From positions 1 to 64,000 of IMG/VR virus record IMGVR_UViG_3300045684_000050: 64,000 nucleotides of DNA; one strand, written 5' to 3'. Position 1 is the stretch's first letter. Every line of letters begins with the position of its first letter. Below the pieces are notes generated by a model, which was given only the letters and a program-made list of their open reading frames with translations, ran no database searches and was not told the DNA's origin. The DNA is from a virus. The position numbers were made by a program, and so were the translations under genes. Below are positions 1-64,000 of this stretch, piece after piece.

Positions 1-188
1 ATATATTCATAGATGACTGAATATGTAACCAGATATATTCATAGATGACTGAATATGTAACCAGATATATTCATAGATGACTGAATATGTAACCAGATAT
101 ATTCATAGATGACTGAATATGTAACCAGATATATTCATAGATGACTGAATATGTAACCAGATATATTCATAGATGACTGAATATGTAA
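1..188. repeat. 32-bp tandem repeat array with an internal palindrome
   Basis: Five full 32-base copies start at 1, 33, 65, 97 and 129, and a sixth copy from 161 breaks off near 188. The array is cut by the left window edge, so its real length is unknown. Each unit holds the inverted repeat ATATTCA / TGAATAT around an 8-base loop (TAGATGAC), followed by GTAACCAG. Copies are contiguous with no spacers. It lies directly upstream of a promoter-like leader and the first plus-strand gene. Iterated palindromes of this kind can be replication iterons or operators; which one is inference. Confidence 0.9.
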
Positions 189-306
189 TTGTATATAAAC
201 TTTAACATTTCTAATGCAAGTTAAATTATAATATAACGATAATTATAGTTATCTTTATATTATCATTAACAAGATAGTTTATCCTTTAACAATAACAATA
301 ATAACA
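186..306 (+). promoter_or_regulatory. Leader/promoter block A (duplicated at 3155-3274)
   Basis: This 120-base AT-rich leader ends in CAATAACAATAATAACA directly before the ATG at 307. It is nearly the same as the block before the gene at 3275: both share TATATAAACTTTAACA, TTAAATTATAA and the stem-like GATAATTATAGTTATC followed by TTATCTTTA. The TTATCTTTA box is one base from the TTATCTTTG box used on the minus strand and fits the Bacteroidota -7 pattern TAnnTTTG apart from the last base. The function as promoter plus untranslated leader is inferred from duplication and position. Confidence 0.6.
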
Positions 307-675
307 ATGACAAACAACATCACGTACAAAGAGACAACCTCATTACTTGCTGATCATGTAAGAACATTTTTTCCTGATAGTGGATATATCATCATCTTAG
401 CCAGAAGAATTGCACAATTGCAAGGTGATACTTTTGATACTGCATTGCCTGTTAATTGGGTGAATGCTGTCAGAGAATTAGGTATTAATACTAATCAATA
501 TATATGGCTATATAAAGGGAAAAGTTTTAATGGCAAGCCTATGCATGTTTTACAGTATATCAGAATGTATATCGTAGAAGTCAACAATGATATACCATTG
601 ATTGCTGAATCAATTCATTTTATGCAAAAGGAATTTGAATCATATTCTAGATACTTTGAAACCGAATTAGTATAA
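307..675 (+). CDS. Hypothetical protein, first gene of the plus-strand early cluster
   Basis: The 122-residue product is not recognised. It is soluble-looking, with no signal peptide or membrane segment, and has a mixed aromatic and charged composition. The ATG directly follows the repetitive CAATAACA leader, which also precedes other phage genes here, so this start is well supported. The next small gene begins one base after its stop codon, so both are probably on one message. Position behind a strong leader and tandem repeats suggests early expression. Confidence 0.75.
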   Translation: MTNNITYKETTSLLADHVRTFFPDSGYIIILARRIAQLQGDTFDTALPVNWVNAVRELGINTNQYIWLYKGKSFNGKPMHVLQYIRMYIVEVNNDIPLIAESIHFMQKEFESYSRYFETELV

Positions 676-813
676 ATGGAAAGGCAAGAACTTGAAAACC
701 TAGCTTTAAAATATTGTTGCCCTTGTGTCTATTATGAATTATTGGATTGCATGGAGCAGACAACAGACGAACAATTATTAAACCTAATAACAACTAAAAA
801 CAATGGAAAATAA
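676..813 (+). CDS. Small cysteine-containing hypothetical protein (45 aa)
   Basis: A 45-codon frame runs from the ATG at 676 to the TAA at 811-813. It starts one base after the stop of the previous gene and overlaps the start of the next gene (803) in another frame, the tight packing expected of a phage operon. The product has a CCPC cluster near residue 15 and an acidic Glu/Asp-rich second half. No family is recognised. Support is only packing and composition. Confidence 0.5.
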   Translation: MERQELENLALKYCCPCVYYELLDCMEQTTDEQLLNLITTKNNGK

Positions 814-1282
814 AGTTACACTTGACAACATAATGTATATGATCCCAGAGGGAGAAGTAAACCCGTCTTACTGTCAATTTATAAACCCGTTAAACAATAC
901 AGTTCTGTATTGGAGCGGAATGTCACCTGAAGATGTGGCAAAGGAAAAAGGGTATAAATCATATAAGATAGTAGACTCTTACACATGGGTGAAATTTGCC
1001 AATGATTATTACAAATCTTTAGATACACCATTTCAAAGGATAACCGAAGAAAAATTTTATGATATGTTTGAATGTTTACCCCCTCATTCAATAGTTCATT
1101 TCACTAATGGTTTTCTTTTTAGAATGTCAGAATTTAATACTGGTTACAATACAGGTACATATATAAAACTAACCTTCAAAGGTAAAGATTATTTCTTTAC
1201 AGCTGATAGATCAGCATTTATGACGGAAGAAGATACTATGCTAATGGTTAATAATGAAGTAATACCTAAGTGTAAAGAATAA
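803..1282 (+). CDS. Hypothetical protein (159 aa)
   Basis: An unrecognised 159-residue protein without signal peptide or membrane segment, rich in aromatic residues (Tyr, Phe, Trp). Its start overlaps the end of the 45-residue gene upstream by 11 bases, and its stop lies about 45 bases before a strong hairpin at 1328-1359. It therefore looks like the last gene of the first plus-strand transcription unit. The antisense frame within it is a shadow. Confidence 0.7.
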   Translation: MENKVTLDNIMYMIPEGEVNPSYCQFINPLNNTVLYWSGMSPEDVAKEKGYKSYKIVDSYTWVKFANDYYKSLDTPFQRITEEKFYDMFECLPPHSIVHFTNGFLFRMSEFNTGYNTGTYIKLTFKGKDYFFTADRSAFMTEEDTMLMVNNEVIPKCKE

Positions 1283-1327
1283 TTGTTTTTTGATTTATAG
1301 GTTGAGGAACCTAAAATTGTTTATCAT

Positions 1328-1366
1328 GAACATCTGTCATAAAAGTATGACAGATGTTCTATTTCT
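1328..1366 (+). terminator. Hairpin terminator after the first operon
   Basis: A perfect 14-bp stem (GAACATCTGTCATA pairing with TATGACAGATGTTC) with a four-base loop AAAG is followed by TATTTCT. The T-tract is imperfect, but stem length and position just after the stop at 1282 make transcription termination the best reading. Confidence 0.75.
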
Positions 1367-1394
1367 AATTCTTAAACATACAACCACATATATT

Positions 1395-1562
1395 ATGACT
1401 GGTATCAAATTAGAAGATATTGAAACGAAAATTTACAGGCATCACATTATATGTACCTATATAGCTAAAGATGGTTCAATAATAAATGAATTTTATACTT
1501 GTAAACTTCCAGAAGCAAAGAAAGCCTTTCAACATTACATTAATTCAAATAAACTACAATAA
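1395..1562 (+). CDS. Small hypothetical protein (55 aa)
   Basis: The frame is open from 1290, but everything before 1395 lies inside or next to the terminator hairpin. The ATG at 1395 is chosen because it is preceded by CAACCACATA, a near-copy of the TAACCACATA element found before several other starts in this cluster. The 55-residue product is basic and unrecognised. The next gene begins four bases after its stop, implying co-transcription. Confidence 0.6.
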   Translation: MTGIKLEDIETKIYRHHIICTYIAKDGSIINEFYTCKLPEAKKAFQHYINSNKLQ

Positions 1563-1565
1563 ACC

Positions 1566-1874
1566 ATGAAGATATTTAAAACTGTTTTAGATGTGACTTT
1601 TTACGTTGGAAAGAACAAAACCGTTATAGATAACCATCTCACCAGAGATACACAAAGGCAAAGACTTTCCAGAATCTATGGAATGATCAGGGCAGTTGGA
1701 GCCAAAAACCTTTCCTACATTGACATAATGACAATTGAAGGACAAACAATAGATAGAATAATGTCATTTCATACTATGTCCTACCATGCAGCCGATGAAT
1801 TGACCATTAAGCAAATCAAATCCATCATCAATACCAAAAATCCACATTGGATTAAATTGGTAGCTAAAAAATAA
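1566..1874 (+). CDS. Hypothetical protein (102 aa)
   Basis: An unrecognised 102-residue basic protein with no membrane segment. Its ATG follows the previous stop by three bases (TAAACCATG). The C-terminal half contains an ELTIKQIKSII helix; a similar ELTIKQVISIAD string opens the gene at 3825, so the two may share a short helical motif or a distant relationship. That similarity is brief and may be chance. Confidence 0.7.
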   Translation: MKIFKTVLDVTFYVGKNKTVIDNHLTRDTQRQRLSRIYGMIRAVGAKNLSYIDIMTIEGQTIDRIMSFHTMSYHAADELTIKQIKSIINTKNPHWIKLVAKK

Positions 1875-1903
1875 TTATTTAACCACATATAAATGACTGA
1901 CCA

Positions 1904-2068
1904 ATGATTGAAGTATATTTTGAAAACAGAATCATATCTGAAAAGATAGCTACCTTTAAACATGAAAGCATATATATTTCTTGTCTTCCTACACTCAAAG
2001 AAATTGCCACCAGACAGGGAATGATCGTTACAGAAGTAACCGTCAACAAAGAACAGATATTCGCATAA
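1904..2068 (+). CDS. Small hypothetical protein (54 aa)
   Basis: A 54-codon frame from ATG 1904 to TAA 2066-2068. A TAACCACATA element (1880-1889) lies just upstream. A four-codon frame (ATG at 1893, stop overlapping the chosen ATG) sits between the element and the start, so translation could be coupled. The product has mixed beta-type composition and no recognisable family. It is the last gene before a long gene-free repeat region. Confidence 0.5.
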   Translation: MIEVYFENRIISEKIATFKHESIYISCLPTLKEIATRQGMIVTEVTVNKEQIFA

Positions 2069-2478
2069 ATACCACCTTATCTATATGCCTATATGTTCAT
2101 CTATATAACTACATATATTAATAAATGACTGATCATCTATCTGGATATATTTTCAACGGCTACATATATTAATAGATGACTGATCATCTATATGGATATA
2201 CACCCTCCAGAATCCCATTTTTTAAAAACTCATTTCCGACAGGAACCTAAACAAAATCTGCCAGAAATTATATATACCTACATATACAACAACCTCTACA
2301 AGTATATATCCACATAATCTACTACCATAATACCTCAAATTGAATCATATTCACTAAACAACCACTATATCTATATAACCTTCAACTAACTACCAAAATA
2401 TTGTCCTGATATATAGAAGTAGGTATATAATGCTGGATAGGTTTGAATATTTATGGGCGTAAAATAAGAAATAACTAT
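2069..2478. other. Gene-free AT-rich spacer with degenerate repeats
   Basis: No credible coding frame is seen on either strand. The stretch contains two copies of a block TACATATATTAAT-A/G-ATGACTGATCATCTAT followed by TGGATATA (about 2110-2200). This recalls the 32-base repeat at the left edge (same ATGACTGA core). Further on it is mostly polypyrimidine and A-rich sequence with recurring ATATA blocks. It leads into the tandem array that begins at about 2479. Confidence 0.5.
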
Positions 2479-2985
2479 AAAGGTATTTGTTGAGTATGTA
2501 TATAAAGGTATTTGTTGAGTATGTAGGTGTATAAAAGTATTTGTTGAGTATGTATATAAAGGTATTTGTTGAGTATGTAGGTGTATAAAAGTATTTGTTG
2601 AATATGTAGGAGTATAAAGAGTACTGGTTGAGTAATGGTTGAGTATGTAGATGTATAAAGGTACTGGTTGAATATGTAGGAGTATAAAGAGTACTGGTTG
2701 AGTAATGGTTGAGTATGTAGATGTATAAAGGTACTGGTTGAATATGTATGTATATAAAGGTATTTGTTGAATATATAGATGTATAAAGGTACTGGTTGAA
2801 TATGTAGGAGTATAAAGAGTACTGGTTGAGTATGTAGGTGTATAAAAGTATTTGTTGAATATGTAGGAGTATAAAGAGTACTGGTTGAGTATGTAGGTGT
2901 ATAAAAGTATTTGTTGAATATGTAGGAGTATAAAGAGTACTGGTTGAGTAATGGTTGAGTATGTAGATGTATAAAGAGTATTATG
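2479..2985. repeat. About 500-bp degenerate tandem repeat array (25-31 bp units)
   Basis: Roughly twenty units of the form TATTTGTTGAGTATGTAGG plus TGTATAAA are joined head to tail, with variants TACTGGTTGA, GAGTACTGGTTGAG and an inserted TAATGGTTGAG. Higher-order blocks of two to three units are themselves repeated. The long minus-strand open frame through the array (Tyr/Thr/His/Leu repeats) is a by-product of the repeat period being near a multiple of three. The lack of genes and iteration suggest an origin or regulatory region; this is inference. Confidence 0.85.
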
Positions 2986-3154
2986 TAAATAGATATTAGA
3001 TAGTGAGTATATCTATTAACATAGGGTTTCATATTTATATGATTGTTGTACTAATCATATAGAGAATTTTGAGACTGGGATATTTGATCCTTCGCCACAA
3101 GATGTAGTATTTATAAGGGTTTCATCTGTTTTAGGATATGATGTGCTAACTATG
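2986..3154. other. Gene-free spacer with two short hairpins
   Basis: No gene is seen. Two small palindromes stand out: AATAGATAT paired with ATATCTATT at about 2990-3020, and ATATGATT paired with AATCATAT around an 8-base loop at about 3037-3062. The second half is unremarkable AT-rich sequence that leads into the duplicated leader block before the RadC-like gene. Confidence 0.5.
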
Positions 3155-3274
3155 TAATTGTATATAAACTTTAACACTTCTAATGTAAATTAAATTATAA
3201 AATAAAGATAATTATAGTTATCTTTATAACATCAATAACAAAGGAAGTATTTCTTAACAATAACAATAACAACA
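3155..3274 (+). promoter_or_regulatory. Leader/promoter block B (copy of 186-306)
   Basis: This block matches the leader at 186-306 over almost its full length: TAATTGTATATAAAC, CTTTAACA, TTAAATTATAA, GATAATTATAGTTATC and TTATCTTTA (3218-3226). It ends in CAATAACAATAACAACA before the ATG at 3275. A shorter relative (ATATAAACTTTAACA through to CAATAACAAATTAACA) precedes the clamp gene at 6956. Shared sequence across three separate genes supports a regulatory role. Confidence 0.6.
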
Positions 3275-3730
3275 ATGAACAATGTAAATCAAATTGGAGA
3301 ATTAAAGTTACAATACATTCCACTACCATTTAAAGGTGCAAAAGTTTATCAATCTGACATGGTGTATAAATATCTTATAGACAATTGTTATGATAAGATT
3401 GATATTCATTTAACCGAGTCTTTCTATGCTCTATATTTAAACATGAATGGAGACATCGTTGGATGGTACAGAATAAGTAGTGGAGGAATCGCATCATGTG
3501 TAGTTGATATTAGGATGGTATTTCAAAAAGCTTTATTGTGTCCGAAGTGTACAAGTATCATATTGAGCCATAACCACCCATCAAATAATCTAAAGCCTAG
3601 TAATCAAGACAAATCATTGACCACTAAAATTTGCCAAGGTGCAGAAATTTTGCAATTCAAAATATTAGACCACATAATTGTGACGCCAGATAATGGGTAT
3701 TACTCTTTTGCTGATGATGGAATAATCTAA
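3275..3730 (+). CDS. RadC-like JAB/MPN-domain protein
   Basis: The C-terminal half (about residues 45-151) is a RadC-type JAB fold. The metal-binding signature is visible at about residues 96-111 as SHNHPSNNLKPSNQD, i.e. HxH followed by S and D, with later LDHIIV and YYSFAD motifs typical of RadC. Known RadC proteins are about 220 residues with an N-terminal helix-hairpin-helix; this 151-residue version lacks that part, as do many phage and mobile-element forms. RadC biochemistry is poorly defined, but the fold is a putative metalloprotease or nuclease-like hydrolase associated with mobile DNA. It has its own copied leader and is followed by a hairpin at 3754. Confidence 0.85.
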   Translation: MNNVNQIGELKLQYIPLPFKGAKVYQSDMVYKYLIDNCYDKIDIHLTESFYALYLNMNGDIVGWYRISSGGIASCVVDIRMVFQKALLCPKCTSIILSHNHPSNNLKPSNQDKSLTTKICQGAEILQFKILDHIIVTPDNGYYSFADDGII

Positions 3731-3753
3731 ACATGTATACAGATAGAAACATT

Positions 3754-3789
3754 AACTAAAATTGCCTTCTTTGTAAGGTAATTTTAGTT
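3754..3789 (+). terminator. Long hairpin between radC-like gene and the next gene
   Basis: A 15-bp stem (AACTAAAATTGCCTT pairing with AAGGTAATTTTAGTT, one G-T wobble) closes a six-base loop CTTTGT. No T-tract follows; instead the sequence runs into TTATCTTAG, which resembles the promoter box, and then the CAATAACA leader of the gene at 3825. It may be a terminator, an RNA-processing structure or part of the next leader. Confidence 0.5.
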
Positions 3790-3824
3790 ATCTTAGAGTA
3801 ACAATAACAAAATAACTAATAACG

Positions 3825-4280
3825 ATGAAAGAATTAACAATTAAACAAGTTATATCAATAGCTGACTACATTAGATTTTTTACAGGTCACACATTTTTAG
3901 AAGCTAACATACAGACAGATAAAAAGCTATCTAAATACGAAGCTTTAACAATGTACCAGAGTGCCATGAGTATGATCCATGAATGTTCTACCAGTAAGAC
4001 CTATCTAAGCCTTATGCATGCATTAAAACACCCTGAAGACCTTAAATTTAATTTTGAACTTGGTACACCAGTAGTATTTTTATATGATGGAAAGTATAAA
4101 ACAGGTGAAGTAGGTACTAAGAATGGAGTGCAAGGGATTTATCCTTATCCACATACCTCAATTCCTTCTATTCGTGATCTCTTTATAGTTCCTGAAAATT
4201 GGAGCGATGTAATGACCTTCGCCCAAGCTGATGAAAAAAATTTGATGGTATCAAATACACACATTATTACTAACATATAA
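3825..4280 (+). CDS. Hypothetical protein (151 aa)
   Basis: An unrecognised 151-residue protein: an N-terminal helical half and a C-terminal half with beta-type composition (TPVVFLYDGKYKTGEVG) that could form a small barrel. The leader AACAATAACAAAATAACTA before the ATG matches other leaders in the cluster. Its last codons overlap the conserved string ACATATAACCACATAATC, which provides both its stop and the approach to the next ATG at 4291. Confidence 0.7.
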   Translation: MKELTIKQVISIADYIRFFTGHTFLEANIQTDKKLSKYEALTMYQSAMSMIHECSTSKTYLSLMHALKHPEDLKFNFELGTPVVFLYDGKYKTGEVGTKNGVQGIYPYPHTSIPSIRDLFIVPENWSDVMTFAQADEKNLMVSNTHIITNI

Positions 4281-4290
4281 CCACATAATC

Positions 4291-4539
4291 ATGCTAAAGA
4301 ACACCTTATATATAGTCGCATATACTATTGAAGATTGTGGATTGACAATAGAAACCTTTACTTCTTCATTTTACACAGTAGCAGCAATGGCAGACTTAAT
4401 GGAATCCTTTACTGATTATCAAACGCCAGATAGAACCGACTCACCTAGAGACCTGTTAAATGACTTCAATCAATGGGTGACAGAGAAAAACGACAATGAA
4501 TCTGACCTAGTTATAGCACTAGAAACTATTAACATATAA
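4291..4539 (+). CDS. Hypothetical protein (82 aa)
   Basis: An unrecognised acidic 82-residue protein with no membrane segment, beginning with a beta-type stretch (LYIVAYTIEDCGLTIETF). The ATG follows TAACCACATAATC, and its own stop is embedded in the same string before the following gene. The pattern stop inside TAACCACATA and then ATG is repeated three times in a row here, so the start is secure. Confidence 0.7.
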   Translation: MLKNTLYIVAYTIEDCGLTIETFTSSFYTVAAMADLMESFTDYQTPDRTDSPRDLLNDFNQWVTEKNDNESDLVIALETINI

Positions 4540-4549
4540 CCACATAATC

Positions 4550-5068
4550 ATGACAGATAAACTCAATATCTATTTAGAAGAAATGGAGCAATTCAGAACA
4601 TTTCTGAAATCAAAAGCTTCAGACAGAGCATTAAACCTATTGCACCAGATAGAAGAAAATGCTAAAATAAATGAAGTCAATTTATCCAAAGCAAGTAAAT
4701 GGCCTTTTGTAGAAAAAACACTATGTCTAATAAACTTATTAAGGTCAACAAATTATGACTTCAAATCCATTGACGATTTTAATGCAATGGCTTATCTGGA
4801 TACTCAAAGTATGAAGTATAAGACATATTTGATTGACAACCCTATTTTAACATGGGATTATTCCTTACCTAATCACTCGTCTTGGACATCTTTCGATTTT
4901 GGACAAGTTAAAGCCAGAAACAAAGAGCAAGCAAAAGCCAAAGCAATTGAAATGTTAACAGAAGACTTTAATAAAGTCAATGAAGTCTTAGAATCGGCAG
5001 ATGTAACTCAAGGCTATCAACTGGAATGGAATCCAAATTCTTTAGAAATAACATTAGCTGACATATAA
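4550..5068 (+). CDS. Hypothetical protein (172 aa)
   Basis: An unrecognised 172-residue, mainly helical protein. A Lys/Ala/Glu-rich helix (RNKEQAKAKAIEML) near residue 125 is the most distinctive stretch. Its ATG lies just after TAACCACATAATC and its stop again falls in a TAACCACATA element before the gene at 5080. It sits in the middle of a tight operon of unknown small proteins. Confidence 0.7.
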   Translation: MTDKLNIYLEEMEQFRTFLKSKASDRALNLLHQIEENAKINEVNLSKASKWPFVEKTLCLINLLRSTNYDFKSIDDFNAMAYLDTQSMKYKTYLIDNPILTWDYSLPNHSSWTSFDFGQVKARNKEQAKAKAIEMLTEDFNKVNEVLESADVTQGYQLEWNPNSLEITLADI

Positions 5069-5079
5069 CCACATAAACA

Positions 5080-5511
5080 ATGACACATAAAGAAATAATT
5101 CAAGAATTTATTAAGACAGTCACAGGCATTGATAAATTGGAACTGCCTAAGATGCCAAATGAAATCAATAAAAACATGGCTGAATATCTCTATAACTTTG
5201 TAGATATTCATTTGATAGAAAATGAATTTGAGCCAGAGCCAGAACCAGAGTATAACATATATAAGGTAAGACGCACTCAAACAACCTACCAAGATATATA
5301 TGTAGCTGTATCTTCAAAAGATCATCTTGACAATTGTCTTGATGATATAGAAATCGACACCAAAGAACATATTGAGTCTACGGACACAGAAATATGTGGC
5401 CATATAGAGCCAAATGAATACTTTTTACCAAAATACTGCGAAGTATTAAAACCTGATGGAAGTATAGAGTATTCCGTATTGACTAAAAATATTAAACTCA
5501 AAAAGGACTAA
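5080..5511 (+). CDS. Hypothetical acidic protein (143 aa)
   Basis: An acidic 143-residue protein of unknown function. A low-complexity Glu-Pro run (EFEPEPEPEYN, about residues 47-57) separates an N-terminal helical part from a C-terminal part with alternating beta-type sequence. TAACCACATA (5066-5075) lies directly before the ATG. The next gene starts two bases after its stop, consistent with translational coupling. Confidence 0.7.
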   Translation: MTHKEIIQEFIKTVTGIDKLELPKMPNEINKNMAEYLYNFVDIHLIENEFEPEPEPEYNIYKVRRTQTTYQDIYVAVSSKDHLDNCLDDIEIDTKEHIESTDTEICGHIEPNEYFLPKYCEVLKPDGSIEYSVLTKNIKLKKD

Positions 5512-5513
5512 TT

Positions 5514-5927
5514 ATGAAAACATATAAGCACACAAATCCTATATTATATGATAATGACTATACCTTCAAAGTTGACGAATCATATTTAGTAGAAGTACCA
5601 CTTGGCCCCAATCATTCCGAAATGGGATACAACGCACAGATATTTTACAAAGGATCATTTTTAGTGACGTGTAGAATCACAGAATCCAGATTATTAAATG
5701 AATACAAACCCATGATTGATATTACCAATAGGTTATTCAGAATCAAATCGAAATGGTGTGACAGTCCAGAAGAAAAACATACTCTATATATAGTGACTGA
5801 AGATAATGGAGATAGATTATTTGCCAAACCATTCGAATCAAAATTATCAATAGTTCCAACATCTTTATTTAAGAGAGACATGATAAATCTTTTACCACCA
5901 ATTGATTTACTAGATAAAACCAAATGA
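5514..5927 (+). CDS. Hypothetical protein (137 aa)
   Basis: A 137-residue protein with mixed beta-type composition and no recognised domain, signal peptide or membrane segment. It starts two bases after the previous stop and its own TGA overlaps the next ATG (ATGA at 5924), showing that TGA is used as a stop in this genome. It belongs to the same operon as its neighbours. Confidence 0.7.
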   Translation: MKTYKHTNPILYDNDYTFKVDESYLVEVPLGPNHSEMGYNAQIFYKGSFLVTCRITESRLLNEYKPMIDITNRLFRIKSKWCDSPEEKHTLYIVTEDNGDRLFAKPFESKLSIVPTSLFKRDMINLLPPIDLLDKTK

Positions 5928-6223
5928 AAAAATTAAAGAAGCATCATAACTGGAATCAATATTCAGAAAAGGAATTACTGGACATCAATGAGAAAATAAC
6001 AGATGCCATCAATTATAAACGTCGCATCAAAGCTATTGCAATCAAAGCAAAGTTATCTATTGGCCAGACAGTCAAAATTGATGATCTTGAAGATAGAAGA
6101 TTTTTAAATAAAGATTTTGTAATACAATCCATCAAAGAAAATCATGCAATGGTAAGATTGTTTTATGAAGAAAAAGAAACTTTTATTACCTATCGAGTAC
6201 CATTATCTATAATTATACCTTAG
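5924..6223 (+). CDS. Hypothetical basic protein (99 aa)
   Basis: An unrecognised Lys-rich 99-residue protein. The N-terminal half is a charged helix (KKLKKHHNWNQYSEKELLDI) and the second half (SIGQTVKIDDLEDRRFL, then AMVRLFYEE) reads like a small beta barrel. It overlaps the previous gene by four bases and is followed by a terminator at 6269, so it closes this operon. Confidence 0.7.
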   Translation: MKKLKKHHNWNQYSEKELLDINEKITDAINYKRRIKAIAIKAKLSIGQTVKIDDLEDRRFLNKDFVIQSIKENHAMVRLFYEEKETFITYRVPLSIIIP

Positions 6224-6268
6224 ATTATGTCTCACTATCTATGACAATCCTACCTGAAAATGGGATTT

Positions 6269-6299
6269 GATACCTTTCCTTCTGGAGAGGTATCTTTTT
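6269..6299 (+). terminator. Rho-independent terminator
   Basis: A stem of GATACCT pairing with AGGTATC, extended by flanking partial pairs, is followed by TTTTT. It lies 45 bases after the stop of the 99-residue gene and before the ATG at 6325. Confidence 0.75.
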
Positions 6300-6324
6300 A
6301 ACAATTATTAAAACACATAAACAT

Positions 6325-6849
6325 ATGGACTTCAACTACCTAATCAAAAAATTTAAAATTGCTTATTCTAAAATGAGGATGGTAGATCATAAGACAGCAC
6401 CTAAGATGATCAAAGATATAATTACATATTCCTTTGAAAGTAAGATTTTGATGGAAACTATTAACTGTCTCTATGACAATTTAGATTTATTAACCTTCAT
6501 AGATAGTAATTCTAAAAGAAATGGCTATACTTCTTTCGTAGTCCTTTACGCTGACATCAATGATGCATACCGCAAAAACTATAATGATAAATATAACGAA
6601 ATGCCTGACTATCCAGTTAAAGATATAGTCAAAAAACTCAATGAACTGAAATTCTATAACCTTATCATAATGAAGGACGACAAAACCCCAAAAGCAATAT
6701 TGTCCAAAGAAAAATTCAAAATATTAGATAAAGTCTATATCCAACAACGAGACCCAGATATAATGATCAATAAAGAAATAGTCAATGACCTATTCGCATT
6801 TTTAAATAAATTCAATATGACAGCACCCGCTTTCTTTACTCATTCTTAA
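6325..6849 (+). CDS. Hypothetical protein (174 aa)
   Basis: A basic, helical 174-residue protein of unknown function. The sequence upstream of its ATG (AAACACATAAACAT) is a variant of the TAACCACATA element. It lies between a terminator and the leader of the clamp gene, so it may be expressed from read-through or a weak local promoter. No motif is recognised. Confidence 0.65.
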   Translation: MDFNYLIKKFKIAYSKMRMVDHKTAPKMIKDIITYSFESKILMETINCLYDNLDLLTFIDSNSKRNGYTSFVVLYADINDAYRKNYNDKYNEMPDYPVKDIVKKLNELKFYNLIIMKDDKTPKAILSKEKFKILDKVYIQQRDPDIMINKEIVNDLFAFLNKFNMTAPAFFTHS

Positions 6850-6855
6850 TATCCA

Positions 6856-6955
6856 GGTACATATAAACTTTAACAAAATTATTATCATCTTTTATTATTA
6901 AATGTAGATAACAAAACATATCTTTATATTATTAAATAACAATAACAAATTAACA
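6856..6955 (+). promoter_or_regulatory. Leader/promoter of the clamp gene
   Basis: The block contains ATATAAACTTTAACA, a TATCTTTA box at about 6919-6926 and the start leader AATAACAATAACAAATTAACA directly before the ATG at 6956. The same three elements, in the same order, make up the leaders before 307 and 3275, so the clamp gene probably shares their regulation. Confidence 0.5.
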
Positions 6956-8323
6956 ATGACAACGACAACAAAATCCACAACTAAGGAAGCAACAGCTACT
7001 AAAGCACCTGTAAAGCCTAAAGCTGAAGTTAAGAAAGCAACAGCTACTAAAGCACCTGTAAAGCCTAAAGCTGAAGTTAAGAAAGCAACAGCTACTAAAG
7101 CACCTGTAAAGCCTAAAGCTGAAGTTAAGGAAGCTGAAGTTAAGAAAGCACCTGTAAAGTCTAAAGCACCTACACATAAGAATGTTGAAAAACCTTATGT
7201 GATCGAGATCAAAAATTCCGTTCTATCTGATCTTATTAAACAGGCAGATGTTAAAGCAAGGAATCCAGTCTTACCTATCTTGGAAGACATCTTATTCCAA
7301 GTGAAAGGCAATGAACTGAAAGCAATGACAACCGATCTTGAATTATCCAAGGTAGTCTCCACAACTTTTTTCAAGAAACAGGATGAAAGAGATTTTAAGG
7401 TTATGTATCCTAAGAGGATAAATTTAAAACCTTTTAGTGACTTACTGACTATATCTTTCCAGATAGTAGAATTGACTAGAGGTGCTGATGTGTCTACCTA
7501 TGTACACGTAAGTGTTACAGATGGAGTGAATACCATCAATATGAAAACAGATGATGCCTTAGATTATCCTATATTGCCAAAACTAGGAACGGAAAAAAGT
7601 GTTGACATCTTACATGGTGAAGACCTGAAAGAACTTAAAAAGCTTATTGCCTATACTTCTGATGATGAACTAAGAGCATCAATGACAGGCATATATTTCA
7701 ATGCCAAAAACAACCGTATTGAAGCTACTGATGCCCACAAGTTAAAATGGTATGACAAACAGATGAAAGGAAGCTTTATATTGCCGTCAGCAACAGCAAA
7801 ACATATTACATCATCATTCAGCCATTCGTGTACTATAAAGCTATATGATAAAAATGTAGTTTGTTCTGACAATGACACAGTTATCGTATCAAAAATAATT
7901 GATGCCAAGTATCCAGAGATACAGGCCGTCATTCCTTCAGAAGACATGTTCACTTCAATTGTATCATTCGACAAAAGTGAAATGGTAAATGCTTTAAATA
8001 TAGCATTGCAGACCGTCAACACAACTACCAATAAAGTTGAATTGGACTTGACTGAAAATTCAATTACCATATCATCAGAAGATATTGATTGTTGCATATC
8101 GTCTTCTATCAAAGTATATGCTAATGTAGGCAAAGGTGAAGCAGCAACAAGAAAAGAGAATCCAGAACCACAATGTATGAGAATAGCTTTCAATGGTAAG
8201 TTCTTACTTAGCATACTGAATGATCTCAATGAAGATGTAGCAGTACTAAAACTTTGTGCAGCTAACAAAGCTACAATAGTAAATGACAGAATATTAATCA
8301 TGCCAATCTTGCTTAGTAAGTAA
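6956..8323 (+). CDS. dnaN: DNA polymerase sliding clamp (beta clamp-like) with repeat tail
   Basis: Residues from about 75 onward have the organisation of bacterial DnaN: an opening VRNPVLPIL-like strand (KARNPVLPILEDILFQV), an EATDAHKLKWY segment that corresponds to the canonical TDGHRL region, and a closing ILIMPILLS strand like the DnaN C-terminus. The role would be to tether the phage DNA polymerase to DNA as a ring. The N-terminal 75 residues are an added Lys/Ala/Pro tail made of three 16-residue repeats (KAPVKPKAEVKKATAT), encoded by 48-bp DNA repeats. Total length is 455 residues against about 370 for DnaN. It has its own leader and a strong terminator. The long antisense frame inside it is a shadow. 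Confidence 0.85.
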   Translation: MTTTTKSTTKEATATKAPVKPKAEVKKATATKAPVKPKAEVKKATATKAPVKPKAEVKEAEVKKAPVKSKAPTHKNVEKPYVIEIKNSVLSDLIKQADVKARNPVLPILEDILFQVKGNELKAMTTDLELSKVVSTTFFKKQDERDFKVMYPKRINLKPFSDLLTISFQIVELTRGADVSTYVHVSVTDGVNTINMKTDDALDYPILPKLGTEKSVDILHGEDLKELKKLIAYTSDDELRASMTGIYFNAKNNRIEATDAHKLKWYDKQMKGSFILPSATAKHITSSFSHSCTIKLYDKNVVCSDNDTVIVSKIIDAKYPEIQAVIPSEDMFTSIVSFDKSEMVNALNIALQTVNTTTNKVELDLTENSITISSEDIDCCISSSIKVYANVGKGEAATRKENPEPQCMRIAFNGKFLLSILNDLNEDVAVLKLCAANKATIVNDRILIMPILLSK

Positions 8324-8342
8324 TAGGATTATTGGTTATCAA

Positions 8343-8377
8343 GTCAGTCCTATAGAGATATAGGGCTGACTTTTTTT
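8343..8377 (+). terminator. Rho-independent terminator after the clamp gene
   Basis: The stem GTCAGTCCTATA pairs with TATAGGGCTGAC around the loop GAGA and is followed by seven T residues. It lies 20 bases after the clamp stop codon. Confidence 0.9.
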
Positions 8378-8414
8378 CACAAATGCTTTTTATTCACAGA
8401 TTAAAATTAAAATT

Positions 8415-8561
8415 ATGTATCAATGTATGTTTACTACTATTGGTTGTGCTTATTCAAGTAATTACTATGACTTACCTACAAACAATGAAAAAGAGATAAT
8501 AGAAATCATAGAAAGTCAAGGACATGAAGTGTTAGAAGTTTTTGGTATTAAAAAACAATAG
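8415..8561 (+). CDS. Small hypothetical protein (48 aa)
   Basis: A 48-codon frame from ATG 8415 to TAG 8559-8561. The product opens with YQCMFTTIGCAYSSNYYDL and ends in an acidic helix followed by VLEVFGIKKQ. No family is recognised. It occupies the gap between the clamp terminator and the next gene, with an A-rich leader (TTAAAATTAAAATT) and standard packing. The opposite strand is not coding here. Confidence 0.5.
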   Translation: MYQCMFTTIGCAYSSNYYDLPTNNEKEIIEIIESQGHEVLEVFGIKKQ

Positions 8562-8589
8562 ATGCTATTTTCACTTTAAAATCAATAAA

Positions 8590-9018
8590 ATGGTAGATAA
8601 AGAATATACTCCACACTTAGATCAAATGTCAAATCTTATTATGAAGTACCAGACAGACATGCAGAAAATGACTGATGTAGAAATAATGGAACTTCGGGCA
8701 GAACTATCCATAATTAGATATAGATGTATTGAGGAAGAATTTCCCATATTTGGAACTTACAAAACATCTTCTAAATTAGCTTTCACTAGGACAGAAGGAG
8801 AAATATATAAGAAATGCCTAAGACAGGTAATCCAAGAAGGTTATTCTAAATCACAAGCCAAAGAAATGGCAGGAAAATACTTGAAATGTGACCCAGATTA
8901 TCTTTCAGCAATGGAAGACATGGAGACATGGAAGGACGCTTATTGGCAAATGGATGGACTTATTGATGCTGCCAAAGATATTCTCAATACCATGTCTAAA
9001 AGAAAACCTCATGAATAA
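8590..9018 (+). CDS. Hypothetical helical protein (142 aa)
   Basis: The frame is open from 8542, but the first 16 codons overlap the 48-residue gene. The ATG at 8590 (product begins MVDKEYTPHL) follows an A-rich leader, AAAATCAATAAA, and is preferred. The 142-residue product is almost wholly helical and charged, with possible coiled-coil stretches (MEDMETWKDAYWQMDGLID). No function can be assigned. Confidence 0.65.
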   Translation: MVDKEYTPHLDQMSNLIMKYQTDMQKMTDVEIMELRAELSIIRYRCIEEEFPIFGTYKTSSKLAFTRTEGEIYKKCLRQVIQEGYSKSQAKEMAGKYLKCDPDYLSAMEDMETWKDAYWQMDGLIDAAKDILNTMSKRKPHE

Positions 9019-9073
9019 CAAAAAACCATTATATGTATGATTTGCATTATCTAACCACATAAAAAAATAAAAA

Positions 9074-9589
9074 ATGCCAAAATTCACCTATTATCCTATT
9101 GCAGAAAAATTAGAAGTAGATGGTATAGTCTACAATGTACCTATTAAAACCTTTGCTGAAAAAGCAGGAATGAAAATAGTCAGTAAAAATATATCTATTA
9201 GCGGAGATGATGATGATATACTTGTCACCAAACATTTCTTAGATGGTATAGAATCAATGAGTATCAATTATGATAATCACATTGATGTATTAGAATCAAT
9301 ATACAAAGACATATTGGCCAAAGACATTCCTAAAAAGAAAGAGCCTAAAAAATCTATGGCTAATCTTCCGCAAGAAAAAAGGACTCAACACCCGGTAATC
9401 TATTTCATTAAAGATAACATATTCAAAAAATCAGTCATTTGTGAACGATTAGGACTTAATAAGGCCAATATGTCCAGACTGATGAACTCTGATACCCACC
9501 AACCTAATGATAATACCATTAGTAAGCTAGAAAACTTTATGTCTAACTATGGTTATATACCCGTAGACCTATTTGAAGAAAAAAAATGA
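9074..9589 (+). CDS. Helix-turn-helix DNA-binding protein (predicted)
   Basis: The C-terminal 65 residues contain a recognisable XRE-like helix-turn-helix: FKKSVICERLGLNKANMSRL, then TISKLENFMSNYGY. This matches the pattern of a transcription regulator or replication-initiation helper. The N-terminal 90 residues are unrelated to known families I recognise and include an acidic DDDD run. TAACCACATA occurs at 9052-9061 before the ATG. The TGA stop overlaps the next ATG (ATGA). It heads a three-gene unit with a zinc-ribbon protein and a RepA-like ATPase, so a replication or regulatory role is plausible. Confidence 0.65.
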   Translation: MPKFTYYPIAEKLEVDGIVYNVPIKTFAEKAGMKIVSKNISISGDDDDILVTKHFLDGIESMSINYDNHIDVLESIYKDILAKDIPKKKEPKKSMANLPQEKRTQHPVIYFIKDNIFKKSVICERLGLNKANMSRLMNSDTHQPNDNTISKLENFMSNYGYIPVDLFEEKK

Positions 9590-10146
9590 ATCTCACCAGA
9601 TTAAAACAGCATGAGAAATGGGAAAGGATAAAGGCAGGTACTACATGTCCATATTGCTTTAAAGCTAGCAAATTAATTCCAGCAGTATATGTATATGGAT
9701 ACAAAAATAAACTCAATGGTAAATATGTAAGGCGATGTAAAAAATGTGATGCATTGGTAGGTTGTCATGGCTATTCTAAAAAAGCTATGGGTATTCTTGC
9801 GAAACCAAATGTTCGTATCCTTAGAAAGAAAGCTCATGAAGAATTTGACTATATTTGGCAATATAAGATCAAACGTGAAAATTGTTCCAAAAAACATGCC
9901 AGACAATTAGCCTATGAATGGTTAGCAAATCAATTAGATGTAGAACTAGAGGATTGCCACATTTCTCAATTTTTCGAATTTGAACTCAAAGAGACAATTA
10001 GAATATGTAGTAAATATGTAAAGAAGATTAAAAAGTTTTTGCGTAACAACAATGGAGAAATTCCTATTCGAACACCTAAAATTAAATGTGTGTCTTCATA
10101 TATCCCAATGACAATTCAATTTATACAAAAATCAATAAATGGATAA
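9586..10146 (+). CDS. Zinc-ribbon protein, DUF3268-like
   Basis: Two CxxC pairs (TCPYC at about residues 20-24 and RCKKCDALVGCH near residues 50-61) are followed by LAKPNVRILRKKAHEEFDYIW. This layout is that of the DUF3268 zinc-finger family, common in phages and prophages, of unknown function. The Cys pairs would bind one zinc ion. The usual second half (YEWLANQLDV and the HISQF segment) is also present. The gene overlaps its upstream neighbour by four bases and the downstream ATPase gene by eight, so the three are co-translated. Confidence 0.75.
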   Translation: MNLTRLKQHEKWERIKAGTTCPYCFKASKLIPAVYVYGYKNKLNGKYVRRCKKCDALVGCHGYSKKAMGILAKPNVRILRKKAHEEFDYIWQYKIKRENCSKKHARQLAYEWLANQLDVELEDCHISQFFEFELKETIRICSKYVKKIKKFLRNNNGEIPIRTPKIKCVSSYIPMTIQFIQKSING

Positions 10147-10978
10147 CAATAACACCTTTTACAATAGATTTAATGATGATGAACTTGCAGAAGCACTCAA
10201 AGTTTTGCAAGAGACACAGTATACTGGTGAGAATGTAAATTTACAAAGAGAAGACTTTCATTTTGAAGTTAAAGATGGTCATAAGTGGTCTGGATTGCTT
10301 TGTCCAGGAGGATGGCTGACATTTGGTGGGCCAGAAAAATCACGAAAGTCTACTATAATGGGTATGCTATGTTCTGCAGCACTAATACCTGGAGGAACTT
10401 ATGAAAATATATTTTGTAAAATGGACCCCAGAAAGATCGTATACTATGCTGATACAGAAAGATCCAGATTCGAATTTAAAAAAGGAATGGATGTTATAAT
10501 AAAAAGTGCAGGTTTAACACGTAAGCCAGATAACTTCATTTCTCATCAAATGGTAGCTATATCAGATCCCATAATAAGATTTAACTCTATAGTGGCAATG
10601 ATACAAACATACAAAGAAGACTTAGGCTTACTTTGTATTGATGGTATAGCTGATTTTGTGCCTTCAGTAATGGATGAAAAAATATGTAAGGAAATGGGAG
10701 ACATACTAAATGGACTTATTAAAGAATTTAATATTATGCTTATCACACTGGTTCACCTCAATAGACGCGATACAAGACTTAATGGCAGCTTAGGTGTCGT
10801 ATTAGACAAGAAAAGCTCATATATCTCATTACTTGAAGTGTTGGACGAAGACTCACCTACTATTGTAAGTACATATAGAAAAAGAACGAGTGAAAGCTTT
10901 AAACCTTGGCAATTTACATTTGGAGAAAATGGACTGCCGGTAGCAATTGAACAAACTATAGCCCCGAATTTTTATTGA
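10139..10978 (+). CDS. RepA/RecA-fold ATPase, probable replicative helicase or primosomal ATPase
   Basis: The 279-residue protein has a RecA-type core of the AAA_25/RepA kind. The P-loop is at about residues 62-70 (GGPEKSRKST), where the usual second Gly before Lys is Arg. Walker B is LGLLCIDGIADF near residue 160, followed by ITLVHLNRRDTRLNGS, a sensor-like segment with the His-Asn and Arg residues of RepA-like ATPases. Members act as hexameric helicases or loaders at replication origins. Its operon with an HTH protein and zinc ribbon fits this. A terminator follows directly. The exact role (helicase versus regulatory ATPase) is inferred. Confidence 0.75.
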   Translation: MDNNNTFYNRFNDDELAEALKVLQETQYTGENVNLQREDFHFEVKDGHKWSGLLCPGGWLTFGGPEKSRKSTIMGMLCSAALIPGGTYENIFCKMDPRKIVYYADTERSRFEFKKGMDVIIKSAGLTRKPDNFISHQMVAISDPIIRFNSIVAMIQTYKEDLGLLCIDGIADFVPSVMDEKICKEMGDILNGLIKEFNIMLITLVHLNRRDTRLNGSLGVVLDKKSSYISLLEVLDEDSPTIVSTYRKRTSESFKPWQFTFGENGLPVAIEQTIAPNFY

Positions 10979-11002
10979 TTCCTCAATCCCATGAGCAGGA
11001 TA

Positions 11003-11035
11003 AGCCTTCAGGACTGATATTCTGAAGGCTTTTTT
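11003..11035 (+). terminator. Rho-independent terminator, end of the plus-strand cluster
   Basis: AGCCTTCAG pairs with CTGAAGGCT, followed by TTTTT. It lies 25 bases after the ATPase stop and faces the minus-strand terminator at 11062-11099, marking a convergent boundary. Confidence 0.9.
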
Positions 11036-11061
11036 ATAGGTATATATGGCTGATTATGAAC

Positions 11062-11099
11062 AAAAAAAAGAAGCTTAAATACCTTTGTATCTAAGCTTC
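11062..11099 (-). terminator. Minus-strand terminator at the convergent boundary
   Basis: Read on the minus strand, GAAGCTTA pairs with TAAGCTTC around a 14-base loop and is followed by eight T residues. It ends the leftward unit whose last gene stops at 11169. Confidence 0.85.
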
Positions 11100-11168
11100 C
11101 ACAATTTAAAAACCAACTTTCAAAAACAGCAATTCCATTTCACTCTGAAATACTGTTAAAAAATGTCT

Positions 11169-11405
11169 TTAGTCATCTTCGAATTCTGGATCTGGGTAGT
11201 ACCCATCATTATCCACCCGACTTATTTTCCTTTGAGCTGCATCAATAACTTCTTCTTCCAGGCTTATGATATCCCTTTTATGCAAAAAGAGGATGTACAA
11301 AGGCTCAGTGGCTATGATGTCTTGTATTGTATCACCTTTATACTTGCCAAATGGCATTACATATTGTAAACCTCTTTTGGGATTTGTTTCTTCTACTTTC
11401 ATCAT
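11169..11405 (-). CDS. FGKYKG-type small protein (exonuclease X C-terminal/DUF3820-like)
   Basis: The 78-residue product carries YVMPFGKYKGDTIQDII followed by a PLYILFLHKRDI segment. This pattern (a P/FGKYKG loop, then a Pro-Tyr-hydrophobic helix) is typical of the small domain found alone as DUF3820 and at the C-terminus of exonuclease X-like proteins, where it is thought to bind nucleic acid. A paralogue with the same layout is encoded at 14055-14333. It is the last gene of the leftward unit, and the ATG overlaps the stop of the upstream gene region. An Asp/Glu-rich tail ends the protein. Confidence 0.65.
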   Translation of the reverse strand: MMKVEETNPKRGLQYVMPFGKYKGDTIQDIIATEPLYILFLHKRDIISLEEEVIDAAQRKISRVDNDGYYPDPEFEDD

Positions 11406-11713
11406 GCGAAGTACGGCAAATTTTGCTTAGGTTTTAACTTTTTCGTAGTAAAAAAGTATACCATCTCTTTGAGATGTTCCAGATCTCTAATCGCTATCAC
11501 ACCTTCAATATCTCCATTGTCTGGACTATTCACCCTTACCATTCTGCAAAATCTAGTTTCTTGGTCCCATTCGATGAATATCTCTTCTGTAAGATCTAAT
11601 TCGATACGAGAATAATGATATCCATTCTGATTGTAATAGTTTTCGTCACTAACTTCTGTCCGGGTGAACCCTAAGTCCATGACATCTTTGTACCTAATCT
11701 TTTGTTGTTTCAT
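11402..11713 (-). CDS. Hypothetical protein (103 aa)
   Basis: An unrecognised 103-residue protein with a beta-rich central part. It overlaps the downstream FGKYKG gene by four bases (ATGA), so the two are translationally coupled. The start is preceded by an A-rich leader (AAAAGAAAGCAATA). No signal peptide or membrane segment. Confidence 0.7.
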   Translation of the reverse strand: MKQQKIRYKDVMDLGFTRTEVSDENYYNQNGYHYSRIELDLTEEIFIEWDQETRFCRMVRVNSPDNGDIEGVIAIRDLEHLKEMVYFFTTKKLKPKQNLPYFA

Positions 11714-11753
11714 TATTGCTTTCTTTTAATATGTTAATAGTGATGTTGCCACG

Positions 11754-12008
11754 TTATCTTTTTAAGTCTTCTATGTAGTATTCACTTCCCCACTCTGTAG
11801 GAGTGCTATAGTATCCACTTGCCAGGCTGTACAAATAACTCTCATAGTCATATGTCCACTGATCTTCGTCATTTCCAGTTTCTAAAAGTTTCGATATCTC
11901 CTTTTTAAATTTGGTGAGATTCATATTGTTAGCCTTTGCTACTTCTATCCCACAAGTCAATAAGTCTTCATATCACTTCTCTAATGCTTCGTGTTGTTCT
12001 TTATCCAT
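11754..12008 (-). pseudogene. Small gene interrupted by an in-frame TGA
   Basis: A natural start (ATG 12006-12008, product beginning MDKEQHEALEK) is followed after 11 codons by TGA (11973-11975). The same frame then continues for 72 codons to a stop at 11754, ending in YYIEDLKR. Reading the TGA as Trp would give a smooth helical join (LEK-W-YEDLL), so a single TGG to TGA change is likely. Several neighbours end in TGA, so the code is not reassigned. Alternatives are a TTG start at 11960 or stop-codon read-through. No family is recognised. Confidence 0.55.
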
Positions 12009-12023
12009 TACAGTTAGTTAAAT

Positions 12024-12056
12024 TAAAAAGGCCAGTTGCGGGGATGCAACCGACCT
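12024..12056 (-). terminator. Minus-strand terminator or attenuator
   Basis: Read on the minus strand, GGTCGGTTGC pairs with GCAACTGGCC (two mismatches) around the loop ATCCCC, followed by TTTTT. It is GC-rich for this genome. It lies 16 bases before the ATG at 12008 and downstream of the promoter box at 12110, so it could terminate upstream transcription or attenuate the interrupted gene. Confidence 0.7.
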
Positions 12057-12109
12057 TACAATAACAATAACAATTTTTGAATTATTTCTCAGGTAAGTAT
12101 TAACAACTT

Positions 12110-12118
12110 CAAAGATAA
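12110..12118 (-). promoter_or_regulatory. TTATCTTTG promoter -7 box
   Basis: The minus strand reads TTATCTTTG, an exact match to the Bacteroidota -7 consensus TAnnTTTG and identical to boxes before four other minus-strand units. A leader with TTGTTATTGTTATTG follows and then the hairpin at 12024-12056. No clear -33 TTTG is seen. Confidence 0.5.
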
Positions 12119-12153
12119 CGCTATTTATTGACATTATTGCTGTTTGTTAAAAA

Positions 12154-12546
12154 TTATTTTATTAATATGTTTTTGACATGTAAAATAGATTGCCGATCAA
12201 CATAAGCTGTTTCACCTTCACTACTTTTTGAAAGAGGATTAGAGTGCCAGAAACCTATTTCAGCTTTCGCATTTTTAAGACACAAATCGACGGTGACATC
12301 AGCAATTTCTTTCATCAAACTTGTCACGTCATCGAGCAAGCCTATATCAATTAACCTCTTGTGTAGATCTCTATCTCTAGTTTCTATTACAGACTCCATA
12401 GATAGGAAAGCTTCACACTTAGGTTCCTCTCTATTGTGATATACCTCTATCGTTTCCTGACCATCCTTTTTAACAGTCTTAATATATGTGCTATTTGTTG
12501 GTCCTGGTGGCACCCATGTTCCACAATTATATTTTTTGTCATCCAT
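12154..12546 (-). CDS. Hypothetical protein (130 aa)
   Basis: An unrecognised 130-residue protein. The N-terminal part (DDKKYNCGTWVPPGPTN) looks unstructured; the C-terminal half is helical. It abuts the upstream gene, whose stop overlaps its ATG at 12546. There is no signal peptide. Confidence 0.7.
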   Translation of the reverse strand: MDDKKYNCGTWVPPGPTNSTYIKTVKKDGQETIEVYHNREEPKCEAFLSMESVIETRDRDLHKRLIDIGLLDDVTSLMKEIADVTVDLCLKNAKAEIGFWHSNPLSKSSEGETAYVDRQSILHVKNILIK

Positions 12547-13166
12547 TATAAATTGTTATTCTTTTCGAAATTGTATATACTCAAAGCCATATCGTATTTA
12601 TTAGCACTTTTGAGGTTTCTGAATATGTAATTAAGTGCTACTCCATCAATCTTCAATATCTTGCAAAAACTATACTCATAGTCTGGAAAATGGTATTCGT
12701 CCATCTGTTCGTATAGAACTATTTGTCCTTTCGGAAATCTAGTTCCTTCAAACATTTCATTTACGCTGTAGCCTCTTTTAATCCTGATATAGGCTAAGAT
12801 GTCACCTACAGTGAGATTTCCATTGTAGTAGGCTGTAACTAACTTGCTAAGCATCCAGATATTATTATGCCTAGTGTTTTCCTTTAGGGCCAGAGCTTTT
12901 AGTTGAAGCTTCTTACGATGAATTTCCTGTTCCATTTTCATCTGTCTGGCAAAAGCATCATGCTCTCTTATCCTTCTTTTATGTGCATCTACTTTCATCT
13001 TATAGCTATCATATTTCTCAGGGTGTACAAATGTAGGTTTCTGTTGGGAAGTATGTCCATGTACTACCCATTTGCCCGGTTTGTAACGCTGGTTCCTTAC
13101 AGCTTCCTCCAGTCGATGTAACCGTTGCTCATAACAATGTCTGTATGGATCTGTCATTTGTGCCAT
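12546..13166 (-). CDS. Hypothetical protein with a degenerate HTH-like C-terminus (206 aa)
   Basis: The first 110 residues are highly charged and probably form a coiled coil (RRIREHDAFARQMKMEQEIH). Residues about 118-165 (LTVGDILAYIRIKRGYSVNE, then FPKGQIVLYEQM) resemble an XRE-type helix-turn-helix with a longer second half, so DNA binding is possible. It shares one base with the gene downstream and follows the 56-residue gene upstream by two bases. Function is not known. Confidence 0.6.
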   Translation of the reverse strand: MAQMTDPYRHCYEQRLHRLEEAVRNQRYKPGKWVVHGHTSQQKPTFVHPEKYDSYKMKVDAHKRRIREHDAFARQMKMEQEIHRKKLQLKALALKENTRHNNIWMLSKLVTAYYNGNLTVGDILAYIRIKRGYSVNEMFEGTRFPKGQIVLYEQMDEYHFPDYEYSFCKILKIDGVALNYIFRNLKSANKYDMALSIYNFEKNNNL

Positions 13167-13168
13167 AG

Positions 13169-13339
13169 TTATATCAATTTTAAAGTAGAAGTAAGCTCAA
13201 AAGATTGTTCTATTACAATCGTATTTTTATGTTCAGTACGAAAAACATTCAGATCCTCATAAGTCTCAAAACTATAAAGCTCTGTAGTCTCAGGATCTCC
13301 AATAGTGTGCCAATAGCAAAAGTAAATTGTCGTTGTCAT
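13169..13339 (-). CDS. Small hypothetical protein (56 aa)
   Basis: A 56-codon frame on the minus strand from ATG 13339 to TAA 13169-13171. The product begins MTTTIYFCYWHTIGDPETTE and is acidic with many aromatics. It fills the gap between two recognised genes with spacings of 2 and 11 bases, which supports it as a genuine operon member. No family is recognised. Confidence 0.6.
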   Translation of the reverse strand: MTTTIYFCYWHTIGDPETTELYSFETYEDLNVFRTEHKNTIVIEQSFELTSTLKLI

Positions 13340-13350
13340 AGTTATAAGTT

Positions 13351-13644
13351 TTATTCCATGTCTGGATCTGAATAATGTTTGATCTTACAAATATTTTCAA
13401 AATCTTTTTCTAGCAATTTTATTTCCGCTATGTACAATTCATTCATCTTTTTAATTAGAGGTTCAACTAAGTCTATATGAATAGGAGATTTATCAAACAC
13501 ATTATCACTGTATTGATACAAAAGATAAATTTCGTTAGCATTATTTATCGTAGTACTCATTCTTGTAATAATCTTCAACTTCTTTCTTTTTTCTTCAATC
13601 TTTGCTAGTATTTCAGTAGCTTTTTTATAGTCATATCGTGTCAT
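13351..13644 (-). CDS. Hypothetical helical protein (97 aa)
   Basis: A charged 97-residue helical protein with likely coiled-coil segments (LAKIEEKRKKLKIITRM, IKKMNELYIAEIKLLEKDF). Function unknown. It lies 11 bases upstream of the 56-residue gene on the same strand. About 220 bases of apparently non-coding AT-rich sequence separate it from the next upstream gene. Confidence 0.65.
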   Translation of the reverse strand: MTRYDYKKATEILAKIEEKRKKLKIITRMSTTINNANEIYLLYQYSDNVFDKSPIHIDLVEPLIKKMNELYIAEIKLLEKDFENICKIKHYSDPDME

Positions 13645-13864
13645 TATTCTAAGTTTTTCAATTCAATAATTCTAATGTCTTAATGACATCAGAAACTTCT
13701 CTATATATTTATAAATTTTGATTCACAATCCGTTCCGGAAAATAATTTGGAATTCTTTGTTCTTTATTAAAACCAATAAAGGCATCTATTCCTGATTAAT
13801 AAATAATTGCATCACATTTAATCTCCAGATACATTAATTTCTTGACATTTATTCCTGTTATCTA

Positions 13865-14038
13865 CTACAAATATTTAGGCTTCTTGGAAGAATACCGACT
13901 TTCAATTAGATATTTATCAGTTTCTTTTTGAATTCCTTCATGAAAATCTTTTTCTAGCTGATGCAAGCTTTTACCACCTGCATTTGCATCTGCTCCTTTT
14001 TCAGAATAGGTTGACTTTACTACTTTATCTTTTTTCAT
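13865..14038 (-). CDS. Small basic hypothetical protein (57 aa)
   Basis: A 57-codon frame from ATG 14038 to TAG 13865-13867. The product is lysine-rich (MKKDKVVKSTYSEKGADANA at the N-terminus) and ends in SRYSSKKPKYL. It is not a recognised family. The spacing of 16 bases to the FGKYKG gene upstream suggests co-transcription. The stretch 13645-13864 to its left shows no gene. Confidence 0.55.
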   Translation of the reverse strand: MKKDKVVKSTYSEKGADANAGGKSLHQLEKDFHEGIQKETDKYLIESRYSSKKPKYL

Positions 14039-14054
14039 AATTAATTAAATATGC

Positions 14055-14333
14055 TTAATGCCCATTAATTCCAATATAACAATGGTTTCTTAGATCGTCT
14101 GGATCCCAAGTATCGCCATAATCCACCGACGCACTGTTCCATAATTTATTTGTGTATTCCAAATATTCATGAGCTTTATTGTCTAAAGTTATTATTTTAT
14201 TTTCCAAAAGCCAGTATACATAATTGGGGTTGATTTTGATTATAAAACCCAACTCCGTGCCTTTGTATTTACCGAAAGTTAAAATCCAATTTACTCCTTT
14301 TTGAATATGTGTATCTACTTTCATCTTAATCAA
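14055..14333 (-). CDS. FGKYKG-type small protein, paralogue of 11169-11405
   Basis: The 92-residue product contains WILTFGKYKGTELGFIIKIN followed by PNYVYWLLENKIITLD. This is the same arrangement as the protein at 11169-11405 and fits the DUF3820/exonuclease X C-terminal domain family. The first three residues overlap the end of the methyltransferase gene; a second Met (MKVDTHIQ) is a possible start. The tail (DYGDTWDPDDLRNH) is acidic. Its neighbour, the methyltransferase, suggests a DNA-related role, but this is inference. Confidence 0.65.
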   Translation of the reverse strand: MIKMKVDTHIQKGVNWILTFGKYKGTELGFIIKINPNYVYWLLENKIITLDNKAHEYLEYTNKLWNSASVDYGDTWDPDDLRNHCYIGINGH

Positions 14334-15969
14334 ATATTGTTAATGGTTGTTGTTTGTGTTCCTTTACTAATTCTTCTTTCTTTTGATGCTTCTTGTTCTT
14401 AGACTTTTTAGCCATCTCTGGAGGGAGTTGAAAACCTTTAATCCGGGATATCTCTTGATTGAATCGGGCCCATATATCATCATCCAAAAACTCAACATGG
14501 GCAGTTCCCTTTTTGAATCCCTTAATCCTAAAGAATCCAAATTCAAACCACTTGCCAAAAGGTAAGTTAATTCTTATGTCCTTTTTCTTGAATGACAGAT
14601 CAATACAATTCTGAATATACTCATCTTTGGTAATCTTGACTTTTTCAGCGTTCCAAGAATCTCTTAGATAAGCATCATATCTTTTACCATACTTCTCTCT
14701 GATCTCAGGAGTATCGTATACTTCATATTCTTGCTCATGCCTACTGCCTACAAAGTGATGAAGGTCATTAGGTACAGAATTGTAATCAGTACCTGTAATG
14801 TGGCATAAGATACGGACTAAATCATCTATGTATTCATTGTTACCATTCCAATGTACACTCATTTTACCATAATCATTATTGAATACTCTAGGAAGGATAA
14901 ACTTCTTGTTGAGCATGTAGTTATTGTTAGTCACCCAACCTTCACGACCATACCTGTTTTCTTTATAATATTGAGTTAGATTATCAAAGGCAGTAATATA
15001 TGCTTTGTCCATCCTTTCACTATTCGTGCCTACAACTATCTCGATCATCTTCATAACATTCTTATAGGTGAAAGGGATCACTGTCTGCTGCTCTACAAAT
15101 TTATCGATATCATTTTTCAATTCACTGGTAAGAAATTTCTTCATATCCATCTCTGCAAAAATCGTTCTCCATGCTTTCTTCTGGAGATCCTTGGCAAATG
15201 CTTCCTTACTATATACAGTCTCATCTCTACCTACAGATAAAGTAAATTGAAAGTTACTGAATACTGATCCTATCTTTGACATCTCACCACACTTGGCATT
15301 GACTTCATCGAAGAAGTTTACCGCTGCCTTATATCTATTTACAAGTTCTTTCAGCCTATTGTAAGGAACCAACCCTTCACCTTGATAGTCTTCACTATCC
15401 ATCATCTCGAACTCATCACCAAAACCAATTGAATCATTCTCAGGATACTTTACACGAATCAATCCTACCGATACACTTGTCTTTCTTTCAGCATCTTGGA
15501 AACATTGGCCTATATGTCTATATGATCCGCTATACATTGCTACCGTCTTCCTAACTTCATTCCACTTCTTATTTTTATTTTCCGTATAGCTATCATGGTT
15601 CACTAAGAATCTCATTTCGCAGCCGGCAGGCATTATACTAAAACAATGTAATACATGATCCACTGCATCACTGAAAGGAGGATTTGCAATGATGTAATCC
15701 ACATGGGTAACTTGCTCCATCGTAACATCAAAAAAATCTCGACATAAAAAAGTGTCACAGTTATATTTAACTGTATAGCTAAGATCCTGATCCAATTCAC
15801 AGGCCAACATCTCTTTAGGACCAAACTGCTTTATAAATTTAAGGATATTAGCTTTGCCTGCCTGGGGCTCCAATATCACCTTATCTTTAAGGTCCAACCC
15901 TTCAGTCATATCTAATATGATCTTATCTGGAGTAGGATAGAAGTTCTTGTTATCTTTAAAATAATTCAT
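14326..15969 (-). CDS. DNA methyltransferase with DUF4942-like C-terminal region
   Basis: The N-terminal 190 residues form a class I methyltransferase fold: an SAM-binding motif ILEPQAGKANIL (about residues 35-46, with a divergent Gly-rich loop), acidic CELDQD, and the catalytic NPPF at about residues 93-96, the signature of N6-adenine DNA methyltransferases. Residues about 240-420 match the DUF4942 region seen behind phage methyltransferases (a WVTNNNYMLNKKFILPRV segment). The role would be to methylate adenines in phage DNA, protecting it from host restriction. Start leader GCAATAACAAG before the ATG agrees with other genes. It overlaps the downstream gene by eight bases. Confidence 0.8.
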   Translation of the reverse strand: MNYFKDNKNFYPTPDKIILDMTEGLDLKDKVILEPQAGKANILKFIKQFGPKEMLACELDQDLSYTVKYNCDTFLCRDFFDVTMEQVTHVDYIIANPPFSDAVDHVLHCFSIMPAGCEMRFLVNHDSYTENKNKKWNEVRKTVAMYSGSYRHIGQCFQDAERKTSVSVGLIRVKYPENDSIGFGDEFEMMDSEDYQGEGLVPYNRLKELVNRYKAAVNFFDEVNAKCGEMSKIGSVFSNFQFTLSVGRDETVYSKEAFAKDLQKKAWRTIFAEMDMKKFLTSELKNDIDKFVEQQTVIPFTYKNVMKMIEIVVGTNSERMDKAYITAFDNLTQYYKENRYGREGWVTNNNYMLNKKFILPRVFNNDYGKMSVHWNGNNEYIDDLVRILCHITGTDYNSVPNDLHHFVGSRHEQEYEVYDTPEIREKYGKRYDAYLRDSWNAEKVKITKDEYIQNCIDLSFKKKDIRINLPFGKWFEFGFFRIKGFKKGTAHVEFLDDDIWARFNQEISRIKGFQLPPEMAKKSKNKKHQKKEELVKEHKQQPLTIFD

Positions 15970-15989
15970 CTTGTTATTGCTTGTTTTTA

Positions 15990-16406
15990 TTACTTAATCA
16001 TTTTGTCAAGTACTTTGCGTACTGTTATTAGATCATGATCGAATCCTCGTTTAATCTTTTCAGCAAGTAATTCTTTGACTGAAAATACACCCATAAATCT
16101 TTCTTTCCAAACGATTAAATGTATAGGAAGAAAACCTTCTTTTTTAACCCTATGATTGAACTTTAAACTACCTTCTTCAGGTTTATACCCTGGATAATTT
16201 TTAGGTGGAGAAGTTTCGTTGTAACCTTTATCTGATAGATAAGATCTTACATTATCTAATTTAAGCTCACTAATAGCAATATCAATGTCATGAATATCCT
16301 CAATTTTTAATAAGTCCAGTTGAACTAAGAGATATGTACCAATTACTTTTCCATCAAAATATCGGCAAATATTATTGACTGTTCTTTTTTGTTCTGTGAT
16401 TTCCAT
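15990..16406 (-). CDS. Putative nucleotidyltransferase-fold protein
   Basis: The 138-residue protein has an IHDIDIAISEL strand (about residues 36-46), which resembles the paired Asp metal-binding motif of nucleotidyltransferases, and a VFSVKELLAEKIKRGFDHDLITVRKVL helix, like the C-terminal segment of AbiEii-type and predicted NTases. The classic GS motif before the Asp pair is not clear, so activity is uncertain. It is the first gene of the leftward unit, expressed from the TTATCTTTG box at 16427-16435, with leader CAACAAACAATAACAAG. Confidence 0.45.
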   Translation of the reverse strand: MEITEQKRTVNNICRYFDGKVIGTYLLVQLDLLKIEDIHDIDIAISELKLDNVRSYLSDKGYNETSPPKNYPGYKPEEGSLKFNHRVKKEGFLPIHLIVWKERFMGVFSVKELLAEKIKRGFDHDLITVRKVLDKMIK

Positions 16407-16426
16407 CTTGTTATTGTTTGTTGAAT

Positions 16427-16435
16427 CAAAGATAA
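16427..16435 (-). promoter_or_regulatory. TTATCTTTG promoter box, leftward
   Basis: The minus strand reads TTATCTTTG 21 bases before the ATG at 16406. It stands back to back with the plus-strand box TATATTTG at 16467-16474, forming a divergent promoter region between the leftward and rightward units. Confidence 0.6.
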
Positions 16436-16466
16436 TAAAATATTTTTTTATTTCCTAATTAAAGTG

Positions 16467-16474
16467 TATATTTG
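16467..16474 (+). promoter_or_regulatory. TATATTTG promoter box, rightward
   Basis: TATATTTG matches TAnnTTTG and lies 38 bases before the small frame at 16512. It would drive the plus-strand genes 16512-18253. A leader AAAACAATAAC directly precedes the ATG. Confidence 0.55.
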
Positions 16475-16511
16475 TCATTATTAACTTAATACAATTGCAA
16501 AAAACAATAAC

Positions 16512-16589
16512 ATGAAAGAATTTAAAGAGTACGTATCTCCTTGCGATATTGAAATTGGCAAAGGAATAAATTCAGCCACCAAAAATTAA
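16512..16589 (+). CDS. Very small hypothetical protein (25 aa)
   Basis: A 25-codon frame (MKEFKEYVSPCDIEIGKGIN and five more residues) begins right after the conserved leader AAAACAATAAC behind a promoter box. Placement exactly where a first gene should start supports translation, as a leader peptide or truncated gene. No family is recognised. Confidence 0.45.
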   Translation: MKEFKEYVSPCDIEIGKGINSATKN

Positions 16590-16613
16590 TTAACTGGTTT
16601 ATAAAATACTAAT

Positions 16614-17177
16614 ATGAATTTAAACTTCATGATAAATTGGCCTGACCATGCAGGTGGCGGCAGAACTAACTTCCCTGAGAAGATACTAGCATCTCTCATT
16701 CAACACTATAGGGATGAAGTTATAGACTTCTATAAAGAGAAACATGGAATACATATCTATGACCCGATAACGACTGTAGACCTATTCAAAACTGCAGCAA
16801 ATTATGACTTCAACTATAATTTTTTTTGGAAAACATATGAAAAAGCTTATCCTGCTAAGATCCACACATTCAGAAGTAATTTTAGGTGGACAGAAGCAAC
16901 AAAAATACATTTTCAAATATGGACAGGAAAACCCTACAACACTCCTACCTTCCAGTTTGCACCTGTAATTCAATGTGTAAGCACTCAAAAGATAGAGATA
17001 ATATATGCAGAACACACTGAATCTCCGTTCATATGGCTAGATGATAAGCCTTTTAACGATAGCATCTATGACATTTCTGTTAACGATGGGTTTCCTACAT
17101 TAAATAAATTCAATAAATTCTTTAACAAGGACTTCGAAGGACAAATTCTCCATTGGACTCCATACAAATACATATAA
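16614..17177 (+). CDS. Hypothetical protein (187 aa)
   Basis: An unrecognised 187-residue protein with many aromatic residues (NYDFNYNFFWKTYEKAY). No signal peptide; no membrane segment. The antisense frame is a shadow. The next gene starts one base after its stop, so these genes form one operon behind the promoter at 16467. Confidence 0.7.
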   Translation: MNLNFMINWPDHAGGGRTNFPEKILASLIQHYRDEVIDFYKEKHGIHIYDPITTVDLFKTAANYDFNYNFFWKTYEKAYPAKIHTFRSNFRWTEATKIHFQIWTGKPYNTPTFQFAPVIQCVSTQKIEIIYAEHTESPFIWLDDKPFNDSIYDISVNDGFPTLNKFNKFFNKDFEGQILHWTPYKYI

Positions 17178-17178
17178 C

Positions 17179-17400
17179 ATGACAACAGTTACCTTATCAA
17201 CAACCAAAGCAGCATTTAGGAAAGCTAAAAATAAATTACCTAAAGGAGCTGCAGCAATTCTTATTGTACTCAACCCTCATAATCCAGAACAATTACTATA
17301 TGCTTCTAACCTCAATGACAATGGAGTGTTAATTGCTATCGATTCACTACAACAAACTATTAACTCAAAATCTACAACCGATGGACCAGAAATATCTTGA
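17179..17400 (+). CDS. Small hypothetical protein (73 aa)
   Basis: A 73-residue basic protein with KNKLPKGAAAILIVLNPHNP in its first half, a beta-strand-like hydrophobic core. Unknown function. It starts one base after the previous stop and ends in TGA, overlapping the start of the winged-helix gene by 20 bases. Confidence 0.65.
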   Translation: MTTVTLSTTKAAFRKAKNKLPKGAAAILIVLNPHNPEQLLYASNLNDNGVLIAIDSLQQTINSKSTTDGPEIS

Positions 17401-17725
17401 AGCATTGCACCTAACATCCAGAGCACTATCTCATGGACTAAGATCTGAAATAATAGACCTACTCAAAGACGGGAACCCAAGATATGTCACTCAAATCCAA
17501 ATACACTTCAGAATAGATGATCATTCATTAATATCTCAACATTTAAAGATATTACGTGAAGCTGGATTCGTTAATACCGTAAGTTCCGGTAAGAAAGTAT
17601 TTTATGCATTGTCAGACTACTACTATAACATGGAAAAGTTCATCAATGAACATAATTTTCCAATACCTAAATTCTCAGGTCCAAATAACGGACTGACAGT
17701 CACTACTAAACAAATAGTGAAATGA
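17381..17725 (+). CDS. ArsR-like winged-helix regulator
   Basis: The product matches the ArsR/HTH fold: ALSHGLRSEIIDLLKDGNPR, then VTQIQIHFRIDDHSLISQHL as helix-turn-helix, then KILREAGFVNTVSSGKKVFY as the wing and YALSDYY. ArsR proteins are small dimeric repressors. The usual Cys metal sites are absent, so this one is unlikely to sense metals. The ATG at 17381 (MDQKYLEALHL) is preferred over 17333, which lies deep in the upstream gene; the result is 114 residues. The TGA stop overlaps the next ATG. A phage or element regulator acting on the divergent promoters nearby is plausible. Confidence 0.75.
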   Translation: MDQKYLEALHLTSRALSHGLRSEIIDLLKDGNPRYVTQIQIHFRIDDHSLISQHLKILREAGFVNTVSSGKKVFYALSDYYYNMEKFINEHNFPIPKFSGPNNGLTVTTKQIVK

Positions 17726-17919
17726 GCTGGAGAAACTTAAACAAAGAAGACATACAAATAACTAAGTATACAAACAGTTCTCCTTTTTATTCTATACAGA
17801 TAATACATCTGCCTACTGGTATTAAAGTTGAAAAAGATAGATGTAAATCATACTTTAGAGATGAACTTCCTTTGTGGGAGGAATTAGAAAAACTTGTAAC
17901 CGAAGCACTAATAAAATAA
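17722..17919 (+). CDS. Small hypothetical protein (65 aa)
   Basis: A 65-residue protein overlapping the winged-helix gene by four bases (ATGA). The middle reads like a beta hairpin (SPFYSIQIIHLPTGIKVEKD) followed by a helix. No family is recognised. Confidence 0.65.
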   Translation: MSWRNLNKEDIQITKYTNSSPFYSIQIIHLPTGIKVEKDRCKSYFRDELPLWEELEKLVTEALIK

Positions 17920-17920
17920 C

Positions 17921-17928
17921 TATATTTG
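17921..17928 (+). promoter_or_regulatory. TATATTTG promoter box
   Basis: TATATTTG immediately follows the stop of the 65-residue gene and lies 46 bases before the ATG at 17975. It matches TAnnTTTG and could give the last gene of the unit its own transcript. Confidence 0.45.
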
Positions 17929-17974
17929 AGTCACTAATTAATTTTAACACTTTTATTCACTAAAACACAGAATC

Positions 17975-18253
17975 ATGGCAGGACAATTAGATAATATTTT
18001 TTACCCTACAAATAGGGTGAGAATTAAAATGGAAAGAGGTAAAGCAACAGAGCATGTTGATTACTCTAATTCACTTACAATAGCATATACAAAACTTAAA
18101 GACAGGTTCGCTAACTGGCCGACTGAAGATGGACCTAAAGAAATGGAACTGTATAAAGTAGAAATTGTCAGAGATGATGGAGCATTGATTGATATCTTTG
18201 AAGCAGGTATTATAGTTCCTGAAGGGAATAGCTACCCATTCCATAAGCTATAA
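17975..18253 (+). CDS. Hypothetical protein (92 aa)
   Basis: An unrecognised 92-residue protein with mixed charge and no membrane segment. It has its own promoter-like box upstream and is followed by a strong terminator at 18296, so it can be a single-gene transcript. Confidence 0.7.
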   Translation: MAGQLDNIFYPTNRVRIKMERGKATEHVDYSNSLTIAYTKLKDRFANWPTEDGPKEMELYKVEIVRDDGALIDIFEAGIIVPEGNSYPFHKL

Positions 18254-18295
18254 TTAAGACAAAATTGAAAAGGGGTTTGTTTTTTCATAGAGATT

Positions 18296-18328
18296 GATCC
18301 TACAGCTAACGAGTTGTAGGATCTTTTT
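18296..18328 (+). terminator. Rho-independent terminator
   Basis: GATCCTACA pairs with TGTAGGATC and is followed by TTTTT. It ends the plus-strand unit and lies right beside the 3 prime end of the minus-strand gene at 18333. Confidence 0.85.
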
Positions 18329-18332
18329 AACT

Positions 18333-18650
18333 CTAATCTTTGATGTAATATCCTTTCTTCCGTAACTTCCGGATTGCATTTTTTAGGTTCAATGCTGAGA
18401 TATACAAAGCTTCTGGATCTATTTTTATTTTTCTTCTTTTATGGTAATCTCCCTTCATGTTCAACAGAACTTCATCTTCTACCCATTCTTCTTCAGGAGT
18501 TAATGTAACCTGGAAATTCTTCAACTTGAACAACTTGTGTCCTCGATGAGGTCTTATTCTTGCTAGTAGCTTCTCTTGCTTAATCTGAGCATGCACAGCA
18601 CTCTCTTTGTCAATACTTATTTTTTTTAATGGCAGATTTTGATCTTGCAT
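18333..18650 (-). CDS. Basic hypothetical protein (105 aa)
   Basis: The open frame extends to 18740, but that part covers the terminator hairpin at 18698-18721 and a promoter-like box (TTATCTTTA, 18671-18679). The ATG at 18650, behind ACAACAACAAATAACACTAA, is the likely start. The 105-residue protein is rich in Lys and Arg (HKRRKIKIDPEAL, AIRKLRKKGYYIKD), so nucleic-acid binding is possible but unproven. Confidence 0.65.
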   Translation of the reverse strand: MQDQNLPLKKISIDKESAVHAQIKQEKLLARIRPHRGHKLFKLKNFQVTLTPEEEWVEDEVLLNMKGDYHKRRKIKIDPEALYISALNLKNAIRKLRKKGYYIKD

Positions 18651-18670
18651 GTTAGTGTTATTTGTTGTTG

Positions 18671-18679
18671 TAAAGATAA
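18671..18679 (-). promoter_or_regulatory. TTATCTTTA promoter-like box
   Basis: One base different from the TTATCTTTG box. It lies 20 bases before the ATG at 18650 and just after the minus-strand terminator of the upstream gene, so it would allow independent expression of the basic protein. Confidence 0.45.
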
Positions 18680-18693
18680 TTAATTTTTTAAGT

Positions 18694-18721
18694 AAAAACC
18701 CTGGCCTAGAGAAACCAGGGT
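18694..18721 (-). terminator. Minus-strand terminator after the SET gene
   Basis: Read on the minus strand, ACCCTGG pairs with CCAGGGT around a 10-base loop, followed by TTTTT. It lies 25 bases after the stop of the SET-domain gene. Confidence 0.8.
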
Positions 18722-18746
18722 ACTCAATCCCAAAAACCAAAATATC

Positions 18747-19145
18747 TTAAAATTTCACATCTTTACAGGTTCCTTCATCTACTCCACATACGTTTTCTGC
18801 ATAATCTAATGTCAATTCCTCTCCTCTCTTTACATTAACTATCGTGACAAGATGATAGCTTATTTGTTCAATATACACAATTTTCCCATAAGTATCAAGT
18901 ATATCTACAATTTGATACTTGGTTTCAAGCTTACAGTTAGGTTTGCAAGAATGATTTATGTAACCACCAAGTGGAGATCTCAATAAATTATTATGTAACC
19001 TATGTACCGGATGTACCTGGAGATGTGACAACCCTAAATCATGACCTTTATAAAGTGCTTTCTTAGTGAATAGACCCTGACCATGGATTTTAGAGTCTCT
19101 GACCTTTAAAAATGGTGGCAAAGGATGCCATGAGTGCTTTATCAT
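18747..19145 (-). CDS. SET-domain protein lysine methyltransferase (predicted)
   Basis: The 132-residue protein is close to a bare SET domain. Visible motifs in order: HGQGLFTKKALYKG (residues about 21-34, the GxG SAM-binding turn), GGYINHSCKPNC (60-71, the NHSxxPN core) and RGEELTLDYAENV near the C-terminus (the ELTxDY catalytic Tyr motif). SET enzymes transfer methyl from SAM to lysine side chains of proteins. The last Cys (DEGTCKD) could belong to a post-SET zinc site. SET proteins are mainly eukaryotic but also occur in bacteria and some viruses; in a phage the substrate could be a host or virion protein. A terminator follows directly. Confidence 0.8.
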   Translation of the reverse strand: MIKHSWHPLPPFLKVRDSKIHGQGLFTKKALYKGHDLGLSHLQVHPVHRLHNNLLRSPLGGYINHSCKPNCKLETKYQIVDILDTYGKIVYIEQISYHLVTIVNVKRGEELTLDYAENVCGVDEGTCKDVKF

Positions 19146-19164
19146 ACTATTGTTCTTTTAGAAT

Positions 19165-19230
19165 TTATTCTAAGTTTTTTATTTCTTGCTTTAATTCTAA
19201 TATTCTATCCTCAATGCTTTTTTTATACAT
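19165..19230 (-). CDS. Possible 21-codon frame upstream of the SET gene
   Basis: A short frame (MYKKSIEDRILELKQEIKNL plus one residue) ends 20 bases before the SET gene. The product would be a single coiled-coil-like helix. It may be a remnant of a longer gene or a leader peptide. Evidence is weak. Confidence 0.25.
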   Translation of the reverse strand: MYKKSIEDRILELKQEIKNLE

Positions 19231-19270
19231 TTGCAATCGTCAATGTCATTTATAAAATGACATTTCATAT

Positions 19271-19867
19271 CTACTCTACTAAGACGATGTAATCATCTGT
19301 AATTGCAAAATCTATTGCTTCCACAAATACGTCAGGGTAGTAAATCCCACAATATCTACTTGTCATCACATATACAGCGGAGTCCGGAGATGTTGTTGCT
19401 ACACCATAAATTGGCAAACTTATTCCAGGCAAATAGTGCAGATAATCAGACCCTTTTGATATAATCGTATGTATAGCTCCACCTATGTAAGGAACTTCAT
19501 CTGGACCTACTGATGGACCTATATTCTTCATAAACAATGTATCTGCATTAAAAGTATCACAATCCTCATAGAACTTGAATGCACAGTTATTGATTAATTC
19601 CGATCCGATTCCACCACCTCCTTCAATCCAAAGAGTATTTTTAACTGGTGGTAGTTTGTATACGAACCTGCAGCTCCTTGGTTGTGATGCTCTTTTATCT
19701 TTTATGATAGGTATTGAAGACAATGAGGAGTCACGATCCGGGTGATCATCTGGACATTTATATACAACACTTATTGGTCCAAATCCTGTAGTATCGTTTA
19801 AGTCTTTATCACATGCAAAAAAGACGACTATAGTAAATACGAATAATGATAATATTGATTTTTTCAT
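19271..19867 (-). CDS. Predicted lipoprotein (198 aa)
   Basis: The N-terminus (MKKSILSLFVFTIVVFFACD) is a typical lipoprotein signal: Lys pair, hydrophobic core and a lipobox FFAC, with the Cys at residue 19 expected to be lipidated. The rest is beta-rich with several Cys and is not recognised. It lies downstream of another exported protein on the same strand. An outer-surface lipoprotein carried by a phage may alter the host envelope, for example by excluding other phages; this is inference only. Confidence 0.7.
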   Translation of the reverse strand: MKKSILSLFVFTIVVFFACDKDLNDTTGFGPISVVYKCPDDHPDRDSSLSSIPIIKDKRASQPRSCRFVYKLPPVKNTLWIEGGGGIGSELINNCAFKFYEDCDTFNADTLFMKNIGPSVGPDEVPYIGGAIHTIISKGSDYLHYLPGISLPIYGVATTSPDSAVYVMTSRYCGIYYPDVFVEAIDFAITDDYIVLVE

Positions 19868-19920
19868 GTTAGATTAGTTTAATACTTTGTTAATTTATGA
19901 GTAGTTCCATTACATGAGAT

Positions 19921-20394
19921 TTAAGTCCTCTTGTTTTTATTTTTGAAGCAATCTACACAAGATCCTTTTTTCGAAGGACCAGGTATTTTCCTTGCTATTA
20001 TGCTATCCTGAGTTACTATGTAAGTATATATGCTGTCTATTTGGGGCACATATGGCAACGTGTAAGAGATAATGTCACATCCGACTACTTGTGAAGGCCT
20101 ATTAAATTGAAGCCCTGACATGCCATCTAATTCGTTTATCTGGTACTCGATTATCCAGCTATAAAACTTAGATTCAAAAAAAAGAAATACTGGATCTCTA
20201 TCGACTGGGAAAACACATTGGTTATTATACAGTCCAAATGTTACAGAAATAGTGGTATCCTGCCCATGGCATACTTCGTATATCCATTCTGATGTACATC
20301 TCTTCTCATTATTTTTTACCTCAATGAAGTTCACTAACTGAGCTTGAAGGAAAATCAATGTAAAGACGAATATGGTTGTTAATATACTTCTCAT
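19921..20394 (-). CDS. Predicted exported protein (157 aa)
   Basis: The frame is open to 20469, but the extra codons run into the attC-like site at 20436-20494. The ATG at 20394 is chosen because it gives a clean signal peptide (MRSILTTIFVFTLIFLQAQ) and lies six bases behind an exact TTATCTTTG promoter box. The mature part has Cys residues (RCTSEWIYEVCHGQD, and CVDCFKNK near the C-terminus) and is unrecognised. It is 53 bases upstream of the lipoprotein gene, so both may be one unit. Confidence 0.7.
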   Translation of the reverse strand: MRSILTTIFVFTLIFLQAQLVNFIEVKNNEKRCTSEWIYEVCHGQDTTISVTFGLYNNQCVFPVDRDPVFLFFESKFYSWIIEYQINELDGMSGLQFNRPSQVVGCDIISYTLPYVPQIDSIYTYIVTQDSIIARKIPGPSKKGSCVDCFKNKNKRT

Positions 20395-20399
20395 AAAAC

Positions 20400-20408
20400 C
20401 AAAGATAA
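20400..20408 (-). promoter_or_regulatory. TTATCTTTG promoter box before the exported-protein genes
   Basis: An exact copy of the phage TTATCTTTG box is six bases from the ATG at 20394, implying a very short leader. It marks the left border of the cassette array, since the last attC-like site begins 28 bases further right. Confidence 0.6.
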
Positions 20409-20435
20409 TTATTTTATTTATAAATTGAAAACACA

Positions 20436-20494
20436 TCCTAACAGTCGCTGATGATTCCATTTTTTTCAAAACGGAACATAGATTGGTGTTATAT
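20436..20494 (-). repeat. attC-like site 14 (last)
   Basis: R-prime-type box GTTAGGA and R-double-prime box ATATAAC (minus strand) enclose imperfectly paired arms including TGTTCCG. The left arm is nearly identical to that of site 7 (CATCCTAACAGTCGCT). It begins five bases after the stop of the gene at 20499. Confidence 0.7.
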
Positions 20495-20498
20495 GCAA

Positions 20499-20702
20499 TT
20501 ATAAAAGAGCCTTGTGGTCACGGATGGAAATTTCACATTGAGCTACCTTGCTACTTAATTTCGCTTGTAGTTGTTTGTATGTTTCATCTTTCAACCCAAC
20601 ATCGGTGTTTAACTCTTCAATTCTGTTCCAAAGCCAAAGCCATTTATCACGCTCTTTTTGCTTTTTATCAATATGAAATTCAATACTTGTTTTATTTGAC
20701 AT
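20499..20702 (-). CDS. Cassette 14: small helical protein, paralogue of cassette 13
   Basis: The 67-residue product is charged and helical, ending in CEISIRDHKALL. It shares the layout of the cassette 13 protein: a basic helix, then DETYKQL (DEVYKKI in the other), then SIRDHKALL (SISDHEKLL in the other). The two are therefore probably paralogues in adjacent cassettes. Function unknown; a coiled-coil adaptor is possible. It is followed after four bases by an attC-like site. Confidence 0.65.
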   Translation of the reverse strand: MSNKTSIEFHIDKKQKERDKWLWLWNRIEELNTDVGLKDETYKQLQAKLSSKVAQCEISIRDHKALL

Positions 20703-20720
20703 AATCGTTTAAATAACTGC

Positions 20721-20837
20721 CGCCAACAATGTATATAAGCCATTGTGTCGGTTCATTTCTGAAAGTGAATAGTTAATATTTATATTTGTTTTTCAATTTA
20801 ATTCTGTATTCAACGGCTCATATACAAACCGTTAGTC
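20721..20837 (-). repeat. attC-like site 13
   Basis: The ends read CGCCAACAATGTATATAAGC and, on the opposite arm, GACTAACGGTTTGTATATGAGC; the arms pair imperfectly with unpaired bases, as in folded attC sites. The terminal boxes are GTTGGCG and GACTAAC. Total 117 bases. It starts inside the stop region of the gene at 20832. Confidence 0.8.
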
Positions 20838-21038
20838 GCCATTAGACAATAGTTTTTCATGGTCTGATATAGATTTGTCTAGATAATACCATCTATTGTT
20901 TATGACCGTATGTATTTTTTTATACACCTCATCGCTCATTGAATTATCTGCATGTAGAATATCAGTGTATTCTTTGTACTTTTTTAGGGTCTCTTTTTCG
21001 TTTTTTATTTTTTGGATATGATGTTTTATTAAGTCCAT
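20832..21038 (-). CDS. Cassette 13: small helical protein
   Basis: The frame opens at 21077 inside the neighbouring attC-like site; the ATG at 21038 (MDLIKHHIQKIKNEKETLKK) gives a 68-residue product almost equal in length to its paralogue in cassette 14. It is charged and coiled-coil-like. The stop codon overlaps the following attC-like site, a common cassette arrangement. Confidence 0.65.
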   Translation of the reverse strand: MDLIKHHIQKIKNEKETLKKYKEYTDILHADNSMSDEVYKKIHTVINNRWYYLDKSISDHEKLLSNGD

Positions 21039-21068
21039 TTGAATAATTTTAGTGGTGAAATAAACGGC

Positions 21069-21136
21069 GACTAACAAAGTTTATCACGCTATGTCTCCCG
21101 ATGGTCGCCACATCGGATACACTTATCACGTTAGTG
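21069..21136 (-). repeat. attC-like site 12
   Basis: Boxes CACTAAC (right) and GTTAGTC (left, minus strand) flank arms in which CTAACAAAGTTTATCACGC mirrors CTAACGTGATAAGTGTATCC. It is 68 bases long and the stop codon of the gene at 21131 lies in the right box. Confidence 0.8.
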
Positions 21137-21517
21137 ATAATGCCATTCGAGCTTTTGCCCACAATTTGAGCAATTATTATCACCATGACCTATTTCTACT
21201 TCCTTACAATTTGGACAGATATACATTGGTGCACCATTATCCCATTGTTCATACGGGTGTTTATCTTTAATTTCATCAACAACTAAGGCACTATCACTAA
21301 CACCCAATAAACCCAATAATTTTAACTGTTTAATCTTACCTTCTTCTTCAATAAACCTAACTATTTCATCTCGTAGTCCTTCAAGATGTTCTGTAAGTGA
21401 TAATGAAGCTGGTGGTCCATCCCAAGATTGGAATTTAATCGCATTTTCTCTTGTTTGATATAAGTACCCTTGATTAAATTTCTTCTTAATTTTTTCAGTC
21501 AAAATTTTATTGTCCAT
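21131..21517 (-). CDS. Cassette 12: protein with C-terminal zinc ribbon (128 aa)
   Basis: The C-terminal 30 residues have two CxxC pairs (YICPNCKEVE and NNCSNCGQKL), predicting a zinc ribbon. The rest is helical with a WDGPPASLSLTEHLEGLRDE segment. The start ATG at 21517 follows TAATAAAATTAAAAAA. Small zinc-ribbon proteins are frequent among integron cassettes of unknown role. The stop is inside the attC-like site. Confidence 0.7.
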   Translation of the reverse strand: MDNKILTEKIKKKFNQGYLYQTRENAIKFQSWDGPPASLSLTEHLEGLRDEIVRFIEEEGKIKQLKLLGLLGVSDSALVVDEIKDKHPYEQWDNGAPMYICPNCKEVEIGHGDNNCSNCGQKLEWHYH

Positions 21518-21544
21518 TTTTTTAATTTTATTAGGTAATAAAAA

Positions 21545-21675
21545 GCATATAACAATAAATATAAGTAATAGGGCGAAGGAACGACTTTCACGGTCTGTGT
21601 TAAGCTATTTTATAAGCGAAACATTCATAGGTTTGATTCTCACATAAGCCCACTACTCATATTCTTGTAATTAGG
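21545..21675 (-). repeat. attC-like site 11 (degenerate right box)
   Basis: The left end GCATATAACAATAAATATAAG mirrors the right end TAATTACAAGAATATGAGTAG when read on opposite strands, so the arms are recognisable. The right AAC-type box has decayed to TAATTAC. About 130 bases. Confidence 0.6.
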
Positions 21676-21680
21676 TACAA

Positions 21681-21860
21681 TTAAACCCAACTCTTCCAAT
21701 GTGTAGGTGTATAATAAACATACATACTTCCATCAGGTATCCACCAAAGTTTACCATCAAACTTTAATTCTTGCTCATTCCTTGTTCCGTTTTCATCTTC
21801 AATTCTAGTCATCATCACCTTATTCTTTAGTGTATGCTCTTCTGTTACTTTTTTCCACAT
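21681..21860 (-). CDS. Cassette 11: 59-aa protein, paralogue of the gene at 25350
   Basis: A 59-codon frame. Its central stretch (NGTRNEQELKFDGKLWW, then PDGSMYVYYTPTHW) is nearly the same as in the 66-residue protein of cassette 3, about 3.6 kb away, while the N-termini differ. Both are probably small soluble proteins with a Trp-rich beta core. Function unknown. The next attC-like site begins five bases after its stop, and the previous one ends 11 bases before its start. Confidence 0.75.
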   Translation of the reverse strand: MWKKVTEEHTLKNKVMMTRIEDENGTRNEQELKFDGKLWWIPDGSMYVYYTPTHWKSWV

Positions 21861-21870
21861 AATTAACTGT

Positions 21871-21994
21871 GCCTAACAATGTGTATAAGCAATAGCCGTT
21901 AGGCATTTTAAACTATTGCAGTTGGTAATATTTAAGTTTCTACTTCTAATCAAGTTCTGTATTCGGCTACTTGCCATATAATTAACGTTGTGCG
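21871..21994 (-). repeat. attC-like site 10
   Basis: The left end GCCTAACAATGTGTATAAGC and right arm GCACAACGTTAATTATATGG are mirror-related with unpaired bases, and both run on to TAGCCG. Terminal boxes are GTTAGGC, a perfect GTTRRRY box, and GCACAAC. Further AAC-type boxes lie just outside at 21996-22012. Confidence 0.8.
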
Positions 21995-22021
21995 GTTATA
22001 CTAAGCGTTACCTACAAGTGC

Positions 22022-22795
22022 TTACTTCTGTGTTCCAAATAAAGTTTGTGCTTGTAAATCTTTTTCTTTTCTTTTTTCTTCCACCCTCTTTTTTGAGTTA
22101 TCAAAGTGTTCTGTTTCGTTCTCAATACCAATGCCATTCCTATTAGTTTCAATACAAGAAACCATTGTTGTTCCACTTCCCATTGTCATATCCAATACCG
22201 TTTCGCCTTCATTTGTATAGGTATTAATCATATAAGAACAAAGTTCGGTTGGCTTCTGTGTTGGATGTAATTTACCGCTACTATTGTGGACGCATTTGAA
22301 GTTTAACAATGCTGTATCAGGAGAAATCCAATCGCTTTGTCTATCCAAATATTCTTCTTTTTGCTTTCCGTAGTTGCTTGTTTTCGAGTTGTACTTATTA
22401 CCGCTTTTGACCTCTGTAGTTCTTTTTTTCTTCTGTGGATTGTAAGTCGGTGGCTTTTTATAAAATACCTGCAAAGTTTCGTGTCCACCCATAGGCATTC
22501 GTCTTGCGTTTAGGTTTCCAGTCTTTAAGTTTTTTACCCATACCCACTCGTATTTGTGATATTTTATTTGTGAACTTATTAGAGTGGTTGTAAACGGTTG
22601 AGCAGAAAAAATAACTACTGCTGCATTAGGTTTACATACACGCCATACTTGTTTCCACATTTCTCCCAAGTCAATTATACTATCCCATTTGTTCTGAGTA
22701 GTCCCATAAGGCAAGTCGCAAAGTATCATATCAACACTTCCGCTTTCAATCGTTTTCATTACTTCGAGGCAATCGCCATACTTTAAGTCAATCAT
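22022..22795 (-). CDS. Cassette 10: DNA (adenine- or cytosine-N4) methyltransferase
   Basis: A beta-class amino-methyltransferase of 257 residues with catalytic motif IV first (ILCDLPYGTTQNKWD, about residues 24-38) and SAM motif I near the C-terminus (VLDMTMGSGTTMVSCIE, about 196-212), preceded by LHPTQKP. This order is typical of phage and mobile-element DNA methyltransferases. It would methylate an unknown short sequence and could protect DNA from restriction. No partner endonuclease is seen. An internal alternative frame is a shadow. The gene is flanked by attC-like sites. Confidence 0.85.
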   Translation of the reverse strand: MIDLKYGDCLEVMKTIESGSVDMILCDLPYGTTQNKWDSIIDLGEMWKQVWRVCKPNAAVVIFSAQPFTTTLISSQIKYHKYEWVWVKNLKTGNLNARRMPMGGHETLQVFYKKPPTYNPQKKKRTTEVKSGNKYNSKTSNYGKQKEEYLDRQSDWISPDTALLNFKCVHNSSGKLHPTQKPTELCSYMINTYTNEGETVLDMTMGSGTTMVSCIETNRNGIGIENETEHFDNSKKRVEEKRKEKDLQAQTLFGTQK

Positions 22796-22820
22796 ATATT
22801 TTAATTTTTCAAATTAATTT

Positions 22821-22955
22821 TGCCAACGCTCAAAAAAAGAAGAAAAAAGGTCTGTGTTTATAATCAAAGTTTGTGCTTTAAAGTCGCACCAGACATACAA
22901 CACGTAATATAATTAATGGCAAAAAAGCCACTAACCATATTACCATACGTTATCT
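22821..22955 (-). repeat. attC-like site 9
   Basis: Left end TGCCAACGCTC (box GTTGGCA on the minus strand) and right end AGATAAC; a stem GCCATTAAT... lies inside (GGTTAGTGGC with GCCATTAAT). 135 bases. The pairing of the outer arms is weaker than in most sites. Confidence 0.6.
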
Positions 22956-22960
22956 ACAAA

Positions 22961-23167
22961 CTAATCCTCATTTGCTAATTTATCACGCCATCCAATAATT
23001 TCTTGGCAAGCACCCGTACAAAAACATTGTTGGTTTTTGCACCCTTTTTTTATAGCTACTTTTCCGTTAGTCTGTTCTTTCATTGCATCAAATTTGAAAG
23101 TAATGTTGCTGTTATCGGCTATAAAATCATTGCATTGTTTTTCTTTTGAAATGTTTTTTGTACTCAT
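22961..23167 (-). CDS. Cassette 9: small Cys-rich protein (68 aa)
   Basis: The product begins MSTKNISKEKQ and holds a cysteine cluster GCKNQQCFCTGACQE (about residues 42-56), which could bind a metal ion or form disulfides. Its N-terminus resembles that of cassette 6 (MSTENTLKKDL). Not a recognised family. The start follows AATTAAAAGCATAAAATT. Confidence 0.65.
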   Translation of the reverse strand: MSTKNISKEKQCNDFIADNSNITFKFDAMKEQTNGKVAIKKGCKNQQCFCTGACQEIIGWRDKLANED

Positions 23168-23209
23168 AATTTTATGCTTTTAATTAATATTATTGTTTTA
23201 TTTTAGGTC

Positions 23210-23243
23210 GGCAACGAGAGTTTACCCGTAGCCGTTGTTGTAA
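23210..23243 (-). repeat. attC-like site 8 (short)
   Basis: A short palindromic region: left CGGCAACGAG and right TTACAACAACGG on opposite strands, with boxes GTTGCCG and TTACAAC. At about 34 bases it is shorter than a normal attC and may be truncated. Confidence 0.4.
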
Positions 23244-23252
23244 AACACAGCC

Positions 23253-23807
23253 TCACTTAACTAATCGTTCTTTCAACCATTCAGCCCCAGCTTTAAAAGA
23301 GCCGTAATTATCTCCTGCTGTATTGTTATTATTGCTCCACTTGTGGCCATTCAGATCAAACACCCAGTGGTCGGCTGCATCTGCAATTTGTTCATCGCTC
23401 GGCAACCAGTTTAAAACAATGTGTATATTGCATTGCTGATTTAGTTCTGCACATAGCTTAGTATTCGCAGCATTTTTACGAGTGCTATTAAGAAAGTCTG
23501 CATATTCTTTTGCATAGATTTCTAATCCTTTTGGGAATATTACAACCTCATAACCTCTTGCATCTAATACTGATCGCATATGCTTTCTTCCAACTCTAAA
23601 TGGCTGAAAAAAAACGGGTGCTAACAAATTATTTACGTCAGTTTGGTTATCTTTCTTTTTTAGTTCTCTATTCCAAACCATATTTATAGAGTCAGCATTA
23701 TTTTCTATAAATCTGCTGTCCCACTTTAAAAAGGATAATAACATATTTAGTAAGTCAGCTATAATCGCCAAAGGACTTAGTATTGTTTTAATTATAAGTA
23801 TTAACAT
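23253..23807 (-). CDS. Cassette 8: membrane-anchored hypothetical protein (184 aa)
   Basis: The first 28 residues form one hydrophobic helix (MLILIIKTILSPLAIIADLL) and probably anchor the protein in the inner membrane. The rest is soluble, ending in GSFKAGAEWLKERLVK. No family is recognised. The start follows the conserved cassette leader TTTTTTAAACTTAAATT. The stop is about 10 bases before the short palindrome. Confidence 0.65.
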   Translation of the reverse strand: MLILIIKTILSPLAIIADLLNMLLSFLKWDSRFIENNADSINMVWNRELKKKDNQTDVNNLLAPVFFQPFRVGRKHMRSVLDARGYEVVIFPKGLEIYAKEYADFLNSTRKNAANTKLCAELNQQCNIHIVLNWLPSDEQIADAADHWVFDLNGHKWSNNNNTAGDNYGSFKAGAEWLKERLVK

Positions 23808-23837
23808 AATTTAAGTTTAAAAAACATCATAAACACA

Positions 23838-23892
23838 TCCTAACAGTCGCTCACGATGCCATCTTTCAGACGGCACATAGCTTGTCTTTATG
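23838..23892 (-). repeat. attC-like site 7
   Basis: Arms CCTAACAGTCGCT and CAAGCTATGTGCCG are near-identical to those of sites 5 and 14. The left box is GTTAGGA; the right AAC-type box is degenerate (CATAAAG). The stop of the gene at 23888 lies in it. Confidence 0.65.
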
Positions 23893-24298
23893 TGTCATCA
23901 GATAGTAGCCTTTTCTTTAATACTTGGGTACAGAAATCATCTTCTTTTATATCACCATCAGCGAAGCAATGATCCCATAATTCAGTATTCGACATAGATA
24001 AAATATCATTCTCATATTCAGAGACCCCATTTTCAATATTTTGTTTTAATCTAATCCCAACTAAAGCATCATTAATGCCTCTCAACATTTTAGCCTTCTT
24101 TGGATCTTTCCCCTGTACCGCATCAGCAGTATCTATTAATGTACGCTTTTCAGTATGCCTAACACCTTCTACCTTATCTTCATATCTGCGTATAGTAGCT
24201 AATGCTTCAAAGAAGTCTTCAGTATCCCAATTTTCCCAACAGGCGTGAACCATTGCATGATTAAGGTACCATTTTTTTAAATTTTCGCTGATTTTCAT
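23888..24298 (-). CDS. Cassette 7: hypothetical helical protein (136 aa)
   Basis: The frame opens upstream at 24328 within the previous attC-like site; the ATG at 24298 (MKISENLKKWYLNHAMVHAC) follows CATAAATTTCAACTT and is preferred. The protein is helical, soluble and unrecognised. A KGDPKKAKML-like stretch lies mid-way (QGKDPKKAKMLRGI). Confidence 0.65.
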   Translation of the reverse strand: MKISENLKKWYLNHAMVHACWENWDTEDFFEALATIRRYEDKVEGVRHTEKRTLIDTADAVQGKDPKKAKMLRGINDALVGIRLKQNIENGVSEYENDILSMSNTELWDHCFADGDIKEDDFCTQVLKKRLLSDDT

Positions 24299-24319
24299 AA
24301 GTTGAAATTTATGCACGAT

Positions 24320-24384
24320 TGATAACACTATGTATGATGTCAGACTCGTGCCTCATCCGAACACATACATTTTAACCGTTAGCG
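24320..24384 (-). repeat. attC-like site 6
   Basis: Boxes TGATAAC/GTTATCA (left) and CGCTAAC (right); arms GATAACACTATGTATGATG and GCTAACGGTTAAAATGTATG are mirror-related. The TAA stop of cassette 6 is within CGCTAAC. 65 bases. Confidence 0.75.
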
Positions 24385-24588
24385 AAAATAATCACCTAAC
24401 AATTTTATTATTTCATTTGATATATCTTGCCTACCTTGAAAGTATTTAACATTTGAACTATTGTGAGGTAATTTACCTATTGTTTCGCCTGATTCTTTTT
24501 TGTCATTTTTGACAAAAGAATTTACTTTTGCTAACAAGGTATAAAGTTCATTGCTTAAATCTTTTTTGAGGGTATTTTCTGTACTCAT
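24379..24588 (-). CDS. Cassette 6: small hypothetical protein (69 aa)
   Basis: A 69-residue charged helical protein starting MSTENTLKKDLSNELYTLLA. The start directly follows the shared leader TTTTTTAAACTTAAATT and its stop codon is part of the attC-like right box. The N-terminus resembles cassette 9. No function recognised. Confidence 0.65.
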   Translation of the reverse strand: MSTENTLKKDLSNELYTLLAKVNSFVKNDKKESGETIGKLPHNSSNVKYFQGRQDISNEIIKLLGDYFR

Positions 24589-24618
24589 AATTTAAGTTTA
24601 AAAAATATTATAAAGTTA

Positions 24619-24680
24619 CCTAACAGTCGCTATATGATCATTCTCCTTGCGTCGAACGACTACATAGCTTAGTGTTATCA
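24619..24680 (-). repeat. attC-like site 5
   Basis: Boxes GTTAGGT (left) and TGATAAC (right); arms CCTAACAGTCGCTATATGAT and ATAACACTAAGCTATGTAGT pair imperfectly. 62 bases, directly after the stop of cassette 5. Confidence 0.8.
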
Positions 24681-25022
24681 TCAATTGATTCCAAAACCAC
24701 CATCTACTATTTCGATACATTCATTTACACTATCTTTTACTTTGTAGTCATAATTTCCTCCATCATCTTCTTCTAGTATGCTTTTCAGCTTTCTCATCGA
24801 GTTGATATTTTCTAGTTTTGATTTCCCTATCATTTGATGCTCTAGTATTACTTTGTCACCATTTGTTTCATAGTCTTCATCGTACCCTTTTAGGATTCGT
24901 AGTATGTGGTAATCGTTAGTGTCTGGAGTGATGTATATTTTTTCATACTCATCATACATTCCTTCAAAGTTCTTTTTTGCGAACTCTGTTATGTCTGTCG
25001 CTTTTGCAAATTCAAATTTCAT
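24681..25022 (-). CDS. Cassette 5: hypothetical protein (113 aa)
   Basis: The ATG at 25022 (MKFEFAKATDITEFAKKNFE) is chosen because upstream codons run into the attC-like site 4. The 113-residue product is acidic, soluble and unrecognised, with EEDDGGNYDYKV near the C-terminus. The upstream leader contains TTTTTTAAACG, close to that of cassettes 6 and 8. Confidence 0.65.
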   Translation of the reverse strand: MKFEFAKATDITEFAKKNFEGMYDEYEKIYITPDTNDYHILRILKGYDEDYETNGDKVILEHQMIGKSKLENINSMRKLKSILEEDDGGNYDYKVKDSVNECIEIVDGGFGIN

Positions 25023-25049
25023 TGTTTTAGTTTTTACGTTTAAAAAAGA

Positions 25050-25114
25050 TGATAACATGGATTATACTCCATATTCCGCTTTGCTCCATACATGATCATA
25101 CTCAGGCGTTATAC
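25050..25114 (-). repeat. attC-like site 4
   Basis: Boxes GTTATCA (left) and GTATAAC (right, holding the stop of cassette 4). Arms GATAACATGGATTATACTCC and AACGCCTGAGTATGATCATG are loosely complementary. 65 bases. Confidence 0.65.
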
Positions 25115-25330
25115 AGAATGTAAAGAAAGCAGATAGTCAGCGGCTTGTATCTCCTTATCAAACCATCCCTCTGGATATTCAACCCATCTTTTATTTTCTG
25201 TTTTCATTTCAACTAATCTAAGCCGCCAATCAAGCAGTTCATTAATTGATGGAAGTTTATTTGTTCTTTGATAATCGGATATTAATACACTCTGTATAAC
25301 ACCCGATATGTCGCTATATTCGTTCCTCAT
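25109..25330 (-). CDS. Cassette 4: hypothetical protein with uncertain start (about 73 aa)
   Basis: The conserved-looking part is the C-terminal 55 residues (LPSINELLDWRLRLVEMKTE, then RWVEYPEGWFDKEIQ). No ATG or GTG lies in frame between the upstream attC-like site and this part. The nearest in-frame ATG codons are inside attC-like site 3, at 25330 and 25339, giving about 73 residues. Either translation starts within the site, or a rare start is used, or the gene lost its 5 prime end at the junction. Function unknown. Confidence 0.5.
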   Translation of the reverse strand: MRNEYSDISGVIQSVLISDYQRTNKLPSINELLDWRLRLVEMKTENKRWVEYPEGWFDKEIQAADYLLSLHSV

Positions 25331-25355
25331 ACATCGCATATCTTTACCGTTAGTG
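25294..25355 (-). repeat. attC-like site 3
   Basis: Boxes GTTATAC (left) and CACTAAC (right, holding the stop of the 66-residue gene). The arms GATATGTCGCTATAT and GATATGCGATGTAT match on opposite strands with one extra T, the kind of unpaired base that sets strand choice in attC. 62 bases. Confidence 0.85.
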
Positions 25356-25550
25356 ACCATTAATAGAAGAAAGAACATAATCCCAATAATGGGTAGGAGA
25401 ATAGTAAACATACATGGAGCCATCGGGAAACCACCAAAGTTTACCATCGAATTTTAATTCTTGTTCATTTCTAACTCCGTTTAGGTCATCAACCTTGGTT
25501 TTCAAGATTTTATTTTTCGGAGGATTTTGTTTCGATATTTCAATCCACAT
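25350..25550 (-). CDS. Cassette 3, second gene: 66-aa protein, paralogue of cassette 11
   Basis: The stretch NGVRNEQELKFDGKLWWF, then PDGSMYVYYSPTHYW closely matches the 59-residue protein at 21681. The N-terminus (MWIEISKQNPPKNKILKT) differs from the paralogue except for the opening MW. It starts six bases after the stop of the zinc-site protein and no palindrome separates them, so the two share one cassette. The TAA stop is inside attC-like site 3. Confidence 0.75.
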   Translation of the reverse strand: MWIEISKQNPPKNKILKTKVDDLNGVRNEQELKFDGKLWWFPDGSMYVYYSPTHYWDYVLSSINGH

Positions 25551-25556
25551 GATTTT

Positions 25557-25778
25557 TTAATTTGAGTGACGTTGTGAATATACCCGAAGGCAGTTTTTAC
25601 AGGCATTGCCGAGAGGTAGGTTTATTGTCATCCTAAAGTTGCCATTTTCATCAAATCCACGTCCGCAAATTGGAGCGGAAACATGGCTTGCTGGAATTAG
25701 ATTTTTAGAGTCTTTTCCTTCTCCGGCTTCATATACGAGGTGTAATTTTTGACCTCCTTTGATTTGCATATATCGCAT
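25557..25778 (-). CDS. Cassette 3, first gene: small protein with two Cys pairs (73 aa)
   Basis: The open frame extends to 25925, but its first 40 codons are the attC-like site 2. The ATG at 25778 (MRYMQIKGGQKLHLVYEAGE) is the likely start; 25814 (within the site) is an alternative. The product has a CGRGF and a CKNC motif, suggesting a small zinc-binding domain, and a beta-rich middle. Unknown function. Confidence 0.6.
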   Translation of the reverse strand: MRYMQIKGGQKLHLVYEAGEGKDSKNLIPASHVSAPICGRGFDENGNFRMTINLPLGNACKNCLRVYSQRHSN

Positions 25779-25811
25779 GATAAATAATTGAAAAGATGAA
25801 AAGAAAACGGT

Positions 25812-25923
25812 CATTAACAAGGTACTCAACGTCAATACCTCCCATACGGTCGGTACTGCGTGAGTACAAACCGATATGTCCATTGCTCGTGCCTCACAAC
25901 GGCACATAGCCAAACCGTTGTGC
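25812..25923 (-). repeat. attC-like site 2
   Basis: Boxes GTTAATG (left) and GCACAAC (right). The right arm carries the stem ACAACGGTTTGGCTATGTGC / CCGTTGTG; 112 bases in all. It lies eight bases after the stop of the 53-residue gene. Confidence 0.75.
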
Positions 25924-25930
25924 ATAATAG

Positions 25931-26092
25931 CTACACACCAGATATACCCAATAATTTTAACTTAGCTTGGTGGTATTCTTCCATCGCATCGCTTATTCCA
26001 ATGTGTATATTGCCAATCATATAATAATACTCGCCAACGTGTTTCTCTAATATTTTAAGTCGTTCTCTATGTTCTATTGCTTCTTTGTTCAT
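25931..26092 (-). CDS. Cassette 2: small helical protein (53 aa)
   Basis: A 53-codon frame (MNKEAIEHRERLKILEKHVG at the start, KLLGISGV at the end). Helical, with a GISDAMEEYHQAKLK segment. Unknown function. It fits between two attC-like palindromes with an A-rich leader (AAATAAAACAGAA) before its ATG. Confidence 0.6.
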   Translation of the reverse strand: MNKEAIEHRERLKILEKHVGEYYYMIGNIHIGISDAMEEYHQAKLKLLGISGV

Positions 26093-26103
26093 TTCTGTTT
26101 TAT

Positions 26104-26146
26104 TTAGTCGTTAAAATTTCTGTGCATAGCCGTAAGCGTTGTATCA
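26104..26146 (-). repeat. attC-like site 1 (truncated)
   Basis: The right half ATACAACGCTTACGGCTATG resembles the right half of site 2, but the left GTT-type box is missing or altered (TTTTAACGAC). It probably lost part of its arm. Confidence 0.45.
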
Positions 26147-26156
26147 CATACGCCCA

Positions 26157-26294
26157 CTAATAATTCAAGCAACTACGGAAGTATTGTAACCCTTTTCCGT
26201 ACCCCCAATACCATCTGTGGCTTATTGTGTACATTCCAAGAAATCCATGCTCTACATAAGCCCATTTTTGTTGTCTGTTAAATCGTATTTTCAT
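26157..26294 (-). CDS. Cassette 1: small aromatic-rich protein (45 aa)
   Basis: A 45-codon frame from ATG 26294 to TAG 26157. The product has many Trp and Tyr residues (WAYVEHGFLGMYTISHRWYW). It is the first cassette on the minus strand. A GTTATAA box at 26316-26322 marks its outer end. No family is recognised. Confidence 0.55.
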   Translation of the reverse strand: MKIRFNRQQKWAYVEHGFLGMYTISHRWYWGYGKGLQYFRSCLNY

Positions 26295-26324
26295 ATTCCT
26301 TTGAGTTACTCCTATTTATAACGC

Positions 26325-26347
26325 AAGTTAAAATAATATTTTAACTT
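26325..26347. repeat. Perfect 23-bp palindrome at the outer edge of the array
   Basis: AGTTAAAAT and ATTTTAACT form a perfect inverted repeat (10 or more pairs, 3-base centre) immediately outside the first cassette box. It may be the original insertion target, a protein binding site or a weak terminator; no T-tract follows on either strand. Confidence 0.7.
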
Positions 26348-26392
26348 AAGCAAATTAATTCGTACATCATGATTAACAATAACAAAATATAA

Positions 26393-26742
26393 ATGATAGA
26401 AGACATTATATGTAACTGTGATAAATATATAGTTACATGTTCAGGTAGCAAGTTTGGGCAATAATAGAACGATGGAATATAGTAGTTCATCCTTGCTATT
26501 ATGCCGGGTGGTCTCGATGTTCTTGTAAATTTTGCACCTTTGGAAACAAAGGCCAATTTGCCAGTTCATTTAAAGTAAGCCTAAAACAAGGAGAAAAAAT
26601 AATCCAATGTGAAAAAGCTTATCCAGGAATCACATTTCAATTTATCGCTATAGCAACATCAAAAGAATAAAATGGAAATATATTTACAGGTGACTGGAAA
26701 TTACCAGCAGGTTCCTATGGTAAATCATATGGGCCAACCTAA
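26393..26742 (+). pseudogene. Decayed PAPS reductase-like gene
   Basis: The plus strand carries fragments of a phosphoadenosine-phosphosulfate-reductase-like protein. An N-terminal piece (MIEDIICNCDKYIVTCSGSK) recalls the family opening YDKYIVxFSGGKDS. After a frame change and a large internal deletion a C-terminal piece follows (HPCYYAGWSRCSCKFCTFGN), with the Cys cluster of the family, then an in-frame TAA at 26668-26670 and GDWKLPAGSYGKSYGPT to a stop at 26742. The leader AACAATAACAAAATATAA is phage-type. It is the only plus-strand gene trace in this arm. Confidence 0.7.
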
Positions 26743-26759
26743 ATATCTACAAATTTATT

Positions 26760-29700
26760 TTACATATCTTCTGTATCGATACTTAATATAAGTCTTCTAA
26801 ATATCACCTCTACATTCGCAGGTTTAAGACTAAGTAATCTTATAACTACATAGTCATCATTAAATACTCCTTTCTGTTCTTTTTGGAGATCCCCAGCTTC
26901 ATAAATCTTTAATTCACTGTTATACTTGTTAAGTGGTGAAATACCATCAGGTACTTGATTTTTAAATTCTTCAACAACGATCCGGTTAGTTGACATTCTA
27001 AACTTAATTTCATCAGTCTCATTGATGTCGTTCAACAGATTCTCGTCAGTATCAATACCTAAATCTCTGAAATCTAACCATCCAGTAGATTGTCTTCCAT
27101 TGTGTACACTAAATTTCTCAAATAAAGGTATATCTAATTCAGTAACTACATCTCCATTATGTTGAAGCACCTCTCCAACCACCATGAAATTCCTTACTAT
27201 CCAATTCTGATATGTCTCTTTATCTACAATCGGAATCTCAACATACACAGGCGTAAGCTGTCCATAATATTCATTAAACCTACCTTGCACAAAATGTGTA
27301 TAGATGATACTCTCACTTAAACTAAACAGTTCAAATCTATTAAACAGAAATAAATCAGGTCTGTATAAATGGAAAGATAAGTAATATTGATTCTTAATAC
27401 TAAACGATACCAAGAAACTCTCATCCTTAAATCCTACTGGATCTCCTAATGTAATAGGACTGCCTTCTCTCATGAATTTGCCGTCACTATAAGTTGTTCC
27501 AGGATGACAGCTAAAGTCATATTTATATAGGTATATGATATCTTTCGCATAATCTATTCCTATATCGAAATATACTCCATCCTTACACTTTTGATCTACT
27601 ATGCTGAAGTCCGGGACATCATCCAATATTTTGAACCGTAAGTTCTCATCCATAAAATCTTCAAGACCTTTGAATGTGATATCCGTATCCTGTCGCCCTG
27701 TATACATCTTAAACCTTCTAGCATCTCTGTCAATATAAAAATATCCTCTGGCCGTTATCTTCGATGCATTAGGATCTTTATTCCCACCGTATCCAGTAAT
27801 TGCTCCTCCGTATATGTCTACCGGCTCGCCAAACAAATTAGCTTGTCCTAATAATATCTCTGTAGAATCTAGTTGAAGCCTTTGTCCTTTAAATGGCACA
27901 TGAAATATAGAATCAGTAGTATGAACACTCAATACATTCTGCATGTATATAAGCCTAGATATTTGACCTCGATCTCTTGGAATGGTTAATAATTGATTAG
28001 GTTTGAAATTTCTCCAGCTATCTAAATGGCTTTCTAATACCTGTTGATCTGACATTATAATCTTAGATGAATATCTACCTTCACATACCTGGGTGTCATA
28101 GTTCAATGGCATCCCAAAAATAAATCCTTCATAATTGATATCTGAGTGACTTACATCGTAGTTATAATGATTGTCCTCGAATCCTTTTGCTCTACCTGGA
28201 TCCATGGCAAAGTCTCCTCCGGGACCATCAGGCATCTTTCTGTCAGGTCTACACCATTCTAATCCTAAGATGCTATCTATAACTTTGTTATCAAGGTCTG
28301 AGTTTGCCCAATCTTTAATCCAAATGATACCTGCAGCTATTAATGCTATACCAAAACCCACAGCAAGTCCAGCTCCAACAGATCCGGCGAAAAAGAACCC
28401 ACTACCAATTTTTGATAAACCAGTATAAATAGCGATAATACCTTGATAGATAAAAAAGAATCCTGGTCCATATACCCATATGATATTTAATATCATTCTA
28501 AGTATCATCTTCCATCGTGGCGGTTCTTCCATAAAGAAAGCTATTCTATCTAACCATCCAAGTTCATAATCAGTACCTTCAGGAAAACTACTATCTAACT
28601 TCAATGTCTTTAATCTATCTTGATGTACCTCTGCAGTTCCGAAATCTAAGTTCTTATAATCACCTATTCTTATTGCCCCTGCTGCCCTATAATGTAAATT
28701 AGCATCTGACTGTAAGTAAGTCCTTACTAATGTCTTTAGTAAATGAGGAAAGTATGCATCAGGTGGTGTCTGTAATGTTATTGTAATAAACCATAGCTTA
28801 ATAATAATACCATCTTCTGATGGTGGTAATAATCCTGCCCCATCCTTGTCCGTTATAGCTCTCATTCCCCTCCTTAGAGATCCTAATGCATTCCTTACAT
28901 CATCTTTATCACCTGTCATAGGAACAGTGCCACATTCTTCAAAACCTGCTACCTTTAATATAGATCTAGCAATTGATGTCAGTAAATCAGAAATAACTCC
29001 ACCAATGATAGGAATATCAACTTCTATCTCTACAGAACCAAAATCTCCACTAGGACTTATTTCTTCAGGAACCTTATCAGATACAAATGCCGACCTCTTT
29101 ACACTAAAAGGACCAGTAAAGCTATCTCCACATATACCTTCCACTTCTCCTGTATCAAAACTTGTGCTGTCACCATGCAAACCTATAGGTATATATACCC
29201 TGTTTATAGAGCTGCCATATTGATTAGGCAGGTACTTCATTGTTGTTACATTCCAAGCTCTTGAGTCACCGATTAAACTTTCATGATCAATAGTATCACC
29301 AATGAAACTCAAATCATCAGCTCCATCACTACCATTCAATGATCCGGCTAATGGTCTGCTTCCGTTCTCTAAAGCTATCTTGCTACCATCAATCTCGACA
29401 TACATAGAACTCTCTCTATATGTATTCACTAAAGTATGAGTGAATTTATTATCCTTTGTGACTATAGAATCTGCAGGTGCATACTTCATTGCTTTTAAGC
29501 ATCTCAATATTGGACCTCCATCAGATCCTATTGGCGGCTGAAAATGATTCAATGATATACTCTGTGTTGTTCCGGCAAGATTTAACTTACTCTCAAATGG
29601 ACTCTCTGCAGGCCGGCCTTCAGAATATTGCTTGAATCTCCAACCACATCCAAATGTCTCTTGCTCGATTAGCAAATAATCACCATCAGTCCTTTTACCC

Positions 29701-32171
29701 CACAAGTGAATGTCAGACCCATGCAATATATAAGCAGGTACAGTAGATGCTGATCCTCTTCTGAATGTATTATTCCCTCCTGGATTGATGTCTTTATCGT
29801 AATATTCCAATGAATTAACCCCTAGTTTACCAAATAATGCTGTCTCTCCCTGAATCAAACCTGAATAAGTACCTATCATTAGGTTGTTACCAATGTTTGT
29901 TTTGTTCTGCTCAGTTCTAGGAGCATAGTATATGGTAAAAGGATTGGCCTTGCATAATCTTTTCTTAAATTCATCCGGAAGACTCTCCATTATCTTTTTG
30001 ATAGATAGTCCAGTAAAGATGGCAAAGGTGTCTCCATCAGGAGTATTGATGACATCATACTTATTCTCTACTCCACTCCTTAGAGATACATAATGTGGCT
30101 CTTTCGTTAATGAAGGAACTCTAAACCCTCTGACATTCTTCCCTGCCCACTCTCTATATACTGGAGGACATCCTTCTTCAGCTTTATCAACAATATCAGG
30201 ATATAACTGGTTAGTAAGTCCACAACCAAAGATGCCTTCGCTGTAAGGGATAGGAATAATATTAGAGACACAATCTAAATCTGATCCTAATATGTTTGGA
30301 CTAAAACCATTTGTATCTGTACCTCTAGCCTGTATATCTCCTCTTAATGATTGCCCTGATGGGAATGTCTTGTTCTTATTATCTCTCTTATACTCAGTCT
30401 GCTTGTCGTAGTGATAAGCATTATTTACATACTTCCATTTACCTCCCTGACACTCATAGCATGTCTGGCCGGAACATCGGATCTCTCCTTCTTTACTACA
30501 AGCTATCTGTGTATCTATATATTTTATCTTGTCACTAGGAGTTTTTGTGTCTGCATCGATCTTGGCAAAGTTCTTATTAGCATTGGGTAATGCTTGCTCT
30601 CTGGCACAATCAATAGGACTATGCCAACAATCCATATATAATGATGAATTTGCACCAAAAAAATCAGCTATAGCTATAATAAGATTATCTAAAAAAGATC
30701 TATTACAGTTAGCACAATCCAAATACTCATCTGCGTAATCTAACGCTTCTTCATCACCTGGAGTAAGAAATCCCTGGACATCACCTTCATCTCCTGAAGT
30801 CGTAGGAGGATCAACAATATTGCCAGGATCCGTAGCAGATTCTGTGCTCGTATCTCTAGGATCTATCTTAGGAGTTATGTTATTGTCAAACTCGAACTTC
30901 TCATTGCTATTGCTAAACTGCTCCTGGAATGCCTTGGATAACTCATTGGCATCAGTAATGTATAATTTTGTTCTTTGGGATGTATCTTGATAGGTAGGTA
31001 CTGCACACGTTCCACATTGTTCCCCTATAGGAGCACACTGACCCATATGATTAATGAATTCAAATGCTTTGGTCCGGGTGCCATCATCAAAGTTGAAACC
31101 AATGGCAGGAATATACATCTCATTAGCTTTCAATCCTTTATAATTCTTAGCTTCAGACATAGGTACTGCCCAACGCTTATAAAATACCTCCATCTTATTT
31201 ACATACTGCTGTAAACTCCAATCTCTCTCAGGCTCGACATTGAATAAGACTAATCTACCATCTACCGATTCATGATCTGCACCATTGTAATTGTGCTTGA
31301 TTCTGCTAGTAAGCTCAGTAAGCTTATCATCACCATCAGCAACATAACCCTCAACACCTGTATATGTATATCTTAGATATCCATTTCCGTAGCCTACATT
31401 CTCTATAACCCTGTATGTTTTTTTGGAATCTATTGTCCCGATGATCACTATGTCAGCTAGACTATATTCTTTCGGTAAGTCAGCGATCTCCATGGCTAAT
31501 GCTCCTTTTCCTTCTTCTCCAGGTCTGAAGTCTCCATGAGCAACACTTAGCGGTTGGCTGGTAATTGAATAATTGGTAGGATTACCATCGCTATCCTTTA
31601 CTCTTACAGATACTTTATAACTTCCATTAGCTAACCTGCCCATGCCATCGATGACAACAACTTTAGCTACTGCCACACACTTAGGTCTACATAACTTGGT
31701 ATCTGTGTAATCACAACAGGGATCTGTAATGTTTATAACCCGGTATACATTATCCGTCTGGAAATAAATGTGGATGTTATTGCAGTGAGATACATAGTTG
31801 ACATCTATATCTGTCCACACACAAGGAGAAAAACCTAATGGCATGTCTAACCCTGATGAGCTGTCATCCATTACTTTCATATACTGCTTTCTTTTGTAGT
31901 CTACTACTCCAACTTCTGATTGACCACCATTTAATATGAATGTAATGAAAACATCTTCTTCTTCTAATTCATAACACCCTCTCAAGTCTGCTCCTTCAGG
32001 AAGACATACTGATATCTTATTTGCTGTATCCGAAGAAATATAAGATAAAGCATGATCGGCTTGCTTCTTTGTAGTTCCGTAAGAATTAGTATAAGTATGA
32101 TCAGGCTGTTCTTGTGGTATTCCATCCCTATAAAGATGTGAAAATAAACGAACAATCGACTTTATTGGCAT
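26760..32171 (-). CDS. Very large virion protein, muzzle/stabilisation-like (1803 aa)
   Basis: The N-terminal region has motifs I associate with the large muzzle or stabilisation proteins of crAss-like podoviruses: EDVFITFILNGGQSEVGVVD, then IHIYFQTDNVYRVINI and a GSYKVSVRVKDSDGNPTN segment. Such proteins sit at the tail tip. Unusual features: a Cys-rich stretch at about residues 480-600 (DCANCNRSF, CSGQTCYECQGGKW) and two strongly hydrophobic segments at about residues 1220-1295 (MILNIIWVYGPGFFFIYQGI and a Gly/Ala-rich one). The promoter box TTATCTTTG at 32193 lies 22 bases before the ATG. Family assignment is from memory. Confidence 0.6.
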   Translation of the reverse strand: MPIKSIVRLFSHLYRDGIPQEQPDHTYTNSYGTTKKQADHALSYISSDTANKISVCLPEGADLRGCYELEEEDVFITFILNGGQSEVGVVDYKRKQYMKVMDDSSSGLDMPLGFSPCVWTDIDVNYVSHCNNIHIYFQTDNVYRVINITDPCCDYTDTKLCRPKCVAVAKVVVIDGMGRLANGSYKVSVRVKDSDGNPTNYSITSQPLSVAHGDFRPGEEGKGALAMEIADLPKEYSLADIVIIGTIDSKKTYRVIENVGYGNGYLRYTYTGVEGYVADGDDKLTELTSRIKHNYNGADHESVDGRLVLFNVEPERDWSLQQYVNKMEVFYKRWAVPMSEAKNYKGLKANEMYIPAIGFNFDDGTRTKAFEFINHMGQCAPIGEQCGTCAVPTYQDTSQRTKLYITDANELSKAFQEQFSNSNEKFEFDNNITPKIDPRDTSTESATDPGNIVDPPTTSGDEGDVQGFLTPGDEEALDYADEYLDCANCNRSFLDNLIIAIADFFGANSSLYMDCWHSPIDCAREQALPNANKNFAKIDADTKTPSDKIKYIDTQIACSKEGEIRCSGQTCYECQGGKWKYVNNAYHYDKQTEYKRDNKNKTFPSGQSLRGDIQARGTDTNGFSPNILGSDLDCVSNIIPIPYSEGIFGCGLTNQLYPDIVDKAEEGCPPVYREWAGKNVRGFRVPSLTKEPHYVSLRSGVENKYDVINTPDGDTFAIFTGLSIKKIMESLPDEFKKRLCKANPFTIYYAPRTEQNKTNIGNNLMIGTYSGLIQGETALFGKLGVNSLEYYDKDINPGGNNTFRRGSASTVPAYILHGSDIHLWGKRTDGDYLLIEQETFGCGWRFKQYSEGRPAESPFESKLNLAGTTQSISLNHFQPPIGSDGGPILRCLKAMKYAPADSIVTKDNKFTHTLVNTYRESSMYVEIDGSKIALENGSRPLAGSLNGSDGADDLSFIGDTIDHESLIGDSRAWNVTTMKYLPNQYGSSINRVYIPIGLHGDSTSFDTGEVEGICGDSFTGPFSVKRSAFVSDKVPEEISPSGDFGSVEIEVDIPIIGGVISDLLTSIARSILKVAGFEECGTVPMTGDKDDVRNALGSLRRGMRAITDKDGAGLLPPSEDGIIIKLWFITITLQTPPDAYFPHLLKTLVRTYLQSDANLHYRAAGAIRIGDYKNLDFGTAEVHQDRLKTLKLDSSFPEGTDYELGWLDRIAFFMEEPPRWKMILRMILNIIWVYGPGFFFIYQGIIAIYTGLSKIGSGFFFAGSVGAGLAVGFGIALIAAGIIWIKDWANSDLDNKVIDSILGLEWCRPDRKMPDGPGGDFAMDPGRAKGFEDNHYNYDVSHSDINYEGFIFGMPLNYDTQVCEGRYSSKIIMSDQQVLESHLDSWRNFKPNQLLTIPRDRGQISRLIYMQNVLSVHTTDSIFHVPFKGQRLQLDSTEILLGQANLFGEPVDIYGGAITGYGGNKDPNASKITARGYFYIDRDARRFKMYTGRQDTDITFKGLEDFMDENLRFKILDDVPDFSIVDQKCKDGVYFDIGIDYAKDIIYLYKYDFSCHPGTTYSDGKFMREGSPITLGDPVGFKDESFLVSFSIKNQYYLSFHLYRPDLFLFNRFELFSLSESIIYTHFVQGRFNEYYGQLTPVYVEIPIVDKETYQNWIVRNFMVVGEVLQHNGDVVTELDIPLFEKFSVHNGRQSTGWLDFRDLGIDTDENLLNDINETDEIKFRMSTNRIVVEEFKNQVPDGISPLNKYNSELKIYEAGDLQKEQKGVFNDDYVVIRLLSLKPANVEVIFRRLILSIDTEDM

Positions 32172-32192
32172 GTCTTAATGAATTAGCTATGC

Positions 32193-32201
32193 CAAAGATA
32201 A
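32193..32201 (-). promoter_or_regulatory. TTATCTTTG promoter box before the muzzle-like gene
   Basis: An exact TTATCTTTG on the minus strand, 22 bases before the ATG at 32171, matching the boxes at 12110, 16427, 20400 and 61426. It gives the largest tail gene its own transcript start. Confidence 0.6.
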
Positions 32202-32220
32202 TATATATAGACTTATATTG

Positions 32221-32382
32221 CTAATTTGTATTCTGCAGGTGACAGATCTCGATCATTCCTTTCGCGTCTATGAACTTTGCGTAAGTATGACGTATATTGT
32301 CAATGCTGCAATCATGCTTCTGAGCTACCTTGTGAACGTGCCACTTATCTGATGATTTTATGTCTTTGTTTTCTTTGCTCAT
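32221..32382 (-). CDS. Small hypothetical protein (53 aa)
   Basis: The frame opens at 32412, but this overlaps the 34-residue gene; the ATG at 32382 (MSKENKDIKSSDKWHVHKVA) is preferred. The product (HDCSIDNIRHTYAKF) may be a short HTH-like helix pair, but the evidence is thin. It lies 12 bases after the stop of the upstream gene. Confidence 0.55.
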   Translation of the reverse strand: MSKENKDIKSSDKWHVHKVAQKHDCSIDNIRHTYAKFIDAKGMIEICHLQNTN

Positions 32383-32393
32383 TGTCTTAACGT

Positions 32394-32498
32394 TTAATAT
32401 GTTCTTTTCCAATATTTATGTTTACCCAATTTATCTTGACGATAACAACTTCTTCGATCTAATCTATAACCTACTGTTATTTTATCTCCTAATTTCAT
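32394..32498 (-). CDS. Very small basic protein (34 aa)
   Basis: A 34-codon frame (MKLGDKITVGYRLDRRSCYR at the start). It reads like a truncated beta strand plus basic tail. It sits between a terminator and the 53-residue gene with spacing of 12 bases. Support is weak beyond packing. Confidence 0.4.
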   Translation of the reverse strand: MKLGDKITVGYRLDRRSCYRQDKLGKHKYWKRTY

Positions 32499-32510
32499 AT
32501 TTTTTCTTTT

Positions 32511-32541
32511 AAAAGGAACCCGAGATTTTACCCCGGATTCC
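32511..32541 (-). terminator. Minus-strand terminator
   Basis: Read on the minus strand, GGAATCCGG pairs with CTCGGGTTCC (with a wobble) and is followed by TTTT. It lies 25 bases after the stop of the 114-residue gene and ends the replication unit. Confidence 0.75.
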
Positions 32542-32565
32542 AAATGGCGAACCACATCACAACTA

Positions 32566-32910
32566 TTACATATCTGAAGGAAGAATCACATTAGCCAGTA
32601 ATTTAGCAAAATATGCATCTCCTTGTTCTTCTATTCGAAAATATTCATTATACTCATCCTCAGTTATCTCTTTCCAATCTACACTCCGGATTCGATAATG
32701 TAACGTCTCTGGCTTCAAAGCATGAGATCCAGGATCTATCTTTACATAATCAGAAAAATTAAATCTTAGCTTCATGGGATTTCCAGAATAATTGAAAACC
32801 TTTCTCTCTTTTATGAAATCTATGTGATGGCCACTAGGAGTTCCATTTACATCATAGCTAGACATCTCAATCTTCCATTCTTGTTCGATATTTAAAATGT
32901 AGTAATTCAT
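32566..32910 (-). CDS. Hypothetical protein (114 aa)
   Basis: A beta-rich 114-residue protein of unknown function (LNIEQEWKIEMSSYDVNGTP near the start). No signal peptide. It is the last gene of the replication-linked unit and follows the coiled-coil gene by seven bases. Confidence 0.65.
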   Translation of the reverse strand: MNYYILNIEQEWKIEMSSYDVNGTPSGHHIDFIKERKVFNYSGNPMKLRFNFSDYVKIDPGSHALKPETLHYRIRSVDWKEITEDEYNEYFRIEEQGDAYFAKLLANVILPSDM

Positions 32911-32917
32911 GATATTA

Positions 32918-33130
32918 TTATTTATAATTTTCTAATCTTTTTTCCATATTCTTCCTATCCGTCCGTAACTTTTTTAAATCTTCTCTCAGATGAAGGATAT
33001 AGTCAGCCTCGTTTGCAGTTATCTTTGACTTCATAGTGAGCTCTTGTATCCTACTATTAAACGTTTCAATCTGAGAATTTATAGCGGCTAATCTCCTTTC
33101 CGAATATCTCTTAAATGTAACGTATCCCAT
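32918..33130 (-). CDS. Small coiled-coil protein (70 aa)
   Basis: A helical, highly charged 70-residue protein (AAINSQIETFNSRIQELTMK, HLREDLKKLRTDRKNMEKRL) with regular heptads predicting a coiled coil. No function is known. It sits between two small genes behind the helicase. Confidence 0.65.
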   Translation of the reverse strand: MGYVTFKRYSERRLAAINSQIETFNSRIQELTMKSKITANEADYILHLREDLKKLRTDRKNMEKRLENYK

Positions 33131-33139
33131 ATCAATATA

Positions 33140-33313
33140 CTATTTAACTTTTACTTGAATATCTTTCACATAACCTTTAGGCAAATCAAATATGCCTTCA
33201 CTATGCCAAATAGCATATTCGTGATTATTTCCTTTGGTGATAGTAATCGTCTCATTTTTATTTATGACGTAATCACCTAATGGTATTTTAACTTTTGCTT
33301 TTGCTTCTGCCAT
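33140..33313 (-). CDS. Small beta-rich hypothetical protein (57 aa)
   Basis: A 57-codon frame from ATG 33313 to TAG 33140-33142. It opens MAEAKAKVKIPLGDYVINKN and looks like a single beta barrel. It starts seven bases after the helicase stop and ends nine bases before the coiled-coil gene, so it belongs to the operon. No family is recognised. Confidence 0.6.
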   Translation of the reverse strand: MAEAKAKVKIPLGDYVINKNETITITKGNNHEYAIWHSEGIFDLPKGYVKDIQVKVK

Positions 33314-33320
33314 CCACATA

Positions 33321-34778
33321 TCAAAATGCTACTTTTTGTCTAATGATTTCATTTGCTTTATCTAAAAATTGGGACATCTCATATCCTACCATATTTGCAT
33401 CAAACTTGTTAACACAGTACTGAAGATATTCTGTAGGTATCTCAGTCATCTCAGAGCCTACATGCATCCCAAAATGTACATACCGGTATTCTCCATACTT
33501 CTTATTCAACTCTAACGCTGCTTCCTTCTTACTTTTCTTGTGAAACCTCATCGTAATCATCTCCTTAGTAGTACGTACTCCTCCCATCGGAATATTGCTA
33601 AGTAATACATCTTTGGAAAACACCCCCCAACCATGGCCTGGGAAGTCCTCTATAGTTATATTTTCAAGGTATCCAAATCTCCTAATATTACCACAGAAGT
33701 CTATAGCAAATCCATTCCTCTTATTCATTGAAGGTCTTGTAAGTCTCCCAAGCATCTGATAATATAATGCAAAACTATTCGTTGGCCTACCCATCATTAC
33801 GCAATCTAAATCAGGATGATCAAATCCATAACTGAAGATAGAGTGATTGAAAACTATTTGTATATCACCATGTTTGAAGTTCTCTACTATCTCAGCTCTT
33901 TTCTTAGCAGGTGTGCTTCCACTTATAGCTACAGAATTCTTAAATACTTTTGACATACTATTAGCAGTAGCAACACTATCAACAAATACTAATATGTTCT
34001 TCCTCGATGGCATTAACCTTTTCACATTAGCTATTATTCGTTCATTTACTTTGTTGTCAGCAATAGCTATCTTAATAGATGCATCTGTAAATTCAGATCC
34101 AGTTGAGTTTAATCTCAACGATTGATCATTAAAGTCGTAACCTTCATACTTCATAGCAGCCCAATGATCATGCATTATCTCTTGAATTTGTATGACCCTT
34201 ATTACATGATTAAAGAATCCCGGTTCCATGCGTGTCAAGAAGTTTAACCTTGCACCATCAGCCCCATTAAATAGCCTCACAGGAGTAGCTGTAAATCCTA
34301 TACTAACTTTAGGCTGTAAATCATCCATAAACCTAGTAAACATAGATCCAGGCTCAGGACTATATGATGTGTGGCATTCATCCAATAACACATGCTTTAC
34401 ACCTAAATCCTTAAACATCTTACCCTTATTTTTAATGCTTCCTAGCGTAGCAAATGTTATCCTTGATGCTTTCTTTTTATTTAGAGAGGAACTATAAATA
34501 GATCCTTGACCTCCGAAGCTAAGAAACTTCTCAAAGTTTTGCTTCAATAACTCAACTCTAGGCTGCAAGACTAGTATGGGTTCATCTATTATTTTTGCTG
34601 CACTACCTAATAACAAAGATTTTCCTCCCGCTGTAGGAACCACAATAATGCCTTTGGCATGTTTAGTTCGCTTCTCCTTATTGATAGCAAGATAGTCCTT
34701 TATCTTATCCTCACAGTCTTGCTGATAAGGCCTTAACTTAAACTCTGGTAGTGGGTTAAATAAGTTATGCTTTGTCAT
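33321..34778 (-). CDS. Superfamily 2 DNA helicase
   Basis: All main SF2 motifs are visible: motif I VVPTAGGKSLLLG (about residues 45-57), Ia-like VLQPRVELL, II LLDECHT (DECH, about 131-137), III SIGFTATPVRLF, and in the C-terminal RecA domain NILVFVDSVATANS, VFNHSIFSYGFDHPDL and a motif VI YYQMLGRLTRP. At 485 residues this is a compact UvsW/RecG-like phage helicase that unwinds or remodels branched DNA. It lies 14 bases downstream of the DNA polymerase gene in the replication module. Confidence 0.9.
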   Translation of the reverse strand: MTKHNLFNPLPEFKLRPYQQDCEDKIKDYLAINKEKRTKHAKGIIVVPTAGGKSLLLGSAAKIIDEPILVLQPRVELLKQNFEKFLSFGGQGSIYSSSLNKKKASRITFATLGSIKNKGKMFKDLGVKHVLLDECHTSYSPEPGSMFTRFMDDLQPKVSIGFTATPVRLFNGADGARLNFLTRMEPGFFNHVIRVIQIQEIMHDHWAAMKYEGYDFNDQSLRLNSTGSEFTDASIKIAIADNKVNERIIANVKRLMPSRKNILVFVDSVATANSMSKVFKNSVAISGSTPAKKRAEIVENFKHGDIQIVFNHSIFSYGFDHPDLDCVMMGRPTNSFALYYQMLGRLTRPSMNKRNGFAIDFCGNIRRFGYLENITIEDFPGHGWGVFSKDVLLSNIPMGGVRTTKEMITMRFHKKSKKEAALELNKKYGEYRYVHFGMHVGSEMTEIPTEYLQYCVNKFDANMVGYEMSQFLDKANEIIRQKVAF

Positions 34779-34792
34779 TGTATTCTTTGATT

Positions 34793-36307
34793 TTAGATAT
34801 TTTTAACACTTACAGATATATGCTCTCCCAATACAGCATAATGTGCTGCCTTCATCGCATCTACTACACATTGAGTTGCTACTTCATCCAGATCTACTGT
34901 CAATATCTCATCATGCCTTAAACACTTAATAGCATTTAAGGGGAAAGTCCGATCCTTCCCTAAATTAATAACCGCTAACTTTAAAATAACTGAAGCTGTC
35001 CGCTGTACATTGAGACCTATTACTTTCCTGGACAAAATCTTATGCTTATCCATCGCTTCCATAATAACACCCCTCTCCTCTGTATCTCTTTCATGCTTAG
35101 GTATCTTCCAGAAATTATTAGCTTTAGATCTTATTCTTTGATAACCGTCTAACAATTCATCTTTCATGTATTGACCAAGATATCTGCATGTCCAATAATA
35201 ACCCTCTTTGATAGCTACATTGATAAGCTCATTTCTATTCTTAGTAAACTCACAAAGATCATCGATATTTTTATATAAATTATATAGAGACAATGGACTT
35301 ACTTTTATTTTAAATGCTAAACCATCGATTCCCATTCCATTCATCATAGATAATACAGTAATCTTCATCTTATCTCGTTTCGCCTTATGCTTCTCATTCA
35401 TCTCCCCGGGTTGATACTTAACCTTAGACACATAACAATACAAAAATTCATAAAAATCACTATATTCTGACTCTCTAAACACATAAAATATTGGGGGCTT
35501 GAAAATATGCATGTAAATCATTATCTCCTGACTTACATAATCAAAAGACATTATGTTACCATCATAATAGTCAGAACTTAAAGCCTGAATATTAGGTGCA
35601 TAAGTATGAACCCTTCCAGTAATCGAACTATAAGGTTTATGATTAATAGGAATATAGTCACCTATATATGGCTGTATCATTATCCTGTCTGATCGCAACA
35701 AAGAGAATAAAACATATTTGTCAATAGCTTCATCCTTAAATGATCTCAAATTATTAAAAGATAAATCTTCCTGGCCGCTATCAATATCGAAGTAGTTATA
35801 CTTCTTCTTATCAAGATACTTTGTTAATGAAGTCTTTGAAGGAAATGGATTTTTTAACTCTACCATTTTCTTCTCCAACTCAACATACTTCTTTTTTATT
35901 AATTCAGTATTTACAGGAAACTCATGAGCATTTATCCTGTTAAGATAAGAGTGAAATAATGACTCCATATTAATTACCGTCTCAAGCTTCATCGATTTTA
36001 TTATCTTAATCTGTTTATAAAAAACTTCATAAATATGTTTTGGATAGTTTTCCGGCTTATATTTAGGACCAATAGTCTTGTGTAAATATTTCTGAAATAA
36101 AGACCTTAATGTATTACTTTTATGGTAAAATATCACTTTCTCTAATGTCTGTATATCAAGTATTCTAGCATTTACAACCAACTGACAATCATAGCCTATA
36201 ACTGACTTTACACCTTCAGGAATAAATAATTTTTCATCTTTATAGCTATTAGTGCCATCATAATAATAGTACTTAGACTCGAAATAATATATTGCTATTG
36301 AAACCAC
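34793..36307 (-). CDS. Family A DNA polymerase (polymerase domain only, divergent)
   Basis: The C-terminal 320 residues show polymerase A motifs: APNIQALSSDYYDGNIMSFDYVSQEIM (motif A with an extra residue within the DYSQIE signature; catalytic Asp is present), RDKMKITVLSMMNGMG (motif B, O-helix) and KCLRHDEILTVD (motif C, HDE). It would replicate phage DNA. The 504-residue protein lacks the 3 prime-5 prime exonuclease and 5 prime nuclease domains of Pol I. The start is a GTG at 36307; no ATG is found before residue 100, so it is uncertain. It is downstream of the primase block and next to the candidate small RNA. Confidence 0.85.
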   Translation of the reverse strand: MVSIAIYYFESKYYYYDGTNSYKDEKLFIPEGVKSVIGYDCQLVVNARILDIQTLEKVIFYHKSNTLRSLFQKYLHKTIGPKYKPENYPKHIYEVFYKQIKIIKSMKLETVINMESLFHSYLNRINAHEFPVNTELIKKKYVELEKKMVELKNPFPSKTSLTKYLDKKKYNYFDIDSGQEDLSFNNLRSFKDEAIDKYVLFSLLRSDRIMIQPYIGDYIPINHKPYSSITGRVHTYAPNIQALSSDYYDGNIMSFDYVSQEIMIYMHIFKPPIFYVFRESEYSDFYEFLYCYVSKVKYQPGEMNEKHKAKRDKMKITVLSMMNGMGIDGLAFKIKVSPLSLYNLYKNIDDLCEFTKNRNELINVAIKEGYYWTCRYLGQYMKDELLDGYQRIRSKANNFWKIPKHERDTEERGVIMEAMDKHKILSRKVIGLNVQRTASVILKLAVINLGKDRTFPLNAIKCLRHDEILTVDLDEVATQCVVDAMKAAHYAVLGEHISVSVKNI

Positions 36308-36319
36308 GTATATAAAAAG

Positions 36320-36351
36320 TTTGTAATATCAAAATTATTTAACTATTTTTG
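36320..36351 (+). promoter_or_regulatory. Plus-strand promoter with -33 and -7 boxes
   Basis: TTTG (36320-36323), a 20-base spacer and TATTTTTG (36344-36351) match the full Bacteroidota promoter pattern. It points away from all neighbouring genes and towards a terminator 40 bases downstream. Confidence 0.6.
36330..36337 (-). promoter_or_regulatory. TAATTTTG promoter-like box before the polymerase gene
   Basis: On the minus strand TAATTTTG matches TAnnTTTG and lies 23 bases before the GTG at 36307. It overlaps the -33 to -7 spacer of the opposite plus-strand promoter, so the two may compete. Confidence 0.4.
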
Positions 36352-36357
36352 AACCAG

Positions 36358-36421
36358 TTTATAACACAAGGACACTGCCAAATTCCTGGAGGTCTATGAT
36401 TAAGTTCGTAGACCTTTTTTT
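36358..36421 (+). ncRNA. Candidate small RNA opposite the replication unit
   Basis: Between a full plus-strand promoter and a strong terminator (GGTCTATGA pairing with TCGTAGACC, followed by seven T) lie about 60 bases with no open frame. All flanking genes for kilobases are on the other strand. The transcript would be about 60-65 bases, starting near 36358, and lies between the genes for the polymerase and the 102-residue protein. A regulatory or antisense role is possible; there is no homologue I recognise. Confidence 0.5.
36391..36421 (+). terminator. Plus-strand terminator inside a minus-strand block
   Basis: A nine-pair stem with a six-base loop and a seven-T tract. It is oriented for plus-strand transcription and so does not serve the adjacent genes. 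Confidence 0.8.
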
Positions 36422-36439
36422 AGATAACTTTTTGTGCTT

Positions 36440-36748
36440 TTATACTGCTCCATCCCTTAGCTGTTTAGATATAACATCATTGATTAATATCCTGGCTTGT
36501 TCTTTTATGTAATTTGGCTTATTCCAACCAGTACTCCCAGTTAACTCACGATACACAAGTCTCTCTATTTCTTTTTTCATTATTGACTCAGTATTTTCAG
36601 TGTTAATGTTTTTTATTCGATCAGACAATGCTTCCATCACAAGCCCTCTAATTTCTTTCCTAGCTATGGACATTATTTGCCCTTTTATCATGTCCTTGAT
36701 ATAGTCCCTTAGCTCTTTATCTTCTTTGATGTTTAATGTTAATTTCAT
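36440..36748 (-). CDS. Hypothetical helical protein (102 aa)
   Basis: A charged, helical 102-residue protein (KELRDYIKDMIKGQIMSIAR, EIERLVYRELTGSTGWNKP). No domain is recognised. It lies 14 bases downstream of the primase stop and thus belongs to the replication operon. Confidence 0.65.
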   Translation of the reverse strand: MKLTLNIKEDKELRDYIKDMIKGQIMSIARKEIRGLVMEALSDRIKNINTENTESIMKKEIERLVYRELTGSTGWNKPNYIKEQARILINDVISKQLRDGAV

Positions 36749-36762
36749 AATCCTTTTTTTTG

Positions 36763-37686
36763 TTAGATAACTTTTCTTATTGCATCGTTTATGTAGAATT
36801 GGGTGTCAGTCTTTATGATGATATCTGAAGGATCTTTTGCTATGTCACAATGGATAACTTTATCTGTCTTTAGCAACCTGGAGACTACAGTATTATAAAC
36901 CCATCCTGCCGAATCATTATCCCCCCACACTAACCTTATTGGAAATCGTTCTATTAGCTCTGGTGCCATCTTCTCTAATAAGCTGAACATTCCTTCACCT
37001 GAAGTACAGAACGCTTTATACTCATAAGAACAAGCTTCCACACTTACAATATCCTTCATACTTGTAACTGCTATTAGAATATTCCCATTTCTAGGAAGTG
37101 TATCATAGCCTTCTAACTGCCTCATATTTTCATGCCAGAACTTATGAGGTCGATCACCATAAAAATTAAAAGGAGCATAGCCTTTCTTTCCTCCACCTGC
37201 AGGCCAAAAGAAACCAAAATTATCAACACTTGATGTGAAATAGTTTTTAGATAATTTATTAACACTTACTAGTCCTTGGTATTTGTGCCTGTGAAGTAAT
37301 TCCCGAGGAACAAATAAAGACTTAAAATAGTCATAGTGCTCTAACTGTAAAGGCTTCGTTTTAAATGTCAAGGGAATAGAAACATTAGACATTCTCTGCA
37401 TATAACTCCTGGAGTTACTTATCTGTCCATAATTACCGGACTTTATAACTTCCAATGCTTCTTCCCTTGAGCTAACGCCTATCTCCATTTCTGCTACAAA
37501 TCCTATCACATCACTGCCAAAATTTCCTGCATAGCCAAAATCCTTCCAGTATATCCTCTGATTATACATCTTGGTTGAAAAAGAAGGATTATCATCAGAC
37601 CTTCCAGGCAGTGGAGACTTTATTTTCTTACCAATCTGATAATGACTCCCTATATAATGACGATATATAGAAAGCTCGTCAAACAT
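36763..37686 (-). CDS. Toprim-type DNA primase
   Basis: The N-terminal 90 residues resemble a primase zinc-finger/CHC2 region without the Cys-His residues (KIKSPLPGRSDDNPSFSTK, DVIGFVAEM). The Toprim fold is marked by ILIAVTSMKDIVSVEACSY (about residues 205-223) and RLVWGDNDSAGWVYN (about 250-264), which provides the DxD metal ligands, and a closing AKDPSDII. The usual catalytic Glu in the first Toprim motif is replaced by Thr-Ser (TSMKD). The protein would synthesise RNA primers for the phage fork. It shares a base with the upstream gene (TAATG). Confidence 0.75.
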   Translation of the reverse strand: MFDELSIYRHYIGSHYQIGKKIKSPLPGRSDDNPSFSTKMYNQRIYWKDFGYAGNFGSDVIGFVAEMEIGVSSREEALEVIKSGNYGQISNSRSYMQRMSNVSIPLTFKTKPLQLEHYDYFKSLFVPRELLHRHKYQGLVSVNKLSKNYFTSSVDNFGFFWPAGGGKKGYAPFNFYGDRPHKFWHENMRQLEGYDTLPRNGNILIAVTSMKDIVSVEACSYEYKAFCTSGEGMFSLLEKMAPELIERFPIRLVWGDNDSAGWVYNTVVSRLLKTDKVIHCDIAKDPSDIIIKTDTQFYINDAIRKVI

Positions 37687-38165
37687 TATTTGATTTGAAT
37701 AGTCTTCTTAGGAACAAAGATAGCGTTGAATTTATTCTCAGGATTATCCTTGGCCCACTTCTTAAAGTCTGCTAATTTAATCTTTTCTACTATTTCCTTA
37801 ACTACAAATTCTTTAGGAACTTTATCATAAAAGAAATCAGATCCTTTCCTATATCCAATATTGACTACATCTTTTTTGTATGATTCCATTTCATGGACTC
37901 TAAGATATGTGTCAATATTCATAGAGAACCAATTCAATGAATTCTGAGCAGACTTCTTCATAGCAGTAAGCCTCTTTATCTCTTTGTCTATTGCGTCAAG
38001 TTCATCACTCTTCATCTTGTATACGAAATAGTATCCTCTTATCTTATCTTCTCCGTCTGCAATATTCTTGTCATAAGCTTCTAATAATTCATCAGTTGCT
38101 TCTCCTGACTCTAACAGTTCTACCAATTGTAGAAACTCTTGGTTTATTTCATATAACTTTGCCAT
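37686..38165 (-). CDS. Gp157-like phage protein
   Basis: The 159-residue product matches the Siphovirus Gp157 family: an N-terminal helix, AYDKNIADGEDKIRGYYFVY, then DAIDKEIKRLTAMKKSAQNS, then a long C-terminal part with NIGYRKGSDFFYD and KLADFKKWAKDN. The family has been linked to phage resistance when expressed from plasmids and often lies beside single-strand-binding or recombination genes in replication modules. Here it lies between the primase and the SSB-like gene. Biochemistry is not established. Confidence 0.75.
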   Translation of the reverse strand: MAKLYEINQEFLQLVELLESGEATDELLEAYDKNIADGEDKIRGYYFVYKMKSDELDAIDKEIKRLTAMKKSAQNSLNWFSMNIDTYLRVHEMESYKKDVVNIGYRKGSDFFYDKVPKEFVVKEIVEKIKLADFKKWAKDNPENKFNAIFVPKKTIQIK

Positions 38166-38236
38166 ATTCTTAATTTAATTTAATTGTCAATTATTCATAC
38201 TTATGGATATCATGTCATAAGTAAAGGCTACCATGA

Positions 38237-39397
38237 CTAAAATGGTAAATCCTCATAATCCTGTAATGGTGGTGCATCTTCAGGGAAATTAGTATTCTCA
38301 ACACCTGGAGATTTAAAAACTAATCTATCAGGTCTCACTCTATCTTGCCCTACTGCAGGGGGTGGCTGCATCTGTGGTGGCGGTGGAGCTTGTTGTACCT
38401 GTGGTGGTGGCTGTGGTGGTTGATATTGCTGTACTGGAGGCCCTTGTGGTGGAGCTATCGGTGGTGCTTTAACAGGAGGTGGAAATCCAAAATCATCAGG
38501 CCTGGTAGCTTGTCCAAACCCAGCTTGTGGAGAATCAGGAGGTTTTTGGTATCCACCAACTTGCCTTGAAGGGTCAGTATTGTACGTCTGATTTATCGGA
38601 GGTGGTGGTGCCGGCTGCTGATACTGTTGCGGTGGTGGTGCCGGCTGCTGATACACATGAGCCGGAGGTTGCGGCTGCTGATACTGTTGCGGTGGTGGTG
38701 CCGGCTGCTGATACTGTTGCGGTGGTGGTGCCGGCTGCTGATACTGTTGCGGTGGTGGTGCCGGCTGCTTACCTGTAGTCTGCGGTGCATATTGCTGCTG
38801 TTGTGCATATTCATCATATTCGTTTGGGCCCTTTATGCTTTTCAAAATACTTAGCTTGTGAGCAACATCCTGAGTAAACCAACTATACAATGTAGCATTC
38901 TGCTCCCTATAATCCCAAGTCATCCCTTCATACCCCCTAACCTGTACAGGCGGTGGTAAATTATCTGAAGAATATGCTGGAGTTAACTTACTACCGTCCT
39001 GGAATAAATTTAACCCTACATTCCTTTTTCCATCATTCCCGGTGATATCATAAGGAACAATAGTCATTTCTTTCATAATATCTACGTTCCTAAAAATCTT
39101 AGCAAACCTTTTGCCATATCCACTATCAAAAGGAAATGCCAATGAAATTTTATCACCATCAGACTCCATCCATAACCGGATCTCCATGGCATTAAACTTC
39201 TCGTTATTCTGAACTTTAATATCAGAAATATGAGCACTAATGCTACTGAATGAATAGTAGTACAATATACTACCATCTTTCTTCTTTCTAGTGTTCAACT
39301 GATATTGTGGCTGCTCTGGTTGCTCATTAAATGATTGTGTCAACTTACCATTGTAAAAAGATAAGTAAGATGACGAAGATGCTTGTGTTACCTTCAT
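38237..39397 (-). CDS. ssb: SSB-like single-stranded DNA-binding protein with proline-rich linker
   Basis: The first 165 residues form a beta-rich, OB-fold-like domain. A long disordered linker follows, built from PAPPPQQYQQ repeats (five near-identical ones) and further Pro/Gln-rich sequence to about residue 360. The C-terminus ends in APPLQDYEDLPF, the acidic tip plus Pro-Phe that defines bacterial SSB proteins and recruits partner enzymes. Its position beside the primase and Gp157-like genes supports this. The 386 residues are twice the usual SSB length because of the linker. The OB fold itself is inferred. Confidence 0.7.
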   Translation of the reverse strand: MKVTQASSSSYLSFYNGKLTQSFNEQPEQPQYQLNTRKKKDGSILYYYSFSSISAHISDIKVQNNEKFNAMEIRLWMESDGDKISLAFPFDSGYGKRFAKIFRNVDIMKEMTIVPYDITGNDGKRNVGLNLFQDGSKLTPAYSSDNLPPPVQVRGYEGMTWDYREQNATLYSWFTQDVAHKLSILKSIKGPNEYDEYAQQQQYAPQTTGKQPAPPPQQYQQPAPPPQQYQQPAPPPQQYQQPQPPAHVYQQPAPPPQQYQQPAPPPPINQTYNTDPSRQVGGYQKPPDSPQAGFGQATRPDDFGFPPPVKAPPIAPPQGPPVQQYQPPQPPPQVQQAPPPPQMQPPPAVGQDRVRPDRLVFKSPGVENTNFPEDAPPLQDYEDLPF

Positions 39398-39422
39398 GAT
39401 ATAATTGTGATTTAAAAATTAA

Positions 39423-39965
39423 TTAATTTCCTTCTTTAGTGACTGGATCTTCCTCTTTAATTTCAGGAGACTCAGAAATTACTGCATTTTCTGACTGAAT
39501 ACTGAATTCTTCATGATACTTCATCTTCATCCAGTTAAACATGCATGCAGCTTGCTTCTTAAATGTATTCTCATTCCAAGCTTTACCTACCATCAAATCC
39601 TTAGAATATGACGCTGATAAAGTAATCATTTTAGTGAATTCCTGAAATATCTGCTGTTGAGCTATATACTCAACAGGAATATCCTGTTGGAAAAAGTCAA
39701 ACTTTGTCTTTGTTTTTTCAGTAGGCAGGCCAGGATTACTTATCTCATCCTTCAGCCTATAAAAATAATTATAACCCTCTCGAAGATTATAAATGTTGTG
39801 AAAGTCAGGATGATAGTGCCTAACACTATCTCCGTTTTCAAATTCTACTTGAACTCCATAAAATGTTATATTGGACCCTGTAGGTGTAAAATCTTGCAAT
39901 CTGACTACTTTAGTCAGCTTTGATGTTCGCCATCCATGATAGCGAACTTTTATGTTATTGTTCAT
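39423..39965 (-). CDS. Hypothetical protein, first gene of the replication unit (180 aa)
   Basis: An unrecognised 180-residue protein: an N-terminal beta-rich part, a helical middle and an acidic tail (ESPEIKEEDPVTKEGN). It lies 25 bases upstream of the SSB-like gene and behind the TATATTTG box at 40003-40010, so it is the first gene of the minus-strand replication operon. A DNA-replication accessory role is a guess from context. Confidence 0.65.
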   Translation of the reverse strand: MNNNIKVRYHGWRTSKLTKVVRLQDFTPTGSNITFYGVQVEFENGDSVRHYHPDFHNIYNLREGYNYFYRLKDEISNPGLPTEKTKTKFDFFQQDIPVEYIAQQQIFQEFTKMITLSASYSKDLMVGKAWNENTFKKQAACMFNWMKMKYHEEFSIQSENAVISESPEIKEEDPVTKEGN

Positions 39966-40002
39966 GATTAGTTGTGATTTAGTTGTGAATCAATTACAAT
40001 AT

Positions 40003-40010
40003 CAAATATA
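40003..40010 (-). promoter_or_regulatory. TATATTTG promoter box of the replication unit
   Basis: The minus strand reads TATATTTG 37 bases before the ATG at 39965. The leader that follows is A/C-rich and contains no Shine-Dalgarno sequence. It would drive genes from 39965 leftwards. Confidence 0.55.
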
Positions 40011-40050
40011 ACACTTTATAATTAAAAATAAAATTATTTTTAATATTTCT

Positions 40051-43000
40051 TTATTTTTTCTTTTTGGCGACTCTATTTGCTCTAAGGAAATCAAGATATC
40101 TGGAATCATTTTTCACTTTCCTAGCTAGTCTAAATACTTCTTCTTGCCTTTCTTCAGGATCTTTTATGCGTTCTAATGACTTTATATCTTCAGATACATA
40201 TTCATTGAATATATCTGACCAAATTTTTTGTGCATCTCTCTTGGCAGCAGTCTCTAAATAATAGTCACTTGTATTGACTTTCAGTTGAGCTTGAGATCTA
40301 TATTTATATAATTCATAGCTATCAATATCTTTACCATGGATAATTTTATATGCCGGGTTCTTTTCTGCTTCATTCATGTATTGACCCATCCTATCCGCAA
40401 ATGCATCAGGAAAGAAGTAAGTGTCAAAAGTAGTAGGGATTTCATTACCTAAAATATCGTGTCTGGAATCATCATCTTTCTCAAATAACGGTACATTCCT
40501 TAAAAAAGCATTCATAAAGGTTTCATTAAAATCCTCTCCATATAGATTCTGTCTTGGAGTTCCTGCAAACTCTTTATATTGTGTGAACCCTTGTCTATAA
40601 AAACTAGAGAATGTTTGAGCATTTAGTAATCCACCCATCTTAGATGCCAGCCTATTCTTAGCAAACTCTTTATCATTCTGATACCTTCGCTTCTCGTTAT
40701 CGTTCTCTGCTCTTAATATATTTCCATCAGCTTGTTTGATGGCAGTATAAGAATCTACCATATCAATAGCTGCATCAATACCAATTTCAAACCCTTCACC
40801 ATATATATGCTTTAATGCTCCCATAGCAAAAGTCTGTGCCACAATACCTGGACTTACCTCCTGTCCTGTATCAATCTTATCTCCAATAACACCAATCATT
40901 CCTAATGGTGCAGATAATGGCGTTTCAGTCCAATTCAAATGAAAACCTCCTATAGATATCGTGTTTTCTCTGAAATCATTACCAAGTCTATTTCTATTTG
41001 TTGTGTAATCTCTATAACCTTCAGAAGTAATACTTACCATATCCCACCAGTATTTATTCTTTACTGGCTTTAAATTCCCATCCTCATCTTCTTCCCAATC
41101 AAAAGCCATGGCTATTAAACCCAAAGCCATTCCAGTTCCTACTCCAGCCCTTATTCTAAAAGATTCTCTGTCTGCTTTACTTTTACGATTGTCTTTTATT
41201 AAAAGACCAGCTTCATCATTCTTTCGCCATAAGGATGAAAAAGAAAATCCAGGAACTCGCTTTAAATCCTCTAACGATACATTATTAATTAATACCTTTC
41301 CAGAACTAATATCAAAGGATAATCGGTCAATATTTGTGAATTCAGTAAGACCGGCTTGAATAAGTGCTAATGGAGACCAGTTATAACCTAAATATATACC
41401 ATTCCCTACAGTTCTTACAATAGGAGCAAAAGTTATCCTTAATAGTTGATCCGCTATTGCAGCTACAGTACTACCCTTATTTGCCCCTCGTGTAGTAGCT
41501 GTCAATGCATAAGCAATACCTCCACTAAATAATCCATTTACTTGACTATTTAAAACAGACGTTGTTAATGCTCTATCGTGAGCCTCTTTCCGAACACTTC
41601 TTGCAGCAACATTATCTTTACCTAACTTATCGACACTAGCCTGATAGGCTTTTTCCCTATTTTCTAACACTAAACTTTTTTTAATAGTAGCTAATTCACC
41701 TTTTGATAAATTTGGATCTTCTTTTATTATTGCGTTTATCTTGTCATTCAGATCCTTAGTATATTCACCTCCTACTCCTAATGCCGTTTCCATCTCATTA
41801 AAGAATTCAGCATTACCTCTTTTGAAGTCATAATCATACTTCTTCATTACTTGATCATGTGCCTCAATAAATGTAAGTGGCTCAACAGCAAATGTATTCA
41901 AGAATACATCAATAGCTTGTAATGACCTTACCATTATTCCCGGAAGAAATATAGCAGTACCAAATAAACCATTAAGAATAGATTCAGCTTTACCTAATTT
42001 TGTTTTGCCACTAAATTTTTGTAGATGATTAGAGATAAGTTCTTTTCTTGTTTTAGCATCAGGACCCCTCTGCCCAAAGATAAGATCCATACCATGATTA
42101 AGAATTACATCAATACTACTATACCCTTGATCTGGTATCTCCTCATAACTAACTCCAGGAGCTCCTCGCTTGAATGCATCAAAAAATAATTTAGTAGCAG
42201 TTGCTCTAAATAATTCCTTATTATTCTTTTGATATTTTAAGAAATTACCTATCTGACCTCTTAATGCTAATTGAGGTAAAGCTACAAAAGCAGCTTCTAC
42301 TAGGACTAATATTCCGGATGCGGCAACAGCCTTTAATACTGTATTTTGACCAGAAAGAAGATTTATAAATCTGACACCTGTCAATATCTTCATATACCTT
42401 TGCTGCTTACTCTCTTTAGCTTCTCTCATTATAGTATGCAGCTCCCTAGATGCAGCTTCCCTATTTCTAGGGTTTACATCTTCTTCAATTATCTTTGTAA
42501 GATCTGCAGCCCTTTCAACTTCTTCTTCCGTTAATTCCCGAAGACCAAATTTTTCTGCAAATCTCGCAACAATACCTGCATCTGTCATATCACCTATCCT
42601 AATGATATCTCTCATTCTTTCTTCAATAGTAGCTCGCTGTCTATTACTCCTAACACTTGATTTTAACAATCGATTTACTAACTTAATCCTTTTCTCTCCA
42701 ATAACCTTGTGGTAGGTCCCATTTAATACTTCAGCTAAAGCGGTAGCATCAGCTACAGATAGATCCATATCCCTAATTAACGAATCAGTAAGCATTCTTA
42801 CACTAAGATTGCCTTGTTTTACACTCTTTCTCATTATAGCTCCCATGGCTATATTCGAATAGTTCTGTGGCTTAGTACCATAAGGAATATCAATGCCAGC
42901 AGCTTTCAATTGCTCAGGACTCAACTTAGAGATACCATATGTTATAGCACTCATTATCTTTGACCTACTAGCATTAACAAAATTCTGATCAAGACTTAAT

Positions 43001-46000
43001 GCATCAATCAATGACTTGACCTGGCTAAATTGCTCTCTATATTTCGCTAACCCTTCACTTGTCGTCTGTGCATTAAGATGTGCTTCTATATTTGATAATG
43101 ACTTCTGTAAAACTTGTAATGCATTCTCTCTATTTAAAAATAAATCAGTCAATGCCTTTACACTATCATTTGAAATAATGAAATCTTCTGGCAATGCACT
43201 CTTTAAAAATTTACCTGTATGAAGTTTCTTGAATTCATTCCTTAATGTATTCCTTAAAGTACTATCAATTTTCCCAAGCCTTGTTGTAAACTCAGCAACT
43301 ACTTTATTCGCATATTGATTATCAATATATTTTACAATATCAAGATTATCTTTAAAAAAAGCACCGATATCATCGATATAATCTAACTCTAATAAAAAGT
43401 TCTTTACAGCATCTAACGCTGCATCAGCACTAATTTGTGGATCTTCAAAAATTACACCTATGGTTCCTTTTACTTCTTCCTTATTCTTAATATTAAGTTT
43501 TGAGAAAAATGGATTATTATCAATATTAGTGTCTGTCCTAGAAGTACGTTTTTCTCCAAACAGCTTCAACATTCTGTCAACTAATTCTCTCTGATCCTGA
43601 CTTAAATTGTTAAGTCTCGATGCAGCATTAATTATTTCTTGATTAGATAACAGGTCTTTAGTCTCAGAATCAGCATTTTTTGCAACTTCACCTGATATGA
43701 ATTTAGAGAACTCCGCTAACGTCATACCATCTTTATCCATAGTAACTTTCTCAGCTTCTTTAAAATCAACACCACTCATTCTATTACTAATATTGATAAA
43801 CTCTTTACCCATAGTAGCACTCTCTAAATTCCTGGCCGCATGGCCAATAGCAGGAAAAGCACTGGTGACTTGAGTGATCTCAGCTCTGGTAATATTTATT
43901 TCTTCTTGAATTCCATCAACTTCTACTCCAAATGGAGCAGCAGATAAAGCTAATTGCTTATTTAATAAATGGTCTAATGTAAGAACATATATATCTAAAT
44001 CTCTTAAATCAAAATCTCCTCTCCTAAAGGCTTTTAATTCATTGACAAAATTACTTAAAGAAGCTTGATCATTACCGATACCAACTAACATTGAATCTAC
44101 TGCAGCAAATAATTCCTCAGTAGTCCTCCTATAAGATTGAATATCATTAAGGTCATCTAACTGTGCATCACGCAACTCTGGACCTAACTTAGTGAAAAGT
44201 CTACGCATGGTCCTATTAACTTCTGGATCAGATACAAAGTCAGCAGATCTCTGAATAGACGATTTTGCACTCTCCCGGGTATATGCCTGTCTTACAAATT
44301 CTTCCTTGATCCCTCTTCTATCAAATTCAGGCTTAAATGCTTCATAGAAAACATCGAATGTAGCTTCATCTTTAAAACGATCTACTCTCTCATTCAAATA
44401 GTCTTGTTGCTCCTTTAATAACCCTCGATCCCTAAGAGATCCTTCGAATTGCTTTATGTAAAACTTCCCATTAGCATCCTTTCTAAGTATATCAGCAAAA
44501 AATGATGTATTACCAATCCTAACTACATACCTACCTCCATCAACTTGATATATATGCCTTACGTTTCCAGATGCATATTCTCTCTCTCCTTGGAAATTCT
44601 TAATCCATATAGTTACTTTATCTCCAACCTTAAAATGCCTATTCCTATTGAACCTGGCAAAGAATGGTTGCGTTTGTCTATTAAAAAGATCAGCACCCCC
44701 TCTATAGTCTTCAATCCTAAAAACTTCGCCCTTGCTAAAAGAATCAGCAATACCATTAACAACATTGATTAAGTCATTAATCGTATCTACCTCTATATCA
44801 ACATCTCTGCCTATCAACTCATTAAACCAAGCTTTTATACCATCTATTATCTGTTGAGTTTTAGGTTTTGATATCCTTCCAGAGACTGTAGATAACAATC
44901 CGACTAACTCAGCAAAAAATTCATTGGCCCGGACAATATCTAATGGCCTATTACCTTGAGCCTTTGTATATTGAGATACAAAGGTCTCTACCTTCAATGC
45001 TAAATCTTTCTCGAAAGCATTACCATTGTTCAGTACACTACTAATGATGTTATGTAATTCTACAATTCTATCTGAACTAGATAAAAATGTCTTTACAGCA
45101 ATAGCATGTACAGCTTCGTGTACTACATCCTTTGAAGTTGATACTTCTGAATTTATATATATGGTATCAGTTATAGGATCATAAACTCCTTTGACATTAA
45201 CACCATACTTACTATGTAATCCTATAGTATTCGAAACAACAAATTTCGTCCCAGGACTTACCTTAGACAAAACTATCTTAGCTTTACTTATTGCATCCTG
45301 AATATCTGTTCCTACACTGACAGATACTTCTTCTACATTAACACTATCAAGATCAGTATCACTCATGGAGATGACGGTACCATCAGCAGCCTTCAAAATA
45401 TAATTCCTTACTCCATTGTCATACTCAATACCATCTACAGTAAATATCCCTTCATATCCAATCTCTCTTAATTCATAAACATCACCTACATTTAGCAATG
45501 CATCTGGGTCTTGAACATTTAACTCAGAAACTAGCTTTTTATATTGTGAAGCTAAAGGCACATTATTGCTTACCGCCAATTCCAATACGTCACGCATGAA
45601 CTCATCGACACCTGCAAAACCATCGTTAGGCTTCCTATTCAATACATGCATATAATATGCATTAACAATAGAATCAGGACTCGTTATTCCATAGTTCTTT
45701 TGTATATCTCTCATCTCCTCTCTAGTGAAAGGATATAACTCCATAGCATCAAACTTTCCGCTTTCAGGAAATGCAACAGCATTGGCCAACATCAACGCAC
45801 CCTTTGTTTTATTAAATTCGCTAGGGAATAGATCATAGTAATCCGCTGCCAATCTAGCAACATTCCCATCAACATTCATCGACAAGTAATACTGATAAGG
45901 GTTTGCTACTGCATCTGGAAGATCCATCTGCTCAATAGCGTCCAAGGTATAATTGCTATCAGTGATGTTCTCAACACCTGCTTGGGAATACCTATTTGAT

Positions 46001-49000
46001 AAATCTCCAAAACTGATATCATTGTTTAAGAAGTCAGCAGCATAAGCATCCCATACCTTAGTTATATCTGCCTTTAATAACCCTCCTTCCAAAAGATCAG
46101 AAATATTATCTAGGATTTCATTCTTTTTCGTTGAATTTGGTAATAAATTTCCACTAACCAAAGACACATATGCCCTGTAAACATTTGTATTTGTATTTCT
46201 TATAAAATCTGACGGGTTCTCTACACCTAAACTACTCAATGCCCTTCGCATGGCACCTTTAAAAATATCAGTCAACCTCTTATCTATACCAGACTTTAAT
46301 GTGTTAACAGCAGAGTTATATTGAACCGGGTTAATCCCGTTCTCCATTATCTCTGCATCAATATTTTCATTTATCTCACCTAAAGCAATATCTACAGCTA
46401 CTTGATTGATAGAGTCATTAAGACTATAAAAAATATCATTATCATTACTGAAGCCTTTTTCAATTAAAGTTTTCAATACATTGATATCCGCTGCATCTTT
46501 CGATGGGTCCAAACTATCAACAAATAAATTAGTCTTCCCTGTAAGTATATCTGCCTTACCTAAACTCTGCCCAAACATATCAGCTCCTGAATTGTCTTCA
46601 GCAGATTTATTGAAACTCTTGACATAATCCTTAAAGGCTCTCTCTCCACGAGTAATATAATAGGCAGCTAAAATACTATTTGTAGTATATCCGGATCCAG
46701 AAAATAATGACAACTGATTTACTAACCCAGCAATACCACTTAACCCTTTTGATCCATTAGTATAATCATTTAATAATCGAATAGCTCCATTGATATCATC
46801 AATAATACTAAAACCTTTTAATCCTGAATTAACAAGCAAATCGGCACCTGCATAAGAAATAGCATTGAAGACAGACTTTAATCCATCTTTTCTTGCTAAC
46901 GAAAGCAGATCGTTATCAATGGTAGCAGACATTATCGTTACCTTTAATAGATCCTTTCCTAGATCAGTAAGTCTTGTTGATTTACCTTCTGTAGCAAAAT
47001 ATAAAGGAGCCTCATTGTTATTGATTATCTCTGACTTTAATAATATCTTTTTGAATTCATTGACATTAGAAGTCACAGCATAGTACTCACTAAGCACATC
47101 ATATTCTGACACACTTTGTGCAATTGATGATATTATCTTAGCTGAAAGCTGACTCTTTATTCTTTGTGATTTCTCCTCTATAGATTCACTTTTTATAGCA
47201 CTTGCATTGAATTTATGGAATTGAGCCTTTGTATATGCCGCTTCATCTGTCAACTCTCTAACAAGGACAGGAGTATCAAAAGCTTCCATCGCAGCATCAA
47301 ATTCCTTCTTATTGAATCCTAATCCTTCCGAATAATCAGGTAAGGCAGAAACATACAATCCATCAGTTCCATTAGTAGCTGCTAATTTTCTGGACATGGT
47401 TCTATTGTTACCACTAATAACAATACCATCTCCGGTAACTACAATAGGTTCATCTAATGCTCTCTCATCAAACCTGGATGCAAAAGTAACTACAGCAGCC
47501 TTAGCATCTTCGTTACTCTCATAGTTCCTTGAATTTACGGTGGTGCCATCTTCATTCGTAGGAAACCCTTCTGTCTGGCCGAATGTGTTTTCATCATGTG
47601 ATGCAAATATATTAGATGCATCTACTAATACATATTTAGCATTTAATCTCTCACCACTAGGTAATATTATTGGTCTTGATTTACCTTCTACTTTCCGAGC
47701 ATTAGTATAACTACCAATTACCGCTTCGCTCGCCTGACCTGTAGTTCCATCATCTGGAATATCTTCGCGTCCGTACTCTTCAAAATCTTGATCATCTTGT
47801 AATTCTTCTTCAATTTCAAATTCAGGATAGTTCTCAATGATATATGGAGACTTCTTTAACTCAGTAAATAACCCAGCAACAAATATATCCTTTGAGCTGT
47901 TATTAAAAGCTCTTAACATTCCAGCCTTTAAGTCTACTGAACTGATATTGCTACCATCAACAAACACTTCATTGCCAACTACAGTAACAGGATCATTAGT
48001 ATAATCTACATTGCCTGCCAAGGACATGAAAGGTTCTGCATCAACAGATGACCTTACTATCCTTACTCCTTGAGCTCTTAACCTATTCTCTACCTCTACA
48101 TCTGTACCTTCAGGAACAATAGCTACTCCAAAAGCTCCTACAGATACTGGATGATTTAAATTAGTCTGTGATACACCTTCTGGATAATCCCTCACCTGGG
48201 AAACAAAATTGTCAACTAGCTCTTTTAATTCTGGATCCACCAAAGCACCTTCATCACCAGTCCTAAAGTATTCATTTATTGAATTCAATACAGCATTGGT
48301 AGCATCAGAATTTTGCCTCAAATATAATTGCTTGCCTTGATTTACTATATTCATCATACTACCCTTGGCATCTTCCAATAGTGTGCCTACATATTTAGGA
48401 TTACTGCTCTCTGATTTATTGACAGCTATATCCCTAACACTGGTAAACTGAGAATTGTCATTTTCAAAAACTCCTACACTACCTGCAGCATTCTTCGCAG
48501 CATTGATGAAGTGTTTCGTTATCCTCTCAATAGGATTGCCTGAGAACTCTATGACACCTGTCTCCTCAAAAGGAACAAATACATTCTCTGCATTGATATT
48601 GTTATTTGATAGATTCAATGCATCCTGAGTGCCAACAAGAACTATCTGTCCTGATGAGCCGGCCACATTATCTGTCAATGATATCGAAGTTATAGAATCA
48701 TCACCTGTAATGTCTTTAGCATCTAATTTAGCTATTACACTTAATCCCTGTGGATTCCTGGAAAATAAAGCATTTTGACCTTCAGGTGCCTTTTCTTTTC
48801 CCTGTAATACATTAGCTACTTCAGAAACATAATCTCCATTATTAGAATACACATTTACCTTTATACTTCCTCTTAAAATAAAAGGAATATATGGTTCTAC
48901 CTGAGCATATAATTCAGGATGATTCTTTTTCCAATTCTTTATAGTAGCTGCATCAACTTCTAAGCTTACATCATCTATCTCCTCAGAGATATCGATACTT

Positions 49001-52000
49001 GTAGTATTGAAGATTACAGATTTCTTTTTAGAAAGATTAGTGTTATCTACTCTTTTAGCTTCTACCTCATTCTCTATACGTCTTGACTCGGCTGCACTAA
49101 GGATGGCTCCGTTCCTACCTGTGCTGGGGTTGTACCTGCGATACCTTCCTGCATCAACGTCCCATCGGTAGTTTTTTCCTCCATTGCTGGTGTAGAACTC
49201 GGGTTTGCCACCTGATTCGTTATTTCTGTCTTCAGGTCTTGTGCTTCTTGTCGGAGTTTGCTGTTCTGTGCCCCTTCTTGTGTTGGGCTGTCCGGAACTG
49301 CGGATACCACGGATGGTCCGGGCCTTACCTCCTTCTGTGAATCCAGAGACGACGCCTTGTTCTGCTTTCTGAACTCCATCAACCTGCGGAGAATTGGCAT
49401 CTGCTTCTCTTGTGATAGCTTGTTCAGCCTTTGTAATAAGCTGCTCTGATTGCTCGAGCTGCTCAAGATCGGATTGGATATTAGGATCATTGTTTAATAA
49501 GTCTTTTTGAATTAAAAATGCGATGTCATTAGCTTCCTTTCCTGTAAATTCTACTTCTTCAGTATTGATAGCTGCATCATTACCATATTCACCTGTAAGT
49601 GTACTCTTTTGTAATACTACAGATGTAACATTTCCTTGATCATCATATGTGATAGCATCTACTATGTCCGGAGCAGTATACTTCTCTCCATTAATATTAA
49701 AACTACCATCACTTGTAATATTAATAGCAGTAACAGGAGATACTCCTAGTTCAGATAAACTTACATCTACCTGATCATTAATGTTACCTAATTCCCTAAT
49801 AGTATTGTTCTGTTCAACTTCTAACCTACCACCTTCAGTAAGCCTTAATATCGCAGGCTGTCCGTCAGTAGTAAGGACTTCTACCTCTTTATCACCTTTA
49901 AGATCCTGATTGTCTAAATCGAAAGCATTATAAACACTATCATCTGGGATCCTGGTAAATTTCTTTCTCTTTCTTATTTCTTCATCCTGAAGATTCTCGT
50001 CAACTGGAGGAACAACAGTTCTTGCATTAGTATCTGCTATCTGACCAAAATCATAAATATCCCTAAGTTTATTTACAAATTTCTGAGAAGTAGTATTATT
50101 AAAGTTCTCTATAATAGCTGCTGATTGTTCAGGACTTGCACCTTGGAATAACCTACTATTGGTTATATCATCTTCTGTAAGCTCACCAATTTCAGCTAAG
50201 TATTCTAATTTGCGAATCTCCTTCCCTGCATCATAAGTAACATCTTGAGTAGTAGGATTTCCTTCTCCATCCACATCAATTACTTGCACTTTACCTTCAG
50301 CTGCTTTCTCTTCTTTTATATAATCAGTAAGAACCTTATCTGTATTAGTCATTGGCCTTAGTGGCTCATCTGGGTTGTCAATGACTTCTTCAGGATCCTC
50401 GTCTATCAAGTTCTCTTTTGCAGCTTGAGCCCTTAGATCATTAGCCGTAACTTTTGGTGGTATTGGAGGTGCCTTAATATCTTCCTCTGCCCGGGACTGT
50501 GAAGTATCAACAACATTTTCTTTAACTACCTCGGCATTAGCAAATATAGCATCTACTCTCTTATCAAATAAACCCTTGACATCTTTGCCTCTTACTGTCT
50601 GACTTGTTTCCCTATAAACAATATCTTCTAATTCTGCCTGTTGAGATTTAGTTAAATTGACGTTTGTTTCTTTCTGTTTTTCACTGATATAGTTAAGCCT
50701 ATTCTTGGCCTGAACTACCATCTCAGCTTTTTTTATAGCTTCTTCTTCTGTGATCTGGCCGTCAGCAATCATTTGTCCTAATGTCTCTGAAAACCTCTCA
50801 TAGTTATGAGCAGCCTGGACTACCATCTTCCCATATTCATTCTTTAATGTATTGTAGTTTGATACTGCAGCTATAGGTGCAGTAGCTAATGGTGTAGTTA
50901 CCAATGTTGTAACAAAATCATTAATTGTCACATTACTCTCAGCACCAAACAAACTATTAGCCATGGCTTGACTATACAATACCGATATCTCCTCCGCTTC
51001 CTCTCCTACAATTTCCTTTTTTATACCCTTAAATAAACTTTTATTGAAATTAAATTCTAATGGAGACTTAATAGCATCTTCAGCAGCTCTCTTCCCTGCA
51101 TTTTTAAATGCTGTGCCTCTCGCTGCATTGATAACACCTTTCTCAAATCCACCTATCAATGTACCTCCAGATTCAATACCTGCAGTTATTGATCCATATA
51201 AAGCAGCTTTTCCTGCATCTCCACTCCTTGCTAATTCCTCTTGATAAGCAGTACCATACGTCTGAACAAATAATGTGCCTACCAATCCGGCTCCCCCTGT
51301 AGCAGCACCAGCAGCCAACATAGGAGCCATCTGAACTACAGTATTAAATGTATTGTATGCAGCAGACTTAACTTGACTGGCACCAATACTCAACTCAGGA
51401 GTATAAGACCCTTTGTTTATATTATATTTATCAACAGCAGCCTTTTCTTCATCTGTCATGTTAACAGCAGTCTTCCCATCTGGCCTTATTATCCTAGTAA
51501 ATTCTCCACTATCATCAACCGCTACAACATGACCATCTATGTTGACAGTCTTTTCCCATAAAGGAGCAGAATAATCACTCCTTACCGTCGTTTCTTCTAA
51601 TTTCTTGACCTGCTTTAAAAAGTCTTGATTTGACAACTGATTAAAAAGTCTTTTCTTAGCCGGCCCAAAACCAGGTTCCTTATTCGCTGCTTCCAGCAAC
51701 TCTTTATTAGGATCTCCAGACACTAAACTTGGTAATGATTCCCAAAAATCAAGATATGATTGCTTTAGACTATTCCTTACCGTGCCAACAACACTAGGCT
51801 TTTGACTCGGCATTAAGTTCTGAATTGGATTCAATAAGCTAGGAATATCACTAATATTAAATAAGGATTGATCCTCATCCCTATCTGCCTGAATATCTTG
51901 TTGTGCTGCACCTACAGCTTCATCGACTCGATCTCCTTCCTCTACACCTTTAGTTCCGAAACCAGAAGTTACACTAAATCCCTTTCTTATCTCTTTACTT

Positions 52001-52920
52001 TGTTCGCTAGAATTTCTTAATTGTTCCATGAACCTTTCCATCCCATCACTAAATCCATCAAGATCAGCAATGCCACTATTCGTTACATCTTCATTAGTCT
52101 TAGCTTGTAATATCTTATTTGCTACTTCTCTCTCCTTCCCGTTAAGTTGTTCAGCACTATATTGTAGCTGCATATTCATCATATCAGAATAATCCTCAAG
52201 GTAATTCTTAGACTGAAAATATATCTCTTTGCTATCATTATCAGTAACCAAATTTCTCTTTTGGTTTTCTAACTTCTCCTTTGTCTTATAATAAGCATCG
52301 GCAACACTAATCACAGGAAGATTTGCTCCTCTGACAATGGCAGCATGTTCATCCTGCTTCTTGTTTAAGTTTTCTCTCCTTGACCTTACTCCTTTCTCTA
52401 TATTCTCATCCTGAGAACCTAGAGTTACAAATGGATTCCTACTCTGAGTAGCCAACTCTGTCTTTTTTCTTGCTACTTCATTAGCGATATCAGCTTCTTC
52501 TGAATCCCTCTTTATAGGTGATGCTTCTTCTTCTGACTTTATCTTTCGATGCTGATCTACAAGATTGTCAACATCTGGATCCGCAAATGTGATTCCTTTT
52601 ACCGTATACTTATTAGGTATTTTTACACCTAACTCTCTAGCTATACTCTCTACCATATAGATCGATGGAGTATCACCCTCTTTTTCTTTTAATATTCCTG
52701 CAATAAAAGAACCAGGATCATTAATATTATTCTTATATACCCTGGATACCGCACCTGTAGTTATCTCTTGACCTTGATCTTCAAGATATCCTTTTATATA
52801 TCTGATAAACCCTCTACTTACTTCTGCAGTTAACTTAGGTGATGCTTCTGGAGGAGTATCATTACCTTCTAAATCTTGAACGGTTGTCTGTGCTGCTTCT
52901 TGTAATTCTTCTTCTTCCAT
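40051..52920 (-). CDS. Giant polyvalent virion protein (4289 aa)
   Basis: One uninterrupted 12.9-kb frame. Visible parts: an Ala/Gly-rich hydrophobic segment (about residues 530-560); a DdrB/ParB-like region at about 1760-1860 (YVLVDASNIFASHDENTFGQ, then VVTGDGIVISGNNRTMSRKL); a zincin-like site HEAVHAIAVK at about residue 2600, with an upstream YDPITDTIYINS strand; and C-terminal hydrophobic segments at about 3530 and 3935. This mix matches the polyvalent proteins that phages and conjugative elements deliver with their DNA. It is probably packaged and injected, with DNA-processing and protease parts that protect incoming DNA. Its role is inferred from domains. Confidence 0.75.
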   Translation of the reverse strand: MEEEELQEAAQTTVQDLEGNDTPPEASPKLTAEVSRGFIRYIKGYLEDQGQEITTGAVSRVYKNNINDPGSFIAGILKEKEGDTPSIYMVESIARELGVKIPNKYTVKGITFADPDVDNLVDQHRKIKSEEEASPIKRDSEEADIANEVARKKTELATQSRNPFVTLGSQDENIEKGVRSRRENLNKKQDEHAAIVRGANLPVISVADAYYKTKEKLENQKRNLVTDNDSKEIYFQSKNYLEDYSDMMNMQLQYSAEQLNGKEREVANKILQAKTNEDVTNSGIADLDGFSDGMERFMEQLRNSSEQSKEIRKGFSVTSGFGTKGVEEGDRVDEAVGAAQQDIQADRDEDQSLFNISDIPSLLNPIQNLMPSQKPSVVGTVRNSLKQSYLDFWESLPSLVSGDPNKELLEAANKEPGFGPAKKRLFNQLSNQDFLKQVKKLEETTVRSDYSAPLWEKTVNIDGHVVAVDDSGEFTRIIRPDGKTAVNMTDEEKAAVDKYNINKGSYTPELSIGASQVKSAAYNTFNTVVQMAPMLAAGAATGGAGLVGTLFVQTYGTAYQEELARSGDAGKAALYGSITAGIESGGTLIGGFEKGVINAARGTAFKNAGKRAAEDAIKSPLEFNFNKSLFKGIKKEIVGEEAEEISVLYSQAMANSLFGAESNVTINDFVTTLVTTPLATAPIAAVSNYNTLKNEYGKMVVQAAHNYERFSETLGQMIADGQITEEEAIKKAEMVVQAKNRLNYISEKQKETNVNLTKSQQAELEDIVYRETSQTVRGKDVKGLFDKRVDAIFANAEVVKENVVDTSQSRAEEDIKAPPIPPKVTANDLRAQAAKENLIDEDPEEVIDNPDEPLRPMTNTDKVLTDYIKEEKAAEGKVQVIDVDGEGNPTTQDVTYDAGKEIRKLEYLAEIGELTEDDITNSRLFQGASPEQSAAIIENFNNTTSQKFVNKLRDIYDFGQIADTNARTVVPPVDENLQDEEIRKRKKFTRIPDDSVYNAFDLDNQDLKGDKEVEVLTTDGQPAILRLTEGGRLEVEQNNTIRELGNINDQVDVSLSELGVSPVTAINITSDGSFNINGEKYTAPDIVDAITYDDQGNVTSVVLQKSTLTGEYGNDAAINTEEVEFTGKEANDIAFLIQKDLLNNDPNIQSDLEQLEQSEQLITKAEQAITREADANSPQVDGVQKAEQGVVSGFTEGGKARTIRGIRSSGQPNTRRGTEQQTPTRSTRPEDRNNESGGKPEFYTSNGGKNYRWDVDAGRYRRYNPSTGRNGAILSAAESRRIENEVEAKRVDNTNLSKKKSVIFNTTSIDISEEIDDVSLEVDAATIKNWKKNHPELYAQVEPYIPFILRGSIKVNVYSNNGDYVSEVANVLQGKEKAPEGQNALFSRNPQGLSVIAKLDAKDITGDDSITSISLTDNVAGSSGQIVLVGTQDALNLSNNNINAENVFVPFEETGVIEFSGNPIERITKHFINAAKNAAGSVGVFENDNSQFTSVRDIAVNKSESSNPKYVGTLLEDAKGSMMNIVNQGKQLYLRQNSDATNAVLNSINEYFRTGDEGALVDPELKELVDNFVSQVRDYPEGVSQTNLNHPVSVGAFGVAIVPEGTDVEVENRLRAQGVRIVRSSVDAEPFMSLAGNVDYTNDPVTVVGNEVFVDGSNISSVDLKAGMLRAFNNSSKDIFVAGLFTELKKSPYIIENYPEFEIEEELQDDQDFEEYGREDIPDDGTTGQASEAVIGSYTNARKVEGKSRPIILPSGERLNAKYVLVDASNIFASHDENTFGQTEGFPTNEDGTTVNSRNYESNEDAKAAVVTFASRFDERALDEPIVVTGDGIVISGNNRTMSRKLAATNGTDGLYVSALPDYSEGLGFNKKEFDAAMEAFDTPVLVRELTDEAAYTKAQFHKFNASAIKSESIEEKSQRIKSQLSAKIISSIAQSVSEYDVLSEYYAVTSNVNEFKKILLKSEIINNNEAPLYFATEGKSTRLTDLGKDLLKVTIMSATIDNDLLSLARKDGLKSVFNAISYAGADLLVNSGLKGFSIIDDINGAIRLLNDYTNGSKGLSGIAGLVNQLSLFSGSGYTTNSILAAYYITRGERAFKDYVKSFNKSAEDNSGADMFGQSLGKADILTGKTNLFVDSLDPSKDAADINVLKTLIEKGFSNDNDIFYSLNDSINQVAVDIALGEINENIDAEIMENGINPVQYNSAVNTLKSGIDKRLTDIFKGAMRRALSSLGVENPSDFIRNTNTNVYRAYVSLVSGNLLPNSTKKNEILDNISDLLEGGLLKADITKVWDAYAADFLNNDISFGDLSNRYSQAGVENITDSNYTLDAIEQMDLPDAVANPYQYYLSMNVDGNVARLAADYYDLFPSEFNKTKGALMLANAVAFPESGKFDAMELYPFTREEMRDIQKNYGITSPDSIVNAYYMHVLNRKPNDGFAGVDEFMRDVLELAVSNNVPLASQYKKLVSELNVQDPDALLNVGDVYELREIGYEGIFTVDGIEYDNGVRNYILKAADGTVISMSDTDLDSVNVEEVSVSVGTDIQDAISKAKIVLSKVSPGTKFVVSNTIGLHSKYGVNVKGVYDPITDTIYINSEVSTSKDVVHEAVHAIAVKTFLSSSDRIVELHNIISSVLNNGNAFEKDLALKVETFVSQYTKAQGNRPLDIVRANEFFAELVGLLSTVSGRISKPKTQQIIDGIKAWFNELIGRDVDIEVDTINDLINVVNGIADSFSKGEVFRIEDYRGGADLFNRQTQPFFARFNRNRHFKVGDKVTIWIKNFQGEREYASGNVRHIYQVDGGRYVVRIGNTSFFADILRKDANGKFYIKQFEGSLRDRGLLKEQQDYLNERVDRFKDEATFDVFYEAFKPEFDRRGIKEEFVRQAYTRESAKSSIQRSADFVSDPEVNRTMRRLFTKLGPELRDAQLDDLNDIQSYRRTTEELFAAVDSMLVGIGNDQASLSNFVNELKAFRRGDFDLRDLDIYVLTLDHLLNKQLALSAAPFGVEVDGIQEEINITRAEITQVTSAFPAIGHAARNLESATMGKEFINISNRMSGVDFKEAEKVTMDKDGMTLAEFSKFISGEVAKNADSETKDLLSNQEIINAASRLNNLSQDQRELVDRMLKLFGEKRTSRTDTNIDNNPFFSKLNIKNKEEVKGTIGVIFEDPQISADAALDAVKNFLLELDYIDDIGAFFKDNLDIVKYIDNQYANKVVAEFTTRLGKIDSTLRNTLRNEFKKLHTGKFLKSALPEDFIISNDSVKALTDLFLNRENALQVLQKSLSNIEAHLNAQTTSEGLAKYREQFSQVKSLIDALSLDQNFVNASRSKIMSAITYGISKLSPEQLKAAGIDIPYGTKPQNYSNIAMGAIMRKSVKQGNLSVRMLTDSLIRDMDLSVADATALAEVLNGTYHKVIGEKRIKLVNRLLKSSVRSNRQRATIEERMRDIIRIGDMTDAGIVARFAEKFGLRELTEEEVERAADLTKIIEEDVNPRNREAASRELHTIMREAKESKQQRYMKILTGVRFINLLSGQNTVLKAVAASGILVLVEAAFVALPQLALRGQIGNFLKYQKNNKELFRATATKLFFDAFKRGAPGVSYEEIPDQGYSSIDVILNHGMDLIFGQRGPDAKTRKELISNHLQKFSGKTKLGKAESILNGLFGTAIFLPGIMVRSLQAIDVFLNTFAVEPLTFIEAHDQVMKKYDYDFKRGNAEFFNEMETALGVGGEYTKDLNDKINAIIKEDPNLSKGELATIKKSLVLENREKAYQASVDKLGKDNVAARSVRKEAHDRALTTSVLNSQVNGLFSGGIAYALTATTRGANKGSTVAAIADQLLRITFAPIVRTVGNGIYLGYNWSPLALIQAGLTEFTNIDRLSFDISSGKVLINNVSLEDLKRVPGFSFSSLWRKNDEAGLLIKDNRKSKADRESFRIRAGVGTGMALGLIAMAFDWEEDEDGNLKPVKNKYWWDMVSITSEGYRDYTTNRNRLGNDFRENTISIGGFHLNWTETPLSAPLGMIGVIGDKIDTGQEVSPGIVAQTFAMGALKHIYGEGFEIGIDAAIDMVDSYTAIKQADGNILRAENDNEKRRYQNDKEFAKNRLASKMGGLLNAQTFSSFYRQGFTQYKEFAGTPRQNLYGEDFNETFMNAFLRNVPLFEKDDDSRHDILGNEIPTTFDTYFFPDAFADRMGQYMNEAEKNPAYKIIHGKDIDSYELYKYRSQAQLKVNTSDYYLETAAKRDAQKIWSDIFNEYVSEDIKSLERIKDPEERQEEVFRLARKVKNDSRYLDFLRANRVAKKKK

Positions 52921-52923
52921 TAT

Positions 52924-55581
52924 TTATTGGATTCCAGTTTTTTTATTAATACTATCGAAAAAATCTATATCTGATACAGGATCAGACGCTAACACAGGAC
53001 CAACATTAGATGTTGTATTACCACTAACTAATTGATCATAATAAACCAAAGCATTCTCAATCAATGGATTAGTTTTTTTAGGGAGCCCATCACTTTTTCT
53101 AGCACTACCATGCCATTTCTTTTTACTCAATCCTTTATTTAAATCAAATCCATCTAAAAATGTAGTCTCATCTCCGACACCTGACTTTGGTAACTTTTTA
53201 CCAGGTGCCTTAACAGTAGTTTCATATTGACCTAGAACCCTTTGCATCACATCTTCTTTTGTAATACCGTTCTCTATCATTTTAACTGCAAGCAATTTAG
53301 CACCTGCATCTAATTGTGCATCAGTCCACGTTTCATATGTACCTCTTTTAGGATCTATCTGTAAAGCCTCAAACTCTATTCCAAGGAAATTTGCATTGAT
53401 ATCATTACTACCTTTATATTTAGCTAAATGTTTTCCTTTTCCACCTCCATGATGTGCAACTAAATCATCATTAACTAACTGTATTATATTTCCAGACTTT
53501 GTAACTAAGTAATGGGCAGAAGTGCTGCTGTCTTTTGTAAATGTATCTAATGCACTGGCACTACTTGATCCGGTCTCATGAATCATTATACCATATTTCT
53601 TAGTGCTTAAATCTGGATTAATAACTTTACCTCCAGAACTTCTTCCTAAATTAGTTTTAGGAACACTATCAGCATAACTATTTATTGTTATAAAGTCACT
53701 AGGAATACTAACATCTTTCGTAGAATTATATAACTCTAAAATGCGATTCCTTTCATTAAAAAACCTCTGCTCTACATGTGGATGCTTTCTAATTACACTG
53801 TTATATGCCTTTACTTTTTGATTAGCAAAATCTACAGCAAATTCTCCACTGTTAGTATACGTCTTTTTAGGTAAACCTTCTAAAGCTTTTTTAAATGATA
53901 CAGGACCCTGATTGTAAGAACCAAACAGAATATCACCAATTACAGGAGACATAACAGATCCTAAATTAACCCCTAAATCATTCAAAACAGTCTCAACTTT
54001 TGGGACTACTTTATTTACAACAAAATCATCTTGTAATCTAGCAAATCCTCCAAAATTTGCATCCGTTGAATCATTGAACCACTTATCTATATCATCGTCA
54101 TGTCCTGATATAGGTCTTCCGTATCCATTCTCTTCAGCATAATTAATAAATTCGTCTAACTTGCCACTCTCCCTATTAAATTGATATAACCCCCAGGAGT
54201 CCTCTTGCTCACCTGTATCCGGATTTATTATTTGACTTCTCATCGCTGGGTTTAAAACAGATCCACTTTCTGCACCTATTGTAATTGGAAATGTTAAATC
54301 ATCAATAGTGAAAGTATTACCACTTCTATTCTCAATAACTTCACCTGTACCAGTACTTGATGTTGCTAATTGGTTATTTGCTTTTTTTTTATTATTACTA
54401 TTGCTAAAGGTAGTAGCTCCTAATTCTTCCTCAATAACCTGATCTATTGCATCTCCATTGGCTCCTGCACCAGCCTTCTTAAATGGAATAAATATTCTGG
54501 TCGTCTTGTCAGGATCAGAACCATATTCTAATTCTATCCCTCCATCTACATCTCTAATTTTCTTGAAATTAGCCTTCGCATAACCAAATACATCATTTTG
54601 GAAATTAGTGAAATCTACATTAGGATATAACCTAGAAAATGCATCTGTCTGAACCAATGCCCTTTTCTCTCCTTCTGTTAAGTTCTCTCCACTTCTACCT
54701 CTACTGTTATTCCTACTGGCTAAATCAGCTTCAGCTTGAGTAGTAGTAACTCTCCTAGATGCATAATTATCAATAACTTCATTCAGGTAATTATTAATTA
54801 CCGTTTTATCATTAGGATCTCCATACTCAGAATTAGTAGCTATCAACGCTTTTAAATTGTTGTTGAATGCAGGACTATTTCTTAATTGATCAGTAAACCG
54901 AGATACAATGCCTTTTACTTGTTCACTATTTAGATTGACTCCAGTAGTCTCATCAACAAAAACATATCCATTTGGCCCCTGCCTAATATCTAGTCCTAAT
55001 TGCTCAACAAAACTATTCAATCTGTCTCCTACTACCTGATCTACATCCATGCTCTGGAATGGAGCCGTAGATAATGATAGATCTCCTCTTTCCTTCTTGG
55101 TAGTATTGTAATAATTTAAAAGCTCTCCCCTAGCTAATGTAGCCAATCCACTATTTACACCCTGCAAATCAGATATATGAGTCTTTAATTCATCAGCCTT
55201 TTGTTGATCATTAATTACATCAATAAAATCTGCATCTTTTAACATGCCTTGGACACCTTTTTGGATAAAAGAAACCTTTGCAGGATTACTCAAATCCTCA
55301 ATACCTAATGATATGTCATCCTCATGGACACCATATTTTTTCTTCAAATCATTAATTACTGATCTCTGATGATCATTGTCAAGTCTTAATCCCAATACAG
55401 TATCAAAACTTTCAGCAACAGTAGAGAAACCTTCCTCTATCTGATTTAATGTTAACTCTCTGGAATTGGAAATACGATCACTGAAATTTAATAACTGATC
55501 TACCGGTATTACCGTATTCGATTGTCCAGGTACATATTGTCTTTGTCCTGCACCAAAACTTTTAAAGACGTCGTAGGGCAT
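52924..55581 (-). CDS. Virion murein hydrolase with lytic and amidase domains (885 aa)
   Basis: The C-terminal third (about residues 665-800) is an amidase_2/PGRP fold: YGIMIHETGSSSASALDTF, HYLVTKSGNIIQLVNDD, AHHGGGKGKHLAKYKGSN and a later QRVLGQYETTVK, giving the zinc-binding His residues. The middle (about 425-560) is lysozyme- or transglycosylase-like: TIGAESGSVLNPAMRSQ, then DSWGLYQFNRESGKL and GDILFGSYNQGP. The N-terminal 420 residues are helical and may be structural. Such proteins locally open peptidoglycan when DNA enters. The gene abuts the giant protein gene (three-base gap). Confidence 0.8.
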   Translation of the reverse strand: MPYDVFKSFGAGQRQYVPGQSNTVIPVDQLLNFSDRISNSRELTLNQIEEGFSTVAESFDTVLGLRLDNDHQRSVINDLKKKYGVHEDDISLGIEDLSNPAKVSFIQKGVQGMLKDADFIDVINDQQKADELKTHISDLQGVNSGLATLARGELLNYYNTTKKERGDLSLSTAPFQSMDVDQVVGDRLNSFVEQLGLDIRQGPNGYVFVDETTGVNLNSEQVKGIVSRFTDQLRNSPAFNNNLKALIATNSEYGDPNDKTVINNYLNEVIDNYASRRVTTTQAEADLASRNNSRGRSGENLTEGEKRALVQTDAFSRLYPNVDFTNFQNDVFGYAKANFKKIRDVDGGIELEYGSDPDKTTRIFIPFKKAGAGANGDAIDQVIEEELGATTFSNSNNKKKANNQLATSSTGTGEVIENRSGNTFTIDDLTFPITIGAESGSVLNPAMRSQIINPDTGEQEDSWGLYQFNRESGKLDEFINYAEENGYGRPISGHDDDIDKWFNDSTDANFGGFARLQDDFVVNKVVPKVETVLNDLGVNLGSVMSPVIGDILFGSYNQGPVSFKKALEGLPKKTYTNSGEFAVDFANQKVKAYNSVIRKHPHVEQRFFNERNRILELYNSTKDVSIPSDFITINSYADSVPKTNLGRSSGGKVINPDLSTKKYGIMIHETGSSSASALDTFTKDSSTSAHYLVTKSGNIIQLVNDDLVAHHGGGKGKHLAKYKGSNDINANFLGIEFEALQIDPKRGTYETWTDAQLDAGAKLLAVKMIENGITKEDVMQRVLGQYETTVKAPGKKLPKSGVGDETTFLDGFDLNKGLSKKKWHGSARKSDGLPKKTNPLIENALVYYDQLVSGNTTSNVGPVLASDPVSDIDFFDSINKKTGIQ

Positions 55582-55583
55582 CG

Positions 55584-57491
55584 TTATCTTTTTAGGTTGT
55601 TTAACTTGTCTGTATATTGCTGTGCAGCATCTTTGAATTGCTTTAACCTTCTTAAAGCTAAATCTCTGTCAGCAGCAGTTTGAGCATTAATAACATCAAG
55701 TGTTAATCGCTGAGAAGATATATTGGAAAGATTTTGACCTACTTCTGAATCTATCTGCCTAGATACTAAATCTTCATTTAATAATCTCTGATTCTTACTA
55801 TTTATATAATTTCCTAAAATCTGAGATCCTTGAGCTATTTTCTGATTTACTTCTTTTCTGCTTTGTTCGTCAGCAGCAGCTAATTGGCCTTGATTGAAAT
55901 CATTGACATTAGCTAGCTCATTATATTTTGCCTGCTCTTGTTGTCTATTGAAAATCGCTAGATTTTCCCTGGTGCCTGCAGACCTATTTAACAATCTAGA
56001 AAATAAAATAGGAGCTACTGATGCAGCTACACCTTCAGCCCCCTGAAAACTCTTTACTATATTTTCTCCTTGGCCTAATATAGCATCAGATTGAGCACTT
56101 ATTTGCTGAGGAGTAAAACCCCTAAATCTTTCTTCAATAAATTCAGGTCTTCTAAGTCTTACCTTTGGAGTTGTACTCTGAGCACCTAAAGCTACAGTGC
56201 TACCTACCAATGATATCAAATCATTAGATCCTAGCATGCTAAATATATCTCTATTTTGTTGTTGCCTTTGCTCTCCATTAACAACCACAGCCTGAGCATC
56301 TTGATCTAAGATATCATTTGATCTCTCAAGCAAATTATCTAATCCACTGCCTGACAAACCTAGTGAATCTAATATATCATTTATATTCCCGGATCCAGCA
56401 CTGGCAGCAGCTGTAGAATTCCCTTCTCTTTGAATTAGAGGTGCCATCTGAGTTATAGTATCTGCTCCTTGATCAGAAGTAAAAGAACCATTAGATTGAC
56501 TTGTCAATTCATTAAGTAAATTTGGATCACCTAATACTTGCAATAAATTATTCCTGATAAATAAATCATTTAATGGCAATCCACCTAACAAATATTGACC
56601 TATTGGGGTTATATCCTGATAATCTAATTCTATATCACCTTTAGCCTGTTCATTCGAAGCTAATAATGCTTGAATAGGAAGTCTCCTGCCCCTAATGTTC
56701 TCTTTGTTTGTAACATCATCAAGATAACTAAGACCTCTTTTTTGGTCCTTTACCTTAAATTTCCTTCTTATTGTCTTTCCTGCATCAGCAATAGTCTCGT
56801 CACTCTCATTAACATAATCACTTAGCTCTATAGGCTCAGCCTTATAATTGCCTTTCCCTTCTTCATATACAGGAGTAGAATAACCTATAGTTCTATCACG
56901 ATTCTTTTGTGAAAGTTTAAGTTTATTGGAAAGTATATAATCGCCTGCAGATGCAAAATCAGTAACCTTGTTTTTTGACATATCACTATGCATTTCATCT
57001 GAATGCACATCAACTAAACTACCATCCTCCCTGACCATTATTTCATTGTATTCAGCCTGAATAGGAGCAATAATGCCAGATAATTCATCGCCAGGAGCAA
57101 GATTCTCTACATCAATATATCCTCCCTTTCCAAATAATCCAGATCCATCACCTATAGATCTTGAATACAACCTATTTCTTGTCTCGATCCTGTCTCTCTC
57201 CATGTTATTATTCTCCTGTAACCCTCCAGTGATACCACCTAATATGGAGCCTAACAATCCCCCACCTAATCCACCAAGCAATCCAAACTGACCTAAACCT
57301 AATCCACCAAACTGCAAAGCACCTCCAACAGCACCAGCTTCAGAAGTAGCATTGTCGCCTACATTTGTATTTAAAATTGCTTGCCCGGTAATCTGACCAA
57401 TAGATGAAGTACTATTCCTTAACCCATCTAAAAACTTTCGCAATCTTTTTCGTTCAAGATCCTGAACATTTCCAACGATATCCTTTGGCAT
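55584..57491 (-). CDS. Internal/cargo-type virion protein with Gly-rich segment (635 aa)
   Basis: Residues about 54-92 are almost only Gly, Leu, Ala and Phe (LQFGGLGLGQFGLLGGLGGG), predicting membrane insertion. It is followed by NEIMVREDGSLVDVHSDEMH, a segment type seen in crAss-like internal proteins. The second half is a long, probably coiled-coil, helical region (AADEQSRKEVNQKIAQGSQI). Its location beside the hydrolase and polyvalent protein fits a protein stored in the particle and ejected with DNA. Function inferred by context. Confidence 0.6.
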   Translation of the reverse strand: MPKDIVGNVQDLERKRLRKFLDGLRNSTSSIGQITGQAILNTNVGDNATSEAGAVGGALQFGGLGLGQFGLLGGLGGGLLGSILGGITGGLQENNNMERDRIETRNRLYSRSIGDGSGLFGKGGYIDVENLAPGDELSGIIAPIQAEYNEIMVREDGSLVDVHSDEMHSDMSKNKVTDFASAGDYILSNKLKLSQKNRDRTIGYSTPVYEEGKGNYKAEPIELSDYVNESDETIADAGKTIRRKFKVKDQKRGLSYLDDVTNKENIRGRRLPIQALLASNEQAKGDIELDYQDITPIGQYLLGGLPLNDLFIRNNLLQVLGDPNLLNELTSQSNGSFTSDQGADTITQMAPLIQREGNSTAAASAGSGNINDILDSLGLSGSGLDNLLERSNDILDQDAQAVVVNGEQRQQQNRDIFSMLGSNDLISLVGSTVALGAQSTTPKVRLRRPEFIEERFRGFTPQQISAQSDAILGQGENIVKSFQGAEGVAASVAPILFSRLLNRSAGTRENLAIFNRQQEQAKYNELANVNDFNQGQLAAADEQSRKEVNQKIAQGSQILGNYINSKNQRLLNEDLVSRQIDSEVGQNLSNISSQRLTLDVINAQTAADRDLALRRLKQFKDAAQQYTDKLNNLKR

Positions 57492-57574
57492 ATAATAAAT
57501 TATTTTATAAAATAATTAAAATATTAAAACCTAAAGGTAGTCATTTTTAACCAAAAGTGAAAGGGTAACTTTTG

Positions 57575-58591
57575 TTATGATAGGCCAGTAAAAAGATGAT
57601 CGTCATAGATTTTCAGCCAATCCGGATAATTATGAGCACTACTCGATAGGAAGTTGTTATTTACATGGCCTCGTCTCATGAATGTTCCTAAAGCCATAGT
57701 TAGTTCATCGTAAGGTACATGGTATAAATCTCTCTCTGCAATGTTATGGGCATCGACCCATTCTTCCTTGTGTACTACAAATAAATTTCTATAGGTATTA
57801 TCCTTGAATATCCTATACATATGAGTATACATCTCTTTCAAAGCATAAGCAGTAACAGCACTAATAAAACTCTCTATTTGAGGAATCATTACAGTTCCAT
57901 CTTTATCCTTAGATTTACCTAGATAACTCAACAGAACTAATCCTTCTTTAAAATTAGTTTTAATTTTACCATTATAGATTTCGTATTCATAATCAGTACC
58001 TAAAGAATCATATAATCTAAGATTAAGACATTCATTAATATGAGAATCCTTCATATTGAAAAAAGGTGCCCTATTTGGTCTCATAAGGAAAAACCTCCGA
58101 TCATAAGGACTACACTTCTCTTTCTTTTCATTCTCCGAATATCCCCGGACATGTCTTGTTAACCAGTACTCTGTTCCTGAAGCTAACTCGTGCTGAAGAT
58201 GTTTAGACGCTAATACTACAGGATGATCACAATCATCTTTATCACATTTATCACAATTCTTAAATACTGTATATGTACAACCTTCAGTAGCTTTCTTCAT
58301 CCAACCCTGGATCTCTTTTCTCCAATGCATATGCCTTAACTTTTGATCAGTAGACCCACAAACCATAACAACACTATTGAATCCATCCGGAAGCTTTCCT
58401 TCCTTATTGTCAATATGAACAACAGTCACCATATGTTCCATCCATGACTTAGGCACCATTCGACTTACATAACCATCACAGACAGACTTTAAGAACATCT
58501 TTAAATTAGATACATACATCCTGTCATCTTCAGGAATTCGCATCATAATCTCAGCCAATATGCTGTCTAATGTAATTAACTTGTAGTCCAT
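57575..58591 (-). CDS. Connector/ring virion protein 1 (338 aa)
   Basis: The N-terminal region (KLITLDSILAEIMMRIPEDD, later VHIDNKEGKLPDGFNSVVMV) has the layout of the crAss-like ring or connector proteins: a helical start, then a beta strand with a KLPxxF segment. A Cys-rich insert FKNCDKCDKDDCDHP (about residues 112-126) could bind zinc. It is the last of three connector-like genes; the three lie within a few bases of each other. The comparison is from memory. Confidence 0.6.
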   Translation of the reverse strand: MDYKLITLDSILAEIMMRIPEDDRMYVSNLKMFLKSVCDGYVSRMVPKSWMEHMVTVVHIDNKEGKLPDGFNSVVMVCGSTDQKLRHMHWRKEIQGWMKKATEGCTYTVFKNCDKCDKDDCDHPVVLASKHLQHELASGTEYWLTRHVRGYSENEKKEKCSPYDRRFFLMRPNRAPFFNMKDSHINECLNLRLYDSLGTDYEYEIYNGKIKTNFKEGLVLLSYLGKSKDKDGTVMIPQIESFISAVTAYALKEMYTHMYRIFKDNTYRNLFVVHKEEWVDAHNIAERDLYHVPYDELTMALGTFMRRGHVNNNFLSSSAHNYPDWLKIYDDHLFTGLS

Positions 58592-58593
58592 GG

Positions 58594-59184
58594 CTAACTT
58601 TCTTCTAGTGCTTCAAAATCTTTAATGTATTTGTTCTTTATTTTTTCCTCTATGATATTTATCAACTTACGGTACCCTTTAGCTTCCTTATAACCCCTTG
58701 AAAAAGAAGAATGATAATTAGTATTATACATCCTATTAAATCCAGACTTTCTATGCTCTAAGAACATATTATATGTCCTGAAAAAAGAATCTAATGCTAG
58801 AACTGTTTTATTAACAAATACACCTTTCTTTTCGTCAAACATTTTTCCTCTAGCCCTTTTAAACCTTCGCTTTAATTTGCGAACAACAAACTTACCCCAT
58901 CCTGCAGGTAGATCTAAAAACTTATAAGACTCAGCCATCTCCTCCCAAAAATAAAACCCAATTCGCATTAATATCTTCTTATATAATCGAAATGATTTTA
59001 TCGCATTATTCCCATCCATATAACCTATATACCAGTAATAAAAACTTTTTAAAGGAACCCACCTTACAGCATATTTATCAATGGTGCCTTTGGATATTGC
59101 TTCCACCACCATTTTCTCAAACTTAATATGCGTCTCTAAGTCCGTCGTATTTTTATTATATTGATATAGTAAATCTAATGGCAT
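58594..59184 (-). CDS. Connector/ring virion protein 2 (196 aa)
   Basis: A basic, helical protein with RKLKRRFKRARGKMFDEKKG in the middle. It lies between two connector-type genes with gaps of 2 and 0 bases. By position and composition it is probably a head-tail connector component; no specific family is recognised. Confidence 0.5.
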   Translation of the reverse strand: MPLDLLYQYNKNTTDLETHIKFEKMVVEAISKGTIDKYAVRWVPLKSFYYWYIGYMDGNNAIKSFRLYKKILMRIGFYFWEEMAESYKFLDLPAGWGKFVVRKLKRRFKRARGKMFDEKKGVFVNKTVLALDSFFRTYNMFLEHRKSGFNRMYNTNYHSSFSRGYKEAKGYRKLINIIEEKIKNKYIKDFEALEES

Positions 59185-59904
59185 CTATAAAGGATTTACC
59201 GTCTGTGAAGCATCTTTGTCATCTGACTTGACATCAGTAGCTAATGTTATATTCAATAAGCCAGCAAGTAACTGTATACATCTCTGGACAACCGACTCTT
59301 GATACTTAGGATCTAAGAAAAACTCTTGGTCTAAGAACTTACATATTGTCTTTTCATCACAAGTCTCATACTTAACTAAATCTAATGGATTCGTAAATGG
59401 GCCTTCTACACTTAATGTCTTTGGCTTCGCTCCTTCTCCATGCAACACATATAAACTTTTCTTACCGGCACGATCTTTTATACTGTAAATATTGCCAGAT
59501 GAAATAAATGACTTTCTCGATCCAGAAAACATAGATAAGTCTCCCCAATTGATAAAATCAAAATTGGTGCCATCAGGTAAAGTGATTTGCTTCAATTGAT
59601 CTCCTAAAAATTCCGGAAGATGCTTTTCAGACTTCATCCAGGTACATCCTACAGGAGGCAGACATGGACACTCATTTAAATCAACTTCACACATATGAAC
59701 ACAATCAAGAAAATATTGATCGATAGTTTCTCTAATTCCGGCCTTTAATTTAGTCTCTTGTTGATTAAAAATAACAGCATTCTTGACCATCATAAAAAAA
59801 CGATACACTAACATATTTGGAAGTGAAATTGCTCGCTGGGGATGCAAACTCTTATCCTCTAGTGGTAAGCGAATATCATCAATATATGATTGTATAGTCC
59901 TCAT
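59185..59904 (-). CDS. Connector/ring virion protein 3 (239 aa)
   Basis: A mixed alpha/beta protein with a Cys pair set (MCEVDLNECPCLPPVGC, residues about 92-108). The C-terminal part (FTNPLDLVKYETCDEKTICK, FFLDPKYQESVVQRCIQLLA) resembles crAss-like ring proteins in order and spacing. Start ATG directly follows the TAA of the tiny basic peptide (TAAATG). Confidence 0.55.
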   Translation of the reverse strand: MRTIQSYIDDIRLPLEDKSLHPQRAISLPNMLVYRFFMMVKNAVIFNQQETKLKAGIRETIDQYFLDCVHMCEVDLNECPCLPPVGCTWMKSEKHLPEFLGDQLKQITLPDGTNFDFINWGDLSMFSGSRKSFISSGNIYSIKDRAGKKSLYVLHGEGAKPKTLSVEGPFTNPLDLVKYETCDEKTICKFLDQEFFLDPKYQESVVQRCIQLLAGLLNITLATDVKSDDKDASQTVNPL

Positions 59905-59958
59905 TTATCTTTTACGTTTACCCTTCTTCTTTGGATTTTTATTCTTGTTTTTTCCCAT
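59905..59958 (-). CDS. Tiny basic peptide (17 aa)
   Basis: A 17-codon frame (MGKNKNKNPKKKGKRKR) whose stop abuts the next ATG (TAAATG). Eleven of 17 residues are Lys or Arg. It may be a leader that couples translation of the connector gene, or a nucleic-acid-binding peptide. It is below normal annotation length; the neat fit is the support. Confidence 0.4.
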   Translation of the reverse strand: MGKNKNKNPKKKGKRKR

Positions 59959-59968
59959 GCCATAATTT

Positions 59969-60478
59969 CTATATTTTAGTAGCCAATAAATATCCAGCGG
60001 CCCCCGGAACTAAATACTTTAGCTTCAAAGGACCAAACCCAAAACTAATAATATTTTCAAAAACAGATTTCCTTTTTAATTGCTTGACTTCTAACTCTAA
60101 CTTTTCAATCAAGACATTAGACTCATTTATACTCTTTATGCTCATGTTATACATGGTAGCATATCTCTGAATTTGCATATCCTTCTCTTCAATCTGCATT
60201 CTTAGATTGTCCTTGATATTCACCAAAGACCCTACTACTAAGCTATCTGACTCTATCTGTTTGCCTAATGAAGCAATATACTTATAATTCTGCTCTATCT
60301 CATTCTTGAGCAATGGATTCTCCTCCCATGCTTTATAAAGACTATGCACAACCCAATCATCCAATACAAAAGTCTTGGTCTTAGCTTGGTATAGTTTTAT
60401 TCCTACCTGTGAACTAATACTACTGGATAGTATCAGACTTGTAGAAAGTATTAATAAGATGTATCTCAAGCTCTGCAT
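59969..60478 (-). CDS. Spanin-like membrane protein (169 aa)
   Basis: An N-terminal hydrophobic signal (LRYILLILSTSLILSSSIS), a central coiled-coil (IEEKDMQIQRYATMYNMSIK) and a C-terminal hydrophobic segment (VPGAAGYLLATKI). It overlaps the end of the upstream gene by 59 bases, the layout of embedded o-spanin genes, but no lipobox Cys is seen. It would act with the neighbour in outer membrane disruption. Assignment is by gene order. Confidence 0.45.
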   Translation of the reverse strand: MQSLRYILLILSTSLILSSSISSQVGIKLYQAKTKTFVLDDWVVHSLYKAWEENPLLKNEIEQNYKYIASLGKQIESDSLVVGSLVNIKDNLRMQIEEKDMQIQRYATMYNMSIKSINESNVLIEKLELEVKQLKRKSVFENIISFGFGPLKLKYLVPGAAGYLLATKI

Positions 60479-60845
60479 TATTATAGATTTTCTTTGACAT
60501 TAATTCTTCTCTAGCTGCTTTCATTTGATCTAGTGCTTTCGCTCTGGTCTTATTTGACCAAGCTAACTTCTTATTCCTGTCTATGTGCTCATCCAAATTT
60601 CTACTCAATACCTCATTCAAAATCTCCAAATCTGCAATCTCATTAGAGGTTACATTTATGCTATCTTGATATATTTCCAACACTTGATTAATTGAATCTA
60701 TGTATTGCTTATGCTTATCGATAGCTAACTCATTGTCACTTGTACGCGTAAAAAACCACCAATTCAATATAAAGCTACATATAAATAAGACACTAAGCAA
60801 TATTGTCTTATTGTATGATATAAATGCTAGTATTTTTTTAGCCAT
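60420..60845 (-). CDS. i-spanin-like protein (141 aa)
   Basis: One N-terminal membrane helix (TILLSVLFICSFILNWWFF) followed by a periplasmic coiled coil (DSINVTSNEIADLEILNEVL). This is the layout of inner-membrane spanins that connect to an outer membrane partner during lysis. The gene follows the endolysin gene by two bases. No sequence family is recognised, so the call rests on topology and position. Confidence 0.5.
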   Translation of the reverse strand: MAKKILAFISYNKTILLSVLFICSFILNWWFFTRTSDNELAIDKHKQYIDSINQVLEIYQDSINVTSNEIADLEILNEVLSRNLDEHIDRNKKLAWSNKTRAKALDQMKAAREELMSKKIYNNAELEIHLINTFYKSDTIQ

Positions 60846-60847
60846 GG

Positions 60848-61387
60848 TTATTCTCCTATAAAATTAGTAATCGCATAAACAGTGCTCTTTGCCCTGATAC
60901 TTCTAAATATCCCATCATTACCATTGTCACCCATATCACTCGTATTGGCCTCCACCGTATATAGATAGTTGCCGTGACTTTTGAGATAAAGACCTACGTG
61001 ACCTATTCTACCTTTACTTTCTCTCCAATAAGTTACTGCGTCTCCTGGCTTCGCATCCGTAATCTTACCTCTTTTATTTTTCACGTAAACAGCTTCTGAC
61101 TTCTTAAACCACGAAGGGCTCCAAGCACTATTAGGATTATTAAGAATACCACACTCTCGATATATGTAAGATGTAAATAGAGCACAATAGGGGGTGCCTT
61201 TGCTAAATCCCATTGAACGCTGAAGTTTCTCTATAAAATCCCCATCATTATTATTCGTTTTCTCTCTTATACCAATATAGGTTTCTGCACATTCAATAAC
61301 ACATGATCTATCACTTGACTCATTTGCATAAACAGGTCCACATAATATAATAGACAATGCAATAAGAAACTTTGGCAATATTTTCAT
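60848..61387 (-). CDS. Secreted endolysin (CHAP/NlpC-P60-like)
   Basis: The 179-residue protein has an N-terminal signal sequence (MKILPKFLIALSIILCGPVYA). The mature part carries the CHAP-type catalytic set: Cys in KGTPYCALFTSYIYRECG, His in RIGHVGLYLKSHGNY and Asn in YTVEANTSD, placed in the usual order. Such enzymes cleave peptidoglycan as amidases or endopeptidases. A signal peptide means it can be exported by the host Sec system. It lies between holin-like and spanin-like genes, forming a lysis module. A TTATCTTTG box precedes it at 61426. Confidence 0.85.
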   Translation of the reverse strand: MKILPKFLIALSIILCGPVYANESSDRSCVIECAETYIGIREKTNNNDGDFIEKLQRSMGFSKGTPYCALFTSYIYRECGILNNPNSAWSPSWFKKSEAVYVKNKRGKITDAKPGDAVTYWRESKGRIGHVGLYLKSHGNYLYTVEANTSDMGDNGNDGIFRSIRAKSTVYAITNFIGE

Positions 61388-61425
61388 CCTCCTTGGCTTT
61401 TAATTCACGGAATTCTTTAACATTA

Positions 61426-61434
61426 CAAAGATAA
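61426..61434 (-). promoter_or_regulatory. TTATCTTTG promoter box before the endolysin gene
   Basis: Exact TTATCTTTG on the minus strand, 39 bases before the ATG at 61387 and just downstream of the holin-like gene stop. It gives the lysis genes a possible separate transcript. Confidence 0.55.
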
Positions 61435-61442
61435 TCTTTTTT

Positions 61443-61871
61443 CTATAATCCGGTTGGAGGTGAATTTAGAATCGCAAAAATTATTGAGAATAAAAAAACA
61501 ACAGAAATAGTCGCTCTTTGCCATCCTTCAAGCTCAGCAAACTGTCCATTAAATATCCCCTCAATGCCTTTATGGATAGAATTGAAACCTATAAATATGA
61601 ATACCCTGGCAAGCAAATATATCGTAAGAAACGACACCATCTTAGTTATCAATATTGAGATAACAGGTAATTGCAAATTATAAATTTCAACAGTTCCTGG
61701 ATCTGATCCGACATTTTCTAAATAATCCTTAAACCAATATAATCCTATAAATATTGTAAGTATTATGAACGTTGCAGGCAGCTCCTTTAGCTGTTTTAAT
61801 GTAGTCCATAAACTCCATTTCTCTTTCACTAATTTTTTCATTGAATCTATTTTTAATTTGTATTGTGCCAT
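61443..61871 (-). CDS. Holin-like membrane protein (142 aa)
   Basis: Three membrane segments can be seen: ATFIILTIFIGLYWF, ITKMVSFLTIYLLARVFIFI and ATISVVFLFSIIFAILN, with basic helices at the N-terminus. The gene lies directly before the endolysin gene. Small proteins with two or three membrane helices next to an endolysin are typical holins, which open the inner membrane at lysis. No family name can be given with certainty. Confidence 0.6.
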   Translation of the reverse strand: MAQYKLKIDSMKKLVKEKWSLWTTLKQLKELPATFIILTIFIGLYWFKDYLENVGSDPGTVEIYNLQLPVISILITKMVSFLTIYLLARVFIFIGFNSIHKGIEGIFNGQFAELEGWQRATISVVFLFSIIFAILNSPPTGL

Positions 61872-61969
61872 TTCCTGTGATTTTAGTTAATATTTGATAC
61901 ACTCAAGTATTTCTAAAACCGGAATTTAATATTGTTTTTAAATCCTATTTATGTTTAAGCTCATATCGC

Positions 61970-62137
61970 TTATATTATATTTGCATCTTGCGTTAGTCTA
62001 CCAAGAATATTGTTTACATTTACCAACGATCCTATACTGTTTGCGTTAGTGGCATCAATATCTGTCCCTTTTCTAAAACCCTTAAACTCCCCGTTGTAGA
62101 ACTTGATTCTAAGAAGATACTGTATCTTATGACTCAT
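61970..62137 (-). CDS. Small hypothetical protein (55 aa)
   Basis: A 55-codon frame from ATG 62137 to TAA 61970-61972. The product (MSHKIQYLLRIKFYNGEFKG at the start, NVNNILGRLTQDANII at the end) is basic and beta-like in its first half. It lies nine bases after the stop of the tail protein gene, supporting a shared transcript. Unknown role. Confidence 0.55.
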   Translation of the reverse strand: MSHKIQYLLRIKFYNGEFKGFRKGTDIDATNANSIGSLVNVNNILGRLTQDANII

Positions 62138-62146
62138 ATTACTTCA

Positions 62147-63676
62147 TTATTTAAAATTAGCATCCCTTAATATTGTTCCTCCAACAGGATTAACATTTGG
62201 ATCTGCATTACCGATTAATACATTAGTTGCCACATTATTTATAATAACATCATTAGCTTCATCAATATCATCATTAGCAATTGCAGCTACTGTACCATCA
62301 TTTATAAGTTTAGCATTTTGAACTGTTAAACCTAAATCTTGATTACCAGGAGTATCTTGCAATCTAATTACACTTTGAGCGGCTTCTTTAGTATAAAAAT
62401 TACCAGATACTATAGTAGATTGATTAGTAATAAGTTGAGTTGTCCATACAACAGGTCCAGTTTCAGCAACACCATGATTAACATTAATCATAGATTTATG
62501 ATTACCTGCGGAACCATATGCTGTGACAGCAGCAACTGGACAATTATTAGTTGTATAAGCATTATTTACATTAATAGAATTAACACAATTCCTAGAAATA
62601 AACCCACCATTATCTATTAATGCAGTAAATATTCCAGCAGAAATAGTGCCGCGTAAAGTATTGATATTTATATTAATAGCACTATTACCTCCACTAGCTG
62701 TTCCATTTTGTTGATATATAAATCCTAAATTACTTAATTTATTAGCACTTACAGCATCTGCATTATTAACCTCCGTTGTATCATCTAATACAAAATCTGT
62801 AAAATTACCTAATTCTATACCTGGATGTTGAACATCAAATGTTCCTATATTAACATTTATACTAGAATTATTAAAGTATCTACCATAAGAGTTAAATCCT
62901 GCAACTACTGAATTACCAGAACTATATCCGTAAAAATTACCAACATTAGCAGTAACTTTAAGATTTTCACAACTTCTAAGATTTGCTATACCTCTTAAAT
63001 CTTTTGCTACATTAGCACCTCTCTCGTCTACAAAATAGTTTCCTATCTCAATAGCTATATTTCCTGATTGTACCACATTAGTACCACTATCACCAACATA
63101 AAAAAAAGCTAATCCCCATGTTTCTAATGAACTTTCAATAGCATTTACTTGATTAACTTTAATAATAGCATTTACATTTTCTGCTGCCCTAAAAAGAAAA
63201 CCTAGAGGACCAAATGTTATAGTATCTGCATTAAATACTACATCGACCATATCTGTTATATCACCATCTTGTTTTTCAAAAAGAGAACTATTTGCTGCAA
63301 TAAATTTACCGTGTCCTAATATTTTAGTAGATAAATTTCCAGCAACTCTTTTAGAAAATAAATATGGTGATACAGTAACAGCATCATTAACAGAAGTTAA
63401 TCCTGTGTTTTGTTCCCAATACCAGTTTACATTATCTTTTAACAAAAAATCAGTACCCGCACCAGTATGAATGATATCAGGAGATGCCTCTGCAAGACCT
63501 ACTGTCCAAGTACCATCTAATACATGAATTATATCACCAGTTTCTGCTGCTAACCAAGCAGTATGTGGATCTTTCCATGATCTAGATGTATAACCTTTTA
63601 ATGCAGATTGATTATTCCCAGTACTCTTACTAACATATAGTATTCTAGAATTATCTTTTTCAATTAAATATGTCAT
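62147..63676 (-). CDS. Beta-helix tail fibre or spike protein (509 aa)
   Basis: The N-terminus carries a YVSKSTGNNQSALKGYTSRS segment and HTAWLAAETGDIIHVLDG, the opening typical of right-handed beta-helix (pectate-lyase-like) phage proteins. The rest is a long series of Asn/Ile/Val-rich strands (INININTLRGTISAGIF, KSMINVNHGVAE) with about 20-25-residue spacing, as in a parallel beta helix. Such proteins bind or degrade surface polysaccharide and determine host range. A catalytic site cannot be pinpointed. Confidence 0.65.
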   Translation of the reverse strand: MTYLIEKDNSRILYVSKSTGNNQSALKGYTSRSWKDPHTAWLAAETGDIIHVLDGTWTVGLAEASPDIIHTGAGTDFLLKDNVNWYWEQNTGLTSVNDAVTVSPYLFSKRVAGNLSTKILGHGKFIAANSSLFEKQDGDITDMVDVVFNADTITFGPLGFLFRAAENVNAIIKVNQVNAIESSLETWGLAFFYVGDSGTNVVQSGNIAIEIGNYFVDERGANVAKDLRGIANLRSCENLKVTANVGNFYGYSSGNSVVAGFNSYGRYFNNSSINVNIGTFDVQHPGIELGNFTDFVLDDTTEVNNADAVSANKLSNLGFIYQQNGTASGGNSAINININTLRGTISAGIFTALIDNGGFISRNCVNSINVNNAYTTNNCPVAAVTAYGSAGNHKSMINVNHGVAETGPVVWTTQLITNQSTIVSGNFYTKEAAQSVIRLQDTPGNQDLGLTVQNAKLINDGTVAAIANDDIDEANDVIINNVATNVLIGNADPNVNPVGGTILRDANFK

Positions 63677-63729
63677 TTTTATAATACTTTACTTATAATA
63701 GATTCCAAATATTAAATCATGTGCTGCCA

Positions 63730-64000
63730 TTATATAATATTTGTGTTCCGAGTAATAGTGTCAATGGTCTCTGTTATGTTTACATCTAATACTAAGGAGT
63801 TAGCATAACAATTTATAAAATTAATATTTATAGGAGCACCAGCATTACTAACTACAGGAGCAACATTCATATCATTTATGAAAGTACAATTCTCAAATTG
63901 AATTGTACTATGATCAACAGAATTTCCATTAATTGCAACCACTGGTTGGCCAATTCCTTGTGATTCAAATCTACAGTCTTTAAATATGAGCTTACCTGTA
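63730..64000 (-). CDS. Beta-helix protein, partial at the right edge
   Basis: The minus-strand frame ends at 63730 and stays open to the window edge at 64000, so its start lies outside. Visible residues (KLIFKDCRFESQGIGQPVVA, TIQFENCTFINDMN) show the repeating F-x-[ND]-C-x-F pattern of right-handed beta helices. It is probably a second tail fibre or spike protein, upstream of the one at 62147. GTG codons inside are not starts. Confidence 0.6.
   Translation of the reverse strand, partial: TGKLIFKDCRFESQGIGQPVVAINGNSVDHSTIQFENCTFINDMNVAPVVSNAGAPININFINCYANSLVLDVNITETIDTITRNTNII

Follow-up and report, generated by a model that had tools for sequence, protein, structure and literature searches.

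In phage lambda, the RNA OOP and its promoter pO provide the long-known example of a replication region opposed by a short transcript: the RNA is short and terminated, it runs against the replication operon, and the activity of its promoter matters for replication, according to excerpts from two published accounts (PMC3985674; PMC12197685). Among Bacteroides, excerpts from PMC7366714 describe DonS-type RNAs of 78–128 nt, which are cis-antisense and divergent from the gene that they affect. Ten novel RNA species, nine of them antisense, were found in Yersinia phage phiR1-37, and their exact role is given as unknown in the part of the source that treats them (PMC12197685). Our literature search on small RNAs of crAss-like phages found no report. 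The promoter consensus of Bacteroidetes comprises a -33 box TTTG and a -7 box TANNTTTG, the latter revised to TAHHTTTG; in the relevant excerpts, transcription in Flavobacterium johnsoniae starts 4–5 nt past TAHHTTTG, with a weak -33 box (PMC6847099).

The locus described here lies in a window of 64,000 nt (the whole stretch of DNA analyzed), which is part of a virus record of 116,794 bases (IMGVR_UViG_3300045684_000050). Judging by matches to its helicase, primase and polymerase, it is a neighbor of the crAss-related and Cellulophaga phages: helicase identity is 41% to phage csAssE-Sib and 35% to Cellulophaga phage phi17:2, while the DNA primase (36763–37686, minus strand; phrog_12622, E 1.9e-13) shows 24–29% identity in the best 20 of the 27 records that it matches, many of which are from Crassvirales. 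The primase gene is followed on the same strand by a gene of 102 aa with no family match (36440–36748), located upstream of a gene with a GTG start (34793–36307, minus strand) for a 504-aa family A DNA polymerase, assigned by phrog_17 (E 1e-9) and by alignment. What we take to be the DYxxQE, K and HDE motifs of this enzyme are present. Its exonuclease domain is short and, in an alignment with six relatives, ExoI reads DCQ where these read DxE, so that proofreading may be gone.

Between 18333 and 63676, the minus strand carries all the genes of at least 100 aa but one, a 125-aa frame (28846–29223) nested in a gene of 1803 aa; the original prediction likewise had all the genes around the candidate plus-strand RNA on the opposite strand. 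The gap of 132 nt between the 102-aa gene and that of the polymerase is the largest in 32566–61871 in the gene list used, where the others reach at most 85 nt. We found neither iterons nor a change in skew near 36.3 kb, which leaves a replication origin without support. A decayed polymerase N-terminus was also considered as the source of the gap (a lost exonuclease start; one frame reads LIIDLQEF), and was rejected after the alignment with the six relatives: VIGYDCQ of the window protein aligns with their ExoI motif and the start of the polymerase thus looks complete, a judgement and not a proof at the 12–21% identity of these sequences to the window protein. Profile comparisons on this supposed N-terminus (probability <1%) were too weak for use, and the predicted structure of the polymerase (pLDDT 31) was of no use. 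Some other frames of this genome are unusual: a single frame of 4289 aa occupies 40051–52920 (minus) in the replication/structural region; a 386-aa protein with a proline/glutamine-rich repeat of the QQPAPPPQQYQ type and locally high GC is encoded at 38237–39397 (minus), adjoining a Gam-like gene; and the record also carries, downstream of the window, a cysteine-rich repetitive frame of 2141 aa (10309–16734 of locus L004, minus).

The gap contains, on the plus strand, an intrinsic terminator (36388–36421), which is the strongest part of the observation. It consists of a 12-pair stem (36388–36417) with a loop of 6 nt and a tract of seven T (36415–36421), and it starts 36 nt after the -7 box of the promoter described below, close to the 40 bases originally proposed. 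Strict terminators were defined by at least nine unbroken pairs, at least four G-C pairs, a loop of 3–8 nt and at least six T in eight, a rule that was set after inspection of the first hairpin list and that replaced a choice by hand. Six sites in the window comply (8342, 11002 and 36388 on the plus strand; 18698, 12028 and 11070 on the minus strand), versus a mean of 0.07 and a maximum of 1 in 60 shuffled windows; the 36388 hairpin is not attributable to chance. Three G-U pairs of its stem become mismatches in the minus-strand RNA, and its energy is -15.9 kcal/mol on the plus strand versus -9.7 on the minus strand (RNA fold z = -2.95). Being much stronger as plus-strand RNA, the element is built for that strand, and the remaining five strict terminators likewise favor their own. 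A stable GC-bearing stem, a U tract and a higher stability on its own strand, as expected of intrinsic terminators, are thus all found here.

This is also the only one of the six strict terminators without a preceding gene on the same strand. An early comparison included seven hairpins picked by hand for a clean stem and a T tail, omitting weaker or imperfect ones such as 56009–56044 and 2257–2301 (both minus); the 36388 hairpin had a promoter site with a score of 10/10, and the other six had none of at least 9/10 within 180 nt. The strict rule was then applied to 120 records from this and related phages (119 loci plus the window; 1.68 Mb), with genes called by a simple longest-frame rule; some loci were duplicated, and stems of repeated sequence were passed over, as were sites close to the end of a record. 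Of the 112 distinct terminators retained, 97 were preceded by a gene on their own strand at no more than 300 nt, and 15 were orphans; a TAHHTTTG box occurred within 180 nt of four of these 15, and the full -33/-7 promoter only in that from the window. Several of the other 14 orphans have A tracts on their far side and so may serve the opposite strand. Additionally, a TATCTTTG box (12117–12110, minus) is followed by the strict terminator at 12057–12028, shortly before the frame 11754–11960; this 12028–12117 element could be either another short RNA or a leader subject to attenuation.

The original prediction also placed a promoter with both boxes ahead of the hairpin, and we found an exact match to a Bacteroidetes-type promoter at 36320–36351 (plus), with TTTG at -33 (36320–36323), a spacer of 20 nt and TATTTTTG at -7 (36344–36351). 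The -7 box agrees with the TANNTTTG and TAHHTTTG forms recognized by sigma-ABfr, and the spacing with the 19–21 nt, approximately, that separate both boxes; matches in a sigma-70 scan were at chance level. The exact motif occurs twice in the whole window, for an expectation of 1.66, and is therefore not significant by itself; we took as chance the second match (24499–24530, plus), which is inside the minus-strand frame 24379–24588 and is not followed by a strict terminator. Locally the motif is rare, appearing in 3 of 3000 shuffles of 36308–36388, 6 of 3000 of 36250–36388 and 18 of 3000 of 36308–36439. As to the TANNTTTG box, there are 93 in the window; the 5,662 bases between genes contain 17, compared with about 8.2 predicted from their length alone, and clear boxes directly upstream of genes are found at 16427–16434 (minus), 16467–16474 (plus) and 40003–40010 (minus). 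This intergenic excess fits the use by the phage of host-type promoters, with a contribution from AT-richness.

From the spacing of start sites after the -7 box in F. johnsoniae, transcription would begin near 36356, giving an RNA of about 65 nt (36356–36421) composed of a loose 5′ part of 30 nt and the terminator hairpin. The combination of an orphan terminator, a strand-asymmetric hairpin and an exact promoter supports well a small plus-strand RNA, and we consider it probable from the sequence that the locus produces a short RNA with its own terminator. No complete frame exists in 36352–36421, as anticipated; a frame of 38 codons from the only ATG in this interval (36396) was discarded as coding because it starts within the hairpin and extends beyond the terminator. 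The covariance models of Rfam 15 gave no match at gathering in the window, and the five matches far below gathering in 34500–38300 did not include any at 36320–36421.

By its sequence features, namely its own promoter and terminator, a position opposite to the operon and the lack of an ORF, the putative RNA resembles the cis-antisense small RNAs of phages. Like OOP/pO, in the excerpts cited above, it would be short, terminated and opposite to the direction of a replication operon. However, OOP is antisense to the cII gene, whereas the RNA from the window would cover no coding sequence save by read-through; its neighbors are a polymerase gene and the 102-aa gene, and its promoter is of the Bacteroidetes type. 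It would share with DonS the bacterial phylum and a divergent orientation from the putatively affected gene; DonS, as excerpted from PMC7366714, acts on susC homologs in host polysaccharide loci, while the RNA described here would be phage-borne and of about 65 nt. The RNAs of phiR1-37 are, in the part of the source cited, phage-made and mostly antisense, as is proposed for this one, but they are known from RNA-seq and belong to an unrelated phage.

The plus-strand promoter had been proposed to overlap a minus-strand box for the polymerase gene and to control its expression by antisense or promoter interference. A possible polymerase -7 box, TAATTTTG (36330–36337, minus), indeed lies between both boxes of the plus promoter, so that the overlap stands, although no -33 element matching at 3/4 positions was found at 18–21 nt from it. 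With the spacing of F. johnsoniae, an mRNA from this box would start near 36325 with a leader of 18 nt. The two transcripts would then form divergent units whose promoters overlap and whose RNAs share no base; antisense pairing would thus be limited to mRNA reading through from the primase and 102-aa genes, which is our reason for favoring promoter competition over antisense control of the classical kind. Predicted pairing of the whole RNA with 79 gene starts ranked the polymerase 67th and the 102-aa gene 25th. Direct antisense control, as originally suggested, therefore appears weak, and promoter competition is the likeliest link between the RNA unit and the polymerase gene.

Our preferred explanation for the gap, held tentatively and at somewhat less than an even chance, is that overlapping divergent promoters and a terminated opposing RNA of about 65 nt affect the expression of the polymerase. 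Two sigma-A type promoters would occupy the gap, one facing left toward the polymerase gene and the other directing rightward the synthesis of the RNA, which would be ended by a dedicated terminator ahead of the upstream genes. We infer that RNA polymerase positioned on one promoter would exclude the other, lowering or timing the expression of the DNA polymerase. The RNA could also pair with read-through mRNA of the primase operon across the gap, possibly leading to double-strand cleavage between the 102-aa and the polymerase cistrons.

Several searches for relatives of this region were negative. There was no DNA relative of 34793–37686 in the phage collection, and no close relative in IMG/VR with single queries for polymerase, helicase and primase or in a polymerase search of genome contigs; the search with the hairpin pattern gave 0 matches. 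By tblastn, none of the loci aligned by helicase (80 loci) or primase (31 loci) had the neighbors of the gap, the polymerase search near helicase loci covering 34 of the 80 and that with phrog_17 covering 29 hand-chosen loci. Among eight distant polymerase genes (those with long frames among 16 loci), none had an antisense strict terminator within 400 nt upstream, which argues against an old and widely kept element and is silent on close kin. Aside from this, one family A polymerase from these loci seems to be split (G041:C1:60753–64167; L129 and L135), with two matches about 1 kb apart, corresponding to profile positions 669–980 and 980–1301, and several stops in the second piece.

The functional interpretation must be weighed against other readings of the same features. 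The one that survives best, which we nevertheless find rather unlikely, is that the AT-rich and symmetric promoter region of the polymerase fires both ways and that the terminator merely keeps stray plus-strand transcription out of the 102-aa and primase genes, without any function for the RNA itself. The divergent and overlapping boxes and the position of the terminator, directly ahead of the 102-aa gene at its 3′ end, are as this reading predicts, and no trans target for the 5′ part rises above shuffles (24 of 40 shuffled minima were as low); the authors of the B. thetaiotaomicron study also caution, in the excerpts cited, about random promoters at low GC (PMC7366714). Conversely, the exact -33/-7 pair exceeds what local stray AT-richness provides.

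Less probable still is that promoter and hairpin are chance products in the AT-rich debris of a decayed tandem duplication. The segment 36383–36432 (minus), which contains the hairpin, aligns over 54 columns with 36722–36775, which covers the last part of the primase gene and the first part of the 102-aa gene. The alignment scores 48, and the best of 1000 shuffles scored 47; with lenient scoring, one shuffle in 1000 equaled or surpassed the real alignment. The second half of the copy has 19 matches in 30 positions, equaled in 0 of 5000 shuffles, an optimistic value because the register was set by the alignment. The 102-aa gene is thus flanked by near-repeats, as following tandem duplication or insertion. 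This origin and the chance-level count of promoters in the window are in accordance with leftover sequence, but a 12-pair stem with a tail of seven T is unexpected by chance, promoter and terminator are in the correct order on one strand, and a repeat search detected no hairpin in the original copy. The terminator apparently formed, therefore, inside the decayed copy. An improbable elaboration is that a regulatory RNA was born from this duplication: in the copied start of the 102-aa gene, ATG would have become ACG, abolishing the start codon, and the sequence would have drifted into a perfect hairpin, now the terminator of an antisense RNA retaining partial complementarity to the 102-aa translation start. 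Since it would also sit at the polymerase promoter, one short RNA could link the expression of the primase operon and of the polymerase.

In phage T4, the gp43 operator offers a comparison for a protein-binding leader element before a polymerase gene. The hairpin might similarly act in the leader of the minus-strand mRNA, through processing, stability or protein binding, with its terminator look being incidental, and its location in the widest intergenic space of the listed region, about 80–110 nt before the polymerase start, is suitable for such a role. However, the weaker energy on the minus strand (-9.7 vs. -15.9 on the plus), the T tract on the plus side and the lack of overlap with the polymerase start make this as improbable as the birth of a regulator from the duplication. 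Action in trans on phage or host mRNAs is the least likely, because the best pairings of the largely unstructured 30-nt 5′ part, which could otherwise suit it, with 70 gene starts were matched by 24 of 40 shuffled RNAs.

The joint occurrence, within a co-directional operon, of an orphan strict terminator and an exact -33/-7 promoter, which picked a single site in 1.68 Mb, provides a cheap screen for finding further phage RNAs. If real, the overlapping promoters and the terminated RNA that we favor would give a crAss-related phage a point of control over its replication polymerase, at the RNA or the promoter level.
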